Shown here in pieces: positions 1 through 64,000 of a stretch of DNA of 64,000 nucleotides (within the stretch, counting starts at the first letter, position 1; the number at the start of each line of letters is the position of its first letter). The notes beneath the pieces were generated by a model that was not told the origin of the DNA, searched no databases, and worked only from the letters and a program-made list of their open reading frames with translations. The DNA comes from Arthrobacter pascens (lineage in GTDB: Bacteria > Actinomycetota > Actinomycetes > Actinomycetales > Micrococcaceae). The stretch spans positions 186,001 to 250,000 of the forward strand of contig NZ_JAUSXF010000001.1 in the NCBI RefSeq assembly GCF_030816475.1, written 5' to 3'. The translations under genes were made by a program, and so were the position numbers.

Positions 1-659
1 GGGTCAAACCTGAAAGCTGGTCCTGAGATGCTGACGGCTCCGACGACTGCTGCCATGTGGTTGTAGAGAGGCACTGCAATTGCGTTCAGTCCGATCTCGA
101 GCTCCTCCCGCGCCTCTGCATATCCATTGTGGGCCACTTCGATCAGTTGCCTCTCCAGGTCTTCCCGTTTGGTGATGGTCCGCGGCGTCCGGGCGAGGAG
201 TCCCGCCTCCCTGAAGATCCGGTCACGTTCATCGGCGGACAGGGCGGCCAGCAAAACCTTGCCGCTCGACGTCGCATGAAGGGGCGTCAGGCCGCCCACC
301 CAGTCGTGGGTGGCCAATGTGGATGGTCCCATGGCCTGGTCCACGTTGACGGCATAGTTCGAGCGAAGGACGGCAAGGTTGACGGTTTCCTTGCATTCTT
401 CCGCGAGGCTTTCCAGGAATGGCCGGGCCTCCCGGACGATGCTGAGGCGGGCGGGGATTGAGGTGGCGAGCCGAAGGATGCCAAAGCCGAGCTGGTACTT
501 TCCGCGGTCGTTGTTTTGGTGGACCATGTCCCGGCTGACGAGGGATCCGAGCAACCGGAAGACCGTGGACTTGTGGACGCCCATTTCCTCAGCGATGTCG
601 CTCACTCCGGCGTGTCCATCCCTGGCAAGGATCTCCAGGACCTGGAAGGCACGGTCCAC
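1..659 (-). CDS. IclR-family transcriptional regulator, partial at window edge
   Basis: The N-terminal winged helix (VDRAFQVLEILARDGH, then HKSTVFRLLGSL) is followed by the IclR effector domain (TPLHATSSGKVLLAAL, GAVSISGPAFRF). The last few codons lie beyond base 1. It is very similar to the second IclR gene at 27657-28463: by hand count about 173 of 216 aligned residues match. The start is uncertain. The only in-frame start codon ahead of the helix-turn-helix is GTG at 659, which removes most of the usual N-terminal tail. A good ATG pair near 730, behind AGGGAGC, is in another frame and stops after 11 codons, so a frameshift is possible. Its position at the edge of the one-carbon cluster suggests local control, which is inference. 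Confidence 0.85.
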   Translation of the reverse strand, partial: MDRAFQVLEILARDGHAGVSDIAEEMGVHKSTVFRLLGSLVSRDMVHQNNDRGKYQLGFGILRLATSIPARLSIVREARPFLESLAEECKETVNLAVLRSNYAVNVDQAMGPSTLATHDWVGGLTPLHATSSGKVLLAALSADERDRIFREAGLLARTPRTITKREDLERQLIEVAHNGYAEAREELEIGLNAIAVPLYNHMAAVVGAVSISGPAFRFD

Positions 660-773
660 AGACTGGACGCCTCCGCCTTGGCCGTCGGCGTCCTTTACGA
701 TGTCCGGGCTCCGTTAAATGCGGTCATCATGCTCCCTGAATTTTCATGTGTTCGGGTACCGGGTCTCAAGTTT

Positions 774-813
774 GATCCGACCTACCTCAGGTCTGATCCT
801 ACCGGAAGGTAGG
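774..813. promoter_or_regulatory. Two abutting palindromes upstream of the IclR gene
   Basis: GATCCGACCT and AGGTCTGATC form an imperfect inverted repeat with a 5-base gap (774-798). It is joined directly to CCTACC-GGAA-GGTAGG (798-813). They lie between the IclR gene and the fdhD terminator, where an autoregulatory operator would be expected. The role is inferred from position and symmetry. Confidence 0.35.
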
Positions 814-870
814 TTTTGCACTCATCCCGGGATCCTGAATCAAAAGGAGAGCTACCGGCCAAACAACAAA

Positions 871-899
871 CGCCCCGTCACGGAGACCGTGACGGGGCG
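871..899 (-). terminator. Rho-independent-type terminator of the fdhD operon
   Basis: A perfect 11-bp stem (CGCCCCGTCAC / GTGACGGGGCG) with a 7-base loop starts 22 bases after the fdhD stop. Read on the minus strand it is followed by TTTGTTGTTT. Confidence 0.85.
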
Positions 900-920
900 G
901 AAGGGGTTCAAGCCTAAATC

Positions 921-1802
921 TCAAAGCCGGGCATAGTCCTCCACACGGCTCACCTGGCGCGGGCGGGCTAATCTTTCCCGTCCGGCATAGACATTCAGGC
1001 TGTGCCCCCGGCTGAATCCAACCAACGTCACTCCTGTCTCGGCAGCGAGGTCGGCGGCGAGGCTTGAGGGCGCGCTCACGGCGGACAGGACGGGGATGCC
1101 GGCCAGGGCCGTCTTCTGGACAAGTTCGAAGGATGCCCGCCCCGAAACCTGGAGGACGGTTCCGCTCAACGGCAGCAGGCCCTCGCGAAGGGCCCAGCCC
1201 ACCACTTTGTCCACCGCATTATGCCGGCCTACGTCTTCCCGCAGGCACAGCAGCTCCGGACTATCGCCGTCGAACTTGAACAGGCCGGCCGCATGGACGC
1301 CGCCGGTCTTGTCGAACAGGCTCTGGGCCTCGCGAAGCCGCTCGGGCAGTTCGGCGAGGACATCCACAGGAATCCGCAGCGCGTCCCGGGACGGGTCGAA
1401 ATGGAGGGTCTTGCGGACGGCGTCGATCGAGTCGGTCCCGCAGATGCCGCAGGAGCTGGACATGTAGACATGCCGCATCGTGTCCGGCAGGGGTACGTCG
1501 GCCCTGAGCTGGGCCTCGATCACGTTGAACGTTTGCGTCCCTCCGGCGTCCCCGGCACAGAAGCGGAGTGAAACCAGCTCGGATTGGGAACGAATGATGC
1601 CTTCCGAGACCAGGAAGCCCGCCACCAGGTCAAAGTCGTCCCCGGGAGTCCTCATAGTGACTGCGAAGGAGCGGCCGCCGAGACGGATTTCCAGGGGCTC
1701 CTCGGCGGCCAGCACGTCTTCCTTGAAACGGACCGGGTATTCAGTGCCGGAACTGTCCAGATGGAAGCGGTGGATCTTTCGACGCTGTGTCATGCGTGCC
1801 AT
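921..1802 (-). CDS. fdhD: Formate dehydrogenase accessory sulfurtransferase FdhD
   Basis: A 293-residue FdhD protein. FdhD passes sulfur to the bis-MGD molybdenum cofactor of formate dehydrogenases and is needed for their activity. The conserved cysteine loop SSSCGICGTDSID is present, as are RTPGDDFDLVAGFLVSEGII and the C-terminal REDVGRHNAVDKVVGWAL and SGRASFELVQKTALAGIPVL blocks. It overlaps the end of moeA by 13 bases, so the two are probably co-translated. The likely client is the molybdopterin oxidoreductase at 5857-8178. The ATG at 1802 is used; a second ATG three codons on is also possible. A strong terminator follows. Confidence 0.95.
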   Translation of the reverse strand: MARMTQRRKIHRFHLDSSGTEYPVRFKEDVLAAEEPLEIRLGGRSFAVTMRTPGDDFDLVAGFLVSEGIIRSQSELVSLRFCAGDAGGTQTFNVIEAQLRADVPLPDTMRHVYMSSSCGICGTDSIDAVRKTLHFDPSRDALRIPVDVLAELPERLREAQSLFDKTGGVHAAGLFKFDGDSPELLCLREDVGRHNAVDKVVGWALREGLLPLSGTVLQVSGRASFELVQKTALAGIPVLSAVSAPSSLAADLAAETGVTLVGFSRGHSLNVYAGRERLARPRQVSRVEDYARL

Positions 1803-3106
1803 GCGGTGCTCCGTGCTCGGTAGGTTGAGGGGACGACGGCCGCGGCCGGCTGCGTCCAGGGGAGGGGGATCACCGGAACCGGCTCGCCGGACTGGACTCC
1901 GCCGGGCGGAACGGCCATGACGCCGTCGGCCCAGGCGAGGCCGCGCATCATGCCGGGTGCGGTATGCGCAGCGGGGAACGCAAGCCCTTCAATGAAGTTG
2001 CAGGGAATCAGGCGCGTACGCCCGAGGGATGGCTCAATATCGGCGGCGGAAGTCACCTGGCTAACTGGGGTGAGGGGCCTGCCTCCGAGCGCTGCCAGCA
2101 GCGGCGCACCGATAGTGATGAGCGCCATCATCGCCGCCAGGGGGTTTCCTGGCAGTCCGACGACGAAGCGGCCGTCCGGGAGCCCGGCAAGGACTGCCGG
2201 GTGACCGGGCCGCATCGCGATGCCATCCAGCAGCAGTTCTCCGCCGAGGGCAGCGACGGCGGCGCGAAAGTGGTCGGTCCCGGAACAGCCGGTTCCGCCG
2301 GTGGTGATGGTGACTTCCGGCATCCGGCCGGGGAGTGCTGCCGAACCGCCAAGTGCCGCCAGCCATTCGGCGTAGGAATCACCAATCCGCACGGAACCGG
2401 CAGGCGTGGCACCCAGCATGGCAACGACCGTGTCCAGCTGGGGACCAAATGTGTCCCTGACCTGGCCGGGAGCCGGAACGCCCGCAGTGACCACTTCAGA
2501 ACCGGTCAGTACGATTCCCACCATCGGCCTGGGCTGCACCTGAAGACTGTCGTGTCCAGCCACGGCGGCCAGGGCGATGTGGCCTGGATTCAGTGTTGTG
2601 CCGGCAGGGATCAGAACTTCACCGGGGACAGCTTCTTCGCCTGCAGGACGGATGTGCTGGCCCGGCCCCGGTTCGCCATCCTTTGCGTTGTCATTGAGCT
2701 CCAGGAAACGCCTGCCGTCAGCGTCTTGGCGGATCTCGCCGTTTTCCTTGCGGAGTATCGACTGGGCGCCGGCGGGTACCAGTCCGCCTGTGGCTATGAC
2801 GCGGGCATGCCCCGGGGACAAAGAGGGCCCAGGGTCGGTCATGGCCCACGGACCGCTGCCGTTGACGGCCCATCCGTCCATGGCCGAGGAGTTGTAATGC
2901 GGGAGTGCCTGGAGGGCGGTCACATCGCGGGTAAGGGTGTGGCCTATTGCCGATGAGAGCGGGACATCCACCGGTGGGAGCGGGACAGCGCAATCGAAAG
3001 CCAGCTGACGGGCTTCGTGCCAGGTCGGGGAAAGATGGCCGGAAGGGCGCCCGGCAGGGAGCAGCCCCGAAGTCCGGCCACTGGTGGTGATTTCTTGGGC
3101 GAGCAA
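1790..3106 (-). CDS. moeA: Molybdopterin molybdotransferase MoeA
   Basis: A 438-residue MoeA-type protein, which inserts molybdate into adenylylated molybdopterin in the cytoplasm. Recognisable parts are the N-terminal MoeA lid region (LPHYNSSAMDGWAV), the MPT-binding segment with TTGGTGCSGTDHF, and GLPGNPLAAMMALITIG. The usual GDEL-type segment reads GSEVVTAGVPAPGQVRDTFG, so the standard DSN is replaced by DTF. The best start is TTG at 3106, with AAAAGGGG five bases upstream. It sits between formaldehyde dehydrogenase and fdhD, consistent with a dedicated cofactor supply for the formate-oxidising molybdoenzyme of this cluster. Confidence 0.9.
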   Translation of the reverse strand: MLAQEITTSGRTSGLLPAGRPSGHLSPTWHEARQLAFDCAVPLPPVDVPLSSAIGHTLTRDVTALQALPHYNSSAMDGWAVNGSGPWAMTDPGPSLSPGHARVIATGGLVPAGAQSILRKENGEIRQDADGRRFLELNDNAKDGEPGPGQHIRPAGEEAVPGEVLIPAGTTLNPGHIALAAVAGHDSLQVQPRPMVGIVLTGSEVVTAGVPAPGQVRDTFGPQLDTVVAMLGATPAGSVRIGDSYAEWLAALGGSAALPGRMPEVTITTGGTGCSGTDHFRAAVAALGGELLLDGIAMRPGHPAVLAGLPDGRFVVGLPGNPLAAMMALITIGAPLLAALGGRPLTPVSQVTSAADIEPSLGRTRLIPCNFIEGLAFPAAHTAPGMMRGLAWADGVMAVPPGGVQSGEPVPVIPLPWTQPAAAVVPSTYRARSTAWHA

Positions 3107-3143
3107 GGGACCCCTTTTCTGCGGGTGATCCGCTGATGGCGCA

Positions 3144-3187
3144 GGCCGGGGACTGCAGCAAGCGCGAGCTTGCCTCAGTCCCCGGCC
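3144..3187 (-). terminator. Extended hairpin after formaldehyde dehydrogenase
   Basis: A perfect 12-bp inverted repeat (GGCCGGGGACTG / CAGTCCCCGGCC) encloses a second stem, GCAAGC-GCGA-GCTTGC. It lies 13 bases after the formaldehyde dehydrogenase stop and before moeA. It has no T tract, so it may be an intra-operon attenuator or RNA stabiliser rather than a full terminator. Confidence 0.6.
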
Positions 3188-3200
3188 CCTTCAGCTGGGA

Positions 3201-4418
3201 CTACGCCTTGACGTATCCGTTCGGGTTCAGCACGAACTTGGTTGCTGAGCCGGCATCGAATTCGGCGTAGCCGCGCGGCGCATCTTCAAGCGGGATTGCC
3301 TTGGCATTCACTGCCTTGGCGATCTGCACCTTGTCATGCAGGATGGCCATCATCAGTTGGCGGTTGTACTTCATCACGGGACACTGGCCGGTGGTGAAGG
3401 ACAGGGATTTTGCCCACCCGGTGCCCAGCGACAGCGAGAGGGACCCGTGCTGGGCTGCATCATCGATTCCCCCCGGGTCACCCGTGACGTACAGGCCCGG
3501 GATACCCAGCGCACCGCCTGCGGCGGTGATGTCCATGAGGGAGTTCAGCACGGTAGCAGGCGCTTCATGCGAGGCGTCCTTGCCATGTCCGCGGGCTTCG
3601 AACCCGACGGCGTCCACCCCGCAGTCCACTTCCGGAACGCCAAGGATCTGCTCAATCTGGTCCTTGGGGTCGCCCTTGGAGACATTCACCGTTTCGCAGC
3701 CGAACGACCGGGCCTGAACCAGCCGGTCCTCGTTGATGTCACCGACGATGACGACCGCCGCGCCCAGCAGCTGGGCACCGACTGCCGCGGCCAGGCCGAC
3801 GGGACCGGCGCCTGCGATATAGACGGTGGAGCCGACGCCGACTCCGGCCGTGACCGCCCCGTGGAACCCGGTGGGGAAGATGTCCGAGAGCATGGTCAGG
3901 TCCATGATTTTCTCCAGGGCCTGGTCCCGGTCCGGGAACTTCAGCAGGTTCCAGTCAGCGTAGGGTACCAGCACGTATTCTGCCTGGCCACCCACCCAGC
4001 CGCCCATGTCCACATAGCCGTAGGCGCTGCCGGGACGGTCCGGGTTGACGTTCAGGCAGATGCCGGTCTTGCGCTCCTTGCAGTTCCGGCAACGGCCACA
4101 GGAGATGTTGAAAGGTACGGAGACGATGTCTCCCACCTTGATGAACTCCACATCCGGACCGACCTCCACCACTTCGCCGGTGATTTCATGGCCGAGGACG
4201 AGGTCCTTCGGAGCGGTGGTGCGGCCGCGCACCATGTGCTGGTCCGAGCCGCAAATGTTGGTTGTCACCGTGCGCAGGATCGCACCGTGGGGTACCTTCC
4301 GGCCCACATTGGCCGGATTGACGCCAGGCCCGTCCTTGAGTTCGAACGTCGGGTAGTCGGTATTGATGATTTCGACGACACCGGGTTCCTTGTAGGCGAC
4401 GGCTCGGTTTCCTGACAT
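3201..4418 (-). CDS. fdhA: Glutathione-independent formaldehyde dehydrogenase, zinc-dependent
   Basis: A 405-residue medium-chain dehydrogenase close to the Pseudomonas putida glutathione-independent formaldehyde dehydrogenase. It oxidises formaldehyde with NAD to formate. Catalytic zinc elements are TNICGSDQHMVRGR and GHEITGEVVEVG; the structural zinc loop is CGRCRNCKERKTGIC; the nucleotide-binding turn is AGAGPVGLAAAVGAQLLGAA. The ATG at 4418 is chosen because AAGGAG lies five bases upstream; a GTG at 4424 would overlap that ribosome site. Its substrate would come from sarcosine and dimethylglycine oxidation when folate is limiting. A long structured stretch (4514-4657) separates it from the upstream glcG-like gene. 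Confidence 0.95.
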   Translation of the reverse strand: MSGNRAVAYKEPGVVEIINTDYPTFELKDGPGVNPANVGRKVPHGAILRTVTTNICGSDQHMVRGRTTAPKDLVLGHEITGEVVEVGPDVEFIKVGDIVSVPFNISCGRCRNCKERKTGICLNVNPDRPGSAYGYVDMGGWVGGQAEYVLVPYADWNLLKFPDRDQALEKIMDLTMLSDIFPTGFHGAVTAGVGVGSTVYIAGAGPVGLAAAVGAQLLGAAVVIVGDINEDRLVQARSFGCETVNVSKGDPKDQIEQILGVPEVDCGVDAVGFEARGHGKDASHEAPATVLNSLMDITAAGGALGIPGLYVTGDPGGIDDAAQHGSLSLSLGTGWAKSLSFTTGQCPVMKYNRQLMMAILHDKVQIAKAVNAKAIPLEDAPRGYAEFDAGSATKFVLNPNGYVKA

Positions 4419-4513
4419 GGACACTCCTTTTGGCTGCGGGGGGGTGGTGCTGGGATTGGTGCCAGGCTTTCCATATCGGGTTGCCTAGCACAGGTCCGGC
4501 AAGTTGCCGGCGT

Positions 4514-4598
4514 TGTCCCGTTGCCCGAAAGCGGTGCTTCGATGAGGATACCTCCCCAGGTTTCAGGCCACCGAAGCACCATTCACGGGAACGGGACA
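4514..4598 (-). promoter_or_regulatory. Long interrupted stem-loop in the leader of formaldehyde dehydrogenase
   Basis: Two nested perfect arms face each other. TGTCCCGTT plus CCCG (one-base bulge) pairs with CGGG plus AACGGGACA. Inside, after a symmetric 5x5 internal loop, GGTGCTTCG pairs with CGAAGCACC. The 30-base apical loop carries its own GAGG-ATA-CCTC hairpin. About 22 bp are paired in total. Such a structured element just ahead of a gene suggests an RNA regulator, an attenuator or a transcript-stability element. I do not recognise it as a known riboswitch. Confidence 0.45.
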
Positions 4599-4604
4599 GC
4601 TCAT

Positions 4605-4622
4605 CCTTCGCGAGGACGAAGG
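4605..4622 (-). other. Small hairpin between structured leader and glcG terminator
   Basis: CCTTCG-CGAGGA-CGAAGG, a 6-bp stem lying between the long stem-loop and the terminator-like hairpin, so three hairpins are stacked in about 145 bases. Confidence 0.4.
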
Positions 4623-4630
4623 CTGTCAGT

Positions 4631-4657
4631 GGGATGCCGCGCCGGGCACGGCATCCC
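4631..4657 (-). terminator. Hairpin after the GlcG/HbpS gene
   Basis: A perfect 9-bp stem (GGGATGCCG / CGGCATCCC) with a 9-base loop begins eight bases beyond the glcG-like stop codon. There is no T run, which is common in this group. Confidence 0.6.
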
Positions 4658-4665
4658 GGTCGTGC

Positions 4666-5070
4666 CTAATGCTGGATGGCCGCGCCTGCGGAAGCCACGG
4701 TGTGGTCGTTCTCGACGGTGCTGCCGCTGACGCCGATTGCACCAATGATGGATCCATCTTCACCGTGCAGCGGGAGTCCGCCCGGGAAAGTGATGAGTCC
4801 GCCGTTGGAGACCTCAATGTTGAACAGCGGGCCTCCGGGCTGGGACAGTTCGCCGATCGATCCCGTTGCCATGTCGAAGTAGCGGGCAGTGCGGGCCTTC
4901 TTGATGGAAATATCGATGCTGCCAAGCCAGGCACCATCCATGCGGGTGAAGGCCTTGAGGTTGCCTCCAGCGTCCACCACCGCGATGTTCATGGCCGTGC
5001 CGGTTTCGCGGGCCGAGTCGCGGGCAGCGCTGAGGACGGCGTCGGCCTGGGCTTGCGTGATATCAGACAT
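4666..5070 (-). CDS. GlcG/HbpS-family heme-binding protein (DUF336)
   Basis: A 134-residue single-domain protein of the GlcG/HbpS family. It shows the typical [20 protein letters not shown] strand and the glycine-rich [20 protein letters not shown] segment. Family members bind heme or small organic ligands; the reaction, if any, is unknown. It has no signal peptide, so it should be cytoplasmic. Start ATG 5070 follows GGGAGAAC. It is the first gene of the leftward unit that continues into formaldehyde dehydrogenase, moeA and fdhD, and a GATATATC operator lies 131 bases upstream. A role in formaldehyde or oxidant handling is only inferred from this position. Confidence 0.85.
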
Positions 5071-5192
5071 TGTTCTCCCTTGATCGTGTCTGTTATGTGT
5101 GGCGAAGTGCTGTGGTGGCTAATGCCCTGAGGGCATTTCGCAGACTGCCCGGCGCTGAACTTGGCACGCACGAGCCTGATATTTTCGTTTGG

Positions 5193-5210
5193 CTGATAAA
5201 GATATATCAG
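5193..5210. promoter_or_regulatory. Candidate GntR operator, site 1
   Basis: CTGATA-AAGA-TATATCAG contains the 8-base palindrome GATATATC (5201-5208) found also at 9156, 14972 and, with one change each, at 14995 and 15882. It lies upstream of the leftward glcG-formaldehyde dehydrogenase-moeA-fdhD unit. Confidence 0.55.
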
Positions 5211-5251
5211 TTACATCGTAGGACAGTCACTGGAGCATGTCCAGAGATTTC

Positions 5252-5854
5252 TTAGCGGCCGTGGATCAGGCTCAGCGCTTCGGCGCGGGCGGCGGGCAGC
5301 CGCAGTTCACCGCGGACGGCAGACGTGATGGTCTTTGCCCCCGGTTTACGCACGCCCCGCATGGACATGCACAAATGCTCGCACTCGATCACCACAATTG
5401 CGCCCAAGGGCCGCAGCGCTGCCACCAGGGCGTCCACCACCTGGGTGGTCAGTCTCTCCTGGACCTGTGGCCTCCGCGCAAAGACATCTACTAGCCTGGC
5501 CAGCTTGCTGAGGCCGGTGACCAGTCCTTCAGCGGACGGGATGTAGCCCACGTGTGCCACGCCATGAAACGGCACCAGATGATGCTCGCAGGTGGAATAG
5601 AACGGGATGTCCTTCACGATGACCATTTCGCTGTGGCCAAGATCGAAGGTCTTGTCCAGGACGGCGAGGGGATCCTGATGGAGCCCGCCAAACATTTCGG
5701 CGGCGGCGCGGGCTACGCGGGCCGGGGTGTCCGCCAGCCCGGGTCTTTCCGGGTCCTCGCCGATGGCCAGGAGGTATTCGCGGACTGCACGTTCTACCCG
5801 TGGGCCGTCCACACCCTTCGCGACGGTTGCCTCGGTCATGAGGGCTGTGTCCAC
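5252..5854 (-). CDS. folE: GTP cyclohydrolase I
   Basis: A 200-residue FolE, which makes dihydroneopterin triphosphate from GTP, the first step of folate synthesis. Zinc and active-site segments are [20 protein letters not shown] and [13 protein letters not shown], followed by [13 protein letters not shown]. Length and motif order are those of a normal bacterial FolE. It starts two bases after the stop of the molybdopterin oxidoreductase and is probably co-transcribed with it and the metF-like gene. This placement suggests a copy that raises folate supply when methyl groups are being oxidised; a housekeeping copy elsewhere cannot be excluded from this window. Confidence 0.95.
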
Positions 5855-5856
5855 GG

Positions 5857-8178
5857 TCAGGCCAGCTCAAGGCGGACGATGACGGACTTGGACGTTGGCG
5901 TGCCGCTGGTGTCGGCCACTGAGTCGAGCGGCACGAGGACGTTGGTTTCCGGGTAGTAGGCTGCCGCGCAGCCCTTCGGAGTCGAGTACGACACTATGCG
6001 GAAGTTTTCGGCCCGGCGTTCGGTCCCCTGGAATTCGGAGATGAGATGGACCATGTCCCCGTCTGTGAAGCCGAGCTCAGTGATGTCGTCGGCGTTGATC
6101 ATGACTACGCGGCGCCCGCCGTGGATGCCGCGGTAGCGGTCGTCCTTGCCGTAGATCGTGGTGTTGTACTGGTCATGGGAGCGCAGGGTCTGGAGGACGA
6201 GCCGTCCCGCGGGGACCCTGATGAATTCCAGTTCGTTGCCTGTGAAGTGGGCCTTGCCTGAAGCGGTGTCGAACTTCCTGGCGTCCCGGGGCGGGTGGGG
6301 AAGGACGAACCCGCCGGGGTTCTGGATCCGTTCCTCGAAATTCTCGAAGCCGCTGAGAACCGCCTCGATGTGTTTCCTGATGATGGAGTAATCGTCCCGC
6401 ATGGCGAGCCAGTCGGCTTTGGGGGTGTTGGGCAGCCGGAGGTTGTCGCTGCCAGTGAAGATTCTGTGGGCCAGGTTGCACACGATGGCCACCTCTGACT
6501 GCAGGTGCTCACTGGCGGGCTTAAGGCGTCCGCGGGAGGCGTGCACGGCACTCATCGAGTCCTCCACGGTCACCCTCTGGTCACCGCTGAGCTGGGTATC
6601 CCTCTCAGTGCGTCCGAGCGTCGGAAGGATCAACGCGCGGCGGCCCGTCGAAACGTGGGAATGGTTCAGTTTCGTGGAGATCTGCACGGTGAGGCGGGTG
6701 TTGGCCAGTGCCTGCTCGGTGACCTCGGAATCCGGAGCCGCCCGCACGAAGTTGCCGCCCATCCCGATAAAGACCCGAACCTTGCCGTCCCGCATGGCGC
6801 GGATGGCGGCCACGGTGTCGAAGCCATGCGCCCGGGGAGAAAGGAACTGGAATTCGTGGTCGAGCCGGTCGTGGAAGTTCTCCGGCATCTTCTCAAAGAT
6901 GCCCATGGTCCGGTCACCCTGGACGTTGGAGTGGCCGCGCACGGGGCAGACGCCGGCTCCGGGCTTGCCGATGTTGCCCTGGAGAAGCAGGACGTTGACC
7001 ACGTCGCGGAGGGTGGGTACCGAGTGCTTGTGCTGCGTCAGGCCCATGGCCCAGCAGACGATGGTAGCGCTCGAAGCCAGCAGGCGTTCGCCGGTGGACC
7101 TGATCTGTTCCAGTGTCAGCCCGGTGGCCTCGACGATGTCGTCCCATTCCGCCTTTTCCAGGTACCGCAGGTATTCGTCGATGCCGACGGTGTGGTCCTT
7201 GATGAATGCATGGTCCAGCACCGTCGGGAGACCAGGCGTCCTGCGCCCCTGGGCTTCGGCTTCAAGAAGGTATTTGCCGAGGCCCTGAAAGAGGGCCTGG
7301 TCGCCGCCGGCGCGGATCTGCAGGAAGTCGTCAGTCAGTTCTGTGCCCACCACCATGCCGGACAGGTTCTGCGGATTCTCGAACCGAAGGAGCCCGGCCT
7401 CGGGAAGCGGATTCACCGAGACAATGACCGCGCCGTTCTTCTTCGCCTTCTCCAATGCGCTCAGCATGCGCGGGTGGTTGGTTCCGGGATTCTGCCCTGC
7501 CACGAAAATCAGCGACGCTGTCTCCAGGTCCGTGAGGCTGACGGAGCCCTTTCCGATGCCGATGGTTTCCACCAGGGCCGAGCCGGACGATTCATGACAC
7601 ATGTTGGAGCAGTCGGGCAAATTGTTCGTCCCGATGCCCCGAACAAGCAGCTGGTATGCGAAGGCTGCCTCGTTCGACGTCCGCCCCGAGGTGTAGAAGA
7701 CCGACTGGCCGGGATGGTCCATTTCCCTGATCTCCCGGGCAATCAGCTCATAGGCATCATCCCACTCGATCGGCTTGTAGTGGGTTGCGCCTTCGTCGAG
7801 GAGCATCGGATGGGTCAGCCGGCCCTGCTGGCCCAGCCAGTAGTCATCCCGCGTCTTCAGGTCCGCAATCGAGTGCTGTGCGAAGAATTCAGGCGTGACG
7901 CGGCGGCGGGTGGCTTCTTCGGCCACAGCCTTGGCGCCGTTCTCGCAGAATTCGGCAGCATTGCGCTTTTCGTGTTCGGGCCAGGCGCAGCCCATGCAGT
8001 CAAAGCCGTCAACCTGGTTGACTGCCAGGAGTGTCTGGATGCTGCGCAGCGGGCCCATCTGCTCAAGGGAAATTTTCAGTGCGTTCGCAACAGCCGGAAG
8101 GCCTACGGCGGTCGTTTTGGGCTTCGTCAGGCTCAGCTTTGACTCGTCGATATTCTGCTTGGGGGCTTTGGAAGCCAT
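5857..8178 (-). CDS. Molybdopterin oxidoreductase, FdhF/YdeP family (probable formate dehydrogenase)
   Basis: A 773-residue bis-MGD oxidoreductase of the YdeP-like branch. Near the N-terminus are C61-x2-C64 and C78 ([23 protein letters not shown]). The expected molybdenum ligand is C194 in [17 protein letters not shown], where FdhF of Escherichia coli has selenocysteine. Other family blocks are [32 protein letters not shown] and [19 protein letters not shown], and a C-terminal molydopterin-dinucleotide-binding region. Formate oxidation is inferred from nearby fdhD, moeA, purU and formaldehyde dehydrogenase. No diaphorase or iron-sulfur partner subunit is encoded beside it. Start ATG 8178 follows GGGAAGA. 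Confidence 0.85.
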
Positions 8179-8190
8179 GTGATCTTCCCT

Positions 8191-9066
8191 TCAGATCGTG
8201 GCAGGAAACGTGGAATGGAGCTGTTGCTCGGGCTCAACGCCCTGGATGGTCCGCAGTGTCTGCAGACCATCCAGGAGGCCCGGCAAGCGGCCAAAGTCGT
8301 TGAAAGTGTAAACGTGGAACCCGGCAAAGAGCGGGTCGCCCGCCAACTCCTGGTGAATCTCGTGAATCAGGCGTCCGCTGTCATAGCTAAGCAAGTCATT
8401 CCGGCGCCAGAGGGCTCCCGCCATCCCTGTCCCACGGGCAAGCTTGAGGGAGCGGCCGACGCCGAGGCGTGCTCCCATGGACACCAGTTTCCTGACGGAG
8501 ACCGGGCCAGGTACTCCAACCCAGACAGGCGTCTGGATACCGCTCTTGCGGATTGCCCGGACGTAACGGCTGATCGCCCCGGCGGAAAAGCACATCTGCG
8601 TGACTATTGAGGACGCCAAGGGCGCTTTCATCTGGAGGCTGCTGCTGAGTTGCTCCCGGCTAAGTTGCGGATGGCCTTCCGGGTAGCCGGCAATACCGAC
8701 GGAGAAGTCAGGTGAATAGGCTTTGACTGCCTCAAGGAGTTGTCCGCTCCACGAATAGGGACCTGCAGGCGTACGCCGATCTCCGGCCACAAGAAAAAGC
8801 TCCGAGACGCCGGCGTCCTGCAATTGCAGCAGCAGCGAATGCAGTTCCTCCTGGCCGGTAATGCTGCGGGCGGCGAGATGGGGGACTGTGTGATACCCCA
8901 TGCTGGCCAGGCTGACGGACGCTTCCACAGTCAGTCGAGGCCCGTGGTGCGGGAGGCACGTCACGCTGACCGAATCCGAAGTGTCAAAAGCCACGGGGAG
9001 TTTCGCCAGGAGATCGGCGGACGGCACAACTTCCAGCCGTACCCTGGCAACAGCTTCCTTGCTCAT
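8191..9066 (-). CDS. Methylenetetrahydrofolate reductase-like protein
   Basis: A 291-residue TIM-barrel protein of the MetF superfamily, which reduces 5,10-methylene- to 5-methyl-tetrahydrofolate with FAD. Matching segments are TVPHLAARSI, SELFLVAGDRRTPAGPYSW, FSVGIAGYPEGHPQ, IVTQMCFSAGAISRYVRAI and FHVYTFNDFGRLPGLL. The reading frame is open to a GTG at 9186, but ATG 9066 is preferred because GGAGAG precedes it and homology begins there. It is divergent enough that a different direction or folate substrate is possible. It heads the unit with the molybdopterin oxidoreductase and folE, and faces a GntR gene across a shared control region. Confidence 0.8.
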   Translation of the reverse strand: MSKEAVARVRLEVVPSADLLAKLPVAFDTSDSVSVTCLPHHGPRLTVEASVSLASMGYHTVPHLAARSITGQEELHSLLLQLQDAGVSELFLVAGDRRTPAGPYSWSGQLLEAVKAYSPDFSVGIAGYPEGHPQLSREQLSSSLQMKAPLASSIVTQMCFSAGAISRYVRAIRKSGIQTPVWVGVPGPVSVRKLVSMGARLGVGRSLKLARGTGMAGALWRRNDLLSYDSGRLIHEIHQELAGDPLFAGFHVYTFNDFGRLPGLLDGLQTLRTIQGVEPEQQLHSTFPATI

Positions 9067-9131
9067 TACTCTCCGTTCTTCGGCATCACCGTAACGCCTG
9101 ATCGGCGGTTTTCTGTTTTTGCCCTGGAGGG

Positions 9132-9165
9132 TTGACATTTTTTGGATGAAATATTGATATATCAG
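9132..9165 (+). promoter_or_regulatory. gntR promoter with overlapping operator, site 2
   Basis: TTGACA (9132-9137), a 17-base spacer and TGATAT (9155-9160) make a good sigma-70-type promoter reading toward the GntR gene at 9235. The palindrome TGATATATCA (9155-9164) covers the -10 box, the layout expected for autorepression. It also lies upstream of the divergent metF-like gene. Confidence 0.6.
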
Positions 9166-9234
9166 TTCTAGGAATACTATGTACACGAGGCCTTCGCGTC
9201 AAGGCTCCGCAGTACATCGGGAGGAGACCTGAAA

Positions 9235-9930
9235 ATGGCAAGCGTTGGAGAACTACCATCGGACGCGGCAGACTCATACCTGCCAACGAGGCAGGAGGAC
9301 GAATCCTTTGCCGACTTTGCCTACAGGGCTCTCTGCGATGAGCTGATCGTCTTGGACATCAAACCTGGCGAGCCACTGAACGACGAAGTGATTTCGAGGC
9401 GGCTCGGCGTGGGCAGGACACCGATACGGGAAGCCATGAAGCGCCTTGAGGGCGACCACCTGGTGGTGGCCTATCCCCGGCGGGGAACGTTCGCCGCCGG
9501 GGTGGACATCACGGATCTGGCTGAAATCTCGGAGATCCGACAGCTTCTGGAGCCTGCGGCAGCTTCGCGGGCCGCCCGGATGGCGTCACCGCAGCTTCGG
9601 CGGGAGATCAGGGAGTTTGCCAAGGAAGTGGGAGAACTCCTGCCACGCCTGCACTCCCAGCGGGACCTCATGCGGCTGGATATGCGGGTGCACCGGATGA
9701 TCTACCGGGCCACGGGAAGCCGGCACCTTGAAGATGTCCTGATCCGGTACGACAATCTGGCGACGCGGATCTGGAGCCTTGTGCTGGAGAAACTGCCTCC
9801 CGTTTCTGAGCATATTGCCCAGCACATTGAGCTGCTCGAATGCATCGCTGAAGGGGATTCCGAAGCTGCTGCGCGGCTGACCACCAAGCACGTGACTGAC
9901 TTCGAGAACCTGATCAGGGCTGTCCTGTAG
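9235..9930 (+). CDS. GntR-family regulator, FadR/FCD type (first copy)
   Basis: A 231-residue regulator. The N-terminal winged helix includes IKPGEPLNDEVISRRLGVGRTPIREAMKRLEGDHLV and YPRRGTFAAG. The C-terminal all-helical FCD domain carries likely metal ligands in LDMRVHRMIY, IAQHIELLECI and LTTKHVTDFE. Start ATG 9235 follows GGGAGGAG. It is divergent from the metF-like operon and convergent with folD. It closely resembles the GntR protein at 15077-15754 (shared HLEDVLIRYDNLATRIW). The operator on its own promoter suggests autorepression and control of the flanking one-carbon genes; the effector may be glycine, sarcosine or a folate-linked metabolite, which is a guess. Confidence 0.92.
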   Translation: MASVGELPSDAADSYLPTRQEDESFADFAYRALCDELIVLDIKPGEPLNDEVISRRLGVGRTPIREAMKRLEGDHLVVAYPRRGTFAAGVDITDLAEISEIRQLLEPAAASRAARMASPQLRREIREFAKEVGELLPRLHSQRDLMRLDMRVHRMIYRATGSRHLEDVLIRYDNLATRIWSLVLEKLPPVSEHIAQHIELLECIAEGDSEAAARLTTKHVTDFENLIRAVL

Positions 9931-9941
9931 GCCGGACAGCA

Positions 9942-10817
9942 TTACACGGCGGTTCCCCGGACCAGGGCCCGCGATTGTTCCCTTGCCGCCTCGACGGTAT
10001 GCAGGAGGAGCAGGGACGTGGTCACTGAGCCGACGCCGCCCGGAACGGGCGTCAGCGCCGCCGCGATGCCCTTGACGCTGGCCTCGTCCACGTCTCCCAC
10101 GAGGGACCCGTCAGGAAGGACGTTGGTGCCGACGTCGATCACTACTGTCCCGGCGGAAATATGGCCGCCGTTCAGCAGCCCCGTGCGTCCGGCGGCGACG
10201 ACCACGACGTCGGCCGTCCTGGTGTAGTTCTCCAGCGGCCCCGACCTGGAGTGGCAGACGGTGACCGCGGCGTCGCGTTCCAGCAACAGCAGGGACAGCG
10301 GCTTTCCGACGACGGCGGACCGTCCGATCACGACGACGTTCCGGCCCGCCACCGGGATGTCGAAGTGGTCAAGGATCTCGATGACGGCCCGGGCCGTCGC
10401 GGGAGCGAACGAGGGCTGGCCGACAGCCAGCCGGCCAAGGCTCAGCGGATTCGCACCGTCAATGTCCTTTTCGGGGGCAATGTGCCCGACAAGTTCATCT
10501 GCATCGACGCCGGGCGGTAGCGGCGTCTGCAGGATGATGCCGTTGATGGATGGCTCGGCGCTGAGGTCCTTCAGGACAGAAGCCAAAACCTGTCCCGTCG
10601 CATCCTGGCCCAGGTCCACTATCCGGCAATTGATGCCTGCACCTTCAGCAGCCCGTTCGATGGACCGCACATACCAGTGCGTGGAGCCGTCGTCGGTGGC
10701 CACAACCACGGCAAGGGTAGGGCGCAGGCCGTCGATGTCGAGGTCCCTGGCTTCGTCCCGGGCCTTCTGCTGGATGAGTTGAGCCAGTGCCCGTCCGGAC
10801 AGGAGTGTGGTGCTCAT
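9942..10817 (-). CDS. folD: Bifunctional methylene-THF dehydrogenase / methenyl-THF cyclohydrolase
   Basis: A 291-residue FolD, which oxidises 5,10-methylene-THF with NADP and hydrolyses methenyl-THF to 10-formyl-THF. Conserved parts are GINCRIVDLGQDATGQVL, NGIILQTPLPPGVDA, the APEKDIDGANPLSLGRLA loop, the Rossmann turn GRNVVVIGRSAVVGKPLSLLL and TPVPGGVGSVTTSLLL. The usual substrate-lysine region reads ATDDGSTHWYVRSIERAAEG: tyrosine is present (Y in HWYVRS), but the lysine normally four residues later is replaced by glutamate, so cyclohydrolase activity may be weak. It overlaps the upstream cyclodeaminase gene by four bases and ends the purU-dmg-fchA-folD operon. Confidence 0.93.
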   Translation of the reverse strand: MSTTLLSGRALAQLIQQKARDEARDLDIDGLRPTLAVVVATDDGSTHWYVRSIERAAEGAGINCRIVDLGQDATGQVLASVLKDLSAEPSINGIILQTPLPPGVDADELVGHIAPEKDIDGANPLSLGRLAVGQPSFAPATARAVIEILDHFDIPVAGRNVVVIGRSAVVGKPLSLLLLERDAAVTVCHSRSGPLENYTRTADVVVVAAGRTGLLNGGHISAGTVVIDVGTNVLPDGSLVGDVDEASVKGIAAALTPVPGGVGSVTTSLLLLHTVEAAREQSRALVRGTAV

Positions 10818-11440
10818 CCGAGGATCCTTTCGCGCACGCGCTTCACCAGCGAATCGGCTGCCAGGATGACCTTGTCCTCAAGGGCGCCGGTCTGGTCAGC
10901 CAGCCGGGCACGGGCTTCGGTGTCCTTGATGGCCACCACGTTGATGTCGATGTTCACCCGGGCAGTGGTGGCGGCTGCCCGGGCGGCGTCGGCGGCGGCG
11001 GCAACGTCGCTGATCACGTTGGCATTGGCCACCTCAAAGAGCTCCGTGGCAAGATCCACGACGGCGCCGGCGAGGAGGATTAGTTGTGCCGGTGTCTTCG
11101 CGGCCAGGATGAGCGCGTCCTGGATGGACGCTGCTCGTGCGGCCTTAAGTCCGTCGGTGCCGGCCGGGAGCTTGTACGCATCGATCACGCCCTGGAACGC
11201 ATGCTGGTCGGCGTCCGCGAGGCGCACGGCCTCGACCACCAGTCCGTCGGCGGTGCCGATGATCCTTGTCACGAGATCGGCGTGCTGCTCGTACTTCGCG
11301 CCCGTGGAGTACCTGGCCACCATGGCGACAAGTGCCGCCGCCTGGGCGGCGTGCAGCGCTGCGGCTGCACCGCCGCCCGGGGTGGGTTCCCGCGAGGCAA
11401 GCCTGGCGAGGTAGTCATGTATTGTTTCTGAGCTGATCAT
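10814..11440 (-). CDS. fchA: Cyclodeaminase/cyclohydrolase-family protein (FchA-like)
   Basis: A 208-residue helical protein of the FTCD_C family, which includes methenyl-THF cyclohydrolase (FchA) and formimino-THF cyclodeaminase. The N-terminal folate-binding motif REPTPGGGAAAALHAAQAA is clear. It is followed by alanine-rich helices and ANVISDVAAAADAARAAATTARVNI. Placed between dimethylglycine oxidase and folD, it most likely hydrolyses methenyl-THF to 10-formyl-THF on the way to PurU. It may compensate for a weak cyclohydrolase half of the adjacent FolD. The start is ATG 11440, 16 bases after the oxidase stop. Confidence 0.88.
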   Translation of the reverse strand: MISSETIHDYLARLASREPTPGGGAAAALHAAQAAALVAMVARYSTGAKYEQHADLVTRIIGTADGLVVEAVRLADADQHAFQGVIDAYKLPAGTDGLKAARAASIQDALILAAKTPAQLILLAGAVVDLATELFEVANANVISDVAAAADAARAAATTARVNIDINVVAIKDTEARARLADQTGALEDKVILAADSLVKRVRERILG

Positions 11441-11456
11441 GTGTCTTCCTGGGCTG

Positions 11457-14003
<2,547 letters not shown>

Positions 14004-14918
14004 TTACCGGAACACGACAGTGCTGGTTTGATCCAGCAACACACGGTGCTCGCAGTGCCACCGCACGGCGCGGGACAGTGCCAGAGCTTCCGCATCCTGC
14101 CCGACTGTGGAAAGGGCAGTCGGTCCGTAGCTGTGATCGACCCGGATGACTTCCTGTTCGATGATTGGGCCCTCATCCAGCTCGGCGGTGACGTAGTGGG
14201 CTGTGGCGCCCACCAGCTTGACGCCACGGTCGTACGCCTGGTGGTACGGGCGGGCACCCTTGAATCCGGGCAGGAAGGAGTGGTGGATGTTGATGGCGCG
14301 GCCCTCAAGGGAGCGGCAGAGGTCATCGGACAGCACCTGCATGTACCGGGCCAGCACCACGAGGTCGATGTCATATTCGTCGATGAGATCCAGCAGTCGC
14401 TGTTCGCCCTCTGCCTTTGTCTCCGGTGTCACCGGGACGTAGAGGAAGGGGAGGCCGGCTGCCTCAGCCATGGCCCGGTGGGTTTCATGATTGGAAACGA
14501 TCAGGACAATATCGCCGCCCAGGCTACCGCCGCGCCAGCGGAAGATCAGGTCATTCAGGCAATGGCCGAACTTGGACACCATGACCAGGATGCGCTGCTT
14601 GGTCTGGTCATGAAAGCTGAACTTCATCTCGAAACGGTCGGCGATCGCACTGAACTCCTCCTGGAGTTTCTCCGGTGTGTACTCCGGGGAACCCGAGAAC
14701 GCGGTGCGCAGGTGCAGCGTCTGGCGGAGACCGTCGTCGAACTGCTGGTGTTCATCGATGTTGAAACCACGTTCGAAGAGAAAAGTAGTGACCGCCTGGA
14801 CGATACCGGCACGTTCGACACACGACAATGTGAGCACGAACTTCTGGGCCTTGTCTTCCACGCGGGGCTCGGTCTGAGTCAGGGTGCTGGTTGATGAGTC
14901 TGTAGCCACTAGGGTCAT
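14004..14918 (-). CDS. purU: Formyltetrahydrofolate deformylase
   Basis: A 304-residue PurU: an N-terminal ACT domain (FVLTLSCVERAGIVQAVTTFLF) and a C-terminal formyltransferase fold with LARYMQVLSDDL, INIHHSFLPGFKGARPYHQAY and VKLVGATAHYV. It hydrolyses 10-formyl-THF to formate and THF, regenerating the carrier for dimethylglycine and sarcosine oxidation. The catalytic NIHHSFLP segment is intact. Start ATG 14918 follows GGAGGAGGC. It is the first gene of the operon with dmg, fchA and folD and is divergent from the second GntR gene. Its formate product can be oxidised by the molybdopterin enzyme at 5857-8178. Confidence 0.95.
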   Translation of the reverse strand: MTLVATDSSTSTLTQTEPRVEDKAQKFVLTLSCVERAGIVQAVTTFLFERGFNIDEHQQFDDGLRQTLHLRTAFSGSPEYTPEKLQEEFSAIADRFEMKFSFHDQTKQRILVMVSKFGHCLNDLIFRWRGGSLGGDIVLIVSNHETHRAMAEAAGLPFLYVPVTPETKAEGEQRLLDLIDEYDIDLVVLARYMQVLSDDLCRSLEGRAINIHHSFLPGFKGARPYHQAYDRGVKLVGATAHYVTAELDEGPIIEQEVIRVDHSYGPTALSTVGQDAEALALSRAVRWHCEHRVLLDQTSTVVFR

Positions 14919-14963
14919 GCCTCCTCCTTAGAGAGATTGCCTTTAGACATATCCGTTAGATAG

Positions 14964-14992
14964 ATTCTGTAGATATATCCGGCGATTGTGAA
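14964..14992 (-). promoter_or_regulatory. purU operon promoter with operator in the spacer, site 3b
   Basis: On the minus strand TTCACA (14992-14987), a 17-base spacer and CAGAAT (14969-14964) form a plausible promoter. GATATATC (14972-14979) lies inside the spacer, where a bound repressor would block the polymerase. Confidence 0.5.
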
Positions 14993-15025
14993 CTGATATA
15001 TTAGGCTTGGGAATCAGCGTATACT
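14993..15025 (+). promoter_or_regulatory. Operator site 3a and -10 box of the second gntR
   Basis: CTGATATATTAG (14993-15004) is the same palindrome with one change. TATACT at 15020-15025 is a good -10 box for the GntR gene at 15077; no clear -35 box is seen at normal spacing, and the operator occupies that position. Confidence 0.5.
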
Positions 15026-15076
15026 GGTCGTTGGAGGAGGTCAATAGCCTCTCTGGAACGGAAAGGGGTTCAGGTT

Positions 15077-15754
15077 ATGGCAGTTGAAGTTTTGGCAGGC
15101 ACGGACGATGCCGTCAAAAAATCGCTCGCGGAAGCGGCGTATGAGCGCATTCGCGACCGGCTGCTGATGCTTGACATCAAACCCGGCGATCTTGTCAACG
15201 ACGACCACCTCGCCAAGGACCTCGGCATGGGAAGGACCCCAGTGCGGGAAGCCCTCAAGCGGCTCGAGCTTGACCGGCTGGTTGTTTCGTACCCGCGCAG
15301 GGGAACTTTCGCCACGCGGGTAGAGGTCACTGACCTGGCGTTCATTTCCGAAATCCGGACCCAGCTTGAACCGCTCGCGGCCTCCCGCGCTGCCCGGGTG
15401 GCCACGGAACGGCAACGGGACGAGCTGCGAGCTGTGTTGCGGGCGGTTGAGTCCTTCGATACCCAGGCGGCTTCCGTCGTCGAAACCCTGCGGCTCGATG
15501 CTCGCGTGCACCAGGGAATCTATGCAGCTGCGGGCAATCCGCACCTTGAAGATGTTTTGATCCGCTATGACAACCTCGCCACCCGCATCTGGTGCATGGT
15601 GCTGGATCGGCTTCCCGACCTCTCCCGCCATGTACACGAGCACGTGAATCTGCTCGGTGCAGTCATTGACGGGGATGAGGCACGTGCCGGTGACCTGGCG
15701 AGGAGCCACGTCAGCGGGTTCGAGGATGCTGTCCGAAAGGCCCTATTCGCCTAG
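15077..15754 (+). CDS. GntR-family regulator, FadR/FCD type (second copy)
   Basis: A 225-residue paralogue of the regulator at 9235. The winged helix has IKPGDLVNDDHLAKDLGMGRTPVREALKRLELDRLVV and the same YPRRGTFA turn. The FCD domain has LDARVHQGIY, HLEDVLIRYDNLATRIW, LSRHVHEHVNLL and ARSHVSGFE. It lies between the divergent purU operon and the glyA-sox operon, both preceded by GATATATC-like sites, so it probably controls both; this is inference. A strong terminator follows, insulating it from glyA, which has its own promoter. Confidence 0.92.
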   Translation: MAVEVLAGTDDAVKKSLAEAAYERIRDRLLMLDIKPGDLVNDDHLAKDLGMGRTPVREALKRLELDRLVVSYPRRGTFATRVEVTDLAFISEIRTQLEPLAASRAARVATERQRDELRAVLRAVESFDTQAASVVETLRLDARVHQGIYAAAGNPHLEDVLIRYDNLATRIWCMVLDRLPDLSRHVHEHVNLLGAVIDGDEARAGDLARSHVSGFEDAVRKALFA

Positions 15755-15784
15755 CCCTGACCCCAACCCCAGCAGCGATATCTG

Positions 15785-15811
15785 AAAGCGCGGCCCCAGA
15801 GCCGCGCTTTT
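15785..15811 (+). terminator. Terminator of the second gntR gene
   Basis: A perfect 10-bp stem AAAGCGCGGC / GCCGCGCTTT, loop CCCAGA, followed by T. It lies 31 bases after the gntR stop codon. Confidence 0.85.
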
Positions 15812-15838
15812 GGTGTCCCGGCAATCATTGAAAATCTG

Positions 15839-15891
15839 TTGACACCCGCTGGAGTCGATAGCATACTTGAGTCACGAAACTAATATATCAA
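15839..15891 (+). promoter_or_regulatory. glyA-sox promoter and operator site 4
   Basis: TTGACA (15839-15844), a 17-base spacer and CATACT (15862-15867) precede glyA. CTAATATATCAA (15880-15891) lies just after the expected transcription start, and a half-site GGATATTAG follows at 15894. The arrangement fits repression by one of the GntR proteins. Confidence 0.55.
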
Positions 15892-15917
15892 CAGGATATT
15901 AGCTATAGCTAGGAGAA

Positions 15918-17219
15918 ATGATGGTCGACGTTCTGACCCGCACGCTCGCAGAGACCGATCCTGCAATCCACGCAGCCGTGCACCAGGAACTCCTGCGCCA
16001 GCAGGGCACGCTGGAAATGATCGCCTCCGAAAATTTTGCGCCGACCGCCGTCATGGAAGCCCAGGGATCGGTACTGACGAACAAGTACGCCGAAGGCTAC
16101 CCGGGCAAGCGGTATTACGGCGGCTGCGAACACGTTGACGTGGTCGAACAGCTGGCCATTGACCGCCTCAAGTCATTGTTCGGCTCCGAGTTCGCTAATG
16201 TTCAGCCGCACTCCGGCGCCCAGGCCAACGCAGCGGCCATGTTCGCCCTGATCCAGCCCGGCGACACTATCCTGGGGCTGAACCTTGCACACGGTGGCCA
16301 CCTGACGCACGGGATGCGGATCAACTTCTCCGGCAAGCTCTACAAGGTCGTCCCGTATGGCGTCAATGAGGACACCATGCTGATTGACATGGCCGAAGTT
16401 GAGCGCTTGGCGGTTGAGAACAAGCCGAAGCTGATCGTCGCCGGCTGGTCCGCGTACTCCCGCCAGCTGGACTTCGCTGAATTCCGCCGCATCGCGGACC
16501 TGGTAGGGGCGTACTTGATGGTGGATATGGCCCACTTTGCCGGCCTGGTGGCCGCAGGGCTTCACCCCAATCCCGTGCCTCACGCCCACATCGTCACCAG
16601 CACCACCCACAAGACCCTTGGCGGACCGCGCGGGGGAGTGATCCTGACCAACGACGCCGACATTGCCAAGAAGGTCAACTCCGCGGTGTTCCCCGGACAG
16701 CAGGGCGGCCCGCTGGAGCACGTCATTGCTGCGAAGGCTGTGGCGTTCAAGCTCGCTGCTGAGCCGGCGTTCCGCGAACGCCAGGAACGCACCCTGGAAG
16801 GCGCTGGCATCATCGCAGAACGCATTCTGGCTGCTGACGTTGCAGAGTCCGGCGTGACCGTCGTCAGCGGTGGCACCGATGTGCACCTGGTCCTGGTAGA
16901 CCTGCGCAATTCTGAACTGGACGGACAGCAGGGCGAAGACCGCCTGCACCGTATCGGGATCACGGTCAACCGCAACGCCGTCCCATTCGACCCGCGTCCG
17001 CCGATGGTCTCTTCCGGCCTTCGTATTGGCACCCCGGCACTGGCCACACGCGGGTTCGGGAAGGCAGAATTCACCGAGGTCGCCGACATCATCGCGGCAG
17101 CCCTCAAGCACGATTTCAGCGACGAGACAGTGGCGGAACTTCGGCAGCGGGTTGAAATCCTGGCCGGAAAGTTCCCGCTCTACCCCAATCTCTCCTCTGA
17201 CGCGAATGAGGTGGCATGA
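15918..17219 (+). CDS. glyA: Serine hydroxymethyltransferase
   Basis: A 433-residue PLP enzyme that interconverts glycine plus 5,10-methylene-THF with serine and THF. The PLP-lysine motif [15 protein letters not shown] places the Schiff-base lysine at residue 232. [20 protein letters not shown] and [19 protein letters not shown] are typical. AGGAGA precedes two consecutive ATG codons, at 15918 and 15921. It leads the operon with sarcosine oxidase and serine dehydratase and overlaps soxB by four bases. In this setting it should run toward serine, consuming both products of sarcosine oxidation: glycine and methylene-THF. Confidence 0.97.
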
Positions 17220-18436
17220 TGGCCGATCTGCTTCCGGAGCACCCGGATTTCCTGTGGCGGAACCCGGAACCGAAGTCCTCCTACGACGCCGTGATCGTTG
17301 GTGGCGGCGGGCACGGCCTGGCCACCGCCTATTTCCTGGCCAAGAACCACGGCATGACCAACATTGCTGTCCTCGAAAAGGGCTGGCTGGCTGGCGGCAA
17401 CATGGCCCGCAACACCACCATCATCCGTTCCAACTACCTGTGGGACGAGAGCGCGGCCATCTACGAGCACGCCCTCAAACTTTGGGAAATCCTGCCGGAG
17501 GAACTCGAATACGACTTCCTTTTCAGCCAGCGCGGCGTGATGAACCTGGCCCACACCCTGGGCGATGTGCGCGAGAGCATGCGGCGAGTGGGTGCGAACA
17601 AGCTCAATGGCGTGGATGCTGAATGGCTGGATCCGCAGCAGGTCAAGGAACTGTGCCCCATCCTGAACATCAGCGACAACATCCGCTACCCTGTCATGGG
17701 CGCCACCTACCAGCCGCGGGCTGGCATCGCCAAGCACGACCATGTGGCCTGGGCCTTCGCCCGCAAGTGCGATGAGCTCGGTGTGGACATCATCCAGAAC
17801 TGTGAAGTCACCGGCTTCGTCAAGGACGGCAACCGCGTCACCGGCGTCAAGACCAACCGCGGCACTATCAACACCGAAAAGGTTGGTTTGTGCGCGGCCG
17901 GCCACAGCAGTGTTCTGGCCGAGATGGCGGGCTTCCGGCTCCCCATCCAGTCGCACCCGCTCCAGGCACTGGTCTCCGAACTGCACGAGCCGGTCCACCC
18001 GACAGTGGTGATGTCCAACCACGTGCACGTCTACGTTTCCCAGGCCCACAAGGGCGAGCTGGTCATGGGCGCCGGGGTGGACTCCTATAACGGTTACGGC
18101 CAGCGCGGTTCCTTCCATGTGATCGAGCACCAGATGGCTGCCGCCGTCGAGCTCTTCCCGATCTTTGCCCGTGCGCACGTGCTCAGGACCTGGGGCGGCA
18201 TCGTTGACACAACGCTGGATGCTTCCCCGATCGTGGGAACCACTCCGGTGGACAACATGTTCGTGAACTGCGGCTGGGGCACCGGTGGCTTCAAGGGCAC
18301 TCCTGCGGCCGGCCTCACCTTTGCCCACACCATCGCCACCGGAACACCGCACCACCTGAACAAGCCGTTTGCGCTGGAGCGGTTCGAAACCGGCGCCCTG
18401 ATCGATGAGCACGGCGCAGCCGCCGTGGCCCACTAG
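17216..18436 (+). CDS. soxB: Sarcosine oxidase beta subunit
   Basis: A 406-residue FAD/FMN subunit of heterotetrameric sarcosine oxidase, which oxidises sarcosine to glycine with oxygen. The dinucleotide motif [18 protein letters not shown] is at residues 25-42. The histidine in [11 protein letters not shown] falls at position 173 if translation starts at the second Met, matching the histidine known to bind FMN covalently in the Corynebacterium enzyme. The C-terminal [16 protein letters not shown] block is intact. It overlaps glyA by four bases (ATGA) and is followed within 15 bases by soxD. Confidence 0.97.
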
Positions 18437-18450
18437 AAGAGAGTCCGGAC

Positions 18451-18750
18451 ATGCTCCTCATTTCATGCCCCAACTGCGGCTCCCGCGACGAGACCGAGTT
18501 CCACTACGGCGGCCAGGCCCACGTGGCCTACCCGGAAAACCCGAACGAGCTGAACGACCGCGAATGGGCCGAGTACCTGTTCTACCGGGACAACACCAAG
18601 GGCGCCTTCGCCGAACGCTGGCTGCACAGCACCGGCTGCCGCCAGTGGTTCAACATGCTCCGCGACACGGTCACCTACGAGATCCAGGCGATCTACCCGA
18701 TGGGCACCCCCCGCCCCAGCACCACCGCCCCGGAAGGAGCAACCCCGTGA
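18451..18750 (+). CDS. soxD: Sarcosine oxidase delta subunit
   Basis: A 99-residue zinc subunit. C6, C9, H59 and C63 ([21 protein letters not shown]) match the zinc ligands known for SoxD. The segment [13 protein letters not shown] is typical. The stop codon overlaps the GTG start of soxA (GTGA). It has a structural role in the tetramer at the interface of the alpha and beta subunits. Confidence 0.96.
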
Positions 18751-21700
18751 CTTCCCAGAATCCCGCGACTTCCCAGAACGCCCGCCTCGCCGCCGGCGGA
18801 CGCATCGACCGCACCATCTCCTGGCGTTTCACCGTGGACGGAGAGGAATTCACCGGCCACCCCGGCGACACGTTGGCCTCCGCCCTGCTCGCCAACGGCC
18901 GGGTCGCCGTCGGAAACTCCCTCTATGAGCGCCGGCCCCGCGGCATCATGTCCGCAGGCGTGGAGGAAGCCAACGCCCTGGTCAGGGTGGAACCGCGATT
19001 CCCGGGCCACGTGGCCGAGTCCATGCTCCCCGCCACCACCGTCACCCTGGTGGACGGCCTGAAGGCCGGCCTGCTTAACGGCCTGGGCCGGCTGGATCCC
19101 GAGGATGACCGCGCGGAGTACGACAAGAAGTACGTCCACACCGACGTCCTGGTGATCGGCGGCGGCCCGGCCGGGCTGGCGGCGGCCCGCGAAGCTGTCC
19201 GTTCCGGCGCCCGCGTCATGCTGCTGGACGACCAGCCCGAGCTCGGCGGATCCCTGCTGTCCGGCTCCACGGCTCCCGAACTGGTGGAGACCATCGAAGG
19301 CAAGCCTGCCCTGGAATGGGTGGCGGACATCGAAGCCGAGCTCGTCTCCGGCGCCGAATCCACCGTCCTGAACCGCACCACCGCTTTCGGCGCCTACGAC
19401 GCCAACTATGTCATCGCCGTCCAGAACCGCACCGACCACCTGTCCACACCGGCCGCGCCGGGTGTTTCCCGGCAGCGTATTTGGCACATCCGTGCCAACC
19501 AGGTGGTGCTGGCCCCCGGCGCCCACGAACGGCCGCTGGTCTTTGAAAACAACGACCGCCCCGGCATCATGCTGGCCTCGGCCGTCCGCAGCTACCTCAA
19601 CCGCTACGCGGTGGCCGCTGGGCAGCGCGTTGTCATCAGCACCACCAACGACAGTGCTTACGCCCTGGCCGCAGACCTGCGCGCCGCCGGCATCAAGGTC
19701 GCCGCCGTCGTCGACGCCCGCCCCAAGCTCACCGCGGTGGCTGCTGCCGCCGTCGAAGCCGGGACCCGGGTACTGATCGGCAGCGCGGTGGCCAACACCG
19801 CCGCCGGAACCGATACCGCCGGAACCGATACCGCCGGAACCGATACTGCCGGAACAGACACTGGCCGCCTCACGGGCGTCACCGTCCGCAGCATCAACGA
19901 CGACGGCGTCCTCACCTCCGGGGTCGAAGAGATCGCCTGCGACCTGCTGGCCGTCTCCGGCGGCTGGAGCCCGCTGGTCCACCTGCACTCGCAGCGGCAG
20001 GGCAAGCTGCGCTGGGACGATGACCTGGCCGCCTTTGTGCCGAGCACCGTGGTCCCCAACCAGCAGATAGTCGGCTCCGGCCGCGGCAGCTTCGAACTCG
20101 CCGATGTACTGGCCGAGGGCATCTCGGCCGGAGCATCCGCCGCCATCGCCGCCGGGTTCGAGTCTGCTACGCAGCCCACCCCGCTCAGTGAGCCGAAGGC
20201 CTCCGGACCCACCCGCCAGCTGTGGCTGGTACCGGGGGAGGCCGGCACTCCGGACGACTGGCACCACCACTTCGTTGACTTCCAGCGCGACCAGTCCGTG
20301 GCAGACGTCCTGCGCTCCACCGGAGCCGGGATGCGGTCCGTGGAGCACATCAAGCGCTACACCTCCATCAGCACCGCCAACGACCAGGGCAAGACCTCCG
20401 GCGTCAACGCGATCGGCGTCATCGCCGCCGCACTGCGCCAGGCAGGCGAAGCCTCCCGCGGCATCGGCGAGATCGGCACCACCACCTACCGCGCACCGTT
20501 CACCCCGGTGGCATTCGCGGCCCTGGCCGGACGCCAGCGCGGCGAATTGTTCGATCCCGCCCGCGTCACCTCCATCCACCCCTGGCACGTGACCAAGGGA
20601 GCCTTGTTCGAGGACGTCGGGCAGTGGAAGCGGCCCTGGTACTACCCGCAGCCGGGGGAGGACATGGACGCAGCAGTGCTGCGCGAGTGCGCCGCGGTCC
20701 GTGAATCCGTGGGGTTCATGGACGCCACCACCCTCGGCAAGATCGAAATCCGGGGCAAGGACGCAGGGGAGTTCCTCAACCGGATCTACACCAACGCATT
20801 CAAGAAGCTCGCGCCCGGTTCCGCACGCTACGGCGTGATGTGCACCCCGGACGGGATGATCTTCGACGACGGCGTGACCCTCCGCCTCGACGATGACCGC
20901 TTCTTCATGACCACCACCACCGGCGGTGCGGCCAAAGTGCTGGACTGGCTGGAGGAATGGCTGCAGACCGAATGGCCGGAACTGGACGTGCATTGCACCT
21001 CGGTGACCGAACAGTGGAGCACCATTGCCGTCGTCGGGCCCAAATCCCGCGCGGTCCTGGCCAAGGTTGCCCCGCAGCTGGCCGCCAACGGCGGGCTGGA
21101 GGCCGACGCCTTCCCGTTCATGACCTTCCGCGAAACCACCCTCGCCTCCGGCGTTCGTGCCCGGGTCTGCAGGATCTCGTTCTCCGGCGAGCTGGCCTAC
21201 GAAATCAACGTGCCGTCCTGGTACGGGCTGAACACCTGGGAAGCCGTTGCCGCGGCCGGTGCCGAGTTCAACATCACCCCCTATGGCACCGAGACCATGC
21301 ACGTGCTCCGGGCCGAAAAGGGCTACCCGATCGTCGGGCAGGACACCGACGGCACCGTGACTCCGCAGGATGCAGGAATGGACTGGATCATTTCCAAGGC
21401 CAAGGACTTCATCGGCAAACGCTCGTACACCAGGGTTGATGTGGCACGCGGGGACCGTAAGCACCTGGTCAGCGTCCTGCCCGTGGACGGAACGTTCCGG
21501 CTGCCGGAAGGCACCCAGCTGGTGGAAAAGGGCCGATCCACAAACCCTGCCTACGGACCGGTGCCCATGGAAGGCTTCGTCACCTCCAGCTACCACTCCG
21601 CCGCCCTGGGCAGGTCCTTCGCCCTGGCCCTGATCAAGAACGGCCGCAACCGGATCGGACAGACCCTCGTGGCTGCCGCCGGCGACCGGCTCGTTGACGT

Positions 21701-21755
21701 CGTTGTCGCAGAAACCGTACTTTTTGACCCCGAAGGAGAGCGTAAAGATGGCTGA
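18747..21755 (+). CDS. soxA: Sarcosine oxidase alpha subunit
   Basis: A 1002-residue subunit. The GTG start at 18747 is chosen because GGAAGGAG lies seven bases upstream and it overlaps the soxD stop; the frame stays open further upstream inside soxD. Domains are an N-terminal ferredoxin-like fold ([21 protein letters not shown]), a dinucleotide domain ([19 protein letters not shown], binding NAD), and a C-terminal aminomethyltransferase-type folate domain ([20 protein letters not shown]). It receives formaldehyde equivalents from the beta subunit and forms 5,10-methylene-THF. A four-unit 15-bp tandem repeat encoding AGTDT lies at 19803-19862. It overlaps soxG by eight bases. Confidence 0.97.
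19803..19862 (+). repeat. In-frame 15-bp tandem repeat inside soxA
   Basis: Four units of GCCGGAACCGATACC; the first two are identical, the third differs by one base and the fourth by a few. It encodes four AGTDT blocks in a loop between two strands of the dinucleotide domain. The near identity of units 1-3 suggests recent slippage expansion. Confidence 0.9.
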
Positions 21756-22386
21756 AACAGCGGCACCCAAAACCTCCAACGAGACGAACCTGTCCCTGCG
21801 CACCAGCCCGGCTGCCCTGCTCAGGGCAGCGTTCGAAACCGGCTCCGTCCACGGCACCGTAGAACTGAGCGAAATCACCTTCCTGACCATGGTGGGCCTC
21901 CGCGTAGGCCGGGACACCGACGCCGGGCAGCGGATCGCCTCAGTCACCGGCGGCCTGCCGGCCACATGCGGCGCCGTGAGCGGTACCGGCGACACTTCCG
22001 TCCTGTGGCTCGGGCCCGAGGAATTCCTGGTGGTAGCACCGCTGGAAGCCCACGAGTCGCTCGGCGGCGACCTGATCCAGGCCTTGAAGGAAGCCCTCGG
22101 CGACGGCGAAGGCCAGGTGGTGGACCTCTCCGCCAACCGCACCACCTTCGAGCTCACCGGGCCGCGTTCCCGGGCAGTCCTGGAAAAGGGCTGCTCCCTG
22201 GACCTCCATCCGCGCCAGTTCAAGGCCGGCACGGCGCTGTCCACGGAGATCGGTAATATCCCTGCGGTTCTGTGGAAGACCGGCGACGAGAGCTACCGGA
22301 TCTTCCCGCGTGCCTCGTTCGCCGACTTCCTGGGCCGCTGGCTCCTCGACGCAATACGGGAGTACGCCTCCCCTGAGGTCCCCTAA
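21748..22386 (+). CDS. soxG: Sarcosine oxidase gamma subunit
   Basis: A 212-residue SoxG with the folate-domain-like fold of this family ([63 protein letters not shown]). ATG 21748 follows GAAGGAGAG inside the end of soxA. It completes the heterotetramer. The stop is immediately followed by the sdaA start, so all six genes from glyA form one operon. Confidence 0.96.
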
Positions 22387-23760
22387 ATGGCGCTCAGCGT
22401 CCTGGACCTGTTCTCCGTCGGCATCGGACCGTCGTCGTCACACACAGTGGGGCCGATGCGGGCAGCGAAGCTTTTCGCCGACGGGCTCAAAGACGAAGGA
22501 CACCTGAGTTCCACCATGCGGGTCCAGGCCGAACTGTTCGGCTCCCTCGGGGCTACCGGGCGGGGCCACGGCTCGGACAAGGCCGTGGTCCTAGGGTTCA
22601 AGGGCCTGGATCCTGAAACAGTGGACACCGCCACGGCGGATGACCAGGTGGCCGCCGCAGCCCTCGACGCCGAGTTGTGGCTGGGCGGCGACCACCGGGT
22701 GGACTTCAACTGGGACGAGGACGTGGTGCTGCACCGGCGCAAGTCGCTGCCGGCGCACCCCAACGGCATGACCTTCCGCGCCCTGGACCACGCCGGAGCC
22801 GTGCTCAGCGAGCGGAGCTTCTATTCGATTGGGGGAGGCTTCGTCATTGACGGGGACGCCGACGCCGGCGACCGGCTGGTGGCCGACGCCACCGTCCTGC
22901 CTTACCCGTTTACGACGGCCGATGAGCTTCTGGAGATCTGCAGCCGCGAAGGCATGTCCATCTCGGACGTGATGCTCGCCAACGAACTGACCTGGCGGAG
23001 CGAAGCGGAGCTCCGGGAGAAGCTGCTGGGGCTGTGGGCCGTGATGCGCGAATGCGTGCACAACGGCTGCGCAGCGGAAGGAATCCTGCCAGGCGGCCTG
23101 AACGTCAGGCGCCGGGCGCCGTCGTTATTCCAGACCCTGACGGCGGACACCGGCGTGACGGACCCGCTGCGGGCGATGGAGTGGGTCAACCTGTTCGCGC
23201 TGGCCGTTAATGAGGAGAACGCCGCCGGCGGGCGCATCGTCACGGCGCCCACCAACGGTGCGGCCGGCATCGTCCCCGCGGTGCTGCACTATTACGTGAA
23301 GTTTGTTCCCGGCGCCAACGACGACGGCGTGGTCCGGTTCCTGCTGGCTGCGGCCGCCGTCGGGATACTGTTCAAGATCAACGCCTCCATCTCCGGCGCC
23401 GAGGTGGGCTGCCAGGGCGAGGTCGGTTCCGCCTGCTCCATGGCCGCCGCGGGGCTCTGCGAAGTGCTCGGCGGCATCCCCGCCCAGGTCGAAAACGCCG
23501 CCGAAGTGGGCATCGAACACAACCTGGGCCTCACCTGCGACCCCGTGGGCGGCCTGGTGCAGATCCCCTGCATCGAGCGCAACGCTATCGCCAGCGTCAA
23601 GGCCATCAATGCCGCCCGCCTTGCCCTGCACGGCGACGGAAGCCACAAGGTATCCCTCGACAAAGCCATCAAGACGATGAGGGAAACCGGCGCGGACATG
23701 AAGGACAAATACAAGGAGACCTCACGGGGCGGCCTCGCAGTGAACGTCATCGAGTGCTGA
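22387..23760 (+). CDS. sdaA: L-serine dehydratase (iron-sulfur type, single chain)
   Basis: A 457-residue L-serine ammonia-lyase joining the beta and alpha domains in one chain. It has the N-terminal [21 protein letters not shown] and the C-terminal [21 protein letters not shown], with further conserved cysteines in [22 protein letters not shown] that hold a 4Fe-4S cluster. It deaminates serine to pyruvate. It starts directly at the soxG stop and has no separate ribosome site, so it is probably translationally coupled. It finishes the path sarcosine-glycine-serine-pyruvate. Confidence 0.96.
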
Positions 23761-23780
23761 TCCGCTGAAGTACTTTGTAG

Positions 23781-23811
23781 CCCCGGGTGTCCATGGGCAC
23801 CCGGGGTTTTT
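23781..23811 (+). terminator. Terminator of the glyA-sox-sdaA operon
   Basis: A perfect 9-bp stem CCCCGGGTG / CACCCGGGG with an 8-base loop, followed by TTTTT, 20 bases after the sdaA stop. Confidence 0.9.
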
Positions 23812-23948
23812 CCACGAGCAACAGCGCCTGGATTCACAGGTGCCCGGGCCTCTTTGGAGCAAGATGTGACCAGCAATCCACTCCCGCATGAAGATGGACG
23901 ACTTCCTGCATCCTCGTCCGCCGGGCGCGGCTGGCAGAGGGGCCGCTC

Positions 23949-24173
23949 ATGATTGGCGGCCGGGCGCGAAAGGGCTCCGGGGGCCGGGGGCTGCGGAGCG
24001 ACTGGGCGAAGCTCACGGGCCGCACCGTGGAGGTGTGGCGCATGGGTGAGTACATTCTGACCGGCGTTGTCGAACAGGCGGCCGACAATGACTCCGTTCT
24101 GTGGATAGCTGCCGACGGCAGCCGCACCCGAAAGTTGTTCGCTAAGCTCGACGGGTACCAAATCCTGGTCTAA
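23949..24173 (+). CDS. Small hypothetical protein
   Basis: A 74-residue basic protein with an Arg/Gly-rich start (IGGRARKGSGGRGLRSDW) and a strand-rich C-terminal half (LTGRTVEVWRMGEYILTGVVE, DNDSVLWIAADGSRTRKLF). AGAGGGG lies six bases before the ATG. It stands alone between the sdaA terminator and the convergent BCCT gene. The pattern could be a small beta-barrel, but I do not recognise the family and assign no function. Confidence 0.55.
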   Translation: MIGGRARKGSGGRGLRSDWAKLTGRTVEVWRMGEYILTGVVEQAADNDSVLWIAADGSRTRKLFAKLDGYQILV

Positions 24174-24219
24174 CTGTTCGCGGATCCTGGTCCATCCGGG
24201 ACCGCGTTGATCAGGTGGT

Positions 24220-26112
24220 TCAGTTGACTTTATTCAGACCGGTCGGTCCTTCCGCGGAACCGTCGGTCTTGCGCGTGTTGGTCACCAGGTCGAATTGGAC
24301 GCCGCCGTGCTGCTCGACACCGGTACGGATGGAGCGCTGCATGACCGAGTCGGTCAGCTGCCGCCGCAGGGACAACGGATCCCTGCGCAGATCCTTCACC
24401 AAGGCAAAACACATCAGCGCCATCACAATCACGAAGGGCAGGGCCGAGACGATGGTGATCCGTTGCAGGCCGGAGAGGGCTTCAGCTGGTTTATCGCCGC
24501 CTGCGAGCAGCATCACTGCGGCTACTGCGCCGGTCAGTGTGCCCCAGAAGATGACCACTCCGCGCCGTGGTTCCTCTGCGCCGTTGGAGCTCAGCGATCC
24601 CATCACGATGGAAGCGGCATCGGCGCCGGTGACGAAGAAGATGGCCACCAGAACCATCGCCAGGACGGACACTGCGCCGGCGATGGCATTGGGCAGCGGC
24701 AGGTGGTGGAGCAGGTCAAAGAGCGAGCTGTCGAAGGATATGGTGGCTTTTCCGTCCACCATCTTGGCCAGGCCGTCAGTGGTGTCGGGGGAAGCGTCTG
24801 CCTGGGACTGGATATGGATGGCGGCGCCGCCGAAGATGCCGAACCAGATCACGCTGACGATACTGGGAACCAGCAGTACGCCGGTGACGAACTGGCGGAT
24901 AGTCCGTCCCCTGCTGATGCGGGCGATGAACATGCCCACGAAAGGCGTCCAGGAGACCCACCAGGCCCAGTAGAAGATGGTCCAGCTGGACATCCACTGA
25001 CGCAGTGCCTCGTCGCCGACTGCCTCGGTGCGGGAAGACATCGCGGCCAGATCCCGGGCGTAGTCGCCCACGGCCGCGGGGATCAGGTTCAGGATGAACA
25101 GGGTGGGGCCGACGACGAAGACGATGATGGCCAGGACCAGGGCCATGACCATATTGATGTTGGAGAGCCACTGGATGCCGCGGCTGATGCCTGACACAGC
25201 GGAGGCCACGAAGCAGACGGTGAGTACCGCAACAATAACGACGAGCACGGGTGTGGCCAGCTGGCCGCCGATCCAGCCGTTGGAGGCCAGACCGCTGCCG
25301 ATCTGCAGAGCCCCCAGCCCGAGGGAAGCAGCCGTGCCGAAGAGTGTGGCGAAGATCGCCAGCATGTTGATGAACTTGCCGACCGGACCTTCCACTGTCT
25401 TCACGCCGAACAGGGAGGTGAAGACCGTCGAGACCAGCTGCCGCCGGCCCAGGCGGAAGCAACCATAGGCCATGGCCAGGCCGACGACTGCGTACATGGC
25501 CCAGGGGTGCAGGGTCCAGTGGAACAGGGACGTGGCCATCGCGGTTTGGACGGCTTCGGGCGTCTGGCCGTTAACCGTTCCCGGCGGCGGGGAGACGTAG
25601 TGATAAAGCGGCTCGGCCACCCCGTAGAACATCAGCCCGATGCCCATGCCGCAGGCGAACATCATCGAGATCCAGGAGACCATGGAGAACTCCGGCTTTT
25701 CGCCGTCCTTGCCAAGCGGGATATTCCCGAAGCGGCCCAGTGCCAGCCACAGCACGTAGACCACGAACAGCGAGGACAGTGAGATGAACAGCCAACCGGT
25801 GTTTGCCATGACCCACTCAAGGACCGCCTGCGACGTGGTCGAGAGGTTGTCCGTGCCTGCAAAGCCCCAGATGACGAAGGCCAGTGTTAGCAGGCCCGCC
25901 ACGCCGAAGACCCACTTATCGAGCCCTGCCTTGGCGAACAGCGTGCTCTTCTGCCGCCCTTCGGCGTGCTCTGTTTCGCTGATGCGCAGGGCCTGGATGA
26001 TGTGCCGGTCATCTTCGATCGGCTCATTTTCCTGTTCCAGTACCGCTTCCTTCTCTAAGCGGCCAGGAATCTGGCTGCTTTCATCGGTACTGAAGTCATG
26101 TTTGATTGTCAT
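24220..26112 (-). CDS. BCCT-family transporter (betaine/choline/carnitine type)
   Basis: A 630-residue membrane protein with about twelve hydrophobic segments. The BCCT signature segment SSWTIFYWAWWVSWTPFVGMFIARISRG includes the tryptophan-rich substrate helix. An acidic N-terminal tail (LEKEAVLEQENEPIEDD) and a basic C-terminal end are typical of osmo-sensing members. ATG 26112 is chosen over an upstream frame start because AAGGA precedes it. Import of glycine betaine or dimethylglycine by sodium symport is inferred from the adjacent dimethylglycine and sarcosine oxidases. It is transcribed away from the flavoprotein at 26437. Confidence 0.92.
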   Translation of the reverse strand: MTIKHDFSTDESSQIPGRLEKEAVLEQENEPIEDDRHIIQALRISETEHAEGRQKSTLFAKAGLDKWVFGVAGLLTLAFVIWGFAGTDNLSTTSQAVLEWVMANTGWLFISLSSLFVVYVLWLALGRFGNIPLGKDGEKPEFSMVSWISMMFACGMGIGLMFYGVAEPLYHYVSPPPGTVNGQTPEAVQTAMATSLFHWTLHPWAMYAVVGLAMAYGCFRLGRRQLVSTVFTSLFGVKTVEGPVGKFINMLAIFATLFGTAASLGLGALQIGSGLASNGWIGGQLATPVLVVIVAVLTVCFVASAVSGISRGIQWLSNINMVMALVLAIIVFVVGPTLFILNLIPAAVGDYARDLAAMSSRTEAVGDEALRQWMSSWTIFYWAWWVSWTPFVGMFIARISRGRTIRQFVTGVLLVPSIVSVIWFGIFGGAAIHIQSQADASPDTTDGLAKMVDGKATISFDSSLFDLLHHLPLPNAIAGAVSVLAMVLVAIFFVTGADAASIVMGSLSSNGAEEPRRGVVIFWGTLTGAVAAVMLLAGGDKPAEALSGLQRITIVSALPFVIVMALMCFALVKDLRRDPLSLRRQLTDSVMQRSIRTGVEQHGGVQFDLVTNTRKTDGSAEGPTGLNKVN

Positions 26113-26436
26113 AGGAGTCCTTCTTGCAAAATATCTGGGATGGCTCAATTGAGTCCTCATGCCTCCCAGGAAGCGAGTTCGTTAAGCGGCAGGCATGCGA
26201 GTGCTGCACTTTGGACCGGGGATGGAATCTCCGCGCGTGCCCGCGATGGGGACCACCGCGAGCGGATTCGCAAAAATCAACAGGTTTCGTAATAGGCAAC
26301 AGAGTGCGCCAGGCCACTCCTATTGTCAAGAAGTTTTGGATGATTTCCGCAACCCTTGACATGAGGCATCTGCTGCGACAATCTGTTGCATATAGTGATT
26401 GTTGTTGCGCAAGAAGCAATTAGAAGTAGGTTGACA
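26113..26436. promoter_or_regulatory. Divergent control region between BCCT transporter and flavoprotein
   Basis: A 324-base stretch without a gene. Its right half is AT-richer than the genes. TTGACA (26356-26361) with a 17-base spacer and CAATCT reads toward the flavoprotein. The inverted repeat TGCGACA-ATC-TGTTGCA (26374-26390) overlaps that -10 box and resembles IclR-family operators. TTGCGCAA occurs at 26405-26412. Promoter elements toward the transporter were not obvious. Confidence 0.4.
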
Positions 26437-27639
26437 ATGCAGACGGTTGCGATCGTGGGAGCTTCCCTCGCCGGACTTTCAGCGGCCCGGGCCGCCCGCG
26501 CCCAAGGCTTTTCGGGGCGGCTTATCATCGTTGGCGATGAGCACCACCGTCCCTATGACAGGCCTCCACTGTCCAAGGACTTCCTCCTGGGGAATATTAC
26601 GGCCGAAGATCTTTTTCTGGAGACGGAGGATGATGGCCTTCAGGCCGAGTGGCTCCTGGGACGAGCCGCAGTCGGCCTCGATGCTGCCACCCGCACCATC
26701 CGCCTGAGGGACGGGCAGACAGTCACTGCTGACGGTATCGTCATCGCAACAGGTGCCCGGTCCCGTCAGCTCCCCGCCGTGGCGGGCCGGGACAACGTCT
26801 TCTATCTACGGACGATCGCCGACGGCCAGGGACTGGCTCCGAAGCTGGTTCGGGGCGCCCGCCTTACGGTTATCGGTGCGGGGTTCATCGGCGCCGAGGT
26901 GGCTTCCGCAGCCGCCTCCCGGGGCATGGAAGTCACTATGATCGAAAACATTCCGGTCCCGTTCACGGCACAGCTTGGACACGAAATGGGAGCCGTGGTC
27001 GCCGATCTGCATAGGGCAAACGGCGTGAACGTCATCTCCGGCGCAGAGATCGTAGAGTTCCAGTTTGGGGAAGGCAACGTCACCGGACTCCGACTGGCAG
27101 ATGGGCAGTACGTTCCCACTGACATCGTCGTGGTGGGCATCGGAGCAATGCCGAACGTTGAATGGCTGGATGGTTCCGGCGTACTCCTCGGCGGCGGTGT
27201 GCTTTGCGACGCCATGGGACGCACGAACGTCCCGGGCATCGTCGCCGTCGGCGACTGCGCCGCCTGGTATGACGAGGCCGTGGGAACCCACCGCCGGGTT
27301 GAGCACTGGACCGGCGCCCTTGAGCGCGCCGCCCTCGCCGTCAACGCCCTGCTCGACGACGACGCCCCGCAGCAGCCGCATAAACCGCACTACTTCTGGT
27401 CCGACCAGCACGGCGTCAAGATCCAGTTCGCCGGACACTCCACCGGCTACGACCGGGTGGAGATCGAGGCCGGCGATCCGGAGAAGCACAGCTTCCTTGC
27501 CGTGTACTACCGGGACGACGTCCCGGTAGCCGTCCTGGGGATGAACCAGCCGCGGCTGTTCACCAAATGGCGGCGCGGACTCGCAACGCCTACCAGCAAG
27601 CCCGGACCCACCGGTCCGGTTGGCGCCGTCGCACCCTAA
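26437..27639 (+). CDS. FAD-dependent ferredoxin reductase-type oxidoreductase
   Basis: A 400-residue flavoprotein like putidaredoxin/rhodocoxin reductases. The FAD turn VAIVGASLAGLSAARAARAQGF starts at residue 3, followed by the NAD turn TVIGAGFIGAEVASAAASRG and the FAD-ribityl motif GIVAVGDCAAW. The YDRPPLSKDFL segment is diagnostic of this group. ATG 26437 starts right at the FAD motif; the frame is open upstream without homology. Such enzymes pass electrons from NAD(P)H to a ferredoxin serving a Rieske oxygenase or P450. No ferredoxin or oxygenase is encoded in this window, so the partner is unknown; a betaine monooxygenase would fit. Confidence 0.9.
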   Translation: MQTVAIVGASLAGLSAARAARAQGFSGRLIIVGDEHHRPYDRPPLSKDFLLGNITAEDLFLETEDDGLQAEWLLGRAAVGLDAATRTIRLRDGQTVTADGIVIATGARSRQLPAVAGRDNVFYLRTIADGQGLAPKLVRGARLTVIGAGFIGAEVASAAASRGMEVTMIENIPVPFTAQLGHEMGAVVADLHRANGVNVISGAEIVEFQFGEGNVTGLRLADGQYVPTDIVVVGIGAMPNVEWLDGSGVLLGGGVLCDAMGRTNVPGIVAVGDCAAWYDEAVGTHRRVEHWTGALERAALAVNALLDDDAPQQPHKPHYFWSDQHGVKIQFAGHSTGYDRVEIEAGDPEKHSFLAVYYRDDVPVAVLGMNQPRLFTKWRRGLATPTSKPGPTGPVGAVAP

Positions 27640-27656
27640 CCCCAGAGGGAACGGCG

Positions 27657-28463
27657 TCACCGCCGCGTGTACCCCATCTTCGCGCTGATCGCGAGCCCGG
27701 CCTGCGTGAGCGCCCCGATGAGACCCGGCACCTTAGCCGGGTCAAAACGGAACGCGGGCCCGGAAATGCTGACTGCACCTATGACGGAACCCAGGTGGTT
27801 GTGCACCGGCACGGCCATCGAGTTGAGCCCGATTTCGAATTCCTCCATGGTTACGGCATAGCCTTTGTGGACCACGTCGAGAAGCTGTTTTTCCAGCTTG
27901 TCCCGTTTGGTGATGGTCCGCGGCGTCCGGGGCGCCAAACCCGTCTCCTTCAGAATCCTGTCCCGGTCTTCGGCAGACAGCGCGGCCAGCAGGACCTTCC
28001 CGCTCGACGTTGCGTGCAGCGGTGTCAGGCTGCCCACCCAGTCGTAGGTTGCCAGTGTTGAAGGGCCCATGGCCTGGTCAACGTTGACAGCATAGTTGGA
28101 GCGCAGGACGGCGAGGTTTACCGTCTCCTTGTATTCCTCGGCCAGGCTTTCCAGCACTGGACGGGCCTCCTGCACCAGGCTGAGCCTGCCCGGAATGGAA
28201 CTCGCCAGTCTTAGAACGCCAAAGCCCAGCTGATACTTTCCGCGTTCGCTGTTCTGATGGACCATTTCCCGGCTCACCAAGGAACCCAGCAAACGGGACA
28301 CCGTGGACTTGTGGATGCCCATCTCCTCGGCGATTTCGCTCACGCCCGCATGGCCGTCCCGGGCCAGGATTTCCAGTACGGCAAGCGCCCGGTCCACTGA
28401 TTGGACGCCCCCGTGCCCTCCCTCAACCTCAATGTCAGATTCAGGGTCAGTGTTCGAAACCAT
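27657..28463 (-). CDS. IclR-family transcriptional regulator
   Basis: A complete 268-residue IclR protein: winged helix at about residues 20-80 (VDRALAVLEILARDGH, HKSTVSRLLGSL), effector domain to the end with TPLHATSSGKVLLAAL, MEEFEIGLNSMAVPV and GAVSISGPAFRFDP. It is convergent with the flavoprotein gene, 17 bases away. It is highly similar to the partial IclR gene at 1-659 and has the same orientation. Control of the flavoprotein/BCCT region through the palindrome at 26374-26390 is a reasonable inference. Confidence 0.93.
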   Translation of the reverse strand: MVSNTDPESDIEVEGGHGGVQSVDRALAVLEILARDGHAGVSEIAEEMGIHKSTVSRLLGSLVSREMVHQNSERGKYQLGFGVLRLASSIPGRLSLVQEARPVLESLAEEYKETVNLAVLRSNYAVNVDQAMGPSTLATYDWVGSLTPLHATSSGKVLLAALSAEDRDRILKETGLAPRTPRTITKRDKLEKQLLDVVHKGYAVTMEEFEIGLNSMAVPVHNHLGSVIGAVSISGPAFRFDPAKVPGLIGALTQAGLAISAKMGYTRR

Positions 28464-28681
28464 GATCCATACTCTCGAGTAGTTTCTGCGGCTCGCACAC
28501 GCGCCACAAGGCCGCCTGGGGCGACCGCCCGGTTAGTTCCACAATGTCGATCCTAGACCGGAAAGTGTGACGGGGCCGACATTGCGCTAAGCGACTTGAT
28601 GCGACCCGTCCGGCTGGCAGGTGCACGTCGACGCGACGCGCGCCGTTAGCGAGGCTGCCCGCCGGGGCAGGCGCGCTGACG
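28464..28681. other. Intergenic stretch upstream of IclR
   Basis: No gene is visible. A short CTGCCC-GCCG-GGGCAG hairpin at 28655-28670 lies downstream of the small leftward ORF and could end its transcript. No clear promoter for the IclR gene was identified. Confidence 0.3.
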
Positions 28682-28789
28682 CTATTTCTTCCAGCGCTTC
28701 GGCCAGTCCATGTTCATCACCCACAGCGCAAGGAGAAGCGAATCCATGGTCATCAGGCCCGCAATGAGATAAGCCCACCCTATGAACAT
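28682..28789 (-). CDS. Very small single-span membrane protein
   Basis: A 35-residue ORF, MFIGWAYLIAGL to DWPKRWKK, with one hydrophobic span of about 22 residues and a basic, tryptophan-containing C-terminus. This is typical of genuine small membrane proteins and unlikely by chance in such GC-rich DNA. Its start overlaps the end of the preceding small ORF by 10 bases, suggesting coupled translation; it has no strong ribosome site of its own. Function unknown. Small transporter subunits have this look, but no transporter gene is adjacent. Confidence 0.5.
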   Translation of the reverse strand: MFIGWAYLIAGLMTMDSLLLALWVMNMDWPKRWKK

Positions 28790-28974
28790 GATTCGTTCAC
28801 CGTCCCCAAGGGCTGCGAAATCATCCGCTGGCCGAGCGGGCGCACCAGTGATGGTGTGTGGGTCCGGGCGGTAGGGAGGTCACTTCCAGGCGGGGCCGGG
28901 GACGCCGTAGGAGCCTGGACTGAGACAGCGGCTCCGCCTGCGGCAGCCATCGTAAATACTGGCTTCCAATTCAC
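28780..28974 (-). CDS. Small hypothetical ORF overlapping a micro-membrane protein
   Basis: A 64-codon frame from GTG 28974, which has GGAGA six bases upstream (CAGGAGATTGCC). The product begins VNWKPVFTMAAAGGAAVSVQ and continues with a Pro/Ser/Thr-rich stretch. It has a weakly hydrophobic start but no clear signal peptide. It could instead serve as a translated leader for the 35-residue ORF, which it overlaps by 10 bases. No family recognised. Confidence 0.3.
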   Translation of the reverse strand: MNWKPVFTMAAAGGAAVSVQAPTASPAPPGSDLPTARTHTPSLVRPLGQRMISQPLGTVNESCS

Positions 28975-29066
28975 GGCAATCTCCTGACTTGGTATCCCCC
29001 CAGCCACTCGATTGCCTCCAAGTGTGGCACGGAAAGTGCCCGCATGGAATGGCGCCGTGACCGCAC

Positions 29067-29648
29067 TTAACGGCCTCTCCGCAGGTCAAGGCGCATGAGC
29101 ACCCGAGGGAAGCCGTTCAGCACCGAATCCGTGTCCGCGGCCTTCGCGAATCCGGCCCGTTCGAACAGCTTCCGGGTTCCTACGTACGCCATGGTGAGGT
29201 CCACCTTGCCGCCGTTGTTATCCACCGGGTAGCCCTCGATGGCAGGCGCGCCGTACGCGCGGGCCATGGCGACGGCGCCCGCCAGCAGGTGATGGGAGAT
29301 TCCCTTGCCACGGTGCCCGGGCCGGACCCGGATGCACCACACTGACCACACGTCGAGATCATCAACATTCGGAATCCTGCGGTTGCGGACGAAGGTGGTG
29401 TCCGATCGCGGGTGGACGGCTGCCCAGCCGACCACTTCGCCGTCGTCGTACGCGAGCACCCCCGGCGGCGGATCCTGTGCCACCAGCTCTTTCACCAGCT
29501 CGCCGCGGGCCGGGCCGTGCAGCTCCAGGTTCTGTTTGGAGGGGATGCGGTAGCTCAGGCACCAGCACACGTTGGCGTCAGGCCGTTTGGGCCCGACCAC
29601 CGCCTTCACGTCCTCAAATTCCGTGGCCGGCCGAACTTCAATCCCCAT
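29067..29648 (-). CDS. GNAT-family N-acetyltransferase
   Basis: A 193-residue GNAT protein. The acetyl-CoA-binding motif A is WCIRVRPGHRGKGISHHLL (Q/RxxGxG/A form RPGHRGKG), preceded by the strand GVLAYDDGEVVGWAAVHPRS and followed by GTRKLFERAGFAKA. The substrate cannot be told from sequence. It is a monocistronic-looking gene, separated from the secreted protein gene on its right by a terminator-like hairpin. Confidence 0.88.
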   Translation of the reverse strand: MGIEVRPATEFEDVKAVVGPKRPDANVCWCLSYRIPSKQNLELHGPARGELVKELVAQDPPPGVLAYDDGEVVGWAAVHPRSDTTFVRNRRIPNVDDLDVWSVWCIRVRPGHRGKGISHHLLAGAVAMARAYGAPAIEGYPVDNNGGKVDLTMAYVGTRKLFERAGFAKAADTDSVLNGFPRVLMRLDLRRGR

Positions 29649-29701
29649 GCCGCCATCCTGTCACCGGCGGAGGAGGCCCACAACGGTAACTGGCTGATTC
29701 A

Positions 29702-29738
29702 ACAGAGGCCCATCCCAAAAGATCGGACGGGCCTCTGT
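29702..29738 (-). terminator. Terminator-like hairpin after the secreted protein gene
   Basis: A perfect 10-bp stem ACAGAGGCCC / GGGCCTCTGT with a 17-base loop, 15 bases beyond the stop of the leftward gene at 29754. Confidence 0.65.
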
Positions 29739-29753
29739 GAGGGAGCAGCCACA

Positions 29754-30236
29754 TCAGCTGTAGGTGCAGGATCCCGTGCTGTGGTTGTAGCCACCGGTGC
29801 CGTTTGCTTCCACGAAGTTCGTATCCAGGACGCAGGTCAAGCCGTCAGAGTAGGACAGGACATCTGACCCTTCAACTCTTGCCACCTGGGGGTCAAAGTA
29901 GATGGTTCCGTCCGGAACTTCCACCCTCGACGAGTAGACATAGACGTACCTGTGAGTGCCGTCGCTACTGTACGAGCCGCCAGGGTATGTGGTGCTGTCT
30001 GAATACTCGCGGTATCCCTGGAGCACGCTAATGCCGGACGGCGCGAGGACTTCGATACGGCGCTCGGTCATCGAGAGGCAGGCTGTGACGTCAGGTACCG
30101 GTTCGGTGCACGAATCGCGGACCGTGAAGTGGGTGCCTTCGGTGCTGGCCGCCTGGACCGGGCCGGCAGCCATAGCCGTCAGTGCCATTACCGCCGCACC
30201 GCAGGCCGAGAGCCGGAGCATGTTTCTTGCAGGCAT
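29754..30236 (-). CDS. Secreted hypothetical protein
   Basis: A 160-residue protein with a standard signal peptide (basic start, hydrophobic run, AGPVQA cleavage site near residue 29). The mature part is about 130 residues, rich in Thr, Ser, Tyr and acidic residues, with four cysteines (DSCTEP, TACLS, LTCVLD, GSCTYS) that could form two disulfides. The mature part is predicted mainly beta-strand from its alternating pattern. No family recognised and no neighbour gives a clue. Confidence 0.7.
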   Translation of the reverse strand: MPARNMLRLSACGAAVMALTAMAAGPVQAASTEGTHFTVRDSCTEPVPDVTACLSMTERRIEVLAPSGISVLQGYREYSDSTTYPGGSYSSDGTHRYVYVYSSRVEVPDGTIYFDPQVARVEGSDVLSYSDGLTCVLDTNFVEANGTGGYNHSTGSCTYS

Positions 30237-30328
30237 GAGTGTTCCCCCAGTTTTTCACTGCGGCCCCAGCGGCCGCTTCCGTGATCCTACTGGGTCTTGC
30301 GCCAGGAAATTATCAGGCGTTATGCCGG

Positions 30329-30808
30329 CTAGACCCCCAGGGTTTCCCTCAACGCGGCAACATGTCCCTGCGCCTTGACCTGGTACTGGGCCAGGGTGAC
30401 TTTGCCTTCGGGATCCAGCACCACTGTGGAACGGACGATTCCCTCAGTGATTTCGCCGTCGACCAGCTTTTCACCCCATGCGCCGTAGGCCAGCGCCACC
30501 CGGTGATCCTCATCCGAGAGCAGGGGGAAGGTCAGGCCAAAATCCCCGGTGAAGCTGGCCAGCTTTTCCGGGGCGTCAGGTGAGATGCCGATGACTTCAT
30601 AACCGGAGCCCTGCAGTGATGCCAGGCTGTCGCGGAAGTCGCAGGCCTCTGTGGTGCAGCCGGGGGTGGCCGCCGCCGGGTAGAAGTAGACAATGACGCT
30701 TTTGCCGCGGTAGGCGGCCAGGGACGTGGTGTTGCCCTTGGCGTCCTTGAGGGAGAAATCAGGGGCCTGGGTTCCGGGCTGAAGCTTGGTGGTCAGTGTG
30801 GGGCTCAT
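30329..30808 (-). CDS. bcp: Thioredoxin-dependent thiol peroxidase (Bcp/PrxQ type)
   Basis: A 159-residue peroxiredoxin that reduces hydroperoxides. The peroxidatic cysteine is in PAAATPGCTTEACDFRD, with the second PrxQ cysteine five residues on. APDFSLKDAKGN and YGISP-like VIGISPDAPEKLASF are typical. The ATG at 30808 is chosen because GAAGGA precedes it; the longer open frame upstream overlaps another gene and has no homology. It follows the orphan winged-helix gene and may share its transcript. Confidence 0.95.
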   Translation of the reverse strand: MSPTLTTKLQPGTQAPDFSLKDAKGNTTSLAAYRGKSVIVYFYPAAATPGCTTEACDFRDSLASLQGSGYEVIGISPDAPEKLASFTGDFGLTFPLLSDEDHRVALAYGAWGEKLVDGEITEGIVRSTVVLDPEGKVTLAQYQVKAQGHVAALRETLGV

Positions 30809-30887
30809 GGCAATCCTTCGGGAGACTCTGGCATTAGAGGCAAAACAACAAGTGAAGCGGCTTCCCGCTCTAGCAACAACTCCGGCG

Positions 30888-31262
30888 TCATATGCAGTAT
30901 TCCGCCGGTCCGCGAATGGTGGCACACGGACCTGGGATGAACCTGTATCCGCGGCCCCGCACAGTGGTGACGGCATGTCCTGCATTTCCGAGCTTCCGCC
31001 GCAGCCTCCCCACATACACATCAATGGCCCGGAGTGAAGCGCCAGGGGTATCAAATGAGTCGAGGAACTGCTGCAGTTCCGTCCGGTCAACGGCTCGCGA
31101 GCAGTTCTCCACGAGGTAGCGGAGCAGCTGGAATTCGACGCCGGACAGTGCAACCTCCCGGCCGTCCAGCAGGACCTGGCCGGCAGCCAGATCAACAGCC
31201 AGCCGGCTCACGGGGCCGCGCGACGGCGGAAGGTGGATCACGCCGTCGGCCTGCGCAGCCAT
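30888..31262 (-). CDS. Orphan winged-helix protein (OmpR/PhoB DNA-binding domain only)
   Basis: A 124-residue protein made up almost entirely of a PhoB-type winged helix: LAVDLAAGQVLLDGREVALSGVEFQLLRYLVEN, the recognition helix LRAIDVYVGRLRRKLG and the wing VTTVRGRGYRFIPG. No receiver domain is present and the gene starts cleanly (ATG 31262 behind AAGGGCGG), so it is not an obvious truncation. It starts 11 bases after the allB stop and may be expressed with the allantoin genes. Target and signal are unknown. Confidence 0.85.
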   Translation of the reverse strand: MAAQADGVIHLPPSRGPVSRLAVDLAAGQVLLDGREVALSGVEFQLLRYLVENCSRAVDRTELQQFLDSFDTPGASLRAIDVYVGRLRRKLGNAGHAVTTVRGRGYRFIPGPCATIRGPAEYCI

Positions 31263-31273
31263 GATGCCGCCCT

Positions 31274-32617
31274 TCAGACCCCGCCGCGGCGGATCAGCTT
31301 GCCCGTAGGGGTCTGGCCGTCCACCAACGCACCGCGCAGGAATGTCTTGCGTACCACGCCGGAGAGGGCCTTGCCGTCGTACGGGGTGATGGGGTTCTTG
31401 TGCTTGAGCTTGGAGACATCGACCACGAAGGCCTCGTCCGCGGCGAACACGGCGAAGTCGGCGTCGTAGCCCAGCGCCAGCTGGCCCTTGTGCTGGAGGC
31501 GGGCCAGGGCAGCGGGCTTCGCAGCCATCCAGCTGACCACCTGCTCCAGCGGGATGCCGCGGTGCCGTGCCTCGGTCCAGATCAGGGACAGGCCCAGTTG
31601 CAGCGACGAGACGCCGCCCCAGGCCACGGCGAAGTCACCGTTCTCCAGGTCCTTCAGGTCAAGCGTGGACGGGGAGTGGTCCGAGACGATGCAGTCGATG
31701 GTCCCGTCCCGCAGGCCTTTCCAGAGCAGCTCGCGGTTTGACGCTTCACGGATGGGCGGGCAGCACTTGTAGGCGGTGGCGCCGTTGGGGATTTCCTCCG
31801 CCGTCAGGGTGAGGTAGTGCGGGCACGCCTCCACGGTGAGGTGGACGCCGTCGCGCTTGGCAGTGGCAATCATGGGCAGCGCATCCGACGACGACAGGTG
31901 CAGGATGTGCGCCCGCGCACCCGTCCAGCGTGCCCGTTCGATAACCTCCGCGATGGCCTTGTTCTCAGCGCCGCGGGGCCGGGAGGCCAGGAAGGTGGCG
32001 TATTCGTCGCCGCCGGGATGGGGTGCGTGGTCGATGGCGTGCGAGTCTTCGGCGTGGACGATCATGAGTGAGTCGAAGGTCTTGAGTTCGGCCATGTCCG
32101 CCTCCATCTCGTCCGCGTCCAGGTGCGGGAACTCGTCCACTCCGGAGTGGAGCAGGAAGCACTTGAATCCGAACACGCCCTCGTCGTGCAGCGGGCGGAG
32201 GTCGGCCTTGTTGCCGGGAATGGCGCCGCCCCAGAACCCGACGTCGATGAACGCTTGGTCCTCGGCCACCTCGCGCTTGAGTTTCAGGCCTTCCACCGTG
32301 GTGGTGGGCGGGATGCTGTTGAGTGGCATATCGATGATGGTGGTGACGCCGCCGGCCGCCGCGGCCCGGGTGGCCGAAGCGAAGCCTTCCCATTCCGTAC
32401 GCCCCGGCTCGTTAACGTGGACATGGGTATCCACCAGTCCCGGAAGCAGCGTTTCGTCGTCGGCGAGTTCAATGACTTCGGCGCCTGTAAGGCCGTTGCC
32501 CAGCGGCTCGATAGCCACGATCCTGCCGCCCCGGACGCCCACCTCACGCGGGGCGATCCCGGCCGTGGTGAGGACGCGCTGGCCCCGGATGACGAGGTCA
32601 AAGCCTTCTTCAGACAT
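31274..32617 (-). CDS. allB: Allantoinase
   Basis: A 447-residue amidohydrolase that opens allantoin to allantoate. Metal-site elements are [19 protein letters not shown], the carboxylated-lysine segment [31 protein letters not shown] and [10 protein letters not shown]. Sequence and length fit AllB rather than dihydroorotase or hydantoinase. It overlaps glxK by eight bases. Allantoate amidohydrolase and ureidoglycolate lyase are not in the window, so glyoxylate must be released by enzymes encoded elsewhere. Confidence 0.93.
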
Positions 32618-33806
32618 GGAGGTCCTCCTTTGTGCCTGCGGGCCCGAGCAGCCTGCCGGCCGCCAGCCGCCCGCCGATCTGCGTGCCCAGCTGCTCCAGA
32701 AGCCCTGCAGCCTCCGCTATGCACCTGTCTACATTGCTTTCAAGCTGAGTCAAAGCGTAAACATCCTCGAATCCGGCTTCCACCAGCTGGCCGCGGGCGA
32801 GGGTGGTCCGCCCGCACACGGCAATCACGGGGACGCCGGCTGCGGCCGCTGCCCGAGCCACGCCCATGGGTGTCTTGCCGAGCAGGCTTTGTTCGTCCAG
32901 GCTGCCTTCCCCGGTGATCACCAGGTCCGCGTCCTCCATCCGGCGTGCCAGCTGCGTGAATTCAAGCACGACGTCAATGCCGGGGCGGCGGGTTGCGGCC
33001 AAGGCCGCTATTGCAGCGAAGCCCACGCCGCCGGCTGCCCCGGCTCCGGGAGCTTCCACGGCCTTGACGGCACGGACTCCGATTTCCCCGGCCAGGATCT
33101 CGACGAACCTGGCCAGGGCGGCGTCGAGGAGTTCGACGTCCTGTGGTGTTGCGCCCTGCTGGGGCCCGAAAACCGCAGCGGCGCCCCGGGCACCCAGCAG
33201 GGGATTGTCGACGTCGGACGCCAGCACAAAGCGTGCGTCCACCAGGCGGGGCTCAAAGTGGGTGAAATCGATGCTGTGCAGGTGGGCCAGCGCAGTACCG
33301 CCCGGCGGCAGTTCGTTGTTCCCTGCATCCAGCAACCTGGCGCCGAGGCCCTGAAGGAGCCCCGCACCGCCGTCGGTATTCGCGCTGCCGCCGACCCCCA
33401 ACACAATGCGGCGGCAGCCAGCGTCCAGCGCGGCGCGGATCAGCTGGCCGGTTCCCATGCTGGTGGCCATGGTGGCCGAAGCCGAGTCCGGCTGCCCGCC
33501 CTGCTGGACCTGGGGCACCAGCGCCAACCCCGAGGCGGTGGCCATCTCGATCACTGCCTCGTGGCCGCGGATCGCGAAGTCCGCCTCGACCGGCTGGCCG
33601 GTAGGCCCGCTCACGACGGCCGTACGGCGGGTGAAGCCGGAGCCGACGGCGGCGTCGAGGGTGCCCTCGCCGCCATCGGCCACCGGAATCCGGATCACTT
33701 GCAGGTTTCCGCCCGAGGCCAGTTGCAGTCCTTTCTCCAGGTGCCTGCAAACGTCCGGCGCGGAGAGCGATCCCTTGAACTTGTCCGGGGCAATGACGAT
33801 GCGCAC
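32610..33806 (-). CDS. glxK: Glycerate 2-kinase
   Basis: A 398-residue type-II glycerate kinase (GarK/GlxK family) that phosphorylates D-glycerate to 2-phosphoglycerate. The start [55 protein letters not shown] and [23 protein letters not shown] are conserved. It begins three bases after the gcl stop and overlaps allB. It is the last step of the glyoxylate-glycerate route that the operon encodes. Confidence 0.95.
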
Positions 33807-33809
33807 GGT

Positions 33810-35600
33810 TTAGGCCTGCAGCGCCAGGATGGCAGTGGGCGCGTCCGCCGCGGTCCCGGCCAGTTCCTCGAATTCGTTCACGGCGTTGATTTCCACGCCC
33901 ATGGAGATGTTGGTGACCTTTTCCAGGATCACTTCCACCACCACGGGAACCCGGAATTCGCCCATCAGTGCCTTGGCCTTGTCAAAGGCGGCTGCGAGGT
34001 CGCTCGGGTCCTCCACGCGGACGGCCTTGCAGCCCATACCTTCGGCCACCTTCAGGTGGTCCACGCCGTAGCCGCGCGTGGTTTCGGAGAGGTCCGCGCT
34101 GTTGATGTTCTCGAACGCCAGGGACACGTTCTGCTCCATGCTGAAGCCGCGCTGGGACTGCCGGATCAGGCCCAGATACGAGTTGTTCACCACCACGTGG
34201 ATATAAGGGAGGTTGAACTGCGCGCCTACGGCCAGTTCCTCGATCATGAACTGGAAATCGTAGTCGCCGGAGAGGGCAACCACTGTCTCGTCCGGCTTGC
34301 CGCGAACGACGCCGAGGGCGGCAGGGGCGGTCCAGCCCAGGGGACCTGCCTGGCCGGCGTTGATCCACTTGCGCGGGCCGAACACGTGCAGCATCTGGGC
34401 GCCGGCGATCTGGGACAGCCCGATGGTGGACACGTAGATGGTGTCGCGGCCGAAAGCCTTGTTCATTTCCTCGTACACGCGCTGGGGCTTGATGGGGATG
34501 TTCTCGAAGTGGGTCTTGCGGTGCAGGCTTGCCTTCCGTTCGGCGCATTCGGCAACCCACGCACTGTAGTCCGCCAGGGACCCGGCTGCCTTGCGCTCGC
34601 GGGCGAGCTCAACCAGCCCGGCCAGCGCCGCACCGGCGTCGGACGCGATGCCCAGATCCGGGGAGAACACGCGGCCGATCTGGGTCGGCTCGATGTCGAT
34701 GTGGACGAACTTCCGGCCGGCCGTGTAGGTGTCCAGGCCGCCGGTGTGGCGGTTGGCCCAGCGGTTGCCGATGCCGATCACAAAGTCGCTGCGCAGGTAG
34801 TTCTCGTTGCCGTAGCGGTGGCTGGTCTGCAGGCCCACCATGCCCGCCATAAGCTGGTGGTCGTCCGGGATGGTGCCCCAGCCCATCAGCGTCGGGATGA
34901 CCGGAACGTTGAGAATCTCGGCCAGCTCCACCAGCTGCGCGGACGCACCGGCGTTGATAATTCCCCCGCCAGCCACGATCAGCGGGCGCTCGCCGGCGGT
35001 CAGCATGTCCAGGGCCTTTTCCAGCTGCTTGCGGGAAGCCTTCGGCTTCTCGATGGGCAGCGGCTCATAGGTCTCGATGTCGAATTCGATCTCCGCCAGC
35101 TGCACGTCGATGGGCAGGTCCAGCAGCACGGGACCGGGGCGGCCGGAACGCATCAGCTGGAAGGCCTTCTGGAACGCGCCGGGCACCTGGCCGGGCTCCA
35201 GGACGGTCATGGCCATCTTGGTGACGGGCTTGGCGATGGATTCGATGTCCACGGCCTGGAAGTCTTCCTTGTGCAGCTTGGCCACGGGGGCCTGCCCGGT
35301 GATGCAGAGCATGGGAATCGAGTCGGCCCACGCGGCGTAAAGGCCGGTGATCATGTCCGTACCGGCGGGGCCTGACGTGCCGATGCAGATACCGATGTTG
35401 CCGTCCTTGGCCCGGGAATACCCGTCGGCCATGTGGCTGGCGCCTTCAACGTGGCGGGCGAGCGTGTGCCGGATGCCGCCGTGTGCGCGCATGGCGGAGT
35501 AGAAAGGGTTGATGGCGGCGCCTGGCAGGCCGAACGCCTCGATGGCGCCTTCCTTTTCCAGGATGGCCACCGCTGCATCAACGGTACGCATCTTGCTCAT
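33810..35600 (-). CDS. gcl: Glyoxylate carboligase (tartronate-semialdehyde synthase)
   Basis: A 596-residue thiamine-diphosphate enzyme that joins two glyoxylates to tartronate semialdehyde and CO2. The [15 protein letters not shown] segment has valine where related enzymes have the catalytic glutamate, a hallmark of Gcl. The cofactor motif is [17 protein letters not shown] ending in [13 protein letters not shown]. It is separated from glxR by 225 bases that contain a copy of the 59-bp repeat. Confidence 0.96.
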
Positions 35601-35632
35601 GGTGTGCTCCTTGAAAGTCTTGGTTATTGCGC

Positions 35633-35691
35633 TGGGCCCACGCCCGCAGGGTTCCCTGACCGAGCTTGCGAGGTTAGGGAGCGGGTGGGGA
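35633..35691. repeat. 59-bp palindromic repeat, copy 1 (gcl-glxR gap)
   Basis: Differs from the copy at 36743-36801 at four of 59 positions. Inside it, TCCCTGACC faces GGTTAGGGA around GAGCTTGCGAG, and outer parts CCACGCCCGC and GCGGGTGGGG are roughly complementary, so each copy can fold into a hairpin. It resembles an extragenic palindromic (REP) unit within an operon. Confidence 0.8.
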
Positions 35692-35825
35692 GGGTGTGCT
35701 GATGTAGCCCCGCGAACCGTCGTGGGGCACTTTGGGGGAGCCGTCGTCGTAAATTACGACGGCGGCCGGCGTGTCCGTGTCGAAGTGCCCCGGTTTGGCG
35801 GGGCTGGCTTAGCTGCTGCCGGGGT

Positions 35826-36704
35826 TTACTGGCGGCCGCTGAGCTGGAGGACCTGCTTGAAGAGTCCTGAGTGGTCGAGTGCGCCGTCGCCCTGGTTGAC
35901 GGTGGCGGCGACGAGCTGCGCGACGACGGCGCCGAGGGGGACCGCGACGTTGGCTTCGCGGGCCGCGGAGGTGACGATGCCGAGGTCCTTGTGGTGAAGT
36001 GCCAGGCGGAAGCCGGGGTCGAAGTTGCGGTCGAGCATCTTCTGGCCCTTCTGCTCCAGGACCTTGGAGCCGGCCAGGCCGCCGCCAAGGACCTTGAGTG
36101 CGGCGTCGGTGTCCACACCGTAGGCCTCAAGGAAGGCAATGGCTTCTGCGAGGACCTCGATGTTGACCGCGACAATGAGCTGGTTGGCTGCCTTGACGGT
36201 CTGGCCGGAGCCGGAGGGGCCGACGTGGACGATGGTTTTGCCGACGGCGTTCAGGATCTCCTGTGCTGCGTCGAAGTCTTCTTTTTCCCCGCCCACCATG
36301 ATGGAGAGGGCGGCGTCGATGGCGCCTTGTTCGCCGCCGGAGACCGGGGCGTCCAGGGGCCGGATACCGGCTTCGCGGGCTTCGTCGGCGAGGTGTTTGG
36401 CGACGTCGGGTCGGATGCTGGAAGCGTCGATCCACAGGGCACCCTTCTTCGCGTTGGCGAAGACACCCTCCTTGCCGCTGACCACGCCTTCGACGTCGGG
36501 GGAGTCGGGCACCATGGTGATGACGACGTCGGCCTCCCTGACGGCGTCGGCGACGCTCGTGGCGCCCTTGCCGCCTTCGGAGGCGAGCTTGTCGATCTTG
36601 TCCTGGCTGCGGTTGAAGCCTGTGACCGTGTGGCCGGCCTTGACCAGGTTGATGGCCATAGGAAGGCCCATGATTCCGAGTCCGATGACTGCAACGTTGC
36701 TCAT
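35826..36704 (-). CDS. glxR: 2-hydroxy-3-oxopropionate (tartronate semialdehyde) reductase
   Basis: A 292-residue beta-hydroxyacid dehydrogenase that reduces tartronate semialdehyde to D-glycerate with NAD(P)H. The N-terminal dinucleotide turn VIGLGIMGLPMAINLVKAGH, the substrate segment APVSGGEQGAIDAALSIMVGG, the catalytic lysine in SGQTVKAANQLIV and the LHHKDLGI block are all present. ATG 36704 is used, with AGGAAAGAG upstream; the longer open frame runs into non-homologous sequence. Copies of the 59-bp repeat lie on both sides of the gene. Confidence 0.95.
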   Translation of the reverse strand: MSNVAVIGLGIMGLPMAINLVKAGHTVTGFNRSQDKIDKLASEGGKGATSVADAVREADVVITMVPDSPDVEGVVSGKEGVFANAKKGALWIDASSIRPDVAKHLADEAREAGIRPLDAPVSGGEQGAIDAALSIMVGGEKEDFDAAQEILNAVGKTIVHVGPSGSGQTVKAANQLIVAVNIEVLAEAIAFLEAYGVDTDAALKVLGGGLAGSKVLEQKGQKMLDRNFDPGFRLALHHKDLGIVTSAAREANVAVPLGAVVAQLVAATVNQGDGALDHSGLFKQVLQLSGRQ

Positions 36705-36742
36705 GATGGTTCTCTTTCCTGAAGTCTGTGTGATGCGGGTGG

Positions 36743-36801
36743 TGGGCCCACGCCCGCCGGGTTCCCTGGCCGAGCTTGCGAGGCTAGGGTGCGGGTGGGG
36801 A
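36743..36801. repeat. 59-bp palindromic repeat, copy 2 (glxR-hyi gap)
   Basis: Near-identical to the unit at 35633-35691 (four mismatches) and in the same orientation; it ends at the hyi stop codon. The core CGAGCTTGCGAG is unchanged between copies. Confidence 0.8.
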
Positions 36802-37605
36802 CTAGCTGGCGTTGGCGCGCTGGCGGATGGCCCAGCTGAAGGCCGATTCCGGCGGTTCCTTGTATTCGAGGCCGATGTGGCCCGTGTAGCCGAGTGTGCG
36901 GCTGCGGGCGATCCATTCGCCGAGGGGAAGCTCACCGGTTCCGGGAGCCCCGCGGCCTGGGTTGTCGGCGATCTGGATGTGGCCGAAGTCTTTGGCGTGG
37001 TTCTCGATGACGGCCTCGACGTCGTCGCCGTTCACCGCCAGGTGGTAGAAGTCCGCGAGGAGTTTGATGTTGGTTGCGCCGGACTCCGCCGTGACGCGGG
37101 CGATTACTTTCAGCGCGTCTTGTGCTGTCAGGAGCGGGTACCGGGGGGCGCCGCTGACAGGTTCCAGGAGGACGGTGCCGCCTATGCGTGCGACGCCGGC
37201 TGCCGCAGTCGCGAGGTTTTCGGCGCCAATCTCATCCTGCTTCCCGGGCGATTCGCCGTCGATCCGGTTTCCGTAGAGGGCGTTGAAGGCCTTGCAGCCG
37301 AGGCGCTCACCGATGCCGGCAACGACGTCGATGTTGTCCTGGAACTCCGTGGAGCGTTCCGGCCAGGAAGCCAGGCCGCGGTCCCCGCCTGGCATATTGC
37401 CGGCGTTGAAGTTCAAGCCTGTGAGCTGAACGCCGGCGTCGTTGATGGCGTTCTCGAACGCTGTGACCTGGGCATCGCCGGGAACGGAAGTATCGAAGGG
37501 CCACCAGAATTCGACGGCGTCGAAACCGGCGGCCTTTGCTGCCGCCGGACGCTCGAGCAGGGGCAGCTCCGTGAGCAGGATGGAGCAGTTCACTGTGTAC
37601 GTCAT
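36802..37605 (-). CDS. hyi: Hydroxypyruvate isomerase
   Basis: A 267-residue TIM-barrel isomerase that interconverts hydroxypyruvate and tartronate semialdehyde. Metal-binding glutamates are in TVLLEPVSGAPRYPL and HIGLEYKEPPES. FNAGNMPGGDRGLAS and HIQIADNPGRGAPGTGEL are typical of Hyi. ATG 37605 follows GGAAGGA. It is the first gene of the hyi-glxR-gcl-glxK-allB unit, with a palindromic operator about 70-90 bases upstream. Confidence 0.93.
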   Translation of the reverse strand: MTYTVNCSILLTELPLLERPAAAKAAGFDAVEFWWPFDTSVPGDAQVTAFENAINDAGVQLTGLNFNAGNMPGGDRGLASWPERSTEFQDNIDVVAGIGERLGCKAFNALYGNRIDGESPGKQDEIGAENLATAAAGVARIGGTVLLEPVSGAPRYPLLTAQDALKVIARVTAESGATNIKLLADFYHLAVNGDDVEAVIENHAKDFGHIQIADNPGRGAPGTGELPLGEWIARSRTLGYTGHIGLEYKEPPESAFSWAIRQRANAS

Positions 37606-37675
37606 CGTAGGTCCTTCCGGAAGCCCCGGGTTTTTCAAACCCTAAGTTTATTTGCGGTTCCAGTTTCCACTTTAG

Positions 37676-37696
37676 AAATTCCGCGTTGTGGAATTT
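37676..37696. promoter_or_regulatory. Operator-like palindrome upstream of the glyoxylate operon
   Basis: AAATTCC-N7-GGAATTT, a perfect 7-bp inverted repeat, AT-rich against its surroundings. The inner part reads ATTCCGC-GTT-GTGGAAT. IclR-type AllR/GclR regulators of glyoxylate genes bind palindromes built on TTCC/GGAA. No such regulator gene lies next to the operon, so the binding protein is not identified. Confidence 0.5.
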
Positions 37697-37757
37697 AGAT
37701 TCTGCTTTATGAAAAGTGTAGGTAATGAGGGTGCGAGCAGTCAAGGGTACGAACAGC

Positions 37758-37793
37758 GAAGGCCGGACGCCTCTGATCCGGCGCCCGACCTTC
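37758..37793 (-). terminator. Second hairpin downstream of the levanase gene
   Basis: GAAGGCCGGACGCC faces GGCGCCCGACCTTC across an 8-base loop, 12 of 14 positions pairing. It lies beyond the first terminator hairpin and also shields the hyi promoter region from read-through. Confidence 0.6.
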
Positions 37794-37809
37794 GGGGTGC
37801 TGCATGAGT

Positions 37810-37839
37810 TGTGCCGGCCGGACATTGCCTGCCGGCACA
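37810..37839 (-). terminator. Hairpin directly after the levanase stop
   Basis: A perfect 9-bp stem TGTGCCGGC / GCCGGCACA with a 12-base loop, beginning 18 bases after the levanase stop codon. Confidence 0.7.
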
Positions 37840-37857
37840 TTCCTCCGGACTTCGCTG

Positions 37858-40509
37858 CTACCTGAACATTGACTGTTCCAGCGGGGTTACCGTAAGGGAC
37901 TTGAGGCTCGCGGTGCCGCCGTCGGCGAACAGCGCCACCTGGCCGGCCCCCTCCGCCGGGAACACCTGATCCGTGATGGTTCGTTGGCCGCCTTGGGTGA
38001 AGACCTCAACCGAGGAGCGGTCCACATAGATGCGCAGTGTCACAGTGCCGTCCGCATTCAAGGTGACGGGGGCCGAATCCACGGAAGTGAACAGGGGATT
38101 GAATCCGGTGTTTCCGGAGTTGCTCCTGTCCACGTATACCTCTCGTGTAGAGGCGTCGTAACCGATCACGGTGGAGTGTGTGGCATCGCCGAGGACGGTG
38201 ATGCCTGACTTTGCCGCTGTTCCGGGCGCGAATGTCACGTCGATCCGCTGGACGTTGCCCGAGGCAGATGCGGGCAGGGGATGGGTGCCGGGGGCTATGC
38301 TCTGGGCCTTCTTGGTGCTGTAGCTCGCCTTGGTGCCCAATTTGTCGACCTGCTTCACGGCCTGTTGCGTGAGCCGGGGGCCTGCCGGGGTTTGCGTCAG
38401 TGACACTTCACGGGGGAGGGACATGGCACTGCGCCACGGTGAGGTGGGGATGGTGTTGGCGTAGTCCCAGTTGTTCATCCAGCCCAGCATGACGCGCTTG
38501 TCCTGTGGCATGTTGCCGAAGGAGACAGACGCGTAGTAGTCCCGGCCGTAGTCCAGCCAGTCGTAGGAGTTGATCCGCGGCTTTGCCGGTTCGGACGAGG
38601 CGATGAATTCGTCTGCCAGGATGTGTCCCCAGCCGAATCGGTTGTTGTCAACGATCCTGATCTGCGCCTGGCGTCCCTTGAATTCGGACACGTTCCAGTT
38701 TGCCCAGTCCAGTACCTCGCTGTTTGCTCCCGTTGTGGAGCGGACCACTTGGCCGTCCACCACAAGGTTCACGGTGGTCTCATCTGAACGGGGCACGGCC
38801 GCCTGGTCCGTCAGCATGACATGGTCGAGAGTGAGGTGCCCCCAGCCGCCGGTGGCCTGGTCGACGATCCTCAGCTGCGCCTGCCTGCCGGCAAACTCTG
38901 AAACGTCCCAGCCCTTCCAGTTGAGCTGGCCGGCGTCGTCCCCTGCCAGGGTCCGCACGACGTTTCCGTCCACCAGCAACTGGGCCTCCAGGACCTGTCC
39001 TGTGTCGGGGCTGCGGTGCCCGCCGCCCACCAGCATGCTGATGAAGTTTCTTGAGATCGTGAATTCCGGGGACGTCAAGGTTCCTTGCCGGTCGTCGCTT
39101 GGGGCTCCGCCGGTTTCATAGGTGTTGATCCGCTTGGTGCCGATGTAATAGTCCCCGCCGGCGCTGGCCGGCTGGTACGACGGCAGGAGGTCGCCGGTGC
39201 CGGTCCAGCCGTAGTCGGCGAGGGTGCTGCCGTCCGGGACCTCGAAGCCGTTGAACAGCAGGTCGCCGGGAGGGGGAGTGTTGTCCAGTTTGTCGGACAC
39301 CCTCGGGTGCTGGCCGCCGCCCACCAGGAAATTGATGTAGTCGCTGTCGACCGTGAAGCCGGGGGAGGACATCGAGCCCAGCGGCCAGTCGCCATCGTTG
39401 AAGGAATTGACCAACCCGGCGCCGGTGAAGCCGCTGACTGTGTTCTGGCCAGGAAGGGATCCGGCCGCCGGAGCATCTCCGAGCGGGCCGTTCTTCCAGT
39501 TCCCGGGCTCGTTGTTCACTGTCCAGCCGTTGTAGGTGCCGTCGTTGAACCCGGCTATCGGGGTCCCGGCAGGAACGGCTCCCTCAGGCTTGGTGCTTTC
39601 GGAGGTGAAGGTAGTGCCGTCGAATCGGCCCACGAAGTACTGTCCCGCCGAACCGCCGGCCACGCCGCCCGGATTGACGTTGACCACCATGACCCATTTG
39701 ACGTTGTTCGGGTCACCGTCCACGGCCAGCGGGAAGAGATCCGGGCATTCCCAGAGTCCGCCGGTGGCGTTGGCCGGGCCGAACTCGCTCAAGGGCGTCC
39801 AGTCCTTGAGGTTGGCGGATTTGTAGAGAAGCACCTTGTGGTCAGTGGCTTCGACGGCGGCCATCACCCAGTAGCCGCCGCCTGCCGGTGAGCTGTACCA
39901 GAAAACCTTGGGGTCGCGGAAGTTGGCGGAATTGCGGTTCAGCACCGGGTTGCCGCTGTACTTGGTCCAGGTCTTGCCATCATCGATGCTGTAGGCCAGC
40001 GACTGGGCCTGCAATCCGCGGTGCGGCGAAGCGTCCTTGTATGCGCTGGTGTAGATGGCTATCAAGGGCGGATTTTCGGCTGTCCCTAAGCCTGAGGAGT
40101 TGTCCTTGTCCACCACGACGCTGCCCGAGAAGACGTCCTCCTGGTCGTCCGTGGAGATGGCCAGCGGCTGCTCCTGCCAGTGCACCAGGTCTGTAGACGT
40201 GGCGTGCCCCCATGACATGTTCCCCCACGTGTTTCCAGAGGGATTGTGCTGGTAGTACAGGTGGTAGATCCCCTTGTAGTAGACCATTCCGTTGGGGTCG
40301 TTCATCCAGTTTTTCGCCGGGGAGAAATGGATTGCCGGACGGTATTGTTCCTGCCCGAGCACACCTTGGCTCGTGGAGGATCCCGGAATTCCGACGTCGG
40401 ACTGCGCCGCCGTAGCGGGCCCCGCAGCGGCGAGCAGGCCGGCAAGTGTTAAGCCGACCAGTGTGATGGCCGAGCAGGATTGGATTCCGGCTTTTCGTTT
40501 CCTATGCAT
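37858..40509 (-). CDS. sacC: Secreted GH32 fructan hydrolase (levanase/exo-fructosidase) with inserted modules
   Basis: An 883-residue exported enzyme. The signal peptide ends near residue 35 (GPATAAQS). GH32 motifs are WMNDPNG (nucleophile D71), NFRDPKV (RDP at 198-200) and WECPDLF (acid/base E254), followed by the C-terminal beta-sandwich (VYVDRSNSGN, RIYVDRSSVEVFTQGG). Between about residues 300 and 640 lies a long insertion with repeated beta-sandwich-like units (VSEFAGRQAQLRIVDQ and VSEFKGRQAQIRIVDN), as in levanases with extra carbohydrate-binding parts. It splits levan, inulin or sucrose outside the cell, feeding the importer encoded across the divergent LacI control region. Confidence 0.92.
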   Translation of the reverse strand: MHRKRKAGIQSCSAITLVGLTLAGLLAAAGPATAAQSDVGIPGSSTSQGVLGQEQYRPAIHFSPAKNWMNDPNGMVYYKGIYHLYYQHNPSGNTWGNMSWGHATSTDLVHWQEQPLAISTDDQEDVFSGSVVVDKDNSSGLGTAENPPLIAIYTSAYKDASPHRGLQAQSLAYSIDDGKTWTKYSGNPVLNRNSANFRDPKVFWYSSPAGGGYWVMAAVEATDHKVLLYKSANLKDWTPLSEFGPANATGGLWECPDLFPLAVDGDPNNVKWVMVVNVNPGGVAGGSAGQYFVGRFDGTTFTSESTKPEGAVPAGTPIAGFNDGTYNGWTVNNEPGNWKNGPLGDAPAAGSLPGQNTVSGFTGAGLVNSFNDGDWPLGSMSSPGFTVDSDYINFLVGGGQHPRVSDKLDNTPPPGDLLFNGFEVPDGSTLADYGWTGTGDLLPSYQPASAGGDYYIGTKRINTYETGGAPSDDRQGTLTSPEFTISRNFISMLVGGGHRSPDTGQVLEAQLLVDGNVVRTLAGDDAGQLNWKGWDVSEFAGRQAQLRIVDQATGGWGHLTLDHVMLTDQAAVPRSDETTVNLVVDGQVVRSTTGANSEVLDWANWNVSEFKGRQAQIRIVDNNRFGWGHILADEFIASSEPAKPRINSYDWLDYGRDYYASVSFGNMPQDKRVMLGWMNNWDYANTIPTSPWRSAMSLPREVSLTQTPAGPRLTQQAVKQVDKLGTKASYSTKKAQSIAPGTHPLPASASGNVQRIDVTFAPGTAAKSGITVLGDATHSTVIGYDASTREVYVDRSNSGNTGFNPLFTSVDSAPVTLNADGTVTLRIYVDRSSVEVFTQGGQRTITDQVFPAEGAGQVALFADGGTASLKSLTVTPLEQSMFR

Positions 40510-40549
40510 GCTTCAAGTCGCCCTTCATCGCGCGTGTCTTCCCTTGGTA

Positions 40550-40601
40550 GACAACGTTGTCAGTGGAGGGAACGTTAGGGTAAGTCCACGAGACAAGTCA
40601 A
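40550..40601 (-). promoter_or_regulatory. Levanase promoter and LacI-type operator
   Basis: On the minus strand TTGACT (40601-40596), an 18-base spacer and TAACGT (40577-40572) form a promoter. The perfect palindrome GACAACGTTGTC (40550-40561) covers the expected transcription start, as a LacI-family repressor site would. Confidence 0.5.
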
Positions 40602-40616
40602 TGATCAAAAAAGTCG

Positions 40617-40675
40617 TTGACACGCTTTAGTAACGCGGGTAACCTCGATCACGCAGCTTGGTAACGCGCTTTACC
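40617..40675 (+). promoter_or_regulatory. lacI promoter and second operator
   Basis: TTGACA (40617-40622), a 17-base spacer and TAACCT (40640-40645) read toward the LacI gene. GTAACGCGGGTAAC overlaps the -10 box and GGTAACGCGCTTTACC (40660-40675) follows it; both are near-palindromes with a CGCG/GCGC centre typical of LacI operators. Confidence 0.5.
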
Positions 40676-40755
40676 CACAAGGCCGAACGCGTATCCCAAC
40701 ACAGAACACACCGCCAGTCACAGCGCCGGCGTCAACGGAGACCACGGAGAATTCA

Positions 40756-41826
40756 ATGGCGAAAATCAGCCCCACCACGAGCCCGTCAGCACTGCGGGCT
40801 CGGGGCGTCACCATGAACGATGTCGCGAACTACGCCGGCGTCAGCCGCACCACGGTTTCTTTCGTCCTGAACAATCGGGTCACGGCCAACATCTCGGAGG
40901 AAACCCGCGGGCGCATCATCGAGGCCGTGCAGGCACTGGGTTACCGTCCAAATGCCGGCGCACGCGCTCTGGCCTCCCAGCGCAGCGACTGGTACGGGCT
41001 GGTGACGGAAATCGTGACGGCGCCGTTCGCCGTCAACATCATCAAGGGGGCGCAGGACCAAGCCTGGCTCGACCGCCGGTTCCTGCTCATCGCGCCTTCC
41101 GACCAGGCCGATGCCGTAGGACCCAACCAGGGCCTGGAAGACGCAGCCACCGAAAAGCTGCTGGAACAACGCGTGGAAGGACTCCTGTACGCGGCAACGT
41201 ACCACCGCGCCGTGCATGTTCCGGAAAGCGCCCACGAGGTGCCCACTGTCCTGATCAATTGTTTCGACGCGGACGGAAAGCTGCCCTCGATCGTCCCGGA
41301 CGAGCGCGCGGGCGGCAGGATTGCCGTCGAGCGTTTGCTCCAGGCAGGCCACAGCAGGATCGGAGTCATCAACCTGGACCCGCACATTCCCGCGGCCGTC
41401 GGGCGTTTGGCGGGTGCACGCGAAGCACTCGCCGGTGCCGGGCTGGAACTGGATCCGGAGCTCGTCGTTTCGGGACATGCGACGGCGGATGGAGGCTACG
41501 AGGCGGCCTGCGAAATCCTGGACCACTATCCGAAAGATCAAAGGCCGACCGCTCTCTTCTGCCTGAACGACCGCATGGCGATGGGCGCTTACGACGCCAT
41601 CAAGGAACGGGGACTCACCATCCCCGGTGACATCGCCGTGATCGGCTTCGACAACCAGGAACTGATTGCGGCCTACCTCAGGCCAAAGCTGACCACGGTT
41701 GCGTTGCCATTCGAAAAAATGGGCGCTCTGGGAGTCCAGACGCTCGCCGCTCTGACAGCAGGACAGCCGATCACTGCCGACCAGCAATTGGTCGACTGTC
41801 CGCTGCTAGAACGCTCTTCGGTCTGA
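40756..41826 (+). CDS. LacI-family regulator of fructan use
   Basis: A 356-residue repressor. The N-terminal helix-turn-helix and hinge read MNDVANYAGVSRTTVSFVLNN and IIEAVQALGYRPNAGARALAS. The periplasmic-binding-like effector domain follows, with RIGVINLDPHIPAAVGRLAG and PTALFCLNDRMAMGAYDAIKERGL. ATG 40756 follows GGAGA. It sits between the divergent levanase gene and the downstream importer/GH32 operon, so it most probably represses both until a fructose-containing oligosaccharide or derivative binds. Confidence 0.92.
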   Translation: MAKISPTTSPSALRARGVTMNDVANYAGVSRTTVSFVLNNRVTANISEETRGRIIEAVQALGYRPNAGARALASQRSDWYGLVTEIVTAPFAVNIIKGAQDQAWLDRRFLLIAPSDQADAVGPNQGLEDAATEKLLEQRVEGLLYAATYHRAVHVPESAHEVPTVLINCFDADGKLPSIVPDERAGGRIAVERLLQAGHSRIGVINLDPHIPAAVGRLAGAREALAGAGLELDPELVVSGHATADGGYEAACEILDHYPKDQRPTALFCLNDRMAMGAYDAIKERGLTIPGDIAVIGFDNQELIAAYLRPKLTTVALPFEKMGALGVQTLAALTAGQPITADQQLVDCPLLERSSV

Positions 41827-41829
41827 CCG

Positions 41830-41843
41830 CGAAATCAATTTCG
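41830..41843 (+). other. Short perfect inverted repeat between lacI and the binding-protein gene
   Basis: CGAAAT-CA-ATTTCG starts three bases after the lacI stop. It may be a weak hairpin or an extra operator ahead of the transporter operon. Confidence 0.35.
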
Positions 41844-41904
41844 AAGAGCTAACCCTCACCCACCCCTTCACCTTGCTGATGAAGATAGGAAAGAGACAAC
41901 CATC

Positions 41905-43584
41905 ATGACACAACCCCGATACCTGAGGTCTGCCCGCATCACCGCGGCCGGGCTGGTGGTAGGCGCACTGCTGCTGACCGGCTGTGCAGCCACCGTCAAC
42001 AAGTCAGGCACAAGCTCCTCGACTTCGGACAACACGAACGCCATGCTCACCATCCCACGGGAAGACATGAGCACCTTCGACCGCAACTTCAATCCCTTTG
42101 CGCCCGCGGTGAATCCCATGGTCAACCAGGCGATCTACGAACCCCTGTTGGTCTTCAACCCGGCCAAGGGAGACACGACGCCGTGGCTCGCCACCGAATG
42201 GAAGACTGCTGCTGACGGCAAATCCATCACCTTCACCCTGCGCGACGGTGTGAAGTGGTCCGATGGCAAGCCACTCGTGGCCGACGACGTCGCCTACACG
42301 TTCGAGCTGCAGAAGAAGCTCAAGGGCGGCTACGAGTACCTCGTCGGCGCCACCGCCGAGGGAACCAACAAGGTGACCTTCACCTTCAACAAGCCTTGGT
42401 CTCCGGCGCTCTACGAAGTGGGCCAGCTACCCATTCTGCCCAAGCACATCTGGTCTGCGATCGCCGACCCGGCGAAGGACGCCAACGCCACGCCCGTGGG
42501 AACAGGACCTTACACGGAGGTCGATTCCTTCCAGGCTCAGTCCTACGCACTCAAGAAAAACCCCAACTACTGGCAGCCGGAAAAACAGAAGATTGCTGGC
42601 ATCAAGATGCTTGCAATGTCCGGCAACGACGCAGCCAATCTGGCCAGCGTCAACGGGGACGTCGACTGGTCCACCCAGTTCATCCCAAACATCGAGAAGA
42701 CCTTCATCTCCAAAGACAAGGAGCACCGCCACTACTGGTTCCCGCCCACGGGTGCCATGATCAATTGGCAGCTCAACACCACCAAGGCTCCGTTTAACGA
42801 CTCAAAGGTGCGCAAGGCGCTCAGCATGGCCGTGAACCGCGACCAAGTGACCAAGATCGGGATGAGCGGCTACGCCCAGCCCGCCGACTGCACCGGCCTT
42901 TCCGGCAACTACGAGAAATGGAAGAACCCGGCCGTCAAGGACAACTGCAGCTGGACCAAGCTCAACGTGGACGAAGCCAACAAAGTCTTGGACGAAGCCG
43001 GCTACCCCAAGGGGGCCGACGGCAAGCGCACCTTGAAGGATGGAATGCCTTTCGAGTTCAAGATCTCCGTGGGCGCCAGCTCCTCCGACTGGCTGTCCGT
43101 AGCCAACGTGATCTCACAGAACCTCCAAGCAGTGGGAGTCACGGCCAAGGTGGACTCTCCGGACTGGGCCTCCGTGGTGGCCGGATACGAACAGGGCACG
43201 TTTGACTCCGGCATTGTCTGGAGCGCCAACGATCCCAGCCCGTTCAAGTACTTCAACAATGCCATGGGCAGCGCCACGGTGAAGCCGGTCGGCACCAAGA
43301 CGTTCGACAACTACCACCGCTTTGGTGACCCCAAAGCCGATGCGCTCCTGCAGGATTTCGTTGCCGCCGGCGATGAAGCCAAGCAGAAGGACGTCGCCTA
43401 CAAGCTCCAGGAAGAATACAACGACGCCGCCCCGCTGGTGCCGCTGTTCTCAGGACCTGAATGGGGCGACTATACGGACGTCCACTTCACGGGGTGGCCG
43501 TCGCAGGACAACCCTTATGCCACACTTTCCGATCGTTCTCCTACCACGGTGCTGATTCTCACCACTTTGGAACCGCGCAAGTAA
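41905..43584 (+). CDS. ABC transporter substrate-binding lipoprotein, family 5 (Opp/Dpp type)
   Basis: A 559-residue lipoprotein with a signal peptide and lipobox LLLTGC (lipidated C27). Family-5 marks are FNPFAPAVNPMVNQAIYEPLL, FTLRDGVKWSDGKPLVADDVAYTF and VRKALSMAVNRDQVTKIGMSG. This family carries peptides, nickel or oligosaccharides. The gene lies between a LacI regulator and a cytoplasmic GH32 enzyme, so the expected cargo is a fructo-oligosaccharide such as levanbiose. A strong hairpin (43610-43645) separates it from the permeases, favouring higher expression of the binding protein. Confidence 0.92.
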   Translation: MTQPRYLRSARITAAGLVVGALLLTGCAATVNKSGTSSSTSDNTNAMLTIPREDMSTFDRNFNPFAPAVNPMVNQAIYEPLLVFNPAKGDTTPWLATEWKTAADGKSITFTLRDGVKWSDGKPLVADDVAYTFELQKKLKGGYEYLVGATAEGTNKVTFTFNKPWSPALYEVGQLPILPKHIWSAIADPAKDANATPVGTGPYTEVDSFQAQSYALKKNPNYWQPEKQKIAGIKMLAMSGNDAANLASVNGDVDWSTQFIPNIEKTFISKDKEHRHYWFPPTGAMINWQLNTTKAPFNDSKVRKALSMAVNRDQVTKIGMSGYAQPADCTGLSGNYEKWKNPAVKDNCSWTKLNVDEANKVLDEAGYPKGADGKRTLKDGMPFEFKISVGASSSDWLSVANVISQNLQAVGVTAKVDSPDWASVVAGYEQGTFDSGIVWSANDPSPFKYFNNAMGSATVKPVGTKTFDNYHRFGDPKADALLQDFVAAGDEAKQKDVAYKLQEEYNDAAPLVPLFSGPEWGDYTDVHFTGWPSQDNPYATLSDRSPTTVLILTTLEPRK

Positions 43585-43609
43585 CAGCTGGGCCCCGCAG
43601 GGCCCCGCA

Positions 43610-43645
43610 GCCCGGCATGTCCGGCGCCGGATCACCGCGCCGGGC
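43610..43645 (+). other. mRNA hairpin after the binding-protein gene
   Basis: GCCCGGC (43610-43616) pairs with GCCGGGC (43639-43645) and encloses the perfect palindrome TCCGGCGCCGGA (43620-43631). GGCCCCGCAG is also tandemly repeated just before it. Such stems between binding-protein and permease genes commonly stabilise the upstream message. Confidence 0.55.
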
Positions 43646-43690
43646 ATGCCGCCCCCTCCCCATTACCGCAATACCTGAATGGAGGAAACC

Positions 43691-44668
43691 GTGCGCTTTA
43701 TCCTGCGCCGACTGGGTTTCTACCTGATCGCCTTCTGGGCGTCCATCACCTTGAACTTCCTGCTCCCGCGCTTCATGCCCGGTGACCCCGTCTCGCGCAT
43801 GTTTGCCCGTACCCAGGGCAAGATGCAGCCTGAACAGATCGACGCACTGCGTAAGCTGCTCGGTGTGGACGACCGTCCCCTCTGGGAGCAGTACATCGAT
43901 TATCTGCACAACATTGTCACGGGCAACATGGGCATTTCGATTTCCCGCTTCCCCGCCCCGGTCACCGAGGTCATCGCCGCCCAGATCGGCTGGACTCTCC
44001 TGCTCGGCGGCACCGCACTGGTGATTGCCGCCGTCGTAGGTAACTTGCTCGGCATCCTGGCCGCCTGGCGGCGAGGCGGCGCGATCGACTCCGCACTGCC
44101 GCCCGTGTTGATCTTCATCGGCTCCTTCCCATACTTCTGGCTAGCTATGGGCGCGCTGTACCTGTTCGGAGTGATCCTAGGCTGGTCGCCGCTGCGCCAC
44201 GCGTTCACGGACGGATTAGAGCCGGCGTTTACCTGGGAGTTCATCGGCGACGTCGGTGCTCACCTTGTACTGCCGGCCTTGACGATTGTGCTGGTGTCGA
44301 TCGGCGGGTGGATGCTTGGCATGCGCAACACGATGATCGCAACCAACTCCGAGGACTACATCACCATGGCCGAGGCCAAGGGACTACGTCCGGGACGCAT
44401 CATGTTCCGCTACGCCGCACGCAACGCCATGCTCCCCTCCGTGACCAGTTTCGGCATGAGCCTGGGCTTCGTGGTGGGCGGTGCCATGCTGACCGAGGTG
44501 GTGTTCGCGTATCCCGGCGTCGGCTACCAGCTCCTCAACGCCGTCCAAGGCCTCGACTACCCGCTTATGCAGGGCCTGTTCCTGACCATCACCGGCGCCG
44601 TGCTCCTGGCCAACTTCCTGGTGGACATCCTCTACGTCCGCCTCGACCCGCGCGTGCGCAGCAACTGA
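43691..44668 (+). CDS. ABC transporter permease (DppB/OppB type)
   Basis: A 325-residue permease with six hydrophobic segments. It begins FILRRLGFYLIAFWASITLNFLLPRFMPGDPV, the classic OppB start, and carries the EAA-type loop DYITMAEAKGLRPGRIMFRYAARNAMLP. GTG 43691 is preferred because GGAGG lies five bases upstream; an in-frame ATG 12 bases earlier overlaps that site. It pairs with the DppC-like protein encoded 10 bases downstream. Confidence 0.93.
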   Translation: MRFILRRLGFYLIAFWASITLNFLLPRFMPGDPVSRMFARTQGKMQPEQIDALRKLLGVDDRPLWEQYIDYLHNIVTGNMGISISRFPAPVTEVIAAQIGWTLLLGGTALVIAAVVGNLLGILAAWRRGGAIDSALPPVLIFIGSFPYFWLAMGALYLFGVILGWSPLRHAFTDGLEPAFTWEFIGDVGAHLVLPALTIVLVSIGGWMLGMRNTMIATNSEDYITMAEAKGLRPGRIMFRYAARNAMLPSVTSFGMSLGFVVGGAMLTEVVFAYPGVGYQLLNAVQGLDYPLMQGLFLTITGAVLLANFLVDILYVRLDPRVRSN

Positions 44669-44678
44669 GGGACCCATC

Positions 44679-45605
44679 ATGACAACAGCAATTCTGAAGC
44701 AGCCCGCTAAGCCCACAGTTGCCCCCAAGCCCAACCGCAGTTTCGTCCACGGACTTATCACCAACAAGAAGGCCCTGGTGGGCATGATCGTGATGCTCGT
44801 GTTCATCGCGCTTGCGTTGCTGGCCCCTGTGCTATTCCCCGGAGACCCGTCGCGGATCACGGCGATGGCCTCGCTGGAACCGTCTCCCGAGCACTGGCTC
44901 GGCACCACGGCCAAAGGTCAGGACGTGCTTGCCCTGACTGTCCACGCGTCCCGCAGTTCCCTGTTTGTCGGGTTGACCGTGGGCTTCGCATCCACTTTCA
45001 TCGGCATTTTGGTGGGCCTGGCCTCGGCCTACTTTGGCAAGTTCATTGACGAAGCACTGTCCCTGGTGACCAACGTCTTCCTGCTCCTGCCCGGACTGCC
45101 CCTCCTTGTCATCCTGGCCGCGTTCCTGCCGCCGGGTTTGGGAACCGTGATCCTGGTCCTCGTGGTCACTGGCTGGGCTGGGTCGGCACGTGTATTGCGC
45201 TCCCAGGCGCTGTCCATCCGCTCAAAGGACTTTGTGGCCGCGGCCGTGGTGTCCGGCGAACGGGCGGGCCGGATCATGTTCCGCGAGATCCTGCCGAACA
45301 TGGCCTCGATCGTCATGAGTACCCTGCTGGCCTGCGTAATCTACGGCATCGGCGCCCAGGCAGGCCTGGAGTTCCTTGGCCTGGGTGACGTGAGCACCGT
45401 TTCCTGGGGCAACAACCTCTTCTGGGCCGGCAACGAGGGCGCCCTACTGACTGGCAGCTGGTGGGTCTTTGTTCCCTCGGGTGTCTGCATCGCGCTGGTC
45501 GCGTTCGCACTGGCGCTCATCAACTACGCCGTGGACGAAGTCACTAATCCGCGGCTGCGGAAGATCAAAACCCCAAAAATTACCGAAAGGAGCGCCGCCA
45601 AGTGA
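44679..45605 (+). CDS. ABC transporter permease (DppC/OppC type)
   Basis: A 308-residue permease. The OppC-type N-terminal region (GLITNKKALVGMIVMLVFIALALLAPVL) is followed by HWLGTTAKGQDVLALTVHASR, the EAA loop DFVAAAVVSGERAGRIMFREILPNM and further spans. It forms the membrane channel with the preceding permease. Its stop overlaps the GTG start of the next ATPase gene by four bases. Confidence 0.93.
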   Translation: MTTAILKQPAKPTVAPKPNRSFVHGLITNKKALVGMIVMLVFIALALLAPVLFPGDPSRITAMASLEPSPEHWLGTTAKGQDVLALTVHASRSSLFVGLTVGFASTFIGILVGLASAYFGKFIDEALSLVTNVFLLLPGLPLLVILAAFLPPGLGTVILVLVVTGWAGSARVLRSQALSIRSKDFVAAAVVSGERAGRIMFREILPNMASIVMSTLLACVIYGIGAQAGLEFLGLGDVSTVSWGNNLFWAGNEGALLTGSWWVFVPSGVCIALVAFALALINYAVDEVTNPRLRKIKTPKITERSAAK

Positions 45606-46564
45606 CAGTCTCCCAAGTTTCCTTCGGCTCCCACGAGCCCGTCCTGGAGGTCAAGAACCTCACCGTCAAGTACATCGGCGACACCCGCTCCACTACCGCC
45701 GTCGACCGTCTTTCCTTCAGCATCGGGACCGGTGAGGTGTTCGGGCTGGCGGGCGAGTCCGGCTGTGGGAAGTCCACCATCGCCAACTCGATCATGCGGC
45801 TCCTCAAGCATCCCGCGAAGATCGCCGGCGGCAGCATCTCCTTCGGCGGCAAGGACGTCCTGGCCATGAGCCCGGAGGAGCTGCGGCGTTTCCGCTGGCA
45901 GGACGTGGCCATGGTGTTCCAGTCGGCCATGAACTCGCTGAACCCGGTGCTGACCATCGGCGAGCAGATCGTGGATATTTTCACCACGCATGCGGGCTAC
46001 TCGCGTAAGGAATCGGTGCGGCGTGCCGGCGAGTTGCTTGAATTGGTGAGGATCGACCCCGCACGCCTCAAGTCCTACCCGCACCAGCTCTCGGGAGGCA
46101 TGCGGCAGCGTGCCGTGATCGCCATGGCCGTAGCGCTCAAGCCGTCCCTCTTGATCCTCGACGAACCCACCACCGCGCTGGACGTCGTGGTGCAGCAGGA
46201 AATCATGGCCCAAATCAAGGAACTCCAACGCGAACTGGGCTTTTCCGTCCTCTTCATCACCCACGACATGTCCCTCATGGTGGAACTCTCGCACCGCATG
46301 GCCGTGATGTACGCAGGCCGGATCGTGGAGACCGCGAAAGCCCAGGACGTCTACGCCAACCCCCGCCACCCATACACGCAGGCCCTCATGGGCGCGTTCC
46401 CGCCGCTCACCGGTCCGCGGGTTCCGTTGACGGGACTGCCCGACGGCGTGAAGTTCCGGAACATCCCGGACCTCACCGAAGCAGCACCCGGCCACTTTGT
46501 GGCACCTGTCAGTGCGGACGCTTCAGCGGCTGACACCGCGATCATGGAAGGAGCCGCACGATGA
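45602..46564 (+). CDS. ABC transporter ATP-binding protein (DppD/OppD type)
   Basis: A 320-residue ATPase starting at GTG 45602. Walker A is GESGCGKSTI, the signature is LSGGMRQRAVIAMAV, Walker B is LLILDEPTTALDV, and the H-loop is ITHDMSL. The C-terminal oligopeptide-type extension (HPYTQALMGAFPPLTGPRVPL) is present. It overlaps both neighbours by four bases, so the importer subunits are made together. Confidence 0.94.
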   Translation: MTVSQVSFGSHEPVLEVKNLTVKYIGDTRSTTAVDRLSFSIGTGEVFGLAGESGCGKSTIANSIMRLLKHPAKIAGGSISFGGKDVLAMSPEELRRFRWQDVAMVFQSAMNSLNPVLTIGEQIVDIFTTHAGYSRKESVRRAGELLELVRIDPARLKSYPHQLSGGMRQRAVIAMAVALKPSLLILDEPTTALDVVVQQEIMAQIKELQRELGFSVLFITHDMSLMVELSHRMAVMYAGRIVETAKAQDVYANPRHPYTQALMGAFPPLTGPRVPLTGLPDGVKFRNIPDLTEAAPGHFVAPVSADASAADTAIMEGAAR

Positions 46565-47631
46565 GCCACTCTCTGCAGTCTTCATCACGTCCGGACGTTT
46601 CCACGCAAACCCCCGCCCTTGAGGTCCGCGGACTGGGAAAGTCTTTCCCGATAGGTGGTTTGTTCTCCCGGGAGTCCGTCCGAGCCCTGCACGGCGTGGA
46701 CCTGACCATTGGCCGGGGCGAAATCGTGGCCCTCGTGGGAGAGTCCGGGTCGGGTAAGAGCACCCTGGCCCGCTGCGTTGCCCGGCTGGAAAAGCCGAGC
46801 TCCGGTGAGATCCTGATCGACGGCGTCGATGTCCTCAAGCGCGACCGCTTCCAGGCATCGCGGGCCTTCCGCTCCCAACTGCAGATGGTCTTCCAGGATC
46901 CATTCGGCTCGCTGAATCCTGCCCACAGAGTGGAGCACTTCCTGCGGAGGTCGCTGGCGATCCACCGGAAGGGCGGCAGCTCCGAGACAGAGACGCGGCA
47001 GCGACTCGAGGAGCTCATGACAACAGTGGGCCTGCAGGCCGACATGCTGAACTCCTACCCGCACGAGCTCTCTGGCGGGCAGCGCCAGCGAGTTGCGATT
47101 GCCCGGGCCCTTGCCGTGGAACCACGGGTCATCCTCGCCGACGAACCCACCTCCATGCTGGATGTTTCGGTCCGGATCGGCGTGCTGAACCTGATGCGAA
47201 AGCTCCGCGATGAGCAGGGAATCTCCATGCTCTACATCACGCACGACCTCGCCTCAGCCCGATACCTGGCGGACCGGACGGCGGTCATGTTCGCAGGAGA
47301 GCTCGTTGAACAGGGCGAGTCCTTGGATCTCCTGACCAACCCGGGCCACCCGTACACGCAGCTGCTGGTCTCGGCCGTCCCGGATCCGTCCCGGGCGGGC
47401 TCCTACGATCCCGTCCGCCGTGCCGAGCTGCGGCAGGCTGTGATGGCTTCGACCACCTGCGGTTTCGACGGTGACCCAAACCAGAGCTGCTCGGCCGAGG
47501 AACCCGTTCACCACCGCGTGGGTGACCCCGAAAACCGTCACTGGGTGCGCTGCCACCTCTACCGCCCGCAGGCTGGAGCTGGCGGCCATGCCCTGGCAGC
47601 CGAACCGATGGACAAGAAAGCGTCCGCATGA
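46561..47631 (+). CDS. ABC transporter ATP-binding protein (DppF/OppF type)
   Basis: A 356-residue ATPase. Walker A is GESGSGKSTLARC, the signature is LSGGQRQRVAIARAL, Walker B is VILADEPTSMLDV, and the H-loop is ITHDLAS. The C-terminal OppF-type extension has the cysteines CGFDGDPNQSCSAEEP and HWVRCHL, which in this family can hold an iron-sulfur cluster. It overlaps the following GH32 gene by four bases, a strong sign that transport and hydrolysis are linked. Confidence 0.93.
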   Translation: MSHSLQSSSRPDVSTQTPALEVRGLGKSFPIGGLFSRESVRALHGVDLTIGRGEIVALVGESGSGKSTLARCVARLEKPSSGEILIDGVDVLKRDRFQASRAFRSQLQMVFQDPFGSLNPAHRVEHFLRRSLAIHRKGGSSETETRQRLEELMTTVGLQADMLNSYPHELSGGQRQRVAIARALAVEPRVILADEPTSMLDVSVRIGVLNLMRKLRDEQGISMLYITHDLASARYLADRTAVMFAGELVEQGESLDLLTNPGHPYTQLLVSAVPDPSRAGSYDPVRRAELRQAVMASTTCGFDGDPNQSCSAEEPVHHRVGDPENRHWVRCHLYRPQAGAGGHALAAEPMDKKASA

Positions 47632-49250
47632 CTGAACTGACGCACCCGCTGGCCACGGTGAATCGCGACGAACTGATTGCCCGCGCCGAAGCGGACCCCC
47701 TTCGGCCGCGCTTCCATTTCGTGTCCCCGGCCGGTTGGTTGAACGACCCCAACGGCGTGAGCCAATGGAACGGCACCTACCACCTCTTCTACCAGTACAA
47801 CCCAGAAGGCGCCTTCCACCACCGCATCCAGTGGGGCCACGCAACCAGCACTGACCTTGTCACCTGGAGCGACCAGCCCGTGGCGCTGTCTCCGGACGGG
47901 CCGGACAGCGCCGACGCAGACGGGTGCTGGTCAGGCGTTTTGGTCGACGACGGCGGCACGCCCACCATCGTCTACTCCGGTCGGAAAGGCGAGCGTGAGC
48001 TGCCGTGCGTCGCCGTCGGGAGCCCGGACCTGCTCACCTGGACGAAATCGACGGCGAACCCCGTGATCGCCGCCCCGCCCGCCGACGTCGACGTCACCGC
48101 CTACCGCGACCACTGCGTCTGGCGGGAGGGTGACCGGTGGCGGCAGCTGGTGGGCTCCGGCATCCGTGGGCGCGGTGGCACCGCGTTCCTGTACGAGTCG
48201 GAGGATCTCCGCTCCTGGGGCTACGTCGGGCCGCTGTTCATCGGCGACGCGTCACAGGGGGATCCTGACGATCCGGACTGGACAGGCACCATGTGGGAGT
48301 GCGTGGACCTGTTCCGTTCAGATGGCGGGGTACCAGGCAAGGCGACCGCCGGATGGGGTTCCGGCGAACCGGGGGACGAGGACTCCCATGTTCTCGTCTT
48401 TTCGGCCTGGGACGACGGCGTGACGCACCATCCCCTCTACTGGACCGGTCGTTACGCCAATGACGCGTTCGAACCGCGTGCCCTCCATCGGCTCGACTAT
48501 GGCGGACGCTACTTCTACGCGCCGCAGTCGTTCCGTGATGACTCGGGCCGCCGGATCATGTTCGGCTGGCTGCAGGAAGGGCGCGACGAAGCTGCTTCGG
48601 TGGAAGCCGGGTGGTCGGGGGTGATGAGCCTCCCGCGGATTGTCTCGCGTGACTCCGAAGGTGCCCTGTCCTTCGCGCCAGTGCCTGAGGTTGCTGATCT
48701 TCGCCGGGACCACATCAGTGTGGCTCCTGCCGTCATCGGGGCTGGAACGTCGGTACATGGCGTCATCAGCGAGGTTTCGGGCCTCCAGCTGGACCTTGAG
48801 CTGGAGCTGGACCTGGACCCCGGAGCGGTGGTCCGCTTAGGGATGCTGGAATCCCGGAACGCCGACGGGACGGCCGTCGAGCAGACCGTCATCGAGCTTT
48901 CCCGAGACGACGACGAGGACGGCGGCGACGTCGGAAGAGGCGGCGTGTCCCGGGCCCAAGGCGCCCTTCGCCTTGACCGTACCCTCAGCAGCCTGGACGC
49001 CAACGTCGACACTGATCCGCGGGGTGGTCCCATTCCGATGCCTGGCGGGCGGGTTTCCTTGCGGGTCATTGTGGACCGCTCCGCCGTCGAGATCTTTGCG
49101 AACGGCAAGCCTTTGACAGCACGGGCATACCCGCAGCTTGGGGGCGGGGGAGTCAGCCTCAACGCAGTCGCGGGCTCGGCTCGAGTACGGCGCTTCGACG
49201 CCTGGACCATGGGGGAGATTTTCGGAACCGGGCGCGCACTTTTCCCCTGA
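47628..49250 (+). CDS. Cytoplasmic GH32 beta-fructosidase
   Basis: A 540-residue GH32 enzyme without a signal peptide. Motifs are GWLNDPNG (nucleophile D40), YRDHCVW in place of the usual RDP (residues 160-162), and MWECVDLF (acid/base E224). The C-terminal beta-sandwich has SLRVIVDRSAVEIFANG. It should split short fructo-oligosaccharides or sucrose entering through the importer encoded just upstream. RDH instead of RDP may alter specificity. It ends the operon, followed by an AT-rich hairpin. Confidence 0.92.
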   Translation: MTELTHPLATVNRDELIARAEADPLRPRFHFVSPAGWLNDPNGVSQWNGTYHLFYQYNPEGAFHHRIQWGHATSTDLVTWSDQPVALSPDGPDSADADGCWSGVLVDDGGTPTIVYSGRKGERELPCVAVGSPDLLTWTKSTANPVIAAPPADVDVTAYRDHCVWREGDRWRQLVGSGIRGRGGTAFLYESEDLRSWGYVGPLFIGDASQGDPDDPDWTGTMWECVDLFRSDGGVPGKATAGWGSGEPGDEDSHVLVFSAWDDGVTHHPLYWTGRYANDAFEPRALHRLDYGGRYFYAPQSFRDDSGRRIMFGWLQEGRDEAASVEAGWSGVMSLPRIVSRDSEGALSFAPVPEVADLRRDHISVAPAVIGAGTSVHGVISEVSGLQLDLELELDLDPGAVVRLGMLESRNADGTAVEQTVIELSRDDDEDGGDVGRGGVSRAQGALRLDRTLSSLDANVDTDPRGGPIPMPGGRVSLRVIVDRSAVEIFANGKPLTARAYPQLGGGGVSLNAVAGSARVRRFDAWTMGEIFGTGRALFP

Positions 49251-49292
49251 GCCCGTCCCGAAAGGGCAACCAGAACCGACTGCTGAAACTGA

Positions 49293-49310
49293 AGAAAACT
49301 GATGTTTTCT
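49293..49310 (+). terminator. Terminator of the fructan importer operon
   Basis: AGAAAAC-TGAT-GTTTTCT, a 7-bp stem whose 3' arm is T-rich, 43 bases after the GH32 stop. Confidence 0.55.
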
Positions 49311-49352
49311 CAATGTCTTCCTACCGATGATCCATGGTGGGACGATGCCAGT

Positions 49353-49688
49353 ATGAGCGAAAAAATGGATGAGAATCCGCACGGGCAAAGCCAACAGGAT
49401 GGCTATGTCGGCTCACCCACAACGCAGCAAATGCGGACAGTGGGCCAACGTCGCAGGGACGCGGAAGAGAAGCTCGAACACCATCTGGAGGAGGCCCGCC
49501 ACAAGGAACCCCACACGGGCCATGCCGAACCCAAGGCGGACGGCGGGCCGGTGGACAGCGCGGACGTTGCCGCCATTCAGAAGGATGAGAGCCTTACCGC
49601 CGCTGACCGGGTGGACATGATTGCCAACCATGCCGTCCCCGAAACCGACGAGGCCGGGGAAACGCCTGAATCCGAAGACGGGAATTGA
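49353..49688 (+). CDS. Small acidic hydrophilic hypothetical protein
   Basis: A 111-residue protein rich in Glu, Asp, His and Gln with a probable helical middle (TVGQRRRDAEEKLEHHLEEARHKE). It has no hydrophobic segment or cysteines and is likely largely disordered. ATG 49353 is chosen near the start of the charged region; the ribosome site is weak. Codon use is like that of the neighbours. No family recognised. Confidence 0.55.
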   Translation: MSEKMDENPHGQSQQDGYVGSPTTQQMRTVGQRRRDAEEKLEHHLEEARHKEPHTGHAEPKADGGPVDSADVAAIQKDESLTAADRVDMIANHAVPETDEAGETPESEDGN

Positions 49689-49898
49689 ATGGCCGCCTGA
49701 CCGCCGTCGGCCCATTGACTTCGGCAACGGTAGGGATACGGTTATAGATACACCATCTTCCGGATGCGTGCGCGCCGGGCCTCCACGGCGGCATAACTTT
49801 ATGGTCTCTCCTTTTACTACGCCGCACATCGGTAACTTGCCCTGCAGCCTGGTCCCACCGCCAGGCGCCCCGCTCCCTGATTCCTAGGCAGTGTCCTT

Positions 49899-50297
49899 AT
49901 GACCGCAAATTTCATCAGAGCTTTGGCAGTTAAGTCCGTTGATATTCCAGACAAGAAGCGGTGCCCGGACAAGGCGGAATTCGATCTGGTCACCGTTGAC
50001 GACTATTCGGTAGCAAGACTGATTCTCGAACCCGGCTGGCGCTGGTCCCAGTCCGCAAAGCCCACGGAAATGACCGAGTACTGCGAGCACAACCACCTCG
50101 GATTCTGCATCTCCGGCTCACTGGAGATCGAAACGTCCGACGGCGTACGGTCCACCATCCGCGCCAACGACACCTACGCCCTTCCTCCCGGCCACGACGA
50201 GTGGGTGGTCGGGACGGAACCTTTCGTTGCCATCGAATTCCTGGGCACGGCGTCCTTCGGCCGGCCCCGGAGCCGGGGAATGCACGCGCTGATCTGA
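49899..50297 (+). CDS. Cupin-domain protein
   Basis: A 132-residue single cupin. The first motif region has YCEHNHLGFCISGSLEIETSDG and the second ALPPGHDEWVVGTEPFVAIEF. Histidines in EHNH and GHDEW could bind a metal. No fused domain gives a function. The preceding 210 bases hold no gene. Confidence 0.7.
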   Translation: MTANFIRALAVKSVDIPDKKRCPDKAEFDLVTVDDYSVARLILEPGWRWSQSAKPTEMTEYCEHNHLGFCISGSLEIETSDGVRSTIRANDTYALPPGHDEWVVGTEPFVAIEFLGTASFGRPRSRGMHALI

Positions 50298-50333
50298 CCC
50301 GGCTTGGCGCGCCTCACAACGTAAGGAGCATTC

Positions 50334-50690
50334 ATGGGTGAGGTATGGATACGCACTATCAACCAGGGACTGGTTCGTGCCGACAGGGTCACGGAAATCG
50401 CCTCTACGCGCGGATCCGTGCACGAGGACCAGGGATATTTGCTGAAAGTCATCGTGGAGGGTAAGCCCCACGTCCTGATTGACGACAGCTACCTTCCCGG
50501 CTCCCTCGTCGAGCGGCTCGAACATGCCCGGCACATGGAGGATGCACTGTTGCTCGCCTTGGATGCGGCAGCAGAGATGGATCAGTCCGTGGTGGTCTGC
50601 TACGAGCAGGATGGCGAACGCTGGGAGCTCGCCGCAGTATCGGAGCTGGCCGGCACTTTGACCGCTCAAGGACACAGCCTTCGGGCATAG
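50334..50690 (+). CDS. Hypothetical protein
   Basis: A 118-residue soluble protein. ATG 50334 is preceded by AAGGAG. The N-terminal half looks strand-rich (GEVWIRTINQGLVRADRVTEI, YLLKVIVEGKPHVLID) and the C-terminal half helical (VERLEHARHMEDALLLALDAAAEM). It follows the cupin gene by 36 bases and may be co-transcribed. Family not recognised. Confidence 0.65.
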   Translation: MGEVWIRTINQGLVRADRVTEIASTRGSVHEDQGYLLKVIVEGKPHVLIDDSYLPGSLVERLEHARHMEDALLLALDAAAEMDQSVVVCYEQDGERWELAAVSELAGTLTAQGHSLRA

Positions 50691-50877
50691 AGGCAAGTGG
50701 CGGGGGTCGCTTTCGCGCGCCTATCCGTGGATCTGCACTCCCATCCAATGCCCTGCTTTTCCATTTTGCGGTTAAACATTTCCGCACTACGGATTTATCC
50801 TGCCCGAAACACGGGGGCCCTACCGTTGCCATTGACCACATCGGCCTCGTGCCGTTCCGACGTTGATAGGCAGCCCC

Positions 50878-52332
50878 ATGATCCTTCCCTCCTCCTCTGC
50901 GCCCGGCCCCGCTTCCGCGGCGTCGGTGACAAGCCCTGCGCCTGCCCCGATCAAGAAGCCGATCCATAAGTCCCTGTTCGTCCAGATCCTCATCGCAGTC
51001 CTCCTCGGCATCGGGATCGGGCACTTCTGGCCGAACGTTGGATCCAGCCTGCGGCCTTTGGGTGACGGGTTCATCCAGCTCATCAAGATGATCATCGCGC
51101 CCCTCATCTTCCTGGTGATCGTGACGGGGATATCAGCCGTGGGTGACGTCAAGGCCGTGGGCCGGGTGGGCGTGAAGGCGCTGTTGTACTTCACGGGCGC
51201 AACCCTGTTCGCCCTGGCATTCGGGCTGGTAGTCGGCAATATCGTCCAGCCCGGGGCAGGATTGAACATCGACCCCTCGACGCTTTCCCAGGACGCGCTC
51301 AATGCAAAGACAGGCACCGCACCGCCCCAGGACGCGGGCCAGTTCCTGCTGGGCATCATCCCCACCAGTGTGATTGGCGCATTCGCCTCCAACACCCTCC
51401 TGCAGGTGCTGTGCTTCTCGGTGTTCTTCGGCGCAGCGATTGTCGTCGTCGGCAGGGAACGGTGCATGCCGGTGGTCACCTTGCTCGAGACAGTGCTCGA
51501 ACTCTTCTACAAGATCATGGCCTGGGTCATGCGGGTCGCACCCATCGGCGCATTCGGCGCCATGGCCTTCATCATCGGCCAGTGTGGCCTGGCCTCCCTC
51601 AGCACCTACGCCCTGCTGATCGCTGCCTGCTACGGGGCCGCCATCATCTTCATCGCTTTGCTGTTCGTGGTTGCCTGGGCCTACCCGAGGGTTCCGCTGT
51701 GGCAGTTCATCAAATACTCCCGGGAGGAATTTCTCCTGGCTTTGGGCACAGCGTCCACCGAATCAGTACTGCCGCGCATCATGACCAAGCTGACCAACGC
51801 CGGTTGTTCCCGGGCCACCACAGGACTCGTGGTCCCTACGGGCTACTCCTTCAACCTTGACGGCGCGGCGCTTTACCTGTCGATCTCGCTGCTGTTCCTG
51901 GCCCAGGCATTCGGCCATCACCTGGACCTGGGCCAGCAACTCGCGGCCCTGGGCATCCTCATGCTCACCTCCAAGGGCATGGCCGGCGTCCCGGGTTCCG
52001 CTTTCCTCGCGCTGTCCGCCACGGCCGGTGCCCTGGGCATCTTTCCGGTCGCCGGTGTCGCGCTGCTGCTTGGCGCCGACCGGCTCATGGACTCCATGCG
52101 CGTATCCGTGAACCTGCTGGGCAACTGCGTGGCCACCTTCGTGGTGGCCAAATGGGAAGGCCAGTTCGACCGCGAAGCCATGCTCCGCGCATTCCGGGGA
52201 GAACTCCCGCAGGAAGAATTGGCAGCGGAAGACGGAGAGGCGGAAGGGCCGGCGTCGGAAATTACGACGGCGGGAGCCGCGACGGCGGGCAGTTCACCGG
52301 AGGTTGAGACAGCCGCAGCCGGGGTTCGTTAA
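50878..52332 (+). CDS. dctA: Dicarboxylate/amino acid:cation symporter (DctA/GltP family)
   Basis: A 484-residue transporter with about eight spans and two hairpins. Diagnostic parts are FIQLIKMIIAPLIFLVIVTGI, the serine-containing hairpin GTASTESVLPRIMTKL, and the substrate-binding segment VVPTGYSFNLDGAALYLSISLLFLAQ. It imports C4-dicarboxylates (or glutamate) with sodium or protons. The frame opens at a TTG slightly upstream, but ATG 50878 is more likely. The C-terminal tail is Ala/Glu/Thr-rich. Confidence 0.92.
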   Translation: MILPSSSAPGPASAASVTSPAPAPIKKPIHKSLFVQILIAVLLGIGIGHFWPNVGSSLRPLGDGFIQLIKMIIAPLIFLVIVTGISAVGDVKAVGRVGVKALLYFTGATLFALAFGLVVGNIVQPGAGLNIDPSTLSQDALNAKTGTAPPQDAGQFLLGIIPTSVIGAFASNTLLQVLCFSVFFGAAIVVVGRERCMPVVTLLETVLELFYKIMAWVMRVAPIGAFGAMAFIIGQCGLASLSTYALLIAACYGAAIIFIALLFVVAWAYPRVPLWQFIKYSREEFLLALGTASTESVLPRIMTKLTNAGCSRATTGLVVPTGYSFNLDGAALYLSISLLFLAQAFGHHLDLGQQLAALGILMLTSKGMAGVPGSAFLALSATAGALGIFPVAGVALLLGADRLMDSMRVSVNLLGNCVATFVVAKWEGQFDREAMLRAFRGELPQEELAAEDGEAEGPASEITTAGAATAGSSPEVETAAAGVR

Positions 52333-52396
52333 GCTGGAGCTCCAGGGCGGCGGGCCGGCCTTCCGCCCGCCGACCCTCAGCCAACAAGGAGCCCTC

Positions 52397-53329
52397 ATGA
52401 TCACCCGCACCGACGTCGACCAGGCCGCCACTAGGATCAGCGGCCTGACCAGGCTGACGCCCGTCCTGGAAGCGGATGCGGGCACCTCCCCGGGGCCGCT
52501 GTGGTTCAAGTGCGAGTTCATGCAGCACACCGGAACCTTCAAAGCCCGGGGTGCGCTCAACAGGATCCTCGCCTGCAAGGAGCGCGGCGAGCTGCACGCC
52601 GGTGCGGGCGTTGTGGTGGCATCGGGCGGGAATGCAGGGCTCGCCAACGCCTACGCGGCCGCCCGGCTGGGGGTCCCGGCAACTGTTTTCGTGCCGGAAT
52701 CGGCACCCGCCGTCAAAGTCCGGAAGCTCAAAGCCATAGGCGCCGGAGTGGTCCAGGGCGGTGCCGAATACGCGGTGGCCTACGAGGCCGCCATTGCCTA
52801 TGCGGCACAAACCGGCGCCGTATACTGCCACGCTTACGACCAGCCGGAAATCGCCGCAGGTGCCGGCACTGTGGGCTCCGAACTGCTGGACCAGCTGGAT
52901 GGGGTGGACACCGTGCTGGTGGCAGTGGGAGGCGGCGGCCTGATGGCCGGAGTGGCTGCTGCCGTCGAAGGACACGCCAAGGTGGTGGCAGTTGAGCCGC
53001 AGGCCGCCCCCACGCTGAACTCGGCGCTCGCCGCCGGACGGCCTGTGGACGTGGCCGTTTCCGGAATCGCGGCGGACTCCCTGGGTGCCCGCCGCGTCGG
53101 CGAGATCGGCTTTGCCGTGGCGGTCAGGACCGGCGTCGAAAGTGTCCTGGTGTCCGACGACGACATCGTCAGCGCGCGTGCGCGGCTCTGGAACGAGTAC
53201 CGCATGGCCGTGGAACATGGTGCCGCCGCGGCTTTCGCGGCCCTTCACTCGGGCGCATATGTGCCCGAACCAGGGGAACGCGTTGTGGTGATCCTCTGCG
53301 GCGCCAACACAGACCCCGCCACGCTGTAA
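52397..53329 (+). CDS. PLP-dependent threonine/serine dehydratase-like protein
   Basis: A 310-residue fold-type II PLP enzyme. The PLP-lysine is in HTGTFKARGALNRI, the phosphate loop is VGGGGLMAG, and the asparagine segment is VVASGGNAGLANAYAA. Without a regulatory domain it resembles catabolic serine/threonine dehydratases. ATG 52397 follows AAGGAG. The true substrate could be serine, threonine or a hydroxy-amino acid. It lies 64 bases after dctA. Confidence 0.88.
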   Translation: MITRTDVDQAATRISGLTRLTPVLEADAGTSPGPLWFKCEFMQHTGTFKARGALNRILACKERGELHAGAGVVVASGGNAGLANAYAAARLGVPATVFVPESAPAVKVRKLKAIGAGVVQGGAEYAVAYEAAIAYAAQTGAVYCHAYDQPEIAAGAGTVGSELLDQLDGVDTVLVAVGGGGLMAGVAAAVEGHAKVVAVEPQAAPTLNSALAAGRPVDVAVSGIAADSLGARRVGEIGFAVAVRTGVESVLVSDDDIVSARARLWNEYRMAVEHGAAAAFAALHSGAYVPEPGERVVVILCGANTDPATL

Positions 53330-53364
53330 AGGAGGCGTGGGACGTGAAGGATTAGGATCGCTTC

Positions 53365-53829
53365 ATGGGCACTTTCCAGCCAGGATCACATACGGAATCA
53401 CTTGCGTTGGCCGATTGTTGGAAATATCTTCAGTCCTCCTACATCGGACGACTAGCCGTGATCAACGGCACCAGCCCCGAAATCTTTCCCGTGAACTTCT
53501 TGTCCGCTGGGGAAATGTTGATTTTCCGCACGGCACCGGGAACGAAGCTGCGGTTACTCCTCACGGGGGCTTCAGTTGCTCTGGAAACAGACGGCCTCAA
53601 CCCCTATGGCACCGAGGTCTGGAGTGTTGTGGTCAAAGGAATACCGTCACCGTTTGAGGGCGACCCGACAAGCCTGGAAGGCGCAGGCCCGGAACGTGAA
53701 CCATGGGAGCCGGGCCTCAAAGAGCACCTGGTGCAGATCAGGCCGACAGAGGTCAGCGGACGCAGGTTCGCCGTTCACCCGCGATCCCGTTGGTGGCCGC
53801 CACTCGATTTTTCGGCTGACTGGACATAA
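53365..53829 (+). CDS. Pyridoxamine 5'-phosphate oxidase-like FMN-binding protein
   Basis: A 154-residue split-barrel protein: YIGRLAVINGTSPEIFPVNFL, then IFRTAPGTKL and VWSVVVKG. These are the usual FMN-contact strands of small PNPOx-like proteins of actinobacteria. Substrate unknown; F420 binding is an alternative. It is convergent with a clear paralogue at 53859. Confidence 0.82.
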   Translation: MGTFQPGSHTESLALADCWKYLQSSYIGRLAVINGTSPEIFPVNFLSAGEMLIFRTAPGTKLRLLLTGASVALETDGLNPYGTEVWSVVVKGIPSPFEGDPTSLEGAGPEREPWEPGLKEHLVQIRPTEVSGRRFAVHPRSRWWPPLDFSADWT

Positions 53830-53858
53830 GGCGAGACAAAGACCGGGTTGAGCAGCAG

Positions 53859-54320
53859 CTACTCGAACGATGCGCGGCGCTGATCATAGCTCCGGGTGTT
53901 CCACACGTCCGGAGCGTTGACCTTGAACCGACGTCCTGTCAGGGCTTCCGGTGACAGCCGCACGTAGTGGGATTTTGTTCCCGGTTCCCATGGCTCCAGG
54001 CCGAGGGCGTCCGCAGCAGACTGTTCATCCGGGTCCTCGATCAACGCAGTGGCACCCCTTGCGACGACGCTCCATGCTTCCTCGGTCGTGGGCTCGTATC
54101 CGTCGATTTCGAAGGCTGCTGGCTCCTGCTTCGTGGATTCCCACAGCTTTGTCCCTGCGGCTGTGCGGAACACGATGGTCCGGCGTTCCAGCACGAAATT
54201 CACCGGAAAGATCTCGGGGTGGCCGTTGACGATGAGTGCCAGTCTTCCGACGACGGAAGAAGCCAACAGCTCCCAGCATTGGTCGAAAGTGAGCTTGCGG
54301 TCTTTCGGTGAACCGTTCAT
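53859..54320 (-). CDS. Pyridoxamine 5'-phosphate oxidase-like FMN-binding protein, paralogue
   Basis: A 153-residue split barrel with the same order of motifs as its convergent neighbour: VGRLALIVNGHPEIFPVNFV, VFRTAAGTKL, AWSVVARG and the C-terminal ALTGRRFKVNAPDVW. The pair probably arose by an inverted duplication. Function not assigned. Confidence 0.82.
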   Translation of the reverse strand: MNGSPKDRKLTFDQCWELLASSVVGRLALIVNGHPEIFPVNFVLERRTIVFRTAAGTKLWESTKQEPAAFEIDGYEPTTEEAWSVVARGATALIEDPDEQSAADALGLEPWEPGTKSHYVRLSPEALTGRRFKVNAPDVWNTRSYDQRRASFE

Positions 54321-54359
54321 GAAGACAAATGTACAGTCGGGAGCTCTTTCCGCCTCGCC

Positions 54360-55070
54360 CTAGAGCCGGTGTTGGCCTGTGTTGTGTGTTTCTGCTGACG
54401 AGTCCGCCGTGGGGGTGGAAGCGGATTTCATGACCCGCCGAGCAGGGAATCCTGTCAGCGAAGCCACCGTGACAGCCATCAGTGTGCCCGCCAACAAGTA
54501 GGTTCCCAACAGCGCAGGAAATGCGGTTGTCTCGTCAATGAACGGGGACGGCGCTAACGTCCAGAGTATGCCCGCCGCCCATGCGCAAGCGTTAGTAGGA
54601 ATCCACCAAAAGGCCCGCCGGATCACCCGACGCAGGACAAGCCATTGCAGGGCCGGAATCGAAACCAGAAGTAGCACCGCACCCACGAGAATCCACGGCA
54701 GAGCTGACGGAGAACCTGGATTGAAGCCGCTGATCGTACTGGGTAGCATACCGATGGACCATGCGACTGCTGCGCCCGCTGCGGTAGCCGCGACCCACGA
54801 GGAACGCCTTACCACGGAGGACCCAAAGCCGATCGACTGCCCGACCCCAAGGAGGGCACCTTCGCATGCGCCAGCGGCGATCATCAGAGGGTAGACGACA
54901 AAGCCCGGTGCCGCGGCCAGTGCCAAGACTCCCCCAACGGCAGCCGGGATCATGAATCCGATCGTTTCCCCGGCCGTAACTGCAAACACCCAGCGCCGCA
55001 TGAAGGTGCCTGTCATACGGGAGAGGTCCTCCGGCGCCTGGTTAATTGGTCCTGGCTCCGCGGTATCCAT
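54360..55070 (-). CDS. Hypothetical integral membrane protein
   Basis: A 236-residue protein with about six hydrophobic segments (for example FMIPAAVGGVLALAAAPGFVV, WILVGAVLLLVSIPALQWLVL and LLGTYLLAGTLMAVTVASLTG), an acidic N-terminus and a polar Ser/Thr-rich tail. It is rich in small residues. No transporter motif recognised. The ATG at 55070 lacks a clear ribosome site. Confidence 0.65.
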   Translation of the reverse strand: MDTAEPGPINQAPEDLSRMTGTFMRRWVFAVTAGETIGFMIPAAVGGVLALAAAPGFVVYPLMIAAGACEGALLGVGQSIGFGSSVVRRSSWVAATAAGAAVAWSIGMLPSTISGFNPGSPSALPWILVGAVLLLVSIPALQWLVLRRVIRRAFWWIPTNACAWAAGILWTLAPSPFIDETTAFPALLGTYLLAGTLMAVTVASLTGFPARRVMKSASTPTADSSAETHNTGQHRL

Positions 55071-55132
55071 GGGCTGAGCCTACAGATACGGCGGGGCCAA
55101 CAGTAGGGGGATTCGCGGCAGTTTTGCACTAC

Positions 55133-55549
55133 CTACACCCTGCCGGGGCGGCCGGCGAGCGACTGAAGTTCGCGGAGAATCGCAAGCTGTTGTTCATTGA
55201 TCTTCGTGAGCTGTTCGATCTCAGCCTTCGCTTTCATGTCGGTGTCGTAGTCGTGCTGGGCCATGGCCGACGCGATCGCATCCTGGCGCTTGGCTGCAAT
55301 CAGCAGGATTGCGCCCTGAAGGCCGGCGAGCATCGACAGAAACAGGTTCAGCAGGATGTAGGGGTAGGGATCCCACGCCCGGCTGGCCATCGCGAAGCTG
55401 TTGACGGCAGCCCACACTGCCATGAAAAGGATGAATCCCCCGACAAAGGGCCAGCTGCCCATGCTGTTGCGCAGGAGGTCCGCTGCCCGCTCCCCTCGGG
55501 TCAGGGACGACTTGTGCCGGGTATGCCACGTGACTTTCTGCTCGCTCAT
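55133..55549 (-). CDS. DUF1003-family membrane protein
   Basis: A 138-residue protein with two membrane spans (GSWPFVGGFILFMAVWAAVNSF and PYILLNLFLSMLAGLQGAILLIA), the conserved DPYPYILLNLFLS segment, and a helical, charged tail likely to form a coiled coil (MKAKAEIEQLTKINEQQLAILRELQSL). The role of this family is unknown. Confidence 0.88.
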   Translation of the reverse strand: MSEQKVTWHTRHKSSLTRGERAADLLRNSMGSWPFVGGFILFMAVWAAVNSFAMASRAWDPYPYILLNLFLSMLAGLQGAILLIAAKRQDAIASAMAQHDYDTDMKAKAEIEQLTKINEQQLAILRELQSLAGRPGRV

Positions 55550-55673
55550 GACTCAGGGTAAACCCGCCGGCCAACCAAATTCCCAGCGACACCGAACCGG
55601 GATAACACTGGGCGCTCTCAAGTCGTTGGCCCTGGTCACGTGCCGGGAACCAGCTGAGGAAGCCCAGTTGGTT

Positions 55674-58454
55674 CTACTCTCCGAGTTGCAGTGCGCTCAG
55701 CGTCACCGGCCCCTCAAGGACAATCCGCACCGCCTCGAAATCAGCGCCGCCGCCGGCCAGTTCCAAGCGCAGTTCACCACTGAACCCGGGCTGTATTGCT
55801 GCGTCGGCATATTCCCGCCAGGTTCCGCCCCGGCCCGGGAGCTGCACCGCAACCCTGCCCGCGGCCGTGGCTGAGAGCCGGAACGCCACGCGCTCAGGCC
55901 TGCCGCCCTCCCAGCCCCGGTAGACCGCCGTCGCCCTTTCCTGCGGTGAGGAGGGAGCGACGGCGGTGCCCGCCAGCGGCGTCTCCGGCACCAGTGCGAG
56001 GTTGGAGCACTCATCAAACAGTTCCGCACGGATCCAGGCGCTCCGGGCACGCGCGCCGCTGCCTTCGCCGGCGACCGTCAACTCAACGCCCAGGGGTAGG
56101 TCGTTTGCGGACGTGCCCACCATCAGCTCGTAGGTGCCGGGTTCCACCAGCATCCTGCCGTCGGTGACGCTGTACGTGGCCAGCCGGTCCACGGGCACGG
56201 GCATCCGTACTGTGCTGCGTTCGCCCGGTTCGAGCCGAACCCGCCGGTGCGCCACAAGCAAGCGCCGGGGAAAGTCCAAGCGGTGGCCGGGGGAGGCCGC
56301 ATAGACCTGCACCAGTTCGTGGGCAGTGCGGTTTCCTGTGTTGCGCAGGACCACATCCAGACCGTCGCCGGCCCGTACAGCGGTTTCGTAGCTGACGGTC
56401 GAATAGCCGAGGCCATGGCCCAGGGCGTAGAGGGGTTCCGCGGTGCTGTAGAGGTAGGTGCCCTGCGAGGAGATGATGTCGTAGTCCAGGATGTCGGGCA
56501 GGTCCGCGTCGCGCTGCCACCACGTCTGGGCGAGCCGGCCGGTGGGTTCATGGTCGCCGCTGAGGATGTCCGCCAGGGCATTGCCCAGTTCCTGCCCGGC
56601 GTGCGACGTCCAGACAATCGCGGGGGTGTCCGCCAGGGGACCCAGGGCATAGGGGTAGGAGGAGGCGATCACCAGCACGGTCCGGGGGTTCGCTTCGCGG
56701 ACCACGCGGATGAGTTCCTGCTCGGTCTCGGGGAGCGCCAGGGTGGACCTGTCGAGGGTTTCCCGGCCTCCCAGGTGCGGATCATTTCCCACCACGACGA
56801 CGGCGACATCGGCCGCGGCGGCCGCCTCCCGGGCGGCCTGCTGGCCGGAACGGACGGTCCGCACGGCAAAACGGTCGGCCTTCTCCGGAGTTCCCTCGGA
56901 CAGCGCCGCACTCCCGGTATGCTCTTCGATCCGAACCCACTTTCCGGTACCGATGTGCTGGAGGGACACCGTCCCGTCCGCCCAGGTGTGCAGGCGGAAC
57001 GTCTCCTGCACCACCCAGCCGCCCACCCGGTCAGCTGATGCAGCCAGGTAGTAGCCCCCGGCGGAGACGAACTTATTGGTGAGGGGGAACTGCAGCGTGC
57101 ATTCGCCGGCGCCCCAGTCCTTGAGCAGGAATCTTTCTGCCGGCCCGGGGATCGCGGCGCAGGCGGTGATCGTGGTTTCGGGCTCCCCGGCGCTAAGGTA
57201 CATGCCGGTGCGGACACATCGGAGTGACACAGTATCCACGCCTGACTCCGACACCACGTCTCCGTAGCGCTCCGACAGGCCTTCGAAAATGCTGACCTCA
57301 TCCTGCAGGGTGCCGCTGTACCAATCACTCAGGACCGTGGAACCCAGTGATCCGATGACTGCCACCTTTCCCGGCGATGAACCCAGTGGAAGCAGTGGAC
57401 CGTCCGTACCGGCTGCCGGGGAGTTGCGGAGCAGCACCACTGACTTCCGCGCCGCTTCCCGGGCCAGCGCCACATGCGCGGGATCGCCCACCACTTCAGG
57501 CCCAATGGCTCCGTACGGACCGCCGTCGGGCTCGAACTCCCCCGCCCGCTCGCGAAGGTTGAGCAGCCGCAGGACTGCACGGTCGATGTCAGCCTCATTG
57601 ATCAGCCCGCGGTCAAGGGCCTCGTGCAGATGCTTGAGCGATGGCGCCGGGTTTTCGCTGTCCTCGGTGAAGTTGTCCACACCTGCGCGGAGGGCAGCCG
57701 CGTAGGCCGACGGGCCGTCGTCGAAATACTTCTCCGCGGTGTAGAGCGAGGAGGGTGCGCCGGCGTCCGTGACGATGGCGATGCCCTCCCCGTTCCGCCA
57801 CCGCCGAAGCTCTCCGGCGACGATGTCCGAGACGTGGGCGGGCCTGCCGTTGACCAGGTTGTAGGACAGCATCACGGCGCCCGCCACGCCGTCCTCGATG
57901 GGGCCGCGGTAGGCCGGAAGCTCATATTCATGAAGCACACGGGCCCGCAGCTGGCTGCTGGAAACGTTCCGGTCCTTTTCGTTGTTGTAGGCCAGGAAGT
58001 GCTTCAGTGTGGGCACGGTCATCCAGAAGCGTTCATCGTCGCCTTTGAGGCCCGCGCAGTATGCCCCGGCCAGGGCTGCGGTGAGGTGCGGATCCTCGGA
58101 GAACCCTTCCTCATTGCGTCCCCAGAGCGGGTGGCGCAGCGGGTTCACCACGGGAGCCCAGACGTTGGTCCCCGCCTTCTTGCCGCGGACTTCACGGCCG
58201 ACGGCGGTGCCCACCCGGCGGATCAGGTCCTCGTCCCAGCTGGCGGCCATTCCCACTGGCTGCGGAAATACCGTTGCGGGGCCCAGCCAGGCCACGCCGT
58301 GCGCGGCCTCGGCGCCGGTGTGGAATGGGGCCAGGCCGAGGGCTTCGATGGCGGGGGCGTGCTGATGGAGCATGGCGATCTTCTGCTCCATTGTCAGGGA
58401 CTCCAGCATGGCCTCGGGAGTGGCAGGGGCGGTGGCGGTAGCTGCAACTTGCAT
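55674..58454 (-). CDS. GH3 glycoside hydrolase with inserted beta-trefoil-like domain
   Basis: A 926-residue GH3 enzyme without a signal peptide. The (beta/alpha)8 domain carries KHFLAYNNE (residues 151-159) and the nucleophile D230 in IAIVTDAGAP. The second domain resumes at AREAARKSVVLLRN, with a likely acid/base glutamate in GGRETLDRSTLALPE. Residues about 406-532 form an extra domain (LRCVRTGMYLSAGEP, NKFVSAGGYYLAAS, VSLQHIGTGKWVRIE) that looks like a fascin/ricin-type beta-trefoil where many GH3 enzymes have PA14. A FnIII-like domain and a C-terminal carbohydrate-binding-like module follow. ATG 58454 is chosen where homology begins. Confidence 0.9.
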   Translation of the reverse strand: MQVAATATAPATPEAMLESLTMEQKIAMLHQHAPAIEALGLAPFHTGAEAAHGVAWLGPATVFPQPVGMAASWDEDLIRRVGTAVGREVRGKKAGTNVWAPVVNPLRHPLWGRNEEGFSEDPHLTAALAGAYCAGLKGDDERFWMTVPTLKHFLAYNNEKDRNVSSSQLRARVLHEYELPAYRGPIEDGVAGAVMLSYNLVNGRPAHVSDIVAGELRRWRNGEGIAIVTDAGAPSSLYTAEKYFDDGPSAYAAALRAGVDNFTEDSENPAPSLKHLHEALDRGLINEADIDRAVLRLLNLRERAGEFEPDGGPYGAIGPEVVGDPAHVALAREAARKSVVLLRNSPAAGTDGPLLPLGSSPGKVAVIGSLGSTVLSDWYSGTLQDEVSIFEGLSERYGDVVSESGVDTVSLRCVRTGMYLSAGEPETTITACAAIPGPAERFLLKDWGAGECTLQFPLTNKFVSAGGYYLAASADRVGGWVVQETFRLHTWADGTVSLQHIGTGKWVRIEEHTGSAALSEGTPEKADRFAVRTVRSGQQAAREAAAAADVAVVVVGNDPHLGGRETLDRSTLALPETEQELIRVVREANPRTVLVIASSYPYALGPLADTPAIVWTSHAGQELGNALADILSGDHEPTGRLAQTWWQRDADLPDILDYDIISSQGTYLYSTAEPLYALGHGLGYSTVSYETAVRAGDGLDVVLRNTGNRTAHELVQVYAASPGHRLDFPRRLLVAHRRVRLEPGERSTVRMPVPVDRLATYSVTDGRMLVEPGTYELMVGTSANDLPLGVELTVAGEGSGARARSAWIRAELFDECSNLALVPETPLAGTAVAPSSPQERATAVYRGWEGGRPERVAFRLSATAAGRVAVQLPGRGGTWREYADAAIQPGFSGELRLELAGGGADFEAVRIVLEGPVTLSALQLGE

Positions 58455-58736
58455 GATTGGTCCGTCCTTGGAGCCGAAGTGTTTAAACGCTTGCGTGCCG
58501 AATGACTGGCAAACATTGTGGCATTTTGAGGTGTGACCTGCAACATAAGAAGGCCTTGCGGTCTGATTTGCCATCATCTAGGCTTGGGCCAATCGAAACG
58601 CTTCGACTGTTTCCTCGGTCAACTTCGACGAATCCCGGGCCAGGTTGCCAGGTCGCAGAGCTGCGCAGAGAAGCAGCCGGCCTGGCAATTAAGCCTTCGT
58701 CAGACCAACAGAAGTCCACACAAAGGAGTGCAAATC
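58455..58736. promoter_or_regulatory. Divergent control region with two LacI-type palindromes
   Basis: No gene is seen. AAGTGTTTAAACGCTT (58477-58492) lies just ahead of the GH3 gene and TCGAAACGCTTCGA (58593-58606) is placed toward the transporter. The second matches sites at 63481 and 63547 near the LacI gene. AAAGGAGTG at 58722 is the ribosome site of the binding-protein gene. Confidence 0.55.
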
Positions 58737-60416
58737 ATGCTTGGAAAATACACCGCACCTGAACGCAGCGCCTCCCTGAAGGAGCTCGGCCGTGCAGGGG
58801 TAGGCCGCCGGTCGTTCCTGGGCCTCGTCGGTGGTGCCGTGGCCTTTGCCGCCCTCCCCGCGCTCACGTCATGCAGCAGCGGCGGCGCGGCCCCGCAGGC
58901 CACCAGTTCCGCAGGGATGTCCGACGCCACGTCCAAGCTCGTGCCCAGCTACATCCCGCTTGACATCGTCAAGCCGGACATTCCGAGTGTGAACGGTACT
59001 GCGCCGGGCTTCACCAAATTCCCCTCATCCTTGGTCAAGTCAGTGCAGGGTGTTCCGGGTAAAGGCGGAAGCTATACAGCCATGACCCCGGCATGGTGGG
59101 CAATCCCGCAGGCGGATAACAGCTACTTCCAGGCCGTGAACGAACGGCTGGGCTCAAAGCTCAATTTCCAGGTCAGTGACGGAAACACCTACGCAGACAA
59201 GATCCAGACTGTACTGGCCTCACCCAAGGATGTGCCGGACTGGGTGGTCATCCCGTCCTGGAACCTCCCGCCGCGGTTCGGCCAGGCAGTCAAGGGCCTC
59301 TTCACAGACCTTTCCGAGTACCTTGCCGGTGACAAGATCAAGAAGTACCCCAACCTCGCAAATCTCCCCACCGCTGCCTGGAAGTACAGCTGTTTCGAGG
59401 GCGGGCTGTATGGGCTGCCGTACCCGAACGAGCAGGTCGGGAACGCCTTCTTTTACCGCAAGGACCTGTTCGATGAAATGGGCCTGGAACAGCCAAAGTC
59501 CGCCGATGAATACATCGCACTGGCCAAGGAAATCACTGACCCGGCCAAGAACCGCTGGGGTTCTGAAGATGTGTGGACCGGTGCACAGATCATGCACGGT
59601 GTGGTGGACAAGTGGAAACTGGTGGACGGCAAGCTCCAGAACAAGGTCGAGTCTGACGAGTACAGGGCGGCGCTCGAATGGGGCGCAAAGCTCTTCGCAT
59701 CCGGCGCAGTTCACCCGGACGCTGTGGCCGGCAACTCACAGAAGGCAAAACAGCGCTTCGAATCCGGCGCGTCGCTGATGACCAATGACGGGGTTGGTGG
59801 CTGGCATGAAGCCCTGGCCCGGGTCCTGCCCAGCAACCCGAAGTTCCAGCAGCAGCCCATGGACTTCTTTGCCCCCGACGGCGGCAAGCCCACGTTGTTC
59901 CGCGGCTTACCCGCCGCCATCTTCAGTTTCATCAAGAAGACGGATGATGCTTCGAAGGTTGAGGAAATGCTGGCCCTGGCCAACTTTGTGGCCGCTCCCT
60001 TCGGTACGGAGGAGAACATGCTGATCAACAACGGCGTTGAAGGCATCCACTACACCCTCGACGCGCAGAACGTTCCGCAGGCCACGGCCAAGGGCACTGC
60101 GGAAGTCACCAGCACGTACGCCTTCCTGGTGAACTCCACCGTGGTGAACAACTTCGTCCAGTACCCCGGCTACGTGAAGGCCAAAACGGACTGGGAAATC
60201 CGGCAGGCCCCCTACGTGGTTGACCCCCTCTTCTACGGCCTGCAGATCCAGGAGCCCAGCAAGTTCGGCTCTCTGGGGAAACCGCTCGACGACCTTTCCA
60301 AGGACATTCTCCGCGGGCGCAAGAGCCTTTCGGAGCTTGACGGGGTCGTCGCCACGTGGAAGAAGAACGGCGGAGACGAACTGCGTGAGTTCTACGCAGG
60401 ATTCCTGAACGCCTAG
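58737..60416 (+). CDS. Extracellular sugar-binding lipoprotein (family 1), Tat-exported
   Basis: A 559-residue binding protein. The leader has a twin-arginine motif GVGRRSFLGLVGG (RR at 24-25) and a lipobox ending at C46 (LTSCSSGG), so it is probably exported folded and lipidated. The rest resembles LplA-type family-1 proteins (WWAIPQADNSYFQAVNERL, YGLPYPNEQVGNAFFYRKDLFDEMGL). The ATG at 58737 has AAAGGAG upstream. It works with the two following permeases in oligosaccharide import; the cargo is unknown but should fit the GH3 and GH42 enzymes encoded alongside. Confidence 0.92.
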   Translation: MLGKYTAPERSASLKELGRAGVGRRSFLGLVGGAVAFAALPALTSCSSGGAAPQATSSAGMSDATSKLVPSYIPLDIVKPDIPSVNGTAPGFTKFPSSLVKSVQGVPGKGGSYTAMTPAWWAIPQADNSYFQAVNERLGSKLNFQVSDGNTYADKIQTVLASPKDVPDWVVIPSWNLPPRFGQAVKGLFTDLSEYLAGDKIKKYPNLANLPTAAWKYSCFEGGLYGLPYPNEQVGNAFFYRKDLFDEMGLEQPKSADEYIALAKEITDPAKNRWGSEDVWTGAQIMHGVVDKWKLVDGKLQNKVESDEYRAALEWGAKLFASGAVHPDAVAGNSQKAKQRFESGASLMTNDGVGGWHEALARVLPSNPKFQQQPMDFFAPDGGKPTLFRGLPAAIFSFIKKTDDASKVEEMLALANFVAAPFGTEENMLINNGVEGIHYTLDAQNVPQATAKGTAEVTSTYAFLVNSTVVNNFVQYPGYVKAKTDWEIRQAPYVVDPLFYGLQIQEPSKFGSLGKPLDDLSKDILRGRKSLSELDGVVATWKKNGGDELREFYAGFLNA

Positions 60417-60426
60417 GACGCCAACA

Positions 60427-61449
60427 ATGACCACTTCCGAATCCACCCTGGCCGCCTCACGGGTTCAAGCACGAGCCGGCCATAGCCCGGGCCGCCCGGA
60501 CGGCGCACGCCAAGCGGACCTGTCCATGACCCGCAAGAAAGCAAGCCTGCGCATCAGGCTGCGGCGGGACAAATCCCTGGTGCTGATGACCTTGCCAGCC
60601 ATCGCCCTGCTTTTGGTCTTCGCTTATGTTCCGATGCTCGGCAACGTTGTGGCGTTCCAGGACTATTCACCCTTCGTGGGCATTCCGGACAGCCCCTTCG
60701 TTGGGCTCGACAACTTTACCCGCGTCCTGGGGGACCAGGGCTTCTGGCTCGCCGTGAGCAACACCCTGGTGATTACGGCCTTCCAGCTGGTCTTCTTCTT
60801 TCCCGTCCCCATTGTGCTGGCGCTGCTGCTCAACTCCTTGCTGTCCCCGGCACTGCGTTCCACCATCCAGGCCATCGTCTACCTGCCGCACTTTTTTTCC
60901 TGGGTGCTGGTGGTTTCGGTGTTCCAGCAGGTGCTCGGCGGGGCCGGCCTCCTAAGCCAGAGCCTGCGGGCCCATGGCTGGCAGGCCATGGATATTATGA
61001 CCAACCCGGACACTTTCCTGTTCCTGATTACCTCACAGGCAATCTGGAAGGATGCAGGCTGGGGAATCATCGTGTTCCTGGCCGCGCTCAGCGCCATCGA
61101 CCAGGAGCAGTACGAGGCAGCGGCCGTCGACGGAGCGAACCGCTGGCACCGGATGTGGCACGTGACGCTTCCGGCGCTGCGCGGCGTCGTCATCCTGCTG
61201 CTGATCCTTCGCCTGGGTGACGCCTTGTCCGTGGGCTTCGAACAGCTGATCCTGCAACGCGACGCCGTCGGGGCGCAAGCGTCAGAGGTCCTGGACACCT
61301 TTGTCTACTACACGGGCGTTCGTAATGGCGACTGGGGCTATGCCGCGGCGGCCGGCCTGATCAAGGGCGTGGTATCGCTGGCACTCATTCTGGGTGCCAA
61401 CAAACTGGCCCACCTATTTGGAGAGAGCGGGGTGTACTCAAAGTCATGA
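60427..61449 (+). CDS. Sugar ABC transporter permease (LplB/CUT1 type)
   Basis: A 340-residue permease with a long basic N-terminal tail and six spans (LVLMTLPAIALLLVFAYVPMLGNVVAFQDYSPF is typical of LplB). The EAA loop is DQEQYEAAAVDGANRWHRMWHVTLPALRG. It overlaps the next permease by four bases. The conserved length is reached only if the arginine-rich tail before residue 45 is real. Confidence 0.92.
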   Translation: MTTSESTLAASRVQARAGHSPGRPDGARQADLSMTRKKASLRIRLRRDKSLVLMTLPAIALLLVFAYVPMLGNVVAFQDYSPFVGIPDSPFVGLDNFTRVLGDQGFWLAVSNTLVITAFQLVFFFPVPIVLALLLNSLLSPALRSTIQAIVYLPHFFSWVLVVSVFQQVLGGAGLLSQSLRAHGWQAMDIMTNPDTFLFLITSQAIWKDAGWGIIVFLAALSAIDQEQYEAAAVDGANRWHRMWHVTLPALRGVVILLLILRLGDALSVGFEQLILQRDAVGAQASEVLDTFVYYTGVRNGDWGYAAAAGLIKGVVSLALILGANKLAHLFGESGVYSKS

Positions 61450-62384
61450 GCACAATCACCAAACCGGCAGCAACAGTTTCAGCGGCGGTGCGCCGCAACA
61501 AGTCGTCAAGGCCAGCGTGGGAGGAGGAACCGGGCTCGGCGGCGAAGATCGGCAAGGCGGCCGTACTCACCATGGTGGTGATCGCCGTGCTGGGGCCGTT
61601 GTACTCAATCGTCCTCACCAGCCTCTCCTCCCAGGCCACCATTACCTCGGCCGGCGGAATGGTGATTGTGCCTGGGGAGATCACCCTGGACGCCTACCGC
61701 CAGATCATCAGCGGGGGCGTAGTCACACGGGCGGTGCTGGTCAGCGTGGGAGTCACCGCTGTGGGAACCCTGCTTAGCATGGTGGTCTCGGTGCTGTGCG
61801 CGTACGGCCTGTCACGCCCCGGCTCCTTTGCCCACACGCCGATCCTGTTCACCCTCCTGCTGACTATGTTCTTCAGCGCCGGCATGATTCCGGCCTTTCT
61901 CCTGGTCTCCGGCCTCGGCCTGATCAACACATACTGGGCCTTGATCCTGCCCGGTGCCATATCGGTGTTCAACATCATCATCCTGCGGGGCTTTTTTATG
62001 GGGATAGACCGCGGGATCCTGGACAGCGCACGGATCGATGGAGCCAGCGAATGGCGGATCCTGTTCCAAATCGTGCTCCCTATGTCCAAGGCAGTGACAG
62101 CTGTTATTGCCCTCTTCTACGGGGTGGGCTACTGGAACGCGTTCTTCAATGCGGTGCTGTATATCAACGACAGCGCCATGAACCCGCTCCAGGTGGTGCT
62201 GCGCTCCTATGTCCTGCAGGGCGTGATGATCCCGGGCCAGATTGCCGTGGGCCAGGGGGCGGCACCGTCCCTGGCCCTGCAGATGGCCGTGATCGTTGTG
62301 GCCGTGGTGCCCATCCTCATGGTCTACCCCCTGGTGCAGAAGCACTTCACCAAGGGAGTCATGATCGGTGCGGTGAAGGGGTGA
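61446..62384 (+). CDS. Sugar ABC transporter permease (YtcP/CUT1 type)
   Basis: A 312-residue permease. Spans include VLTMVVIAVLGPLYSIVLTSL, and the EAA loop is LDSARIDGASEWRILFQIVLPMSK; the end reads VQKHFTKGVMIGAVKG as is usual for this group. It forms a heterodimer with the preceding permease. No ATPase gene follows, so a shared MsmK/UgpC-like ATPase encoded elsewhere is expected. Confidence 0.93.
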   Translation: MSTITKPAATVSAAVRRNKSSRPAWEEEPGSAAKIGKAAVLTMVVIAVLGPLYSIVLTSLSSQATITSAGGMVIVPGEITLDAYRQIISGGVVTRAVLVSVGVTAVGTLLSMVVSVLCAYGLSRPGSFAHTPILFTLLLTMFFSAGMIPAFLLVSGLGLINTYWALILPGAISVFNIIILRGFFMGIDRGILDSARIDGASEWRILFQIVLPMSKAVTAVIALFYGVGYWNAFFNAVLYINDSAMNPLQVVLRSYVLQGVMIPGQIAVGQGAAPSLALQMAVIVVAVVPILMVYPLVQKHFTKGVMIGAVKG

Positions 62385-62410
62385 CCCGCAACGGCGCCAC
62401 GCAGGCCTTC

Positions 62411-63412
62411 CTAGCTGCGGGCAGCAGAGGTTTCGCGCTGCACCAGGGAAGGCGTAATGAGCCGGATCTCCACGGGCTTGTCCGAGTTGAGCCGGTCCAT
62501 GACCATCTCGACGGCGGCACGTCCAATGTCGTGGGCAGGTATCGAAACGGCCGTCCACGGGTGGGCGGCAGCCATCGCCGCATCCTCGGGAGCGATGGCA
62601 ACAACCGAGATGTCCTTCGGGATCTGCAGACTGTGCACGGCGAGGGCTTCCCGCAGCAGCGGGAGCAGTCCTTCGTTGTGGACCACCAAAGCTGTAGCGG
62701 GTTCCGGAGCCGAGAGGATGGCATTCAGGGCGACGGCGAGGGCGGCGGACGTGGGTTCGCAGGCCCTGAGGGCAGCCGTGATGCCGGCAGCATGGCAGGC
62801 ATCCTCAAAGCCCTTCCGTGCACGGTCGGCATAGGTGGCGTGCCGCTCCAGGGAGGCCTGCGGGGAGCCGATGAAGCCAATGCTCCTATGGCCGAGTTCT
62901 GTCAGGTGCCGCACGGCAGTGCGGGAGGCGGCTGCAAAATCGAAATCCACGCAGCTCAGGCCCAGCGGATCGTCCGGGAAGCCGATCAGGACAGCAGGCT
63001 TCCGGAGCTTCGCGAGCTGGGGGATCCGGGGATCACGGGCTTCGATATCCATCATGAGCAGTCCGTCCACGATGGACTGGGAAGTCACCCGGTGGATGCC
63101 GTCGGCGTCGTCCTGGGTCAGGAGGAGCACGTCCTGGTTGTAATCCCGGGCAGTGGTTACAACGCCTGCTACGAACTGCATGATCACGCTGACGTTGACG
63201 TCCGCCCGCAGGGGAACCATCAGACCGAGCACGTTGGACCTGCTGGACGCAAGGGACCTCGCGCCGGAGTGGGGGCTGTAGTCAAGCTTCCTGATGGCCG
63301 CGAGGACCTGTTCCCGCGTTTCCTCGGAGATGGTCCGCTTGCCGCTCAGCACGTAGGACACGGTGCTGGTGGAAACCCCTGCAGCCTTGGCCACGTCATT
63401 CATGGTGGCCAT
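62411..63412 (-). CDS. LacI-family regulator of the second glycan locus
   Basis: A 333-residue repressor. Helix-turn-helix and hinge are MNDVAKAAGVSTSTVSYVLSGKR and AIRKLDYSPHSGARSLAS; the effector domain has TAVRHLTELGHRSIGFIGSPQAS. ATG 63412 is preferred, with GGAAGGGAG upstream; a GTG at 63418 is possible. It is convergent with the permeases and divergent from the GH42 gene. Palindromes of one type at four places nearby make it the likely regulator of the whole locus. Confidence 0.93.
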   Translation of the reverse strand: MATMNDVAKAAGVSTSTVSYVLSGKRTISEETREQVLAAIRKLDYSPHSGARSLASSRSNVLGLMVPLRADVNVSVIMQFVAGVVTTARDYNQDVLLLTQDDADGIHRVTSQSIVDGLLMMDIEARDPRIPQLAKLRKPAVLIGFPDDPLGLSCVDFDFAAASRTAVRHLTELGHRSIGFIGSPQASLERHATYADRARKGFEDACHAAGITAALRACEPTSAALAVALNAILSAPEPATALVVHNEGLLPLLREALAVHSLQIPKDISVVAIAPEDAAMAAAHPWTAVSIPAHDIGRAAVEMVMDRLNSDKPVEIRLITPSLVQRETSAARS

Positions 63413-63480
63413 GGCCACTCCCTTCCATTGCGCGTGGACACCATCATAGCCACAAAAATTGCACCAAACGTCGCGCTATT

Positions 63481-63560
63481 TCGATTGCAATCGACTGTCC
63501 CGCCCCATGATTCCGGTCTAAAGCAGCCAAAACTGCCCAGCCATAATTGAAGCGATTCGA
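63481..63560. promoter_or_regulatory. Two LacI-type operators between lacI and the GH42 gene
   Basis: TCGATTGCAATCGA (63481-63494) is a perfect 14-bp palindrome. TTGAAGCGATTCGA (63547-63560) is the same type with a mismatched pair and lies five bases before the GH42 start codon. Confidence 0.55.
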
Positions 63561-63564
63561 TACC

Positions 63565-64000
63565 ATGATCAACTTTGACCTTCCTTCCACCTCCACGCCT
63601 CAGCGCGGCCTGGACTCCCTGACCGAGACACTGGGACTCATCCACGGCGCCGACTACAACCCCGAGCAGTGGCCGGCGGAAAGCTGGCCGGAGGATATCC
63701 GGCTGATGCAGCAGGCCGGCATCAACCTTGCCACGGTCGGGGTGTTCAGCTGGGCAACGCTTGAACCCCGGGAAGGAGCCCGCAACTTCGGCTGGCTGGA
63801 CCATGTCCTGGACCTGTTGCACGACGGTGGCATCCGGGTCTGCCTGGCCACCCCCACGGCATCACCGCCGCCATGGCTGGGCCACCATTACCCCGAGACG
63901 CTTCCGGTGGACGCGGACGGCCGCACCCTCTGGTACGGCTCGCGCAACCAGTTCAGCCCGTCATCGGCCAGATACCGCCGGGCCGCGGCAGCCATTACGG
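63565..64000 (+). CDS. GH42 beta-galactosidase, partial at window edge
   Basis: The first 145 codons of a GH42 enzyme. The N-terminal catalytic-barrel signature is GADYNPEQWPAESWPEDIRLMQQAG, followed by VFSWATLEPREGARNFGWLD and the substrate-binding segment ATPTASPPPWL. GH42 enzymes release terminal beta-galactose from galacto-oligosaccharides. The rest, including both catalytic glutamates, lies beyond the window. No signal peptide is seen, so it is cytoplasmic and should act on imported sugars. Confidence 0.93.
   Translation, partial: MINFDLPSTSTPQRGLDSLTETLGLIHGADYNPEQWPAESWPEDIRLMQQAGINLATVGVFSWATLEPREGARNFGWLDHVLDLLHDGGIRVCLATPTASPPPWLGHHYPETLPVDADGRTLWYGSRNQFSPSSARYRRAAAAIT

Follow-up and report, generated by a model that had tools for sequence, protein, structure and literature searches.

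ACTGATATATCAGT very likely (probability about 0.88) serves as operator for a clade of GntR/FCD repressors that includes both GntR proteins encoded in the window, that is, the 64-kb stretch of DNA analyzed here (C1:186001-250000 of a 4.68-Mb genome). The original prediction, that an AT-rich palindrome defines a GntR regulon for methyl-group catabolism in this stretch, is right in substance, and the regulon is wider than was stated there. The regulon is apparently undescribed; the repressor is of a known kind and occurs in many Actinomycetes, and its operator departs from the G of FadR-subfamily sites. Our search of the open-access literature, judged in part by title, found no description of the regulon.

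Sarcosine, dimethylglycine, and betaine often serve as sources of carbon and nitrogen; when they are demethylated, formaldehyde and C1-folates arise and have to be disposed of. The region from 3.2 to 23.8 kb of the window contains fdhA, a glcG/HbpS-like gene, an FdhF/YdeP-type oxidoreductase gene, an MTHFR-like gene, gntR-1, folD, fchA, a dimethylglycine-oxidase-like gene, purU, gntR-2, soxB, soxA, soxG, and a serine dehydratase gene; two further genes are presumably folE and glyA, judging from their sequences. On the minus strand lie fdhA (formaldehyde dehydrogenase; TIGR02819 above cut-off) with the glcG/HbpS-like gene (PF03928) at 3201..5070, the gene for the dimethylglycine-oxidase-like FAD/GcvT protein (Pfam) at 11457..13949, and purU (formyltetrahydrofolate deformylase; TIGR00655 above cut-off) at 14004..14918. 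On the plus strand, glyA (15918..17219; from the ORF list) is the first gene of the glyA-sox unit and is followed by the soxB, soxA, soxG, and serine dehydratase genes (17216..23760; Pfam). The gene order glyA-soxBDAG-sdaA-purU is known from Arthrobacter and Corynebacterium (Meskys 2001 and Suzuki 2005, as cited in PMC3534580), and these sarcosine clusters contain the same enzyme genes as the window; PMC3534580 itself does not mention GntR.

Exact copies of GATATATC were found in the window at 5201, 9156, and 14972 and nowhere else (3 vs 0.02 expected), and copies with one base changed, GATATATT and AATATATC, at 14995 and 15882, all as predicted. The excess of one-mismatch matches in the window was modest (9 vs 3.93 expected; 9 was reached by 3 of 100 shuffles). 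The window contains five ATATAT hexamers in total, which are identical with the five reported sites, and all five are intergenic (glcG/folE, metF-like/gntR-1, purU/gntR-2 twice, and gntR-2/glyA), in agreement with the claim that the copies occupy control regions. Genome-wide, GATATATC occurs 13 times and its reversed control 3 times; the packing of 3 of these 13 copies within 9.8 kb has a P of ~3e-6, and the clustering is unlikely by chance, as had been supposed.

Scoring with a matrix trained on other genomes, with the window excluded from training, placed four window sites on top, none assigned to a strand. These are ATTGATATATCAGT at 9153..9166 in the interval between the MTHFR-like gene and gntR-1 (27.3, the best in the window), ACTGATATATTAGG at 14992..15005 between purU and gntR-2 (22.9), ACTAATATATCAAC at 15879..15892 before glyA (22.0), and AAAGATATATCAGT at 5198..5211 before glcG-fdhA on the minus strand (20.5); the next window score was 6.9. 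The four palindromes of the predicted five-site set that have good flanks stood, and the weakest was the exact copy at 14972, which lies in GTAGATATATCCGG (14969..14982, strand unassigned) and scored 5.3. The genome candidates scored were the outputs of two pattern searches plus the GATATATC copies. No candidate from the pattern searches equaled the four window sites, and the ten further genomic copies of GATATATC lie at loci with a best score of at most 8.3, for which reason we rejected GATATATC by itself as the signal. When the 37 genomic matches to CTGATATATCAG with up to 2 mismatches were ranked, the window sites came first to fourth; the full 14-mers at ranks five and six scored 11.2 and 14.3. 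Among the scored candidates we did not see the abundance of equally strong matches in unrelated genes that would speak against a regulon. The flanks weigh more than the 8-mer, and they are good at four sites only; the loose pattern with 2 mismatches was hardly enriched in the genome itself (37 vs 32 for the control). Paired GATATATC copies at C1:1382732 and C1:1382780 make up a larger palindrome of a different type.

The regulator genes gntR-1 (9235..9930) and gntR-2 (15077..15754), both on the plus strand, encode GntR/FCD proteins according to Pfam, with an N-terminal GntR winged helix (PF00392, 50.3 and 52.2 bits; cut-off, 27) and a C-terminal FCD domain (PF07729, 78 and 78.5 bits; cut-off, 24.3). 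The best NCBIfam GntR equivalog, TIGR03338, scored 79.1 and 73.0 bits, below its cut-off of 271.5. The structure predicted for GntR-2 has six C-terminal helices (mean pLDDT, 90.6), and its fold matches those of PmiR, VanR, and TM0439. The solved FCD regulators PmiR (7xp0), 7u5q, TM0439 (3sxy), and VanR Atu1419 with DNA (6za3) match at 22-30% identity and have other regulons and ligands. Asp141, His145, and His211 are present in 186 of 187 clade members and His189 in 184 of 187; by analogy with metal-binding FCD proteins, HypR and TM0439 among them, these residues may be metal ligands.

A search with GntR-2 in 120 genomes of the same family gave some match in 118, and the clade was delimited at ≥41% identity and ≥109 bits, the next matches having ≤84 bits. 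The first set comprised 80 fetched loci with 85 clade genes; eleven clade matches lay outside it, ten at 41-45% identity and one near a contig end (G094:C24). Twenty loci were fetched as controls for other GntR genes, and all other GntR genes below 90 bits in the fetched loci and the window served as the 24 control genes. A second set of 80 further loci, the best 80 of 588 from a scan of named genomes, covered Arthrobacter, Streptomyces, Nocardioides, Geodermatophilus, Amycolatopsis, Rhodococcus, Mycolicibacterium, Brevibacterium, and others; some species occur in both sets, which comprise 187 distinct proteins when pooled. The closest named relative of GntR-2 among these best 80 was from Arthrobacter (93%). 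A class-wide search with a threshold of 1e-30 matched 39 of 296 genomes; 32 of these passed the threshold clearly, and 7 lay near it and may fall outside the clade. By sequence, both window proteins belong to one clade that is widespread in Actinomycetes.

When all 256 palindromic 8-mers were tried upstream of the 85 clade genes, GATATATC was found before 58 and the runner-up before 11; only 1 of the 24 control genes was preceded by GATATATC. The longer palindrome ACTGATATATCAGT, with up to 3 mismatches, was present at 73 of 84 genes of the first set with >200 bp upstream (shuffled, 1 of 84), at 98 of 110 in the second set (vs 0.45 expected from shuffles), at 171 of 194 in both sets pooled, and at 2 of 24 control genes. 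Scrambled palindromes reached at best 19 of 194 in 120 draws (median, 1), in a control that includes repeats and whose best member carries the GATATATC core. Counted by distinct clade member, 164 of 187 have such a site upstream and 23 have no site within 3 mismatches. From genome to genome, too, the palindrome goes with the clade: exact copies of CTRATATATYAG number 50 and are spread over 35 of the 120 genomes (reversed control, 5 places); they are present in 34 of the 66 genomes that have a clade member and in 1 of the 54 that have none (Fisher, 1.8e-10); the reversed control occurs in 3 of 66 and 2 of 54, respectively. In the sole clade-free genome, the site lies inside an ORF (L311). Twelve of the 50 sites (L304-L315) were sampled as off-cluster sites; 8 are intergenic, 1 is in the 5' extension of a purU frame (L312), and 3 are inside ORFs.

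Across the clade there is almost no variation in the DNA-reading segment GRTPVREALKRLE or in the wing YPRRGTFA, so that GntR-1 and GntR-2 probably read the same site. We consider it rather unlikely that one GntR protein alone uses the sites, its paralog having drifted to another site or role. The two proteins are only ~51% identical and fall into separate tree groups, GntR-1 into a six-member group (support, 1.0) within one of 56 (0.67) and GntR-2 into a 25-member group (0.997), and the retention of two genes side by side suggests some division of labour; however, the palindrome precedes the protein's own gene in both cases, the read-out segments are nearly identical, and orthologs of both gntR-1 and gntR-2 retain the site. 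A precedent for sharing is provided by GntR1 and GntR2 of Corynebacterium glutamicum, likewise two actinobacterial FCD-type GntR paralogs, which act redundantly on common targets (PMC2230225); they differ in having the gluconate genes and ptsG as targets, and their sites are within 1-2 mismatches of TNGTNNNACNA.

The next gene divergent from the 85 clade genes of the first set was glyA in 52 (site present in 52 of 52), purU in 13 (12 of 13), and dmgO in 4 (0 of 4); the remaining 16 had another or no annotated gene opposite (10 of 16). The predicted site upstream of glcG-fdhA is present in the window, but conservation of this arm is rare: a site within 1.5 kb was found at only two of 30 fdhA loci, our own and L325, hence at 1 of 29 others from relatives. 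At loci L108, L109, and L112, a site precedes fdhA as well.

A scan for sigma70-like promoters from 4900 to 16000 (11.1 kb) called four (vs 1.8 expected; sd, 1.3), those of glyA, purU, the MTHFR-like gene, and glcG, and none for gntR-1 or gntR-2. At the predicted glyA, MTHFR-like, and glcG promoters, the site begins 3-11 bp past the -10; on the glcG side, a -10-like TACGAT precedes the site at 5198 by 3 bp. The glyA promoter candidate (TTGACA-17-CATACT, 15839..15867, plus strand) is conserved: all five aligned loci retain it, and the operator candidate at 15879 and the half-site GGATATTAG are invariant among them. This GATATTAG-like half-site (15895..15901, no strand assigned) adjoins the glyA operator candidate; extra half-sites are described for FadR-subfamily operators in PMC4494728.

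The boxes of the purU promoter candidate (TTCACA-17-CAGAAT, 14964..14992, minus strand) overlap the operator candidate, and CAGAAT is not kept in orthologs. Alignments of the purU//gntR-2 interval contained the operator candidate in 12 of 12 loci and an upstream ATATAT-type box together with TATACT in 11 of 12. Among 18 loci with paired ATATAT cores 20-26 bp apart, the spacing was exactly 23 bp in 17, as it is between the weak 14972 core and the strong operator core, and TATACT lies 24 bp away on the other side of the strong operator. Since 23 bp is the distance from -35 to -10, the -35 elements of the two divergent promoters are probably both covered by a single operator, the one at 14992, and the box at 14972 may represent the purU -10 region or a second, weak operator. 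The site at 9153 is conserved in gntR-1 orthologs, whose alignments have an upstream TTGACA-like box in 4 of 5 loci, which fits the predicted position of 9156 on the -10 box, and a downstream GGAATA(C/T)TAT, also in 4 of 5, which could be an alternative gntR-1 -10.

From the sites, their conservation, their link to the clade, and their overlap with promoter-like sequences, all of which were observed, we infer that a GntR dimer would bind ACTGATATATCAGT over the promoters of purU, gntR-2, glyA-sox, gntR-1/MTHFR-like, and glcG-fdhA and shut out RNA polymerase, the regulators being autoregulated. The repressor might be released by an effector from the methyl-group pathway (sarcosine, dimethylglycine, or a C1 product) bound at the putative FCD metal site, whereupon demethylation, C1-folate disposal, and formaldehyde oxidation would be turned on together. 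Mainly activating regulators, or a mixture of activation and repression by target, are a distinctly less probable arrangement; some FadR-subfamily proteins do activate from upstream, as GntR1/2 do at ptsG (PMC2230225), but the location of the glyA, MTHFR-like, and glcG sites just past the predicted -10 and of the purU/gntR-2 site at the -35 fits occlusion. A reading of the boxes as AT-rich promoter elements or as sites of another regulator (an IclR gene is present at 27657-28463) is very improbable, since promoter elements would neither track one GntR clade between genomes nor keep a 14-bp palindrome; for the 14972 box by itself, with its 23-bp spacing, the promoter-element reading is favoured, and this copy of the predicted set is probably part of a promoter.

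A palindrome common to the regulator gene and its divergent targets, as observed here, is a trait of FadR-subfamily operators, which are described from divergons that include the gene of the regulator (Suvorova et al. 2015, PMC4494728). Read as TGAT-AT-ATCA, the clade operator also fits the 2-nt spacing class reported there. The conserved G of the FadR-subfamily TKGT/ACMA, in contrast, is missing from the clade operator, in which the corresponding position is A in 96% (matrix); this G is not family-defining, BioR and NanR being exceptions named in that paper, and the word sarcosine is absent from its main text. A G (or C opposite) in one half was found in 18 of 179 clade sites, the other 161 being of the A type, and columns 43 and 41 showed the largest difference between the two groups of regulators; only 3 of 187 members have Arg at the position aligned with FadR Arg35 (position 43). 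We make no claim as to which residue explains the A/G change, the G-type members being few and partly related. HypR of Streptomyces coelicolor resembles the window regulators as an autoregulated FCD repressor with metal-binding histidines that controls catabolism of an amino-acid derivative, but it has another regulon and a different site, CTNTGC(A/C)ATGTCAC (PMC6608401). Weighed against the operator reading were the clade members without a site, including all four facing dmgO in the first set, the off-cluster sites inside ORFs, the similar sites before control genes, the missing consensus G, the rarity of the fdhA site, and the near absence of enrichment of loose matches.

These results raise the tentative idea, to which we give somewhat less than even odds, of a class-wide sensor of methyl load, in which one FCD-GntR clade with a G-to-A operator (TGATATATCA) would extend from small-genome actinobacteria to Streptomyces. 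Unlinked genes (folD and those for an aminotransferase, a choline transporter, and a transporter-like membrane protein) would thereby be coupled to demethylation, C1-folate disposal, and formaldehyde oxidation. With regulator clade, operator, and target genes identifiable side by side in many actinobacteria, control of the pathway can be tested with one 14-bp probe, and the A-for-G exchange offers a natural experiment on DNA reading by GntR proteins. The genes behind the sampled off-cluster sites include folD, purU twice, a choline BCCT transporter gene, and, in two genomes, a membrane-protein gene behind the site, whose product has no Pfam match and which we take to be YkvI-like. In three genomes, the gene behind the site is a class I aminotransferase gene 82-91% identical to the copy in our own genome, where ACTCATATATCAAG (C1:2308417) lies ~60 bp ahead of the gene with a score of 14.3. 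Six other aminotransferase loci had a site of 15-23 bits in four cases, one of them in the genome of L304, and none in two, and this unlinked aminotransferase is likely an extra target of the regulon.

A candidate operator site also preceded an unlinked class I aminotransferase gene in several genomes, including A. pascens itself (G000:C1:2308417, equivalent to position 2017 of locus L316) and the loci L304, L305, L315, L355, L357, and L359. In two genomes (L306 and L309), an exact site was located immediately upstream of a gene for a membrane protein, which had no Pfam match and which we take to be YkvI-like. Clade members were also present in small-genome actinobacteria (loci L287-L303), where the neighboring gene was mostly a distant dmgO-like gene (35-38% identity) and ACTGATATATCATC-type sites often lay close to the start codon.

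Elsewhere in the A. pascens genome (G000:C1:1382732-1382787, locus L322), GATATATC occurs twice with a spacing of 48 bp upstream of a DUF4097 gene, and both copies make up a larger inverted repeat, CGCGATATATCTTGA...TCAAGATATATCGCG. Given its matrix score of -1.5, the repeat is probably the site of another regulator.

Within the window, the purU leader (14943-14982) carries two AT-rich boxes versus one in most aligned orthologs; the extra box looks like a small local duplication. The MTHFR-like protein (8191-9186) scored 60.6 bits against the MetF equivalog, far under the cut-off of 293.7, and may have a role other than that of MetF.
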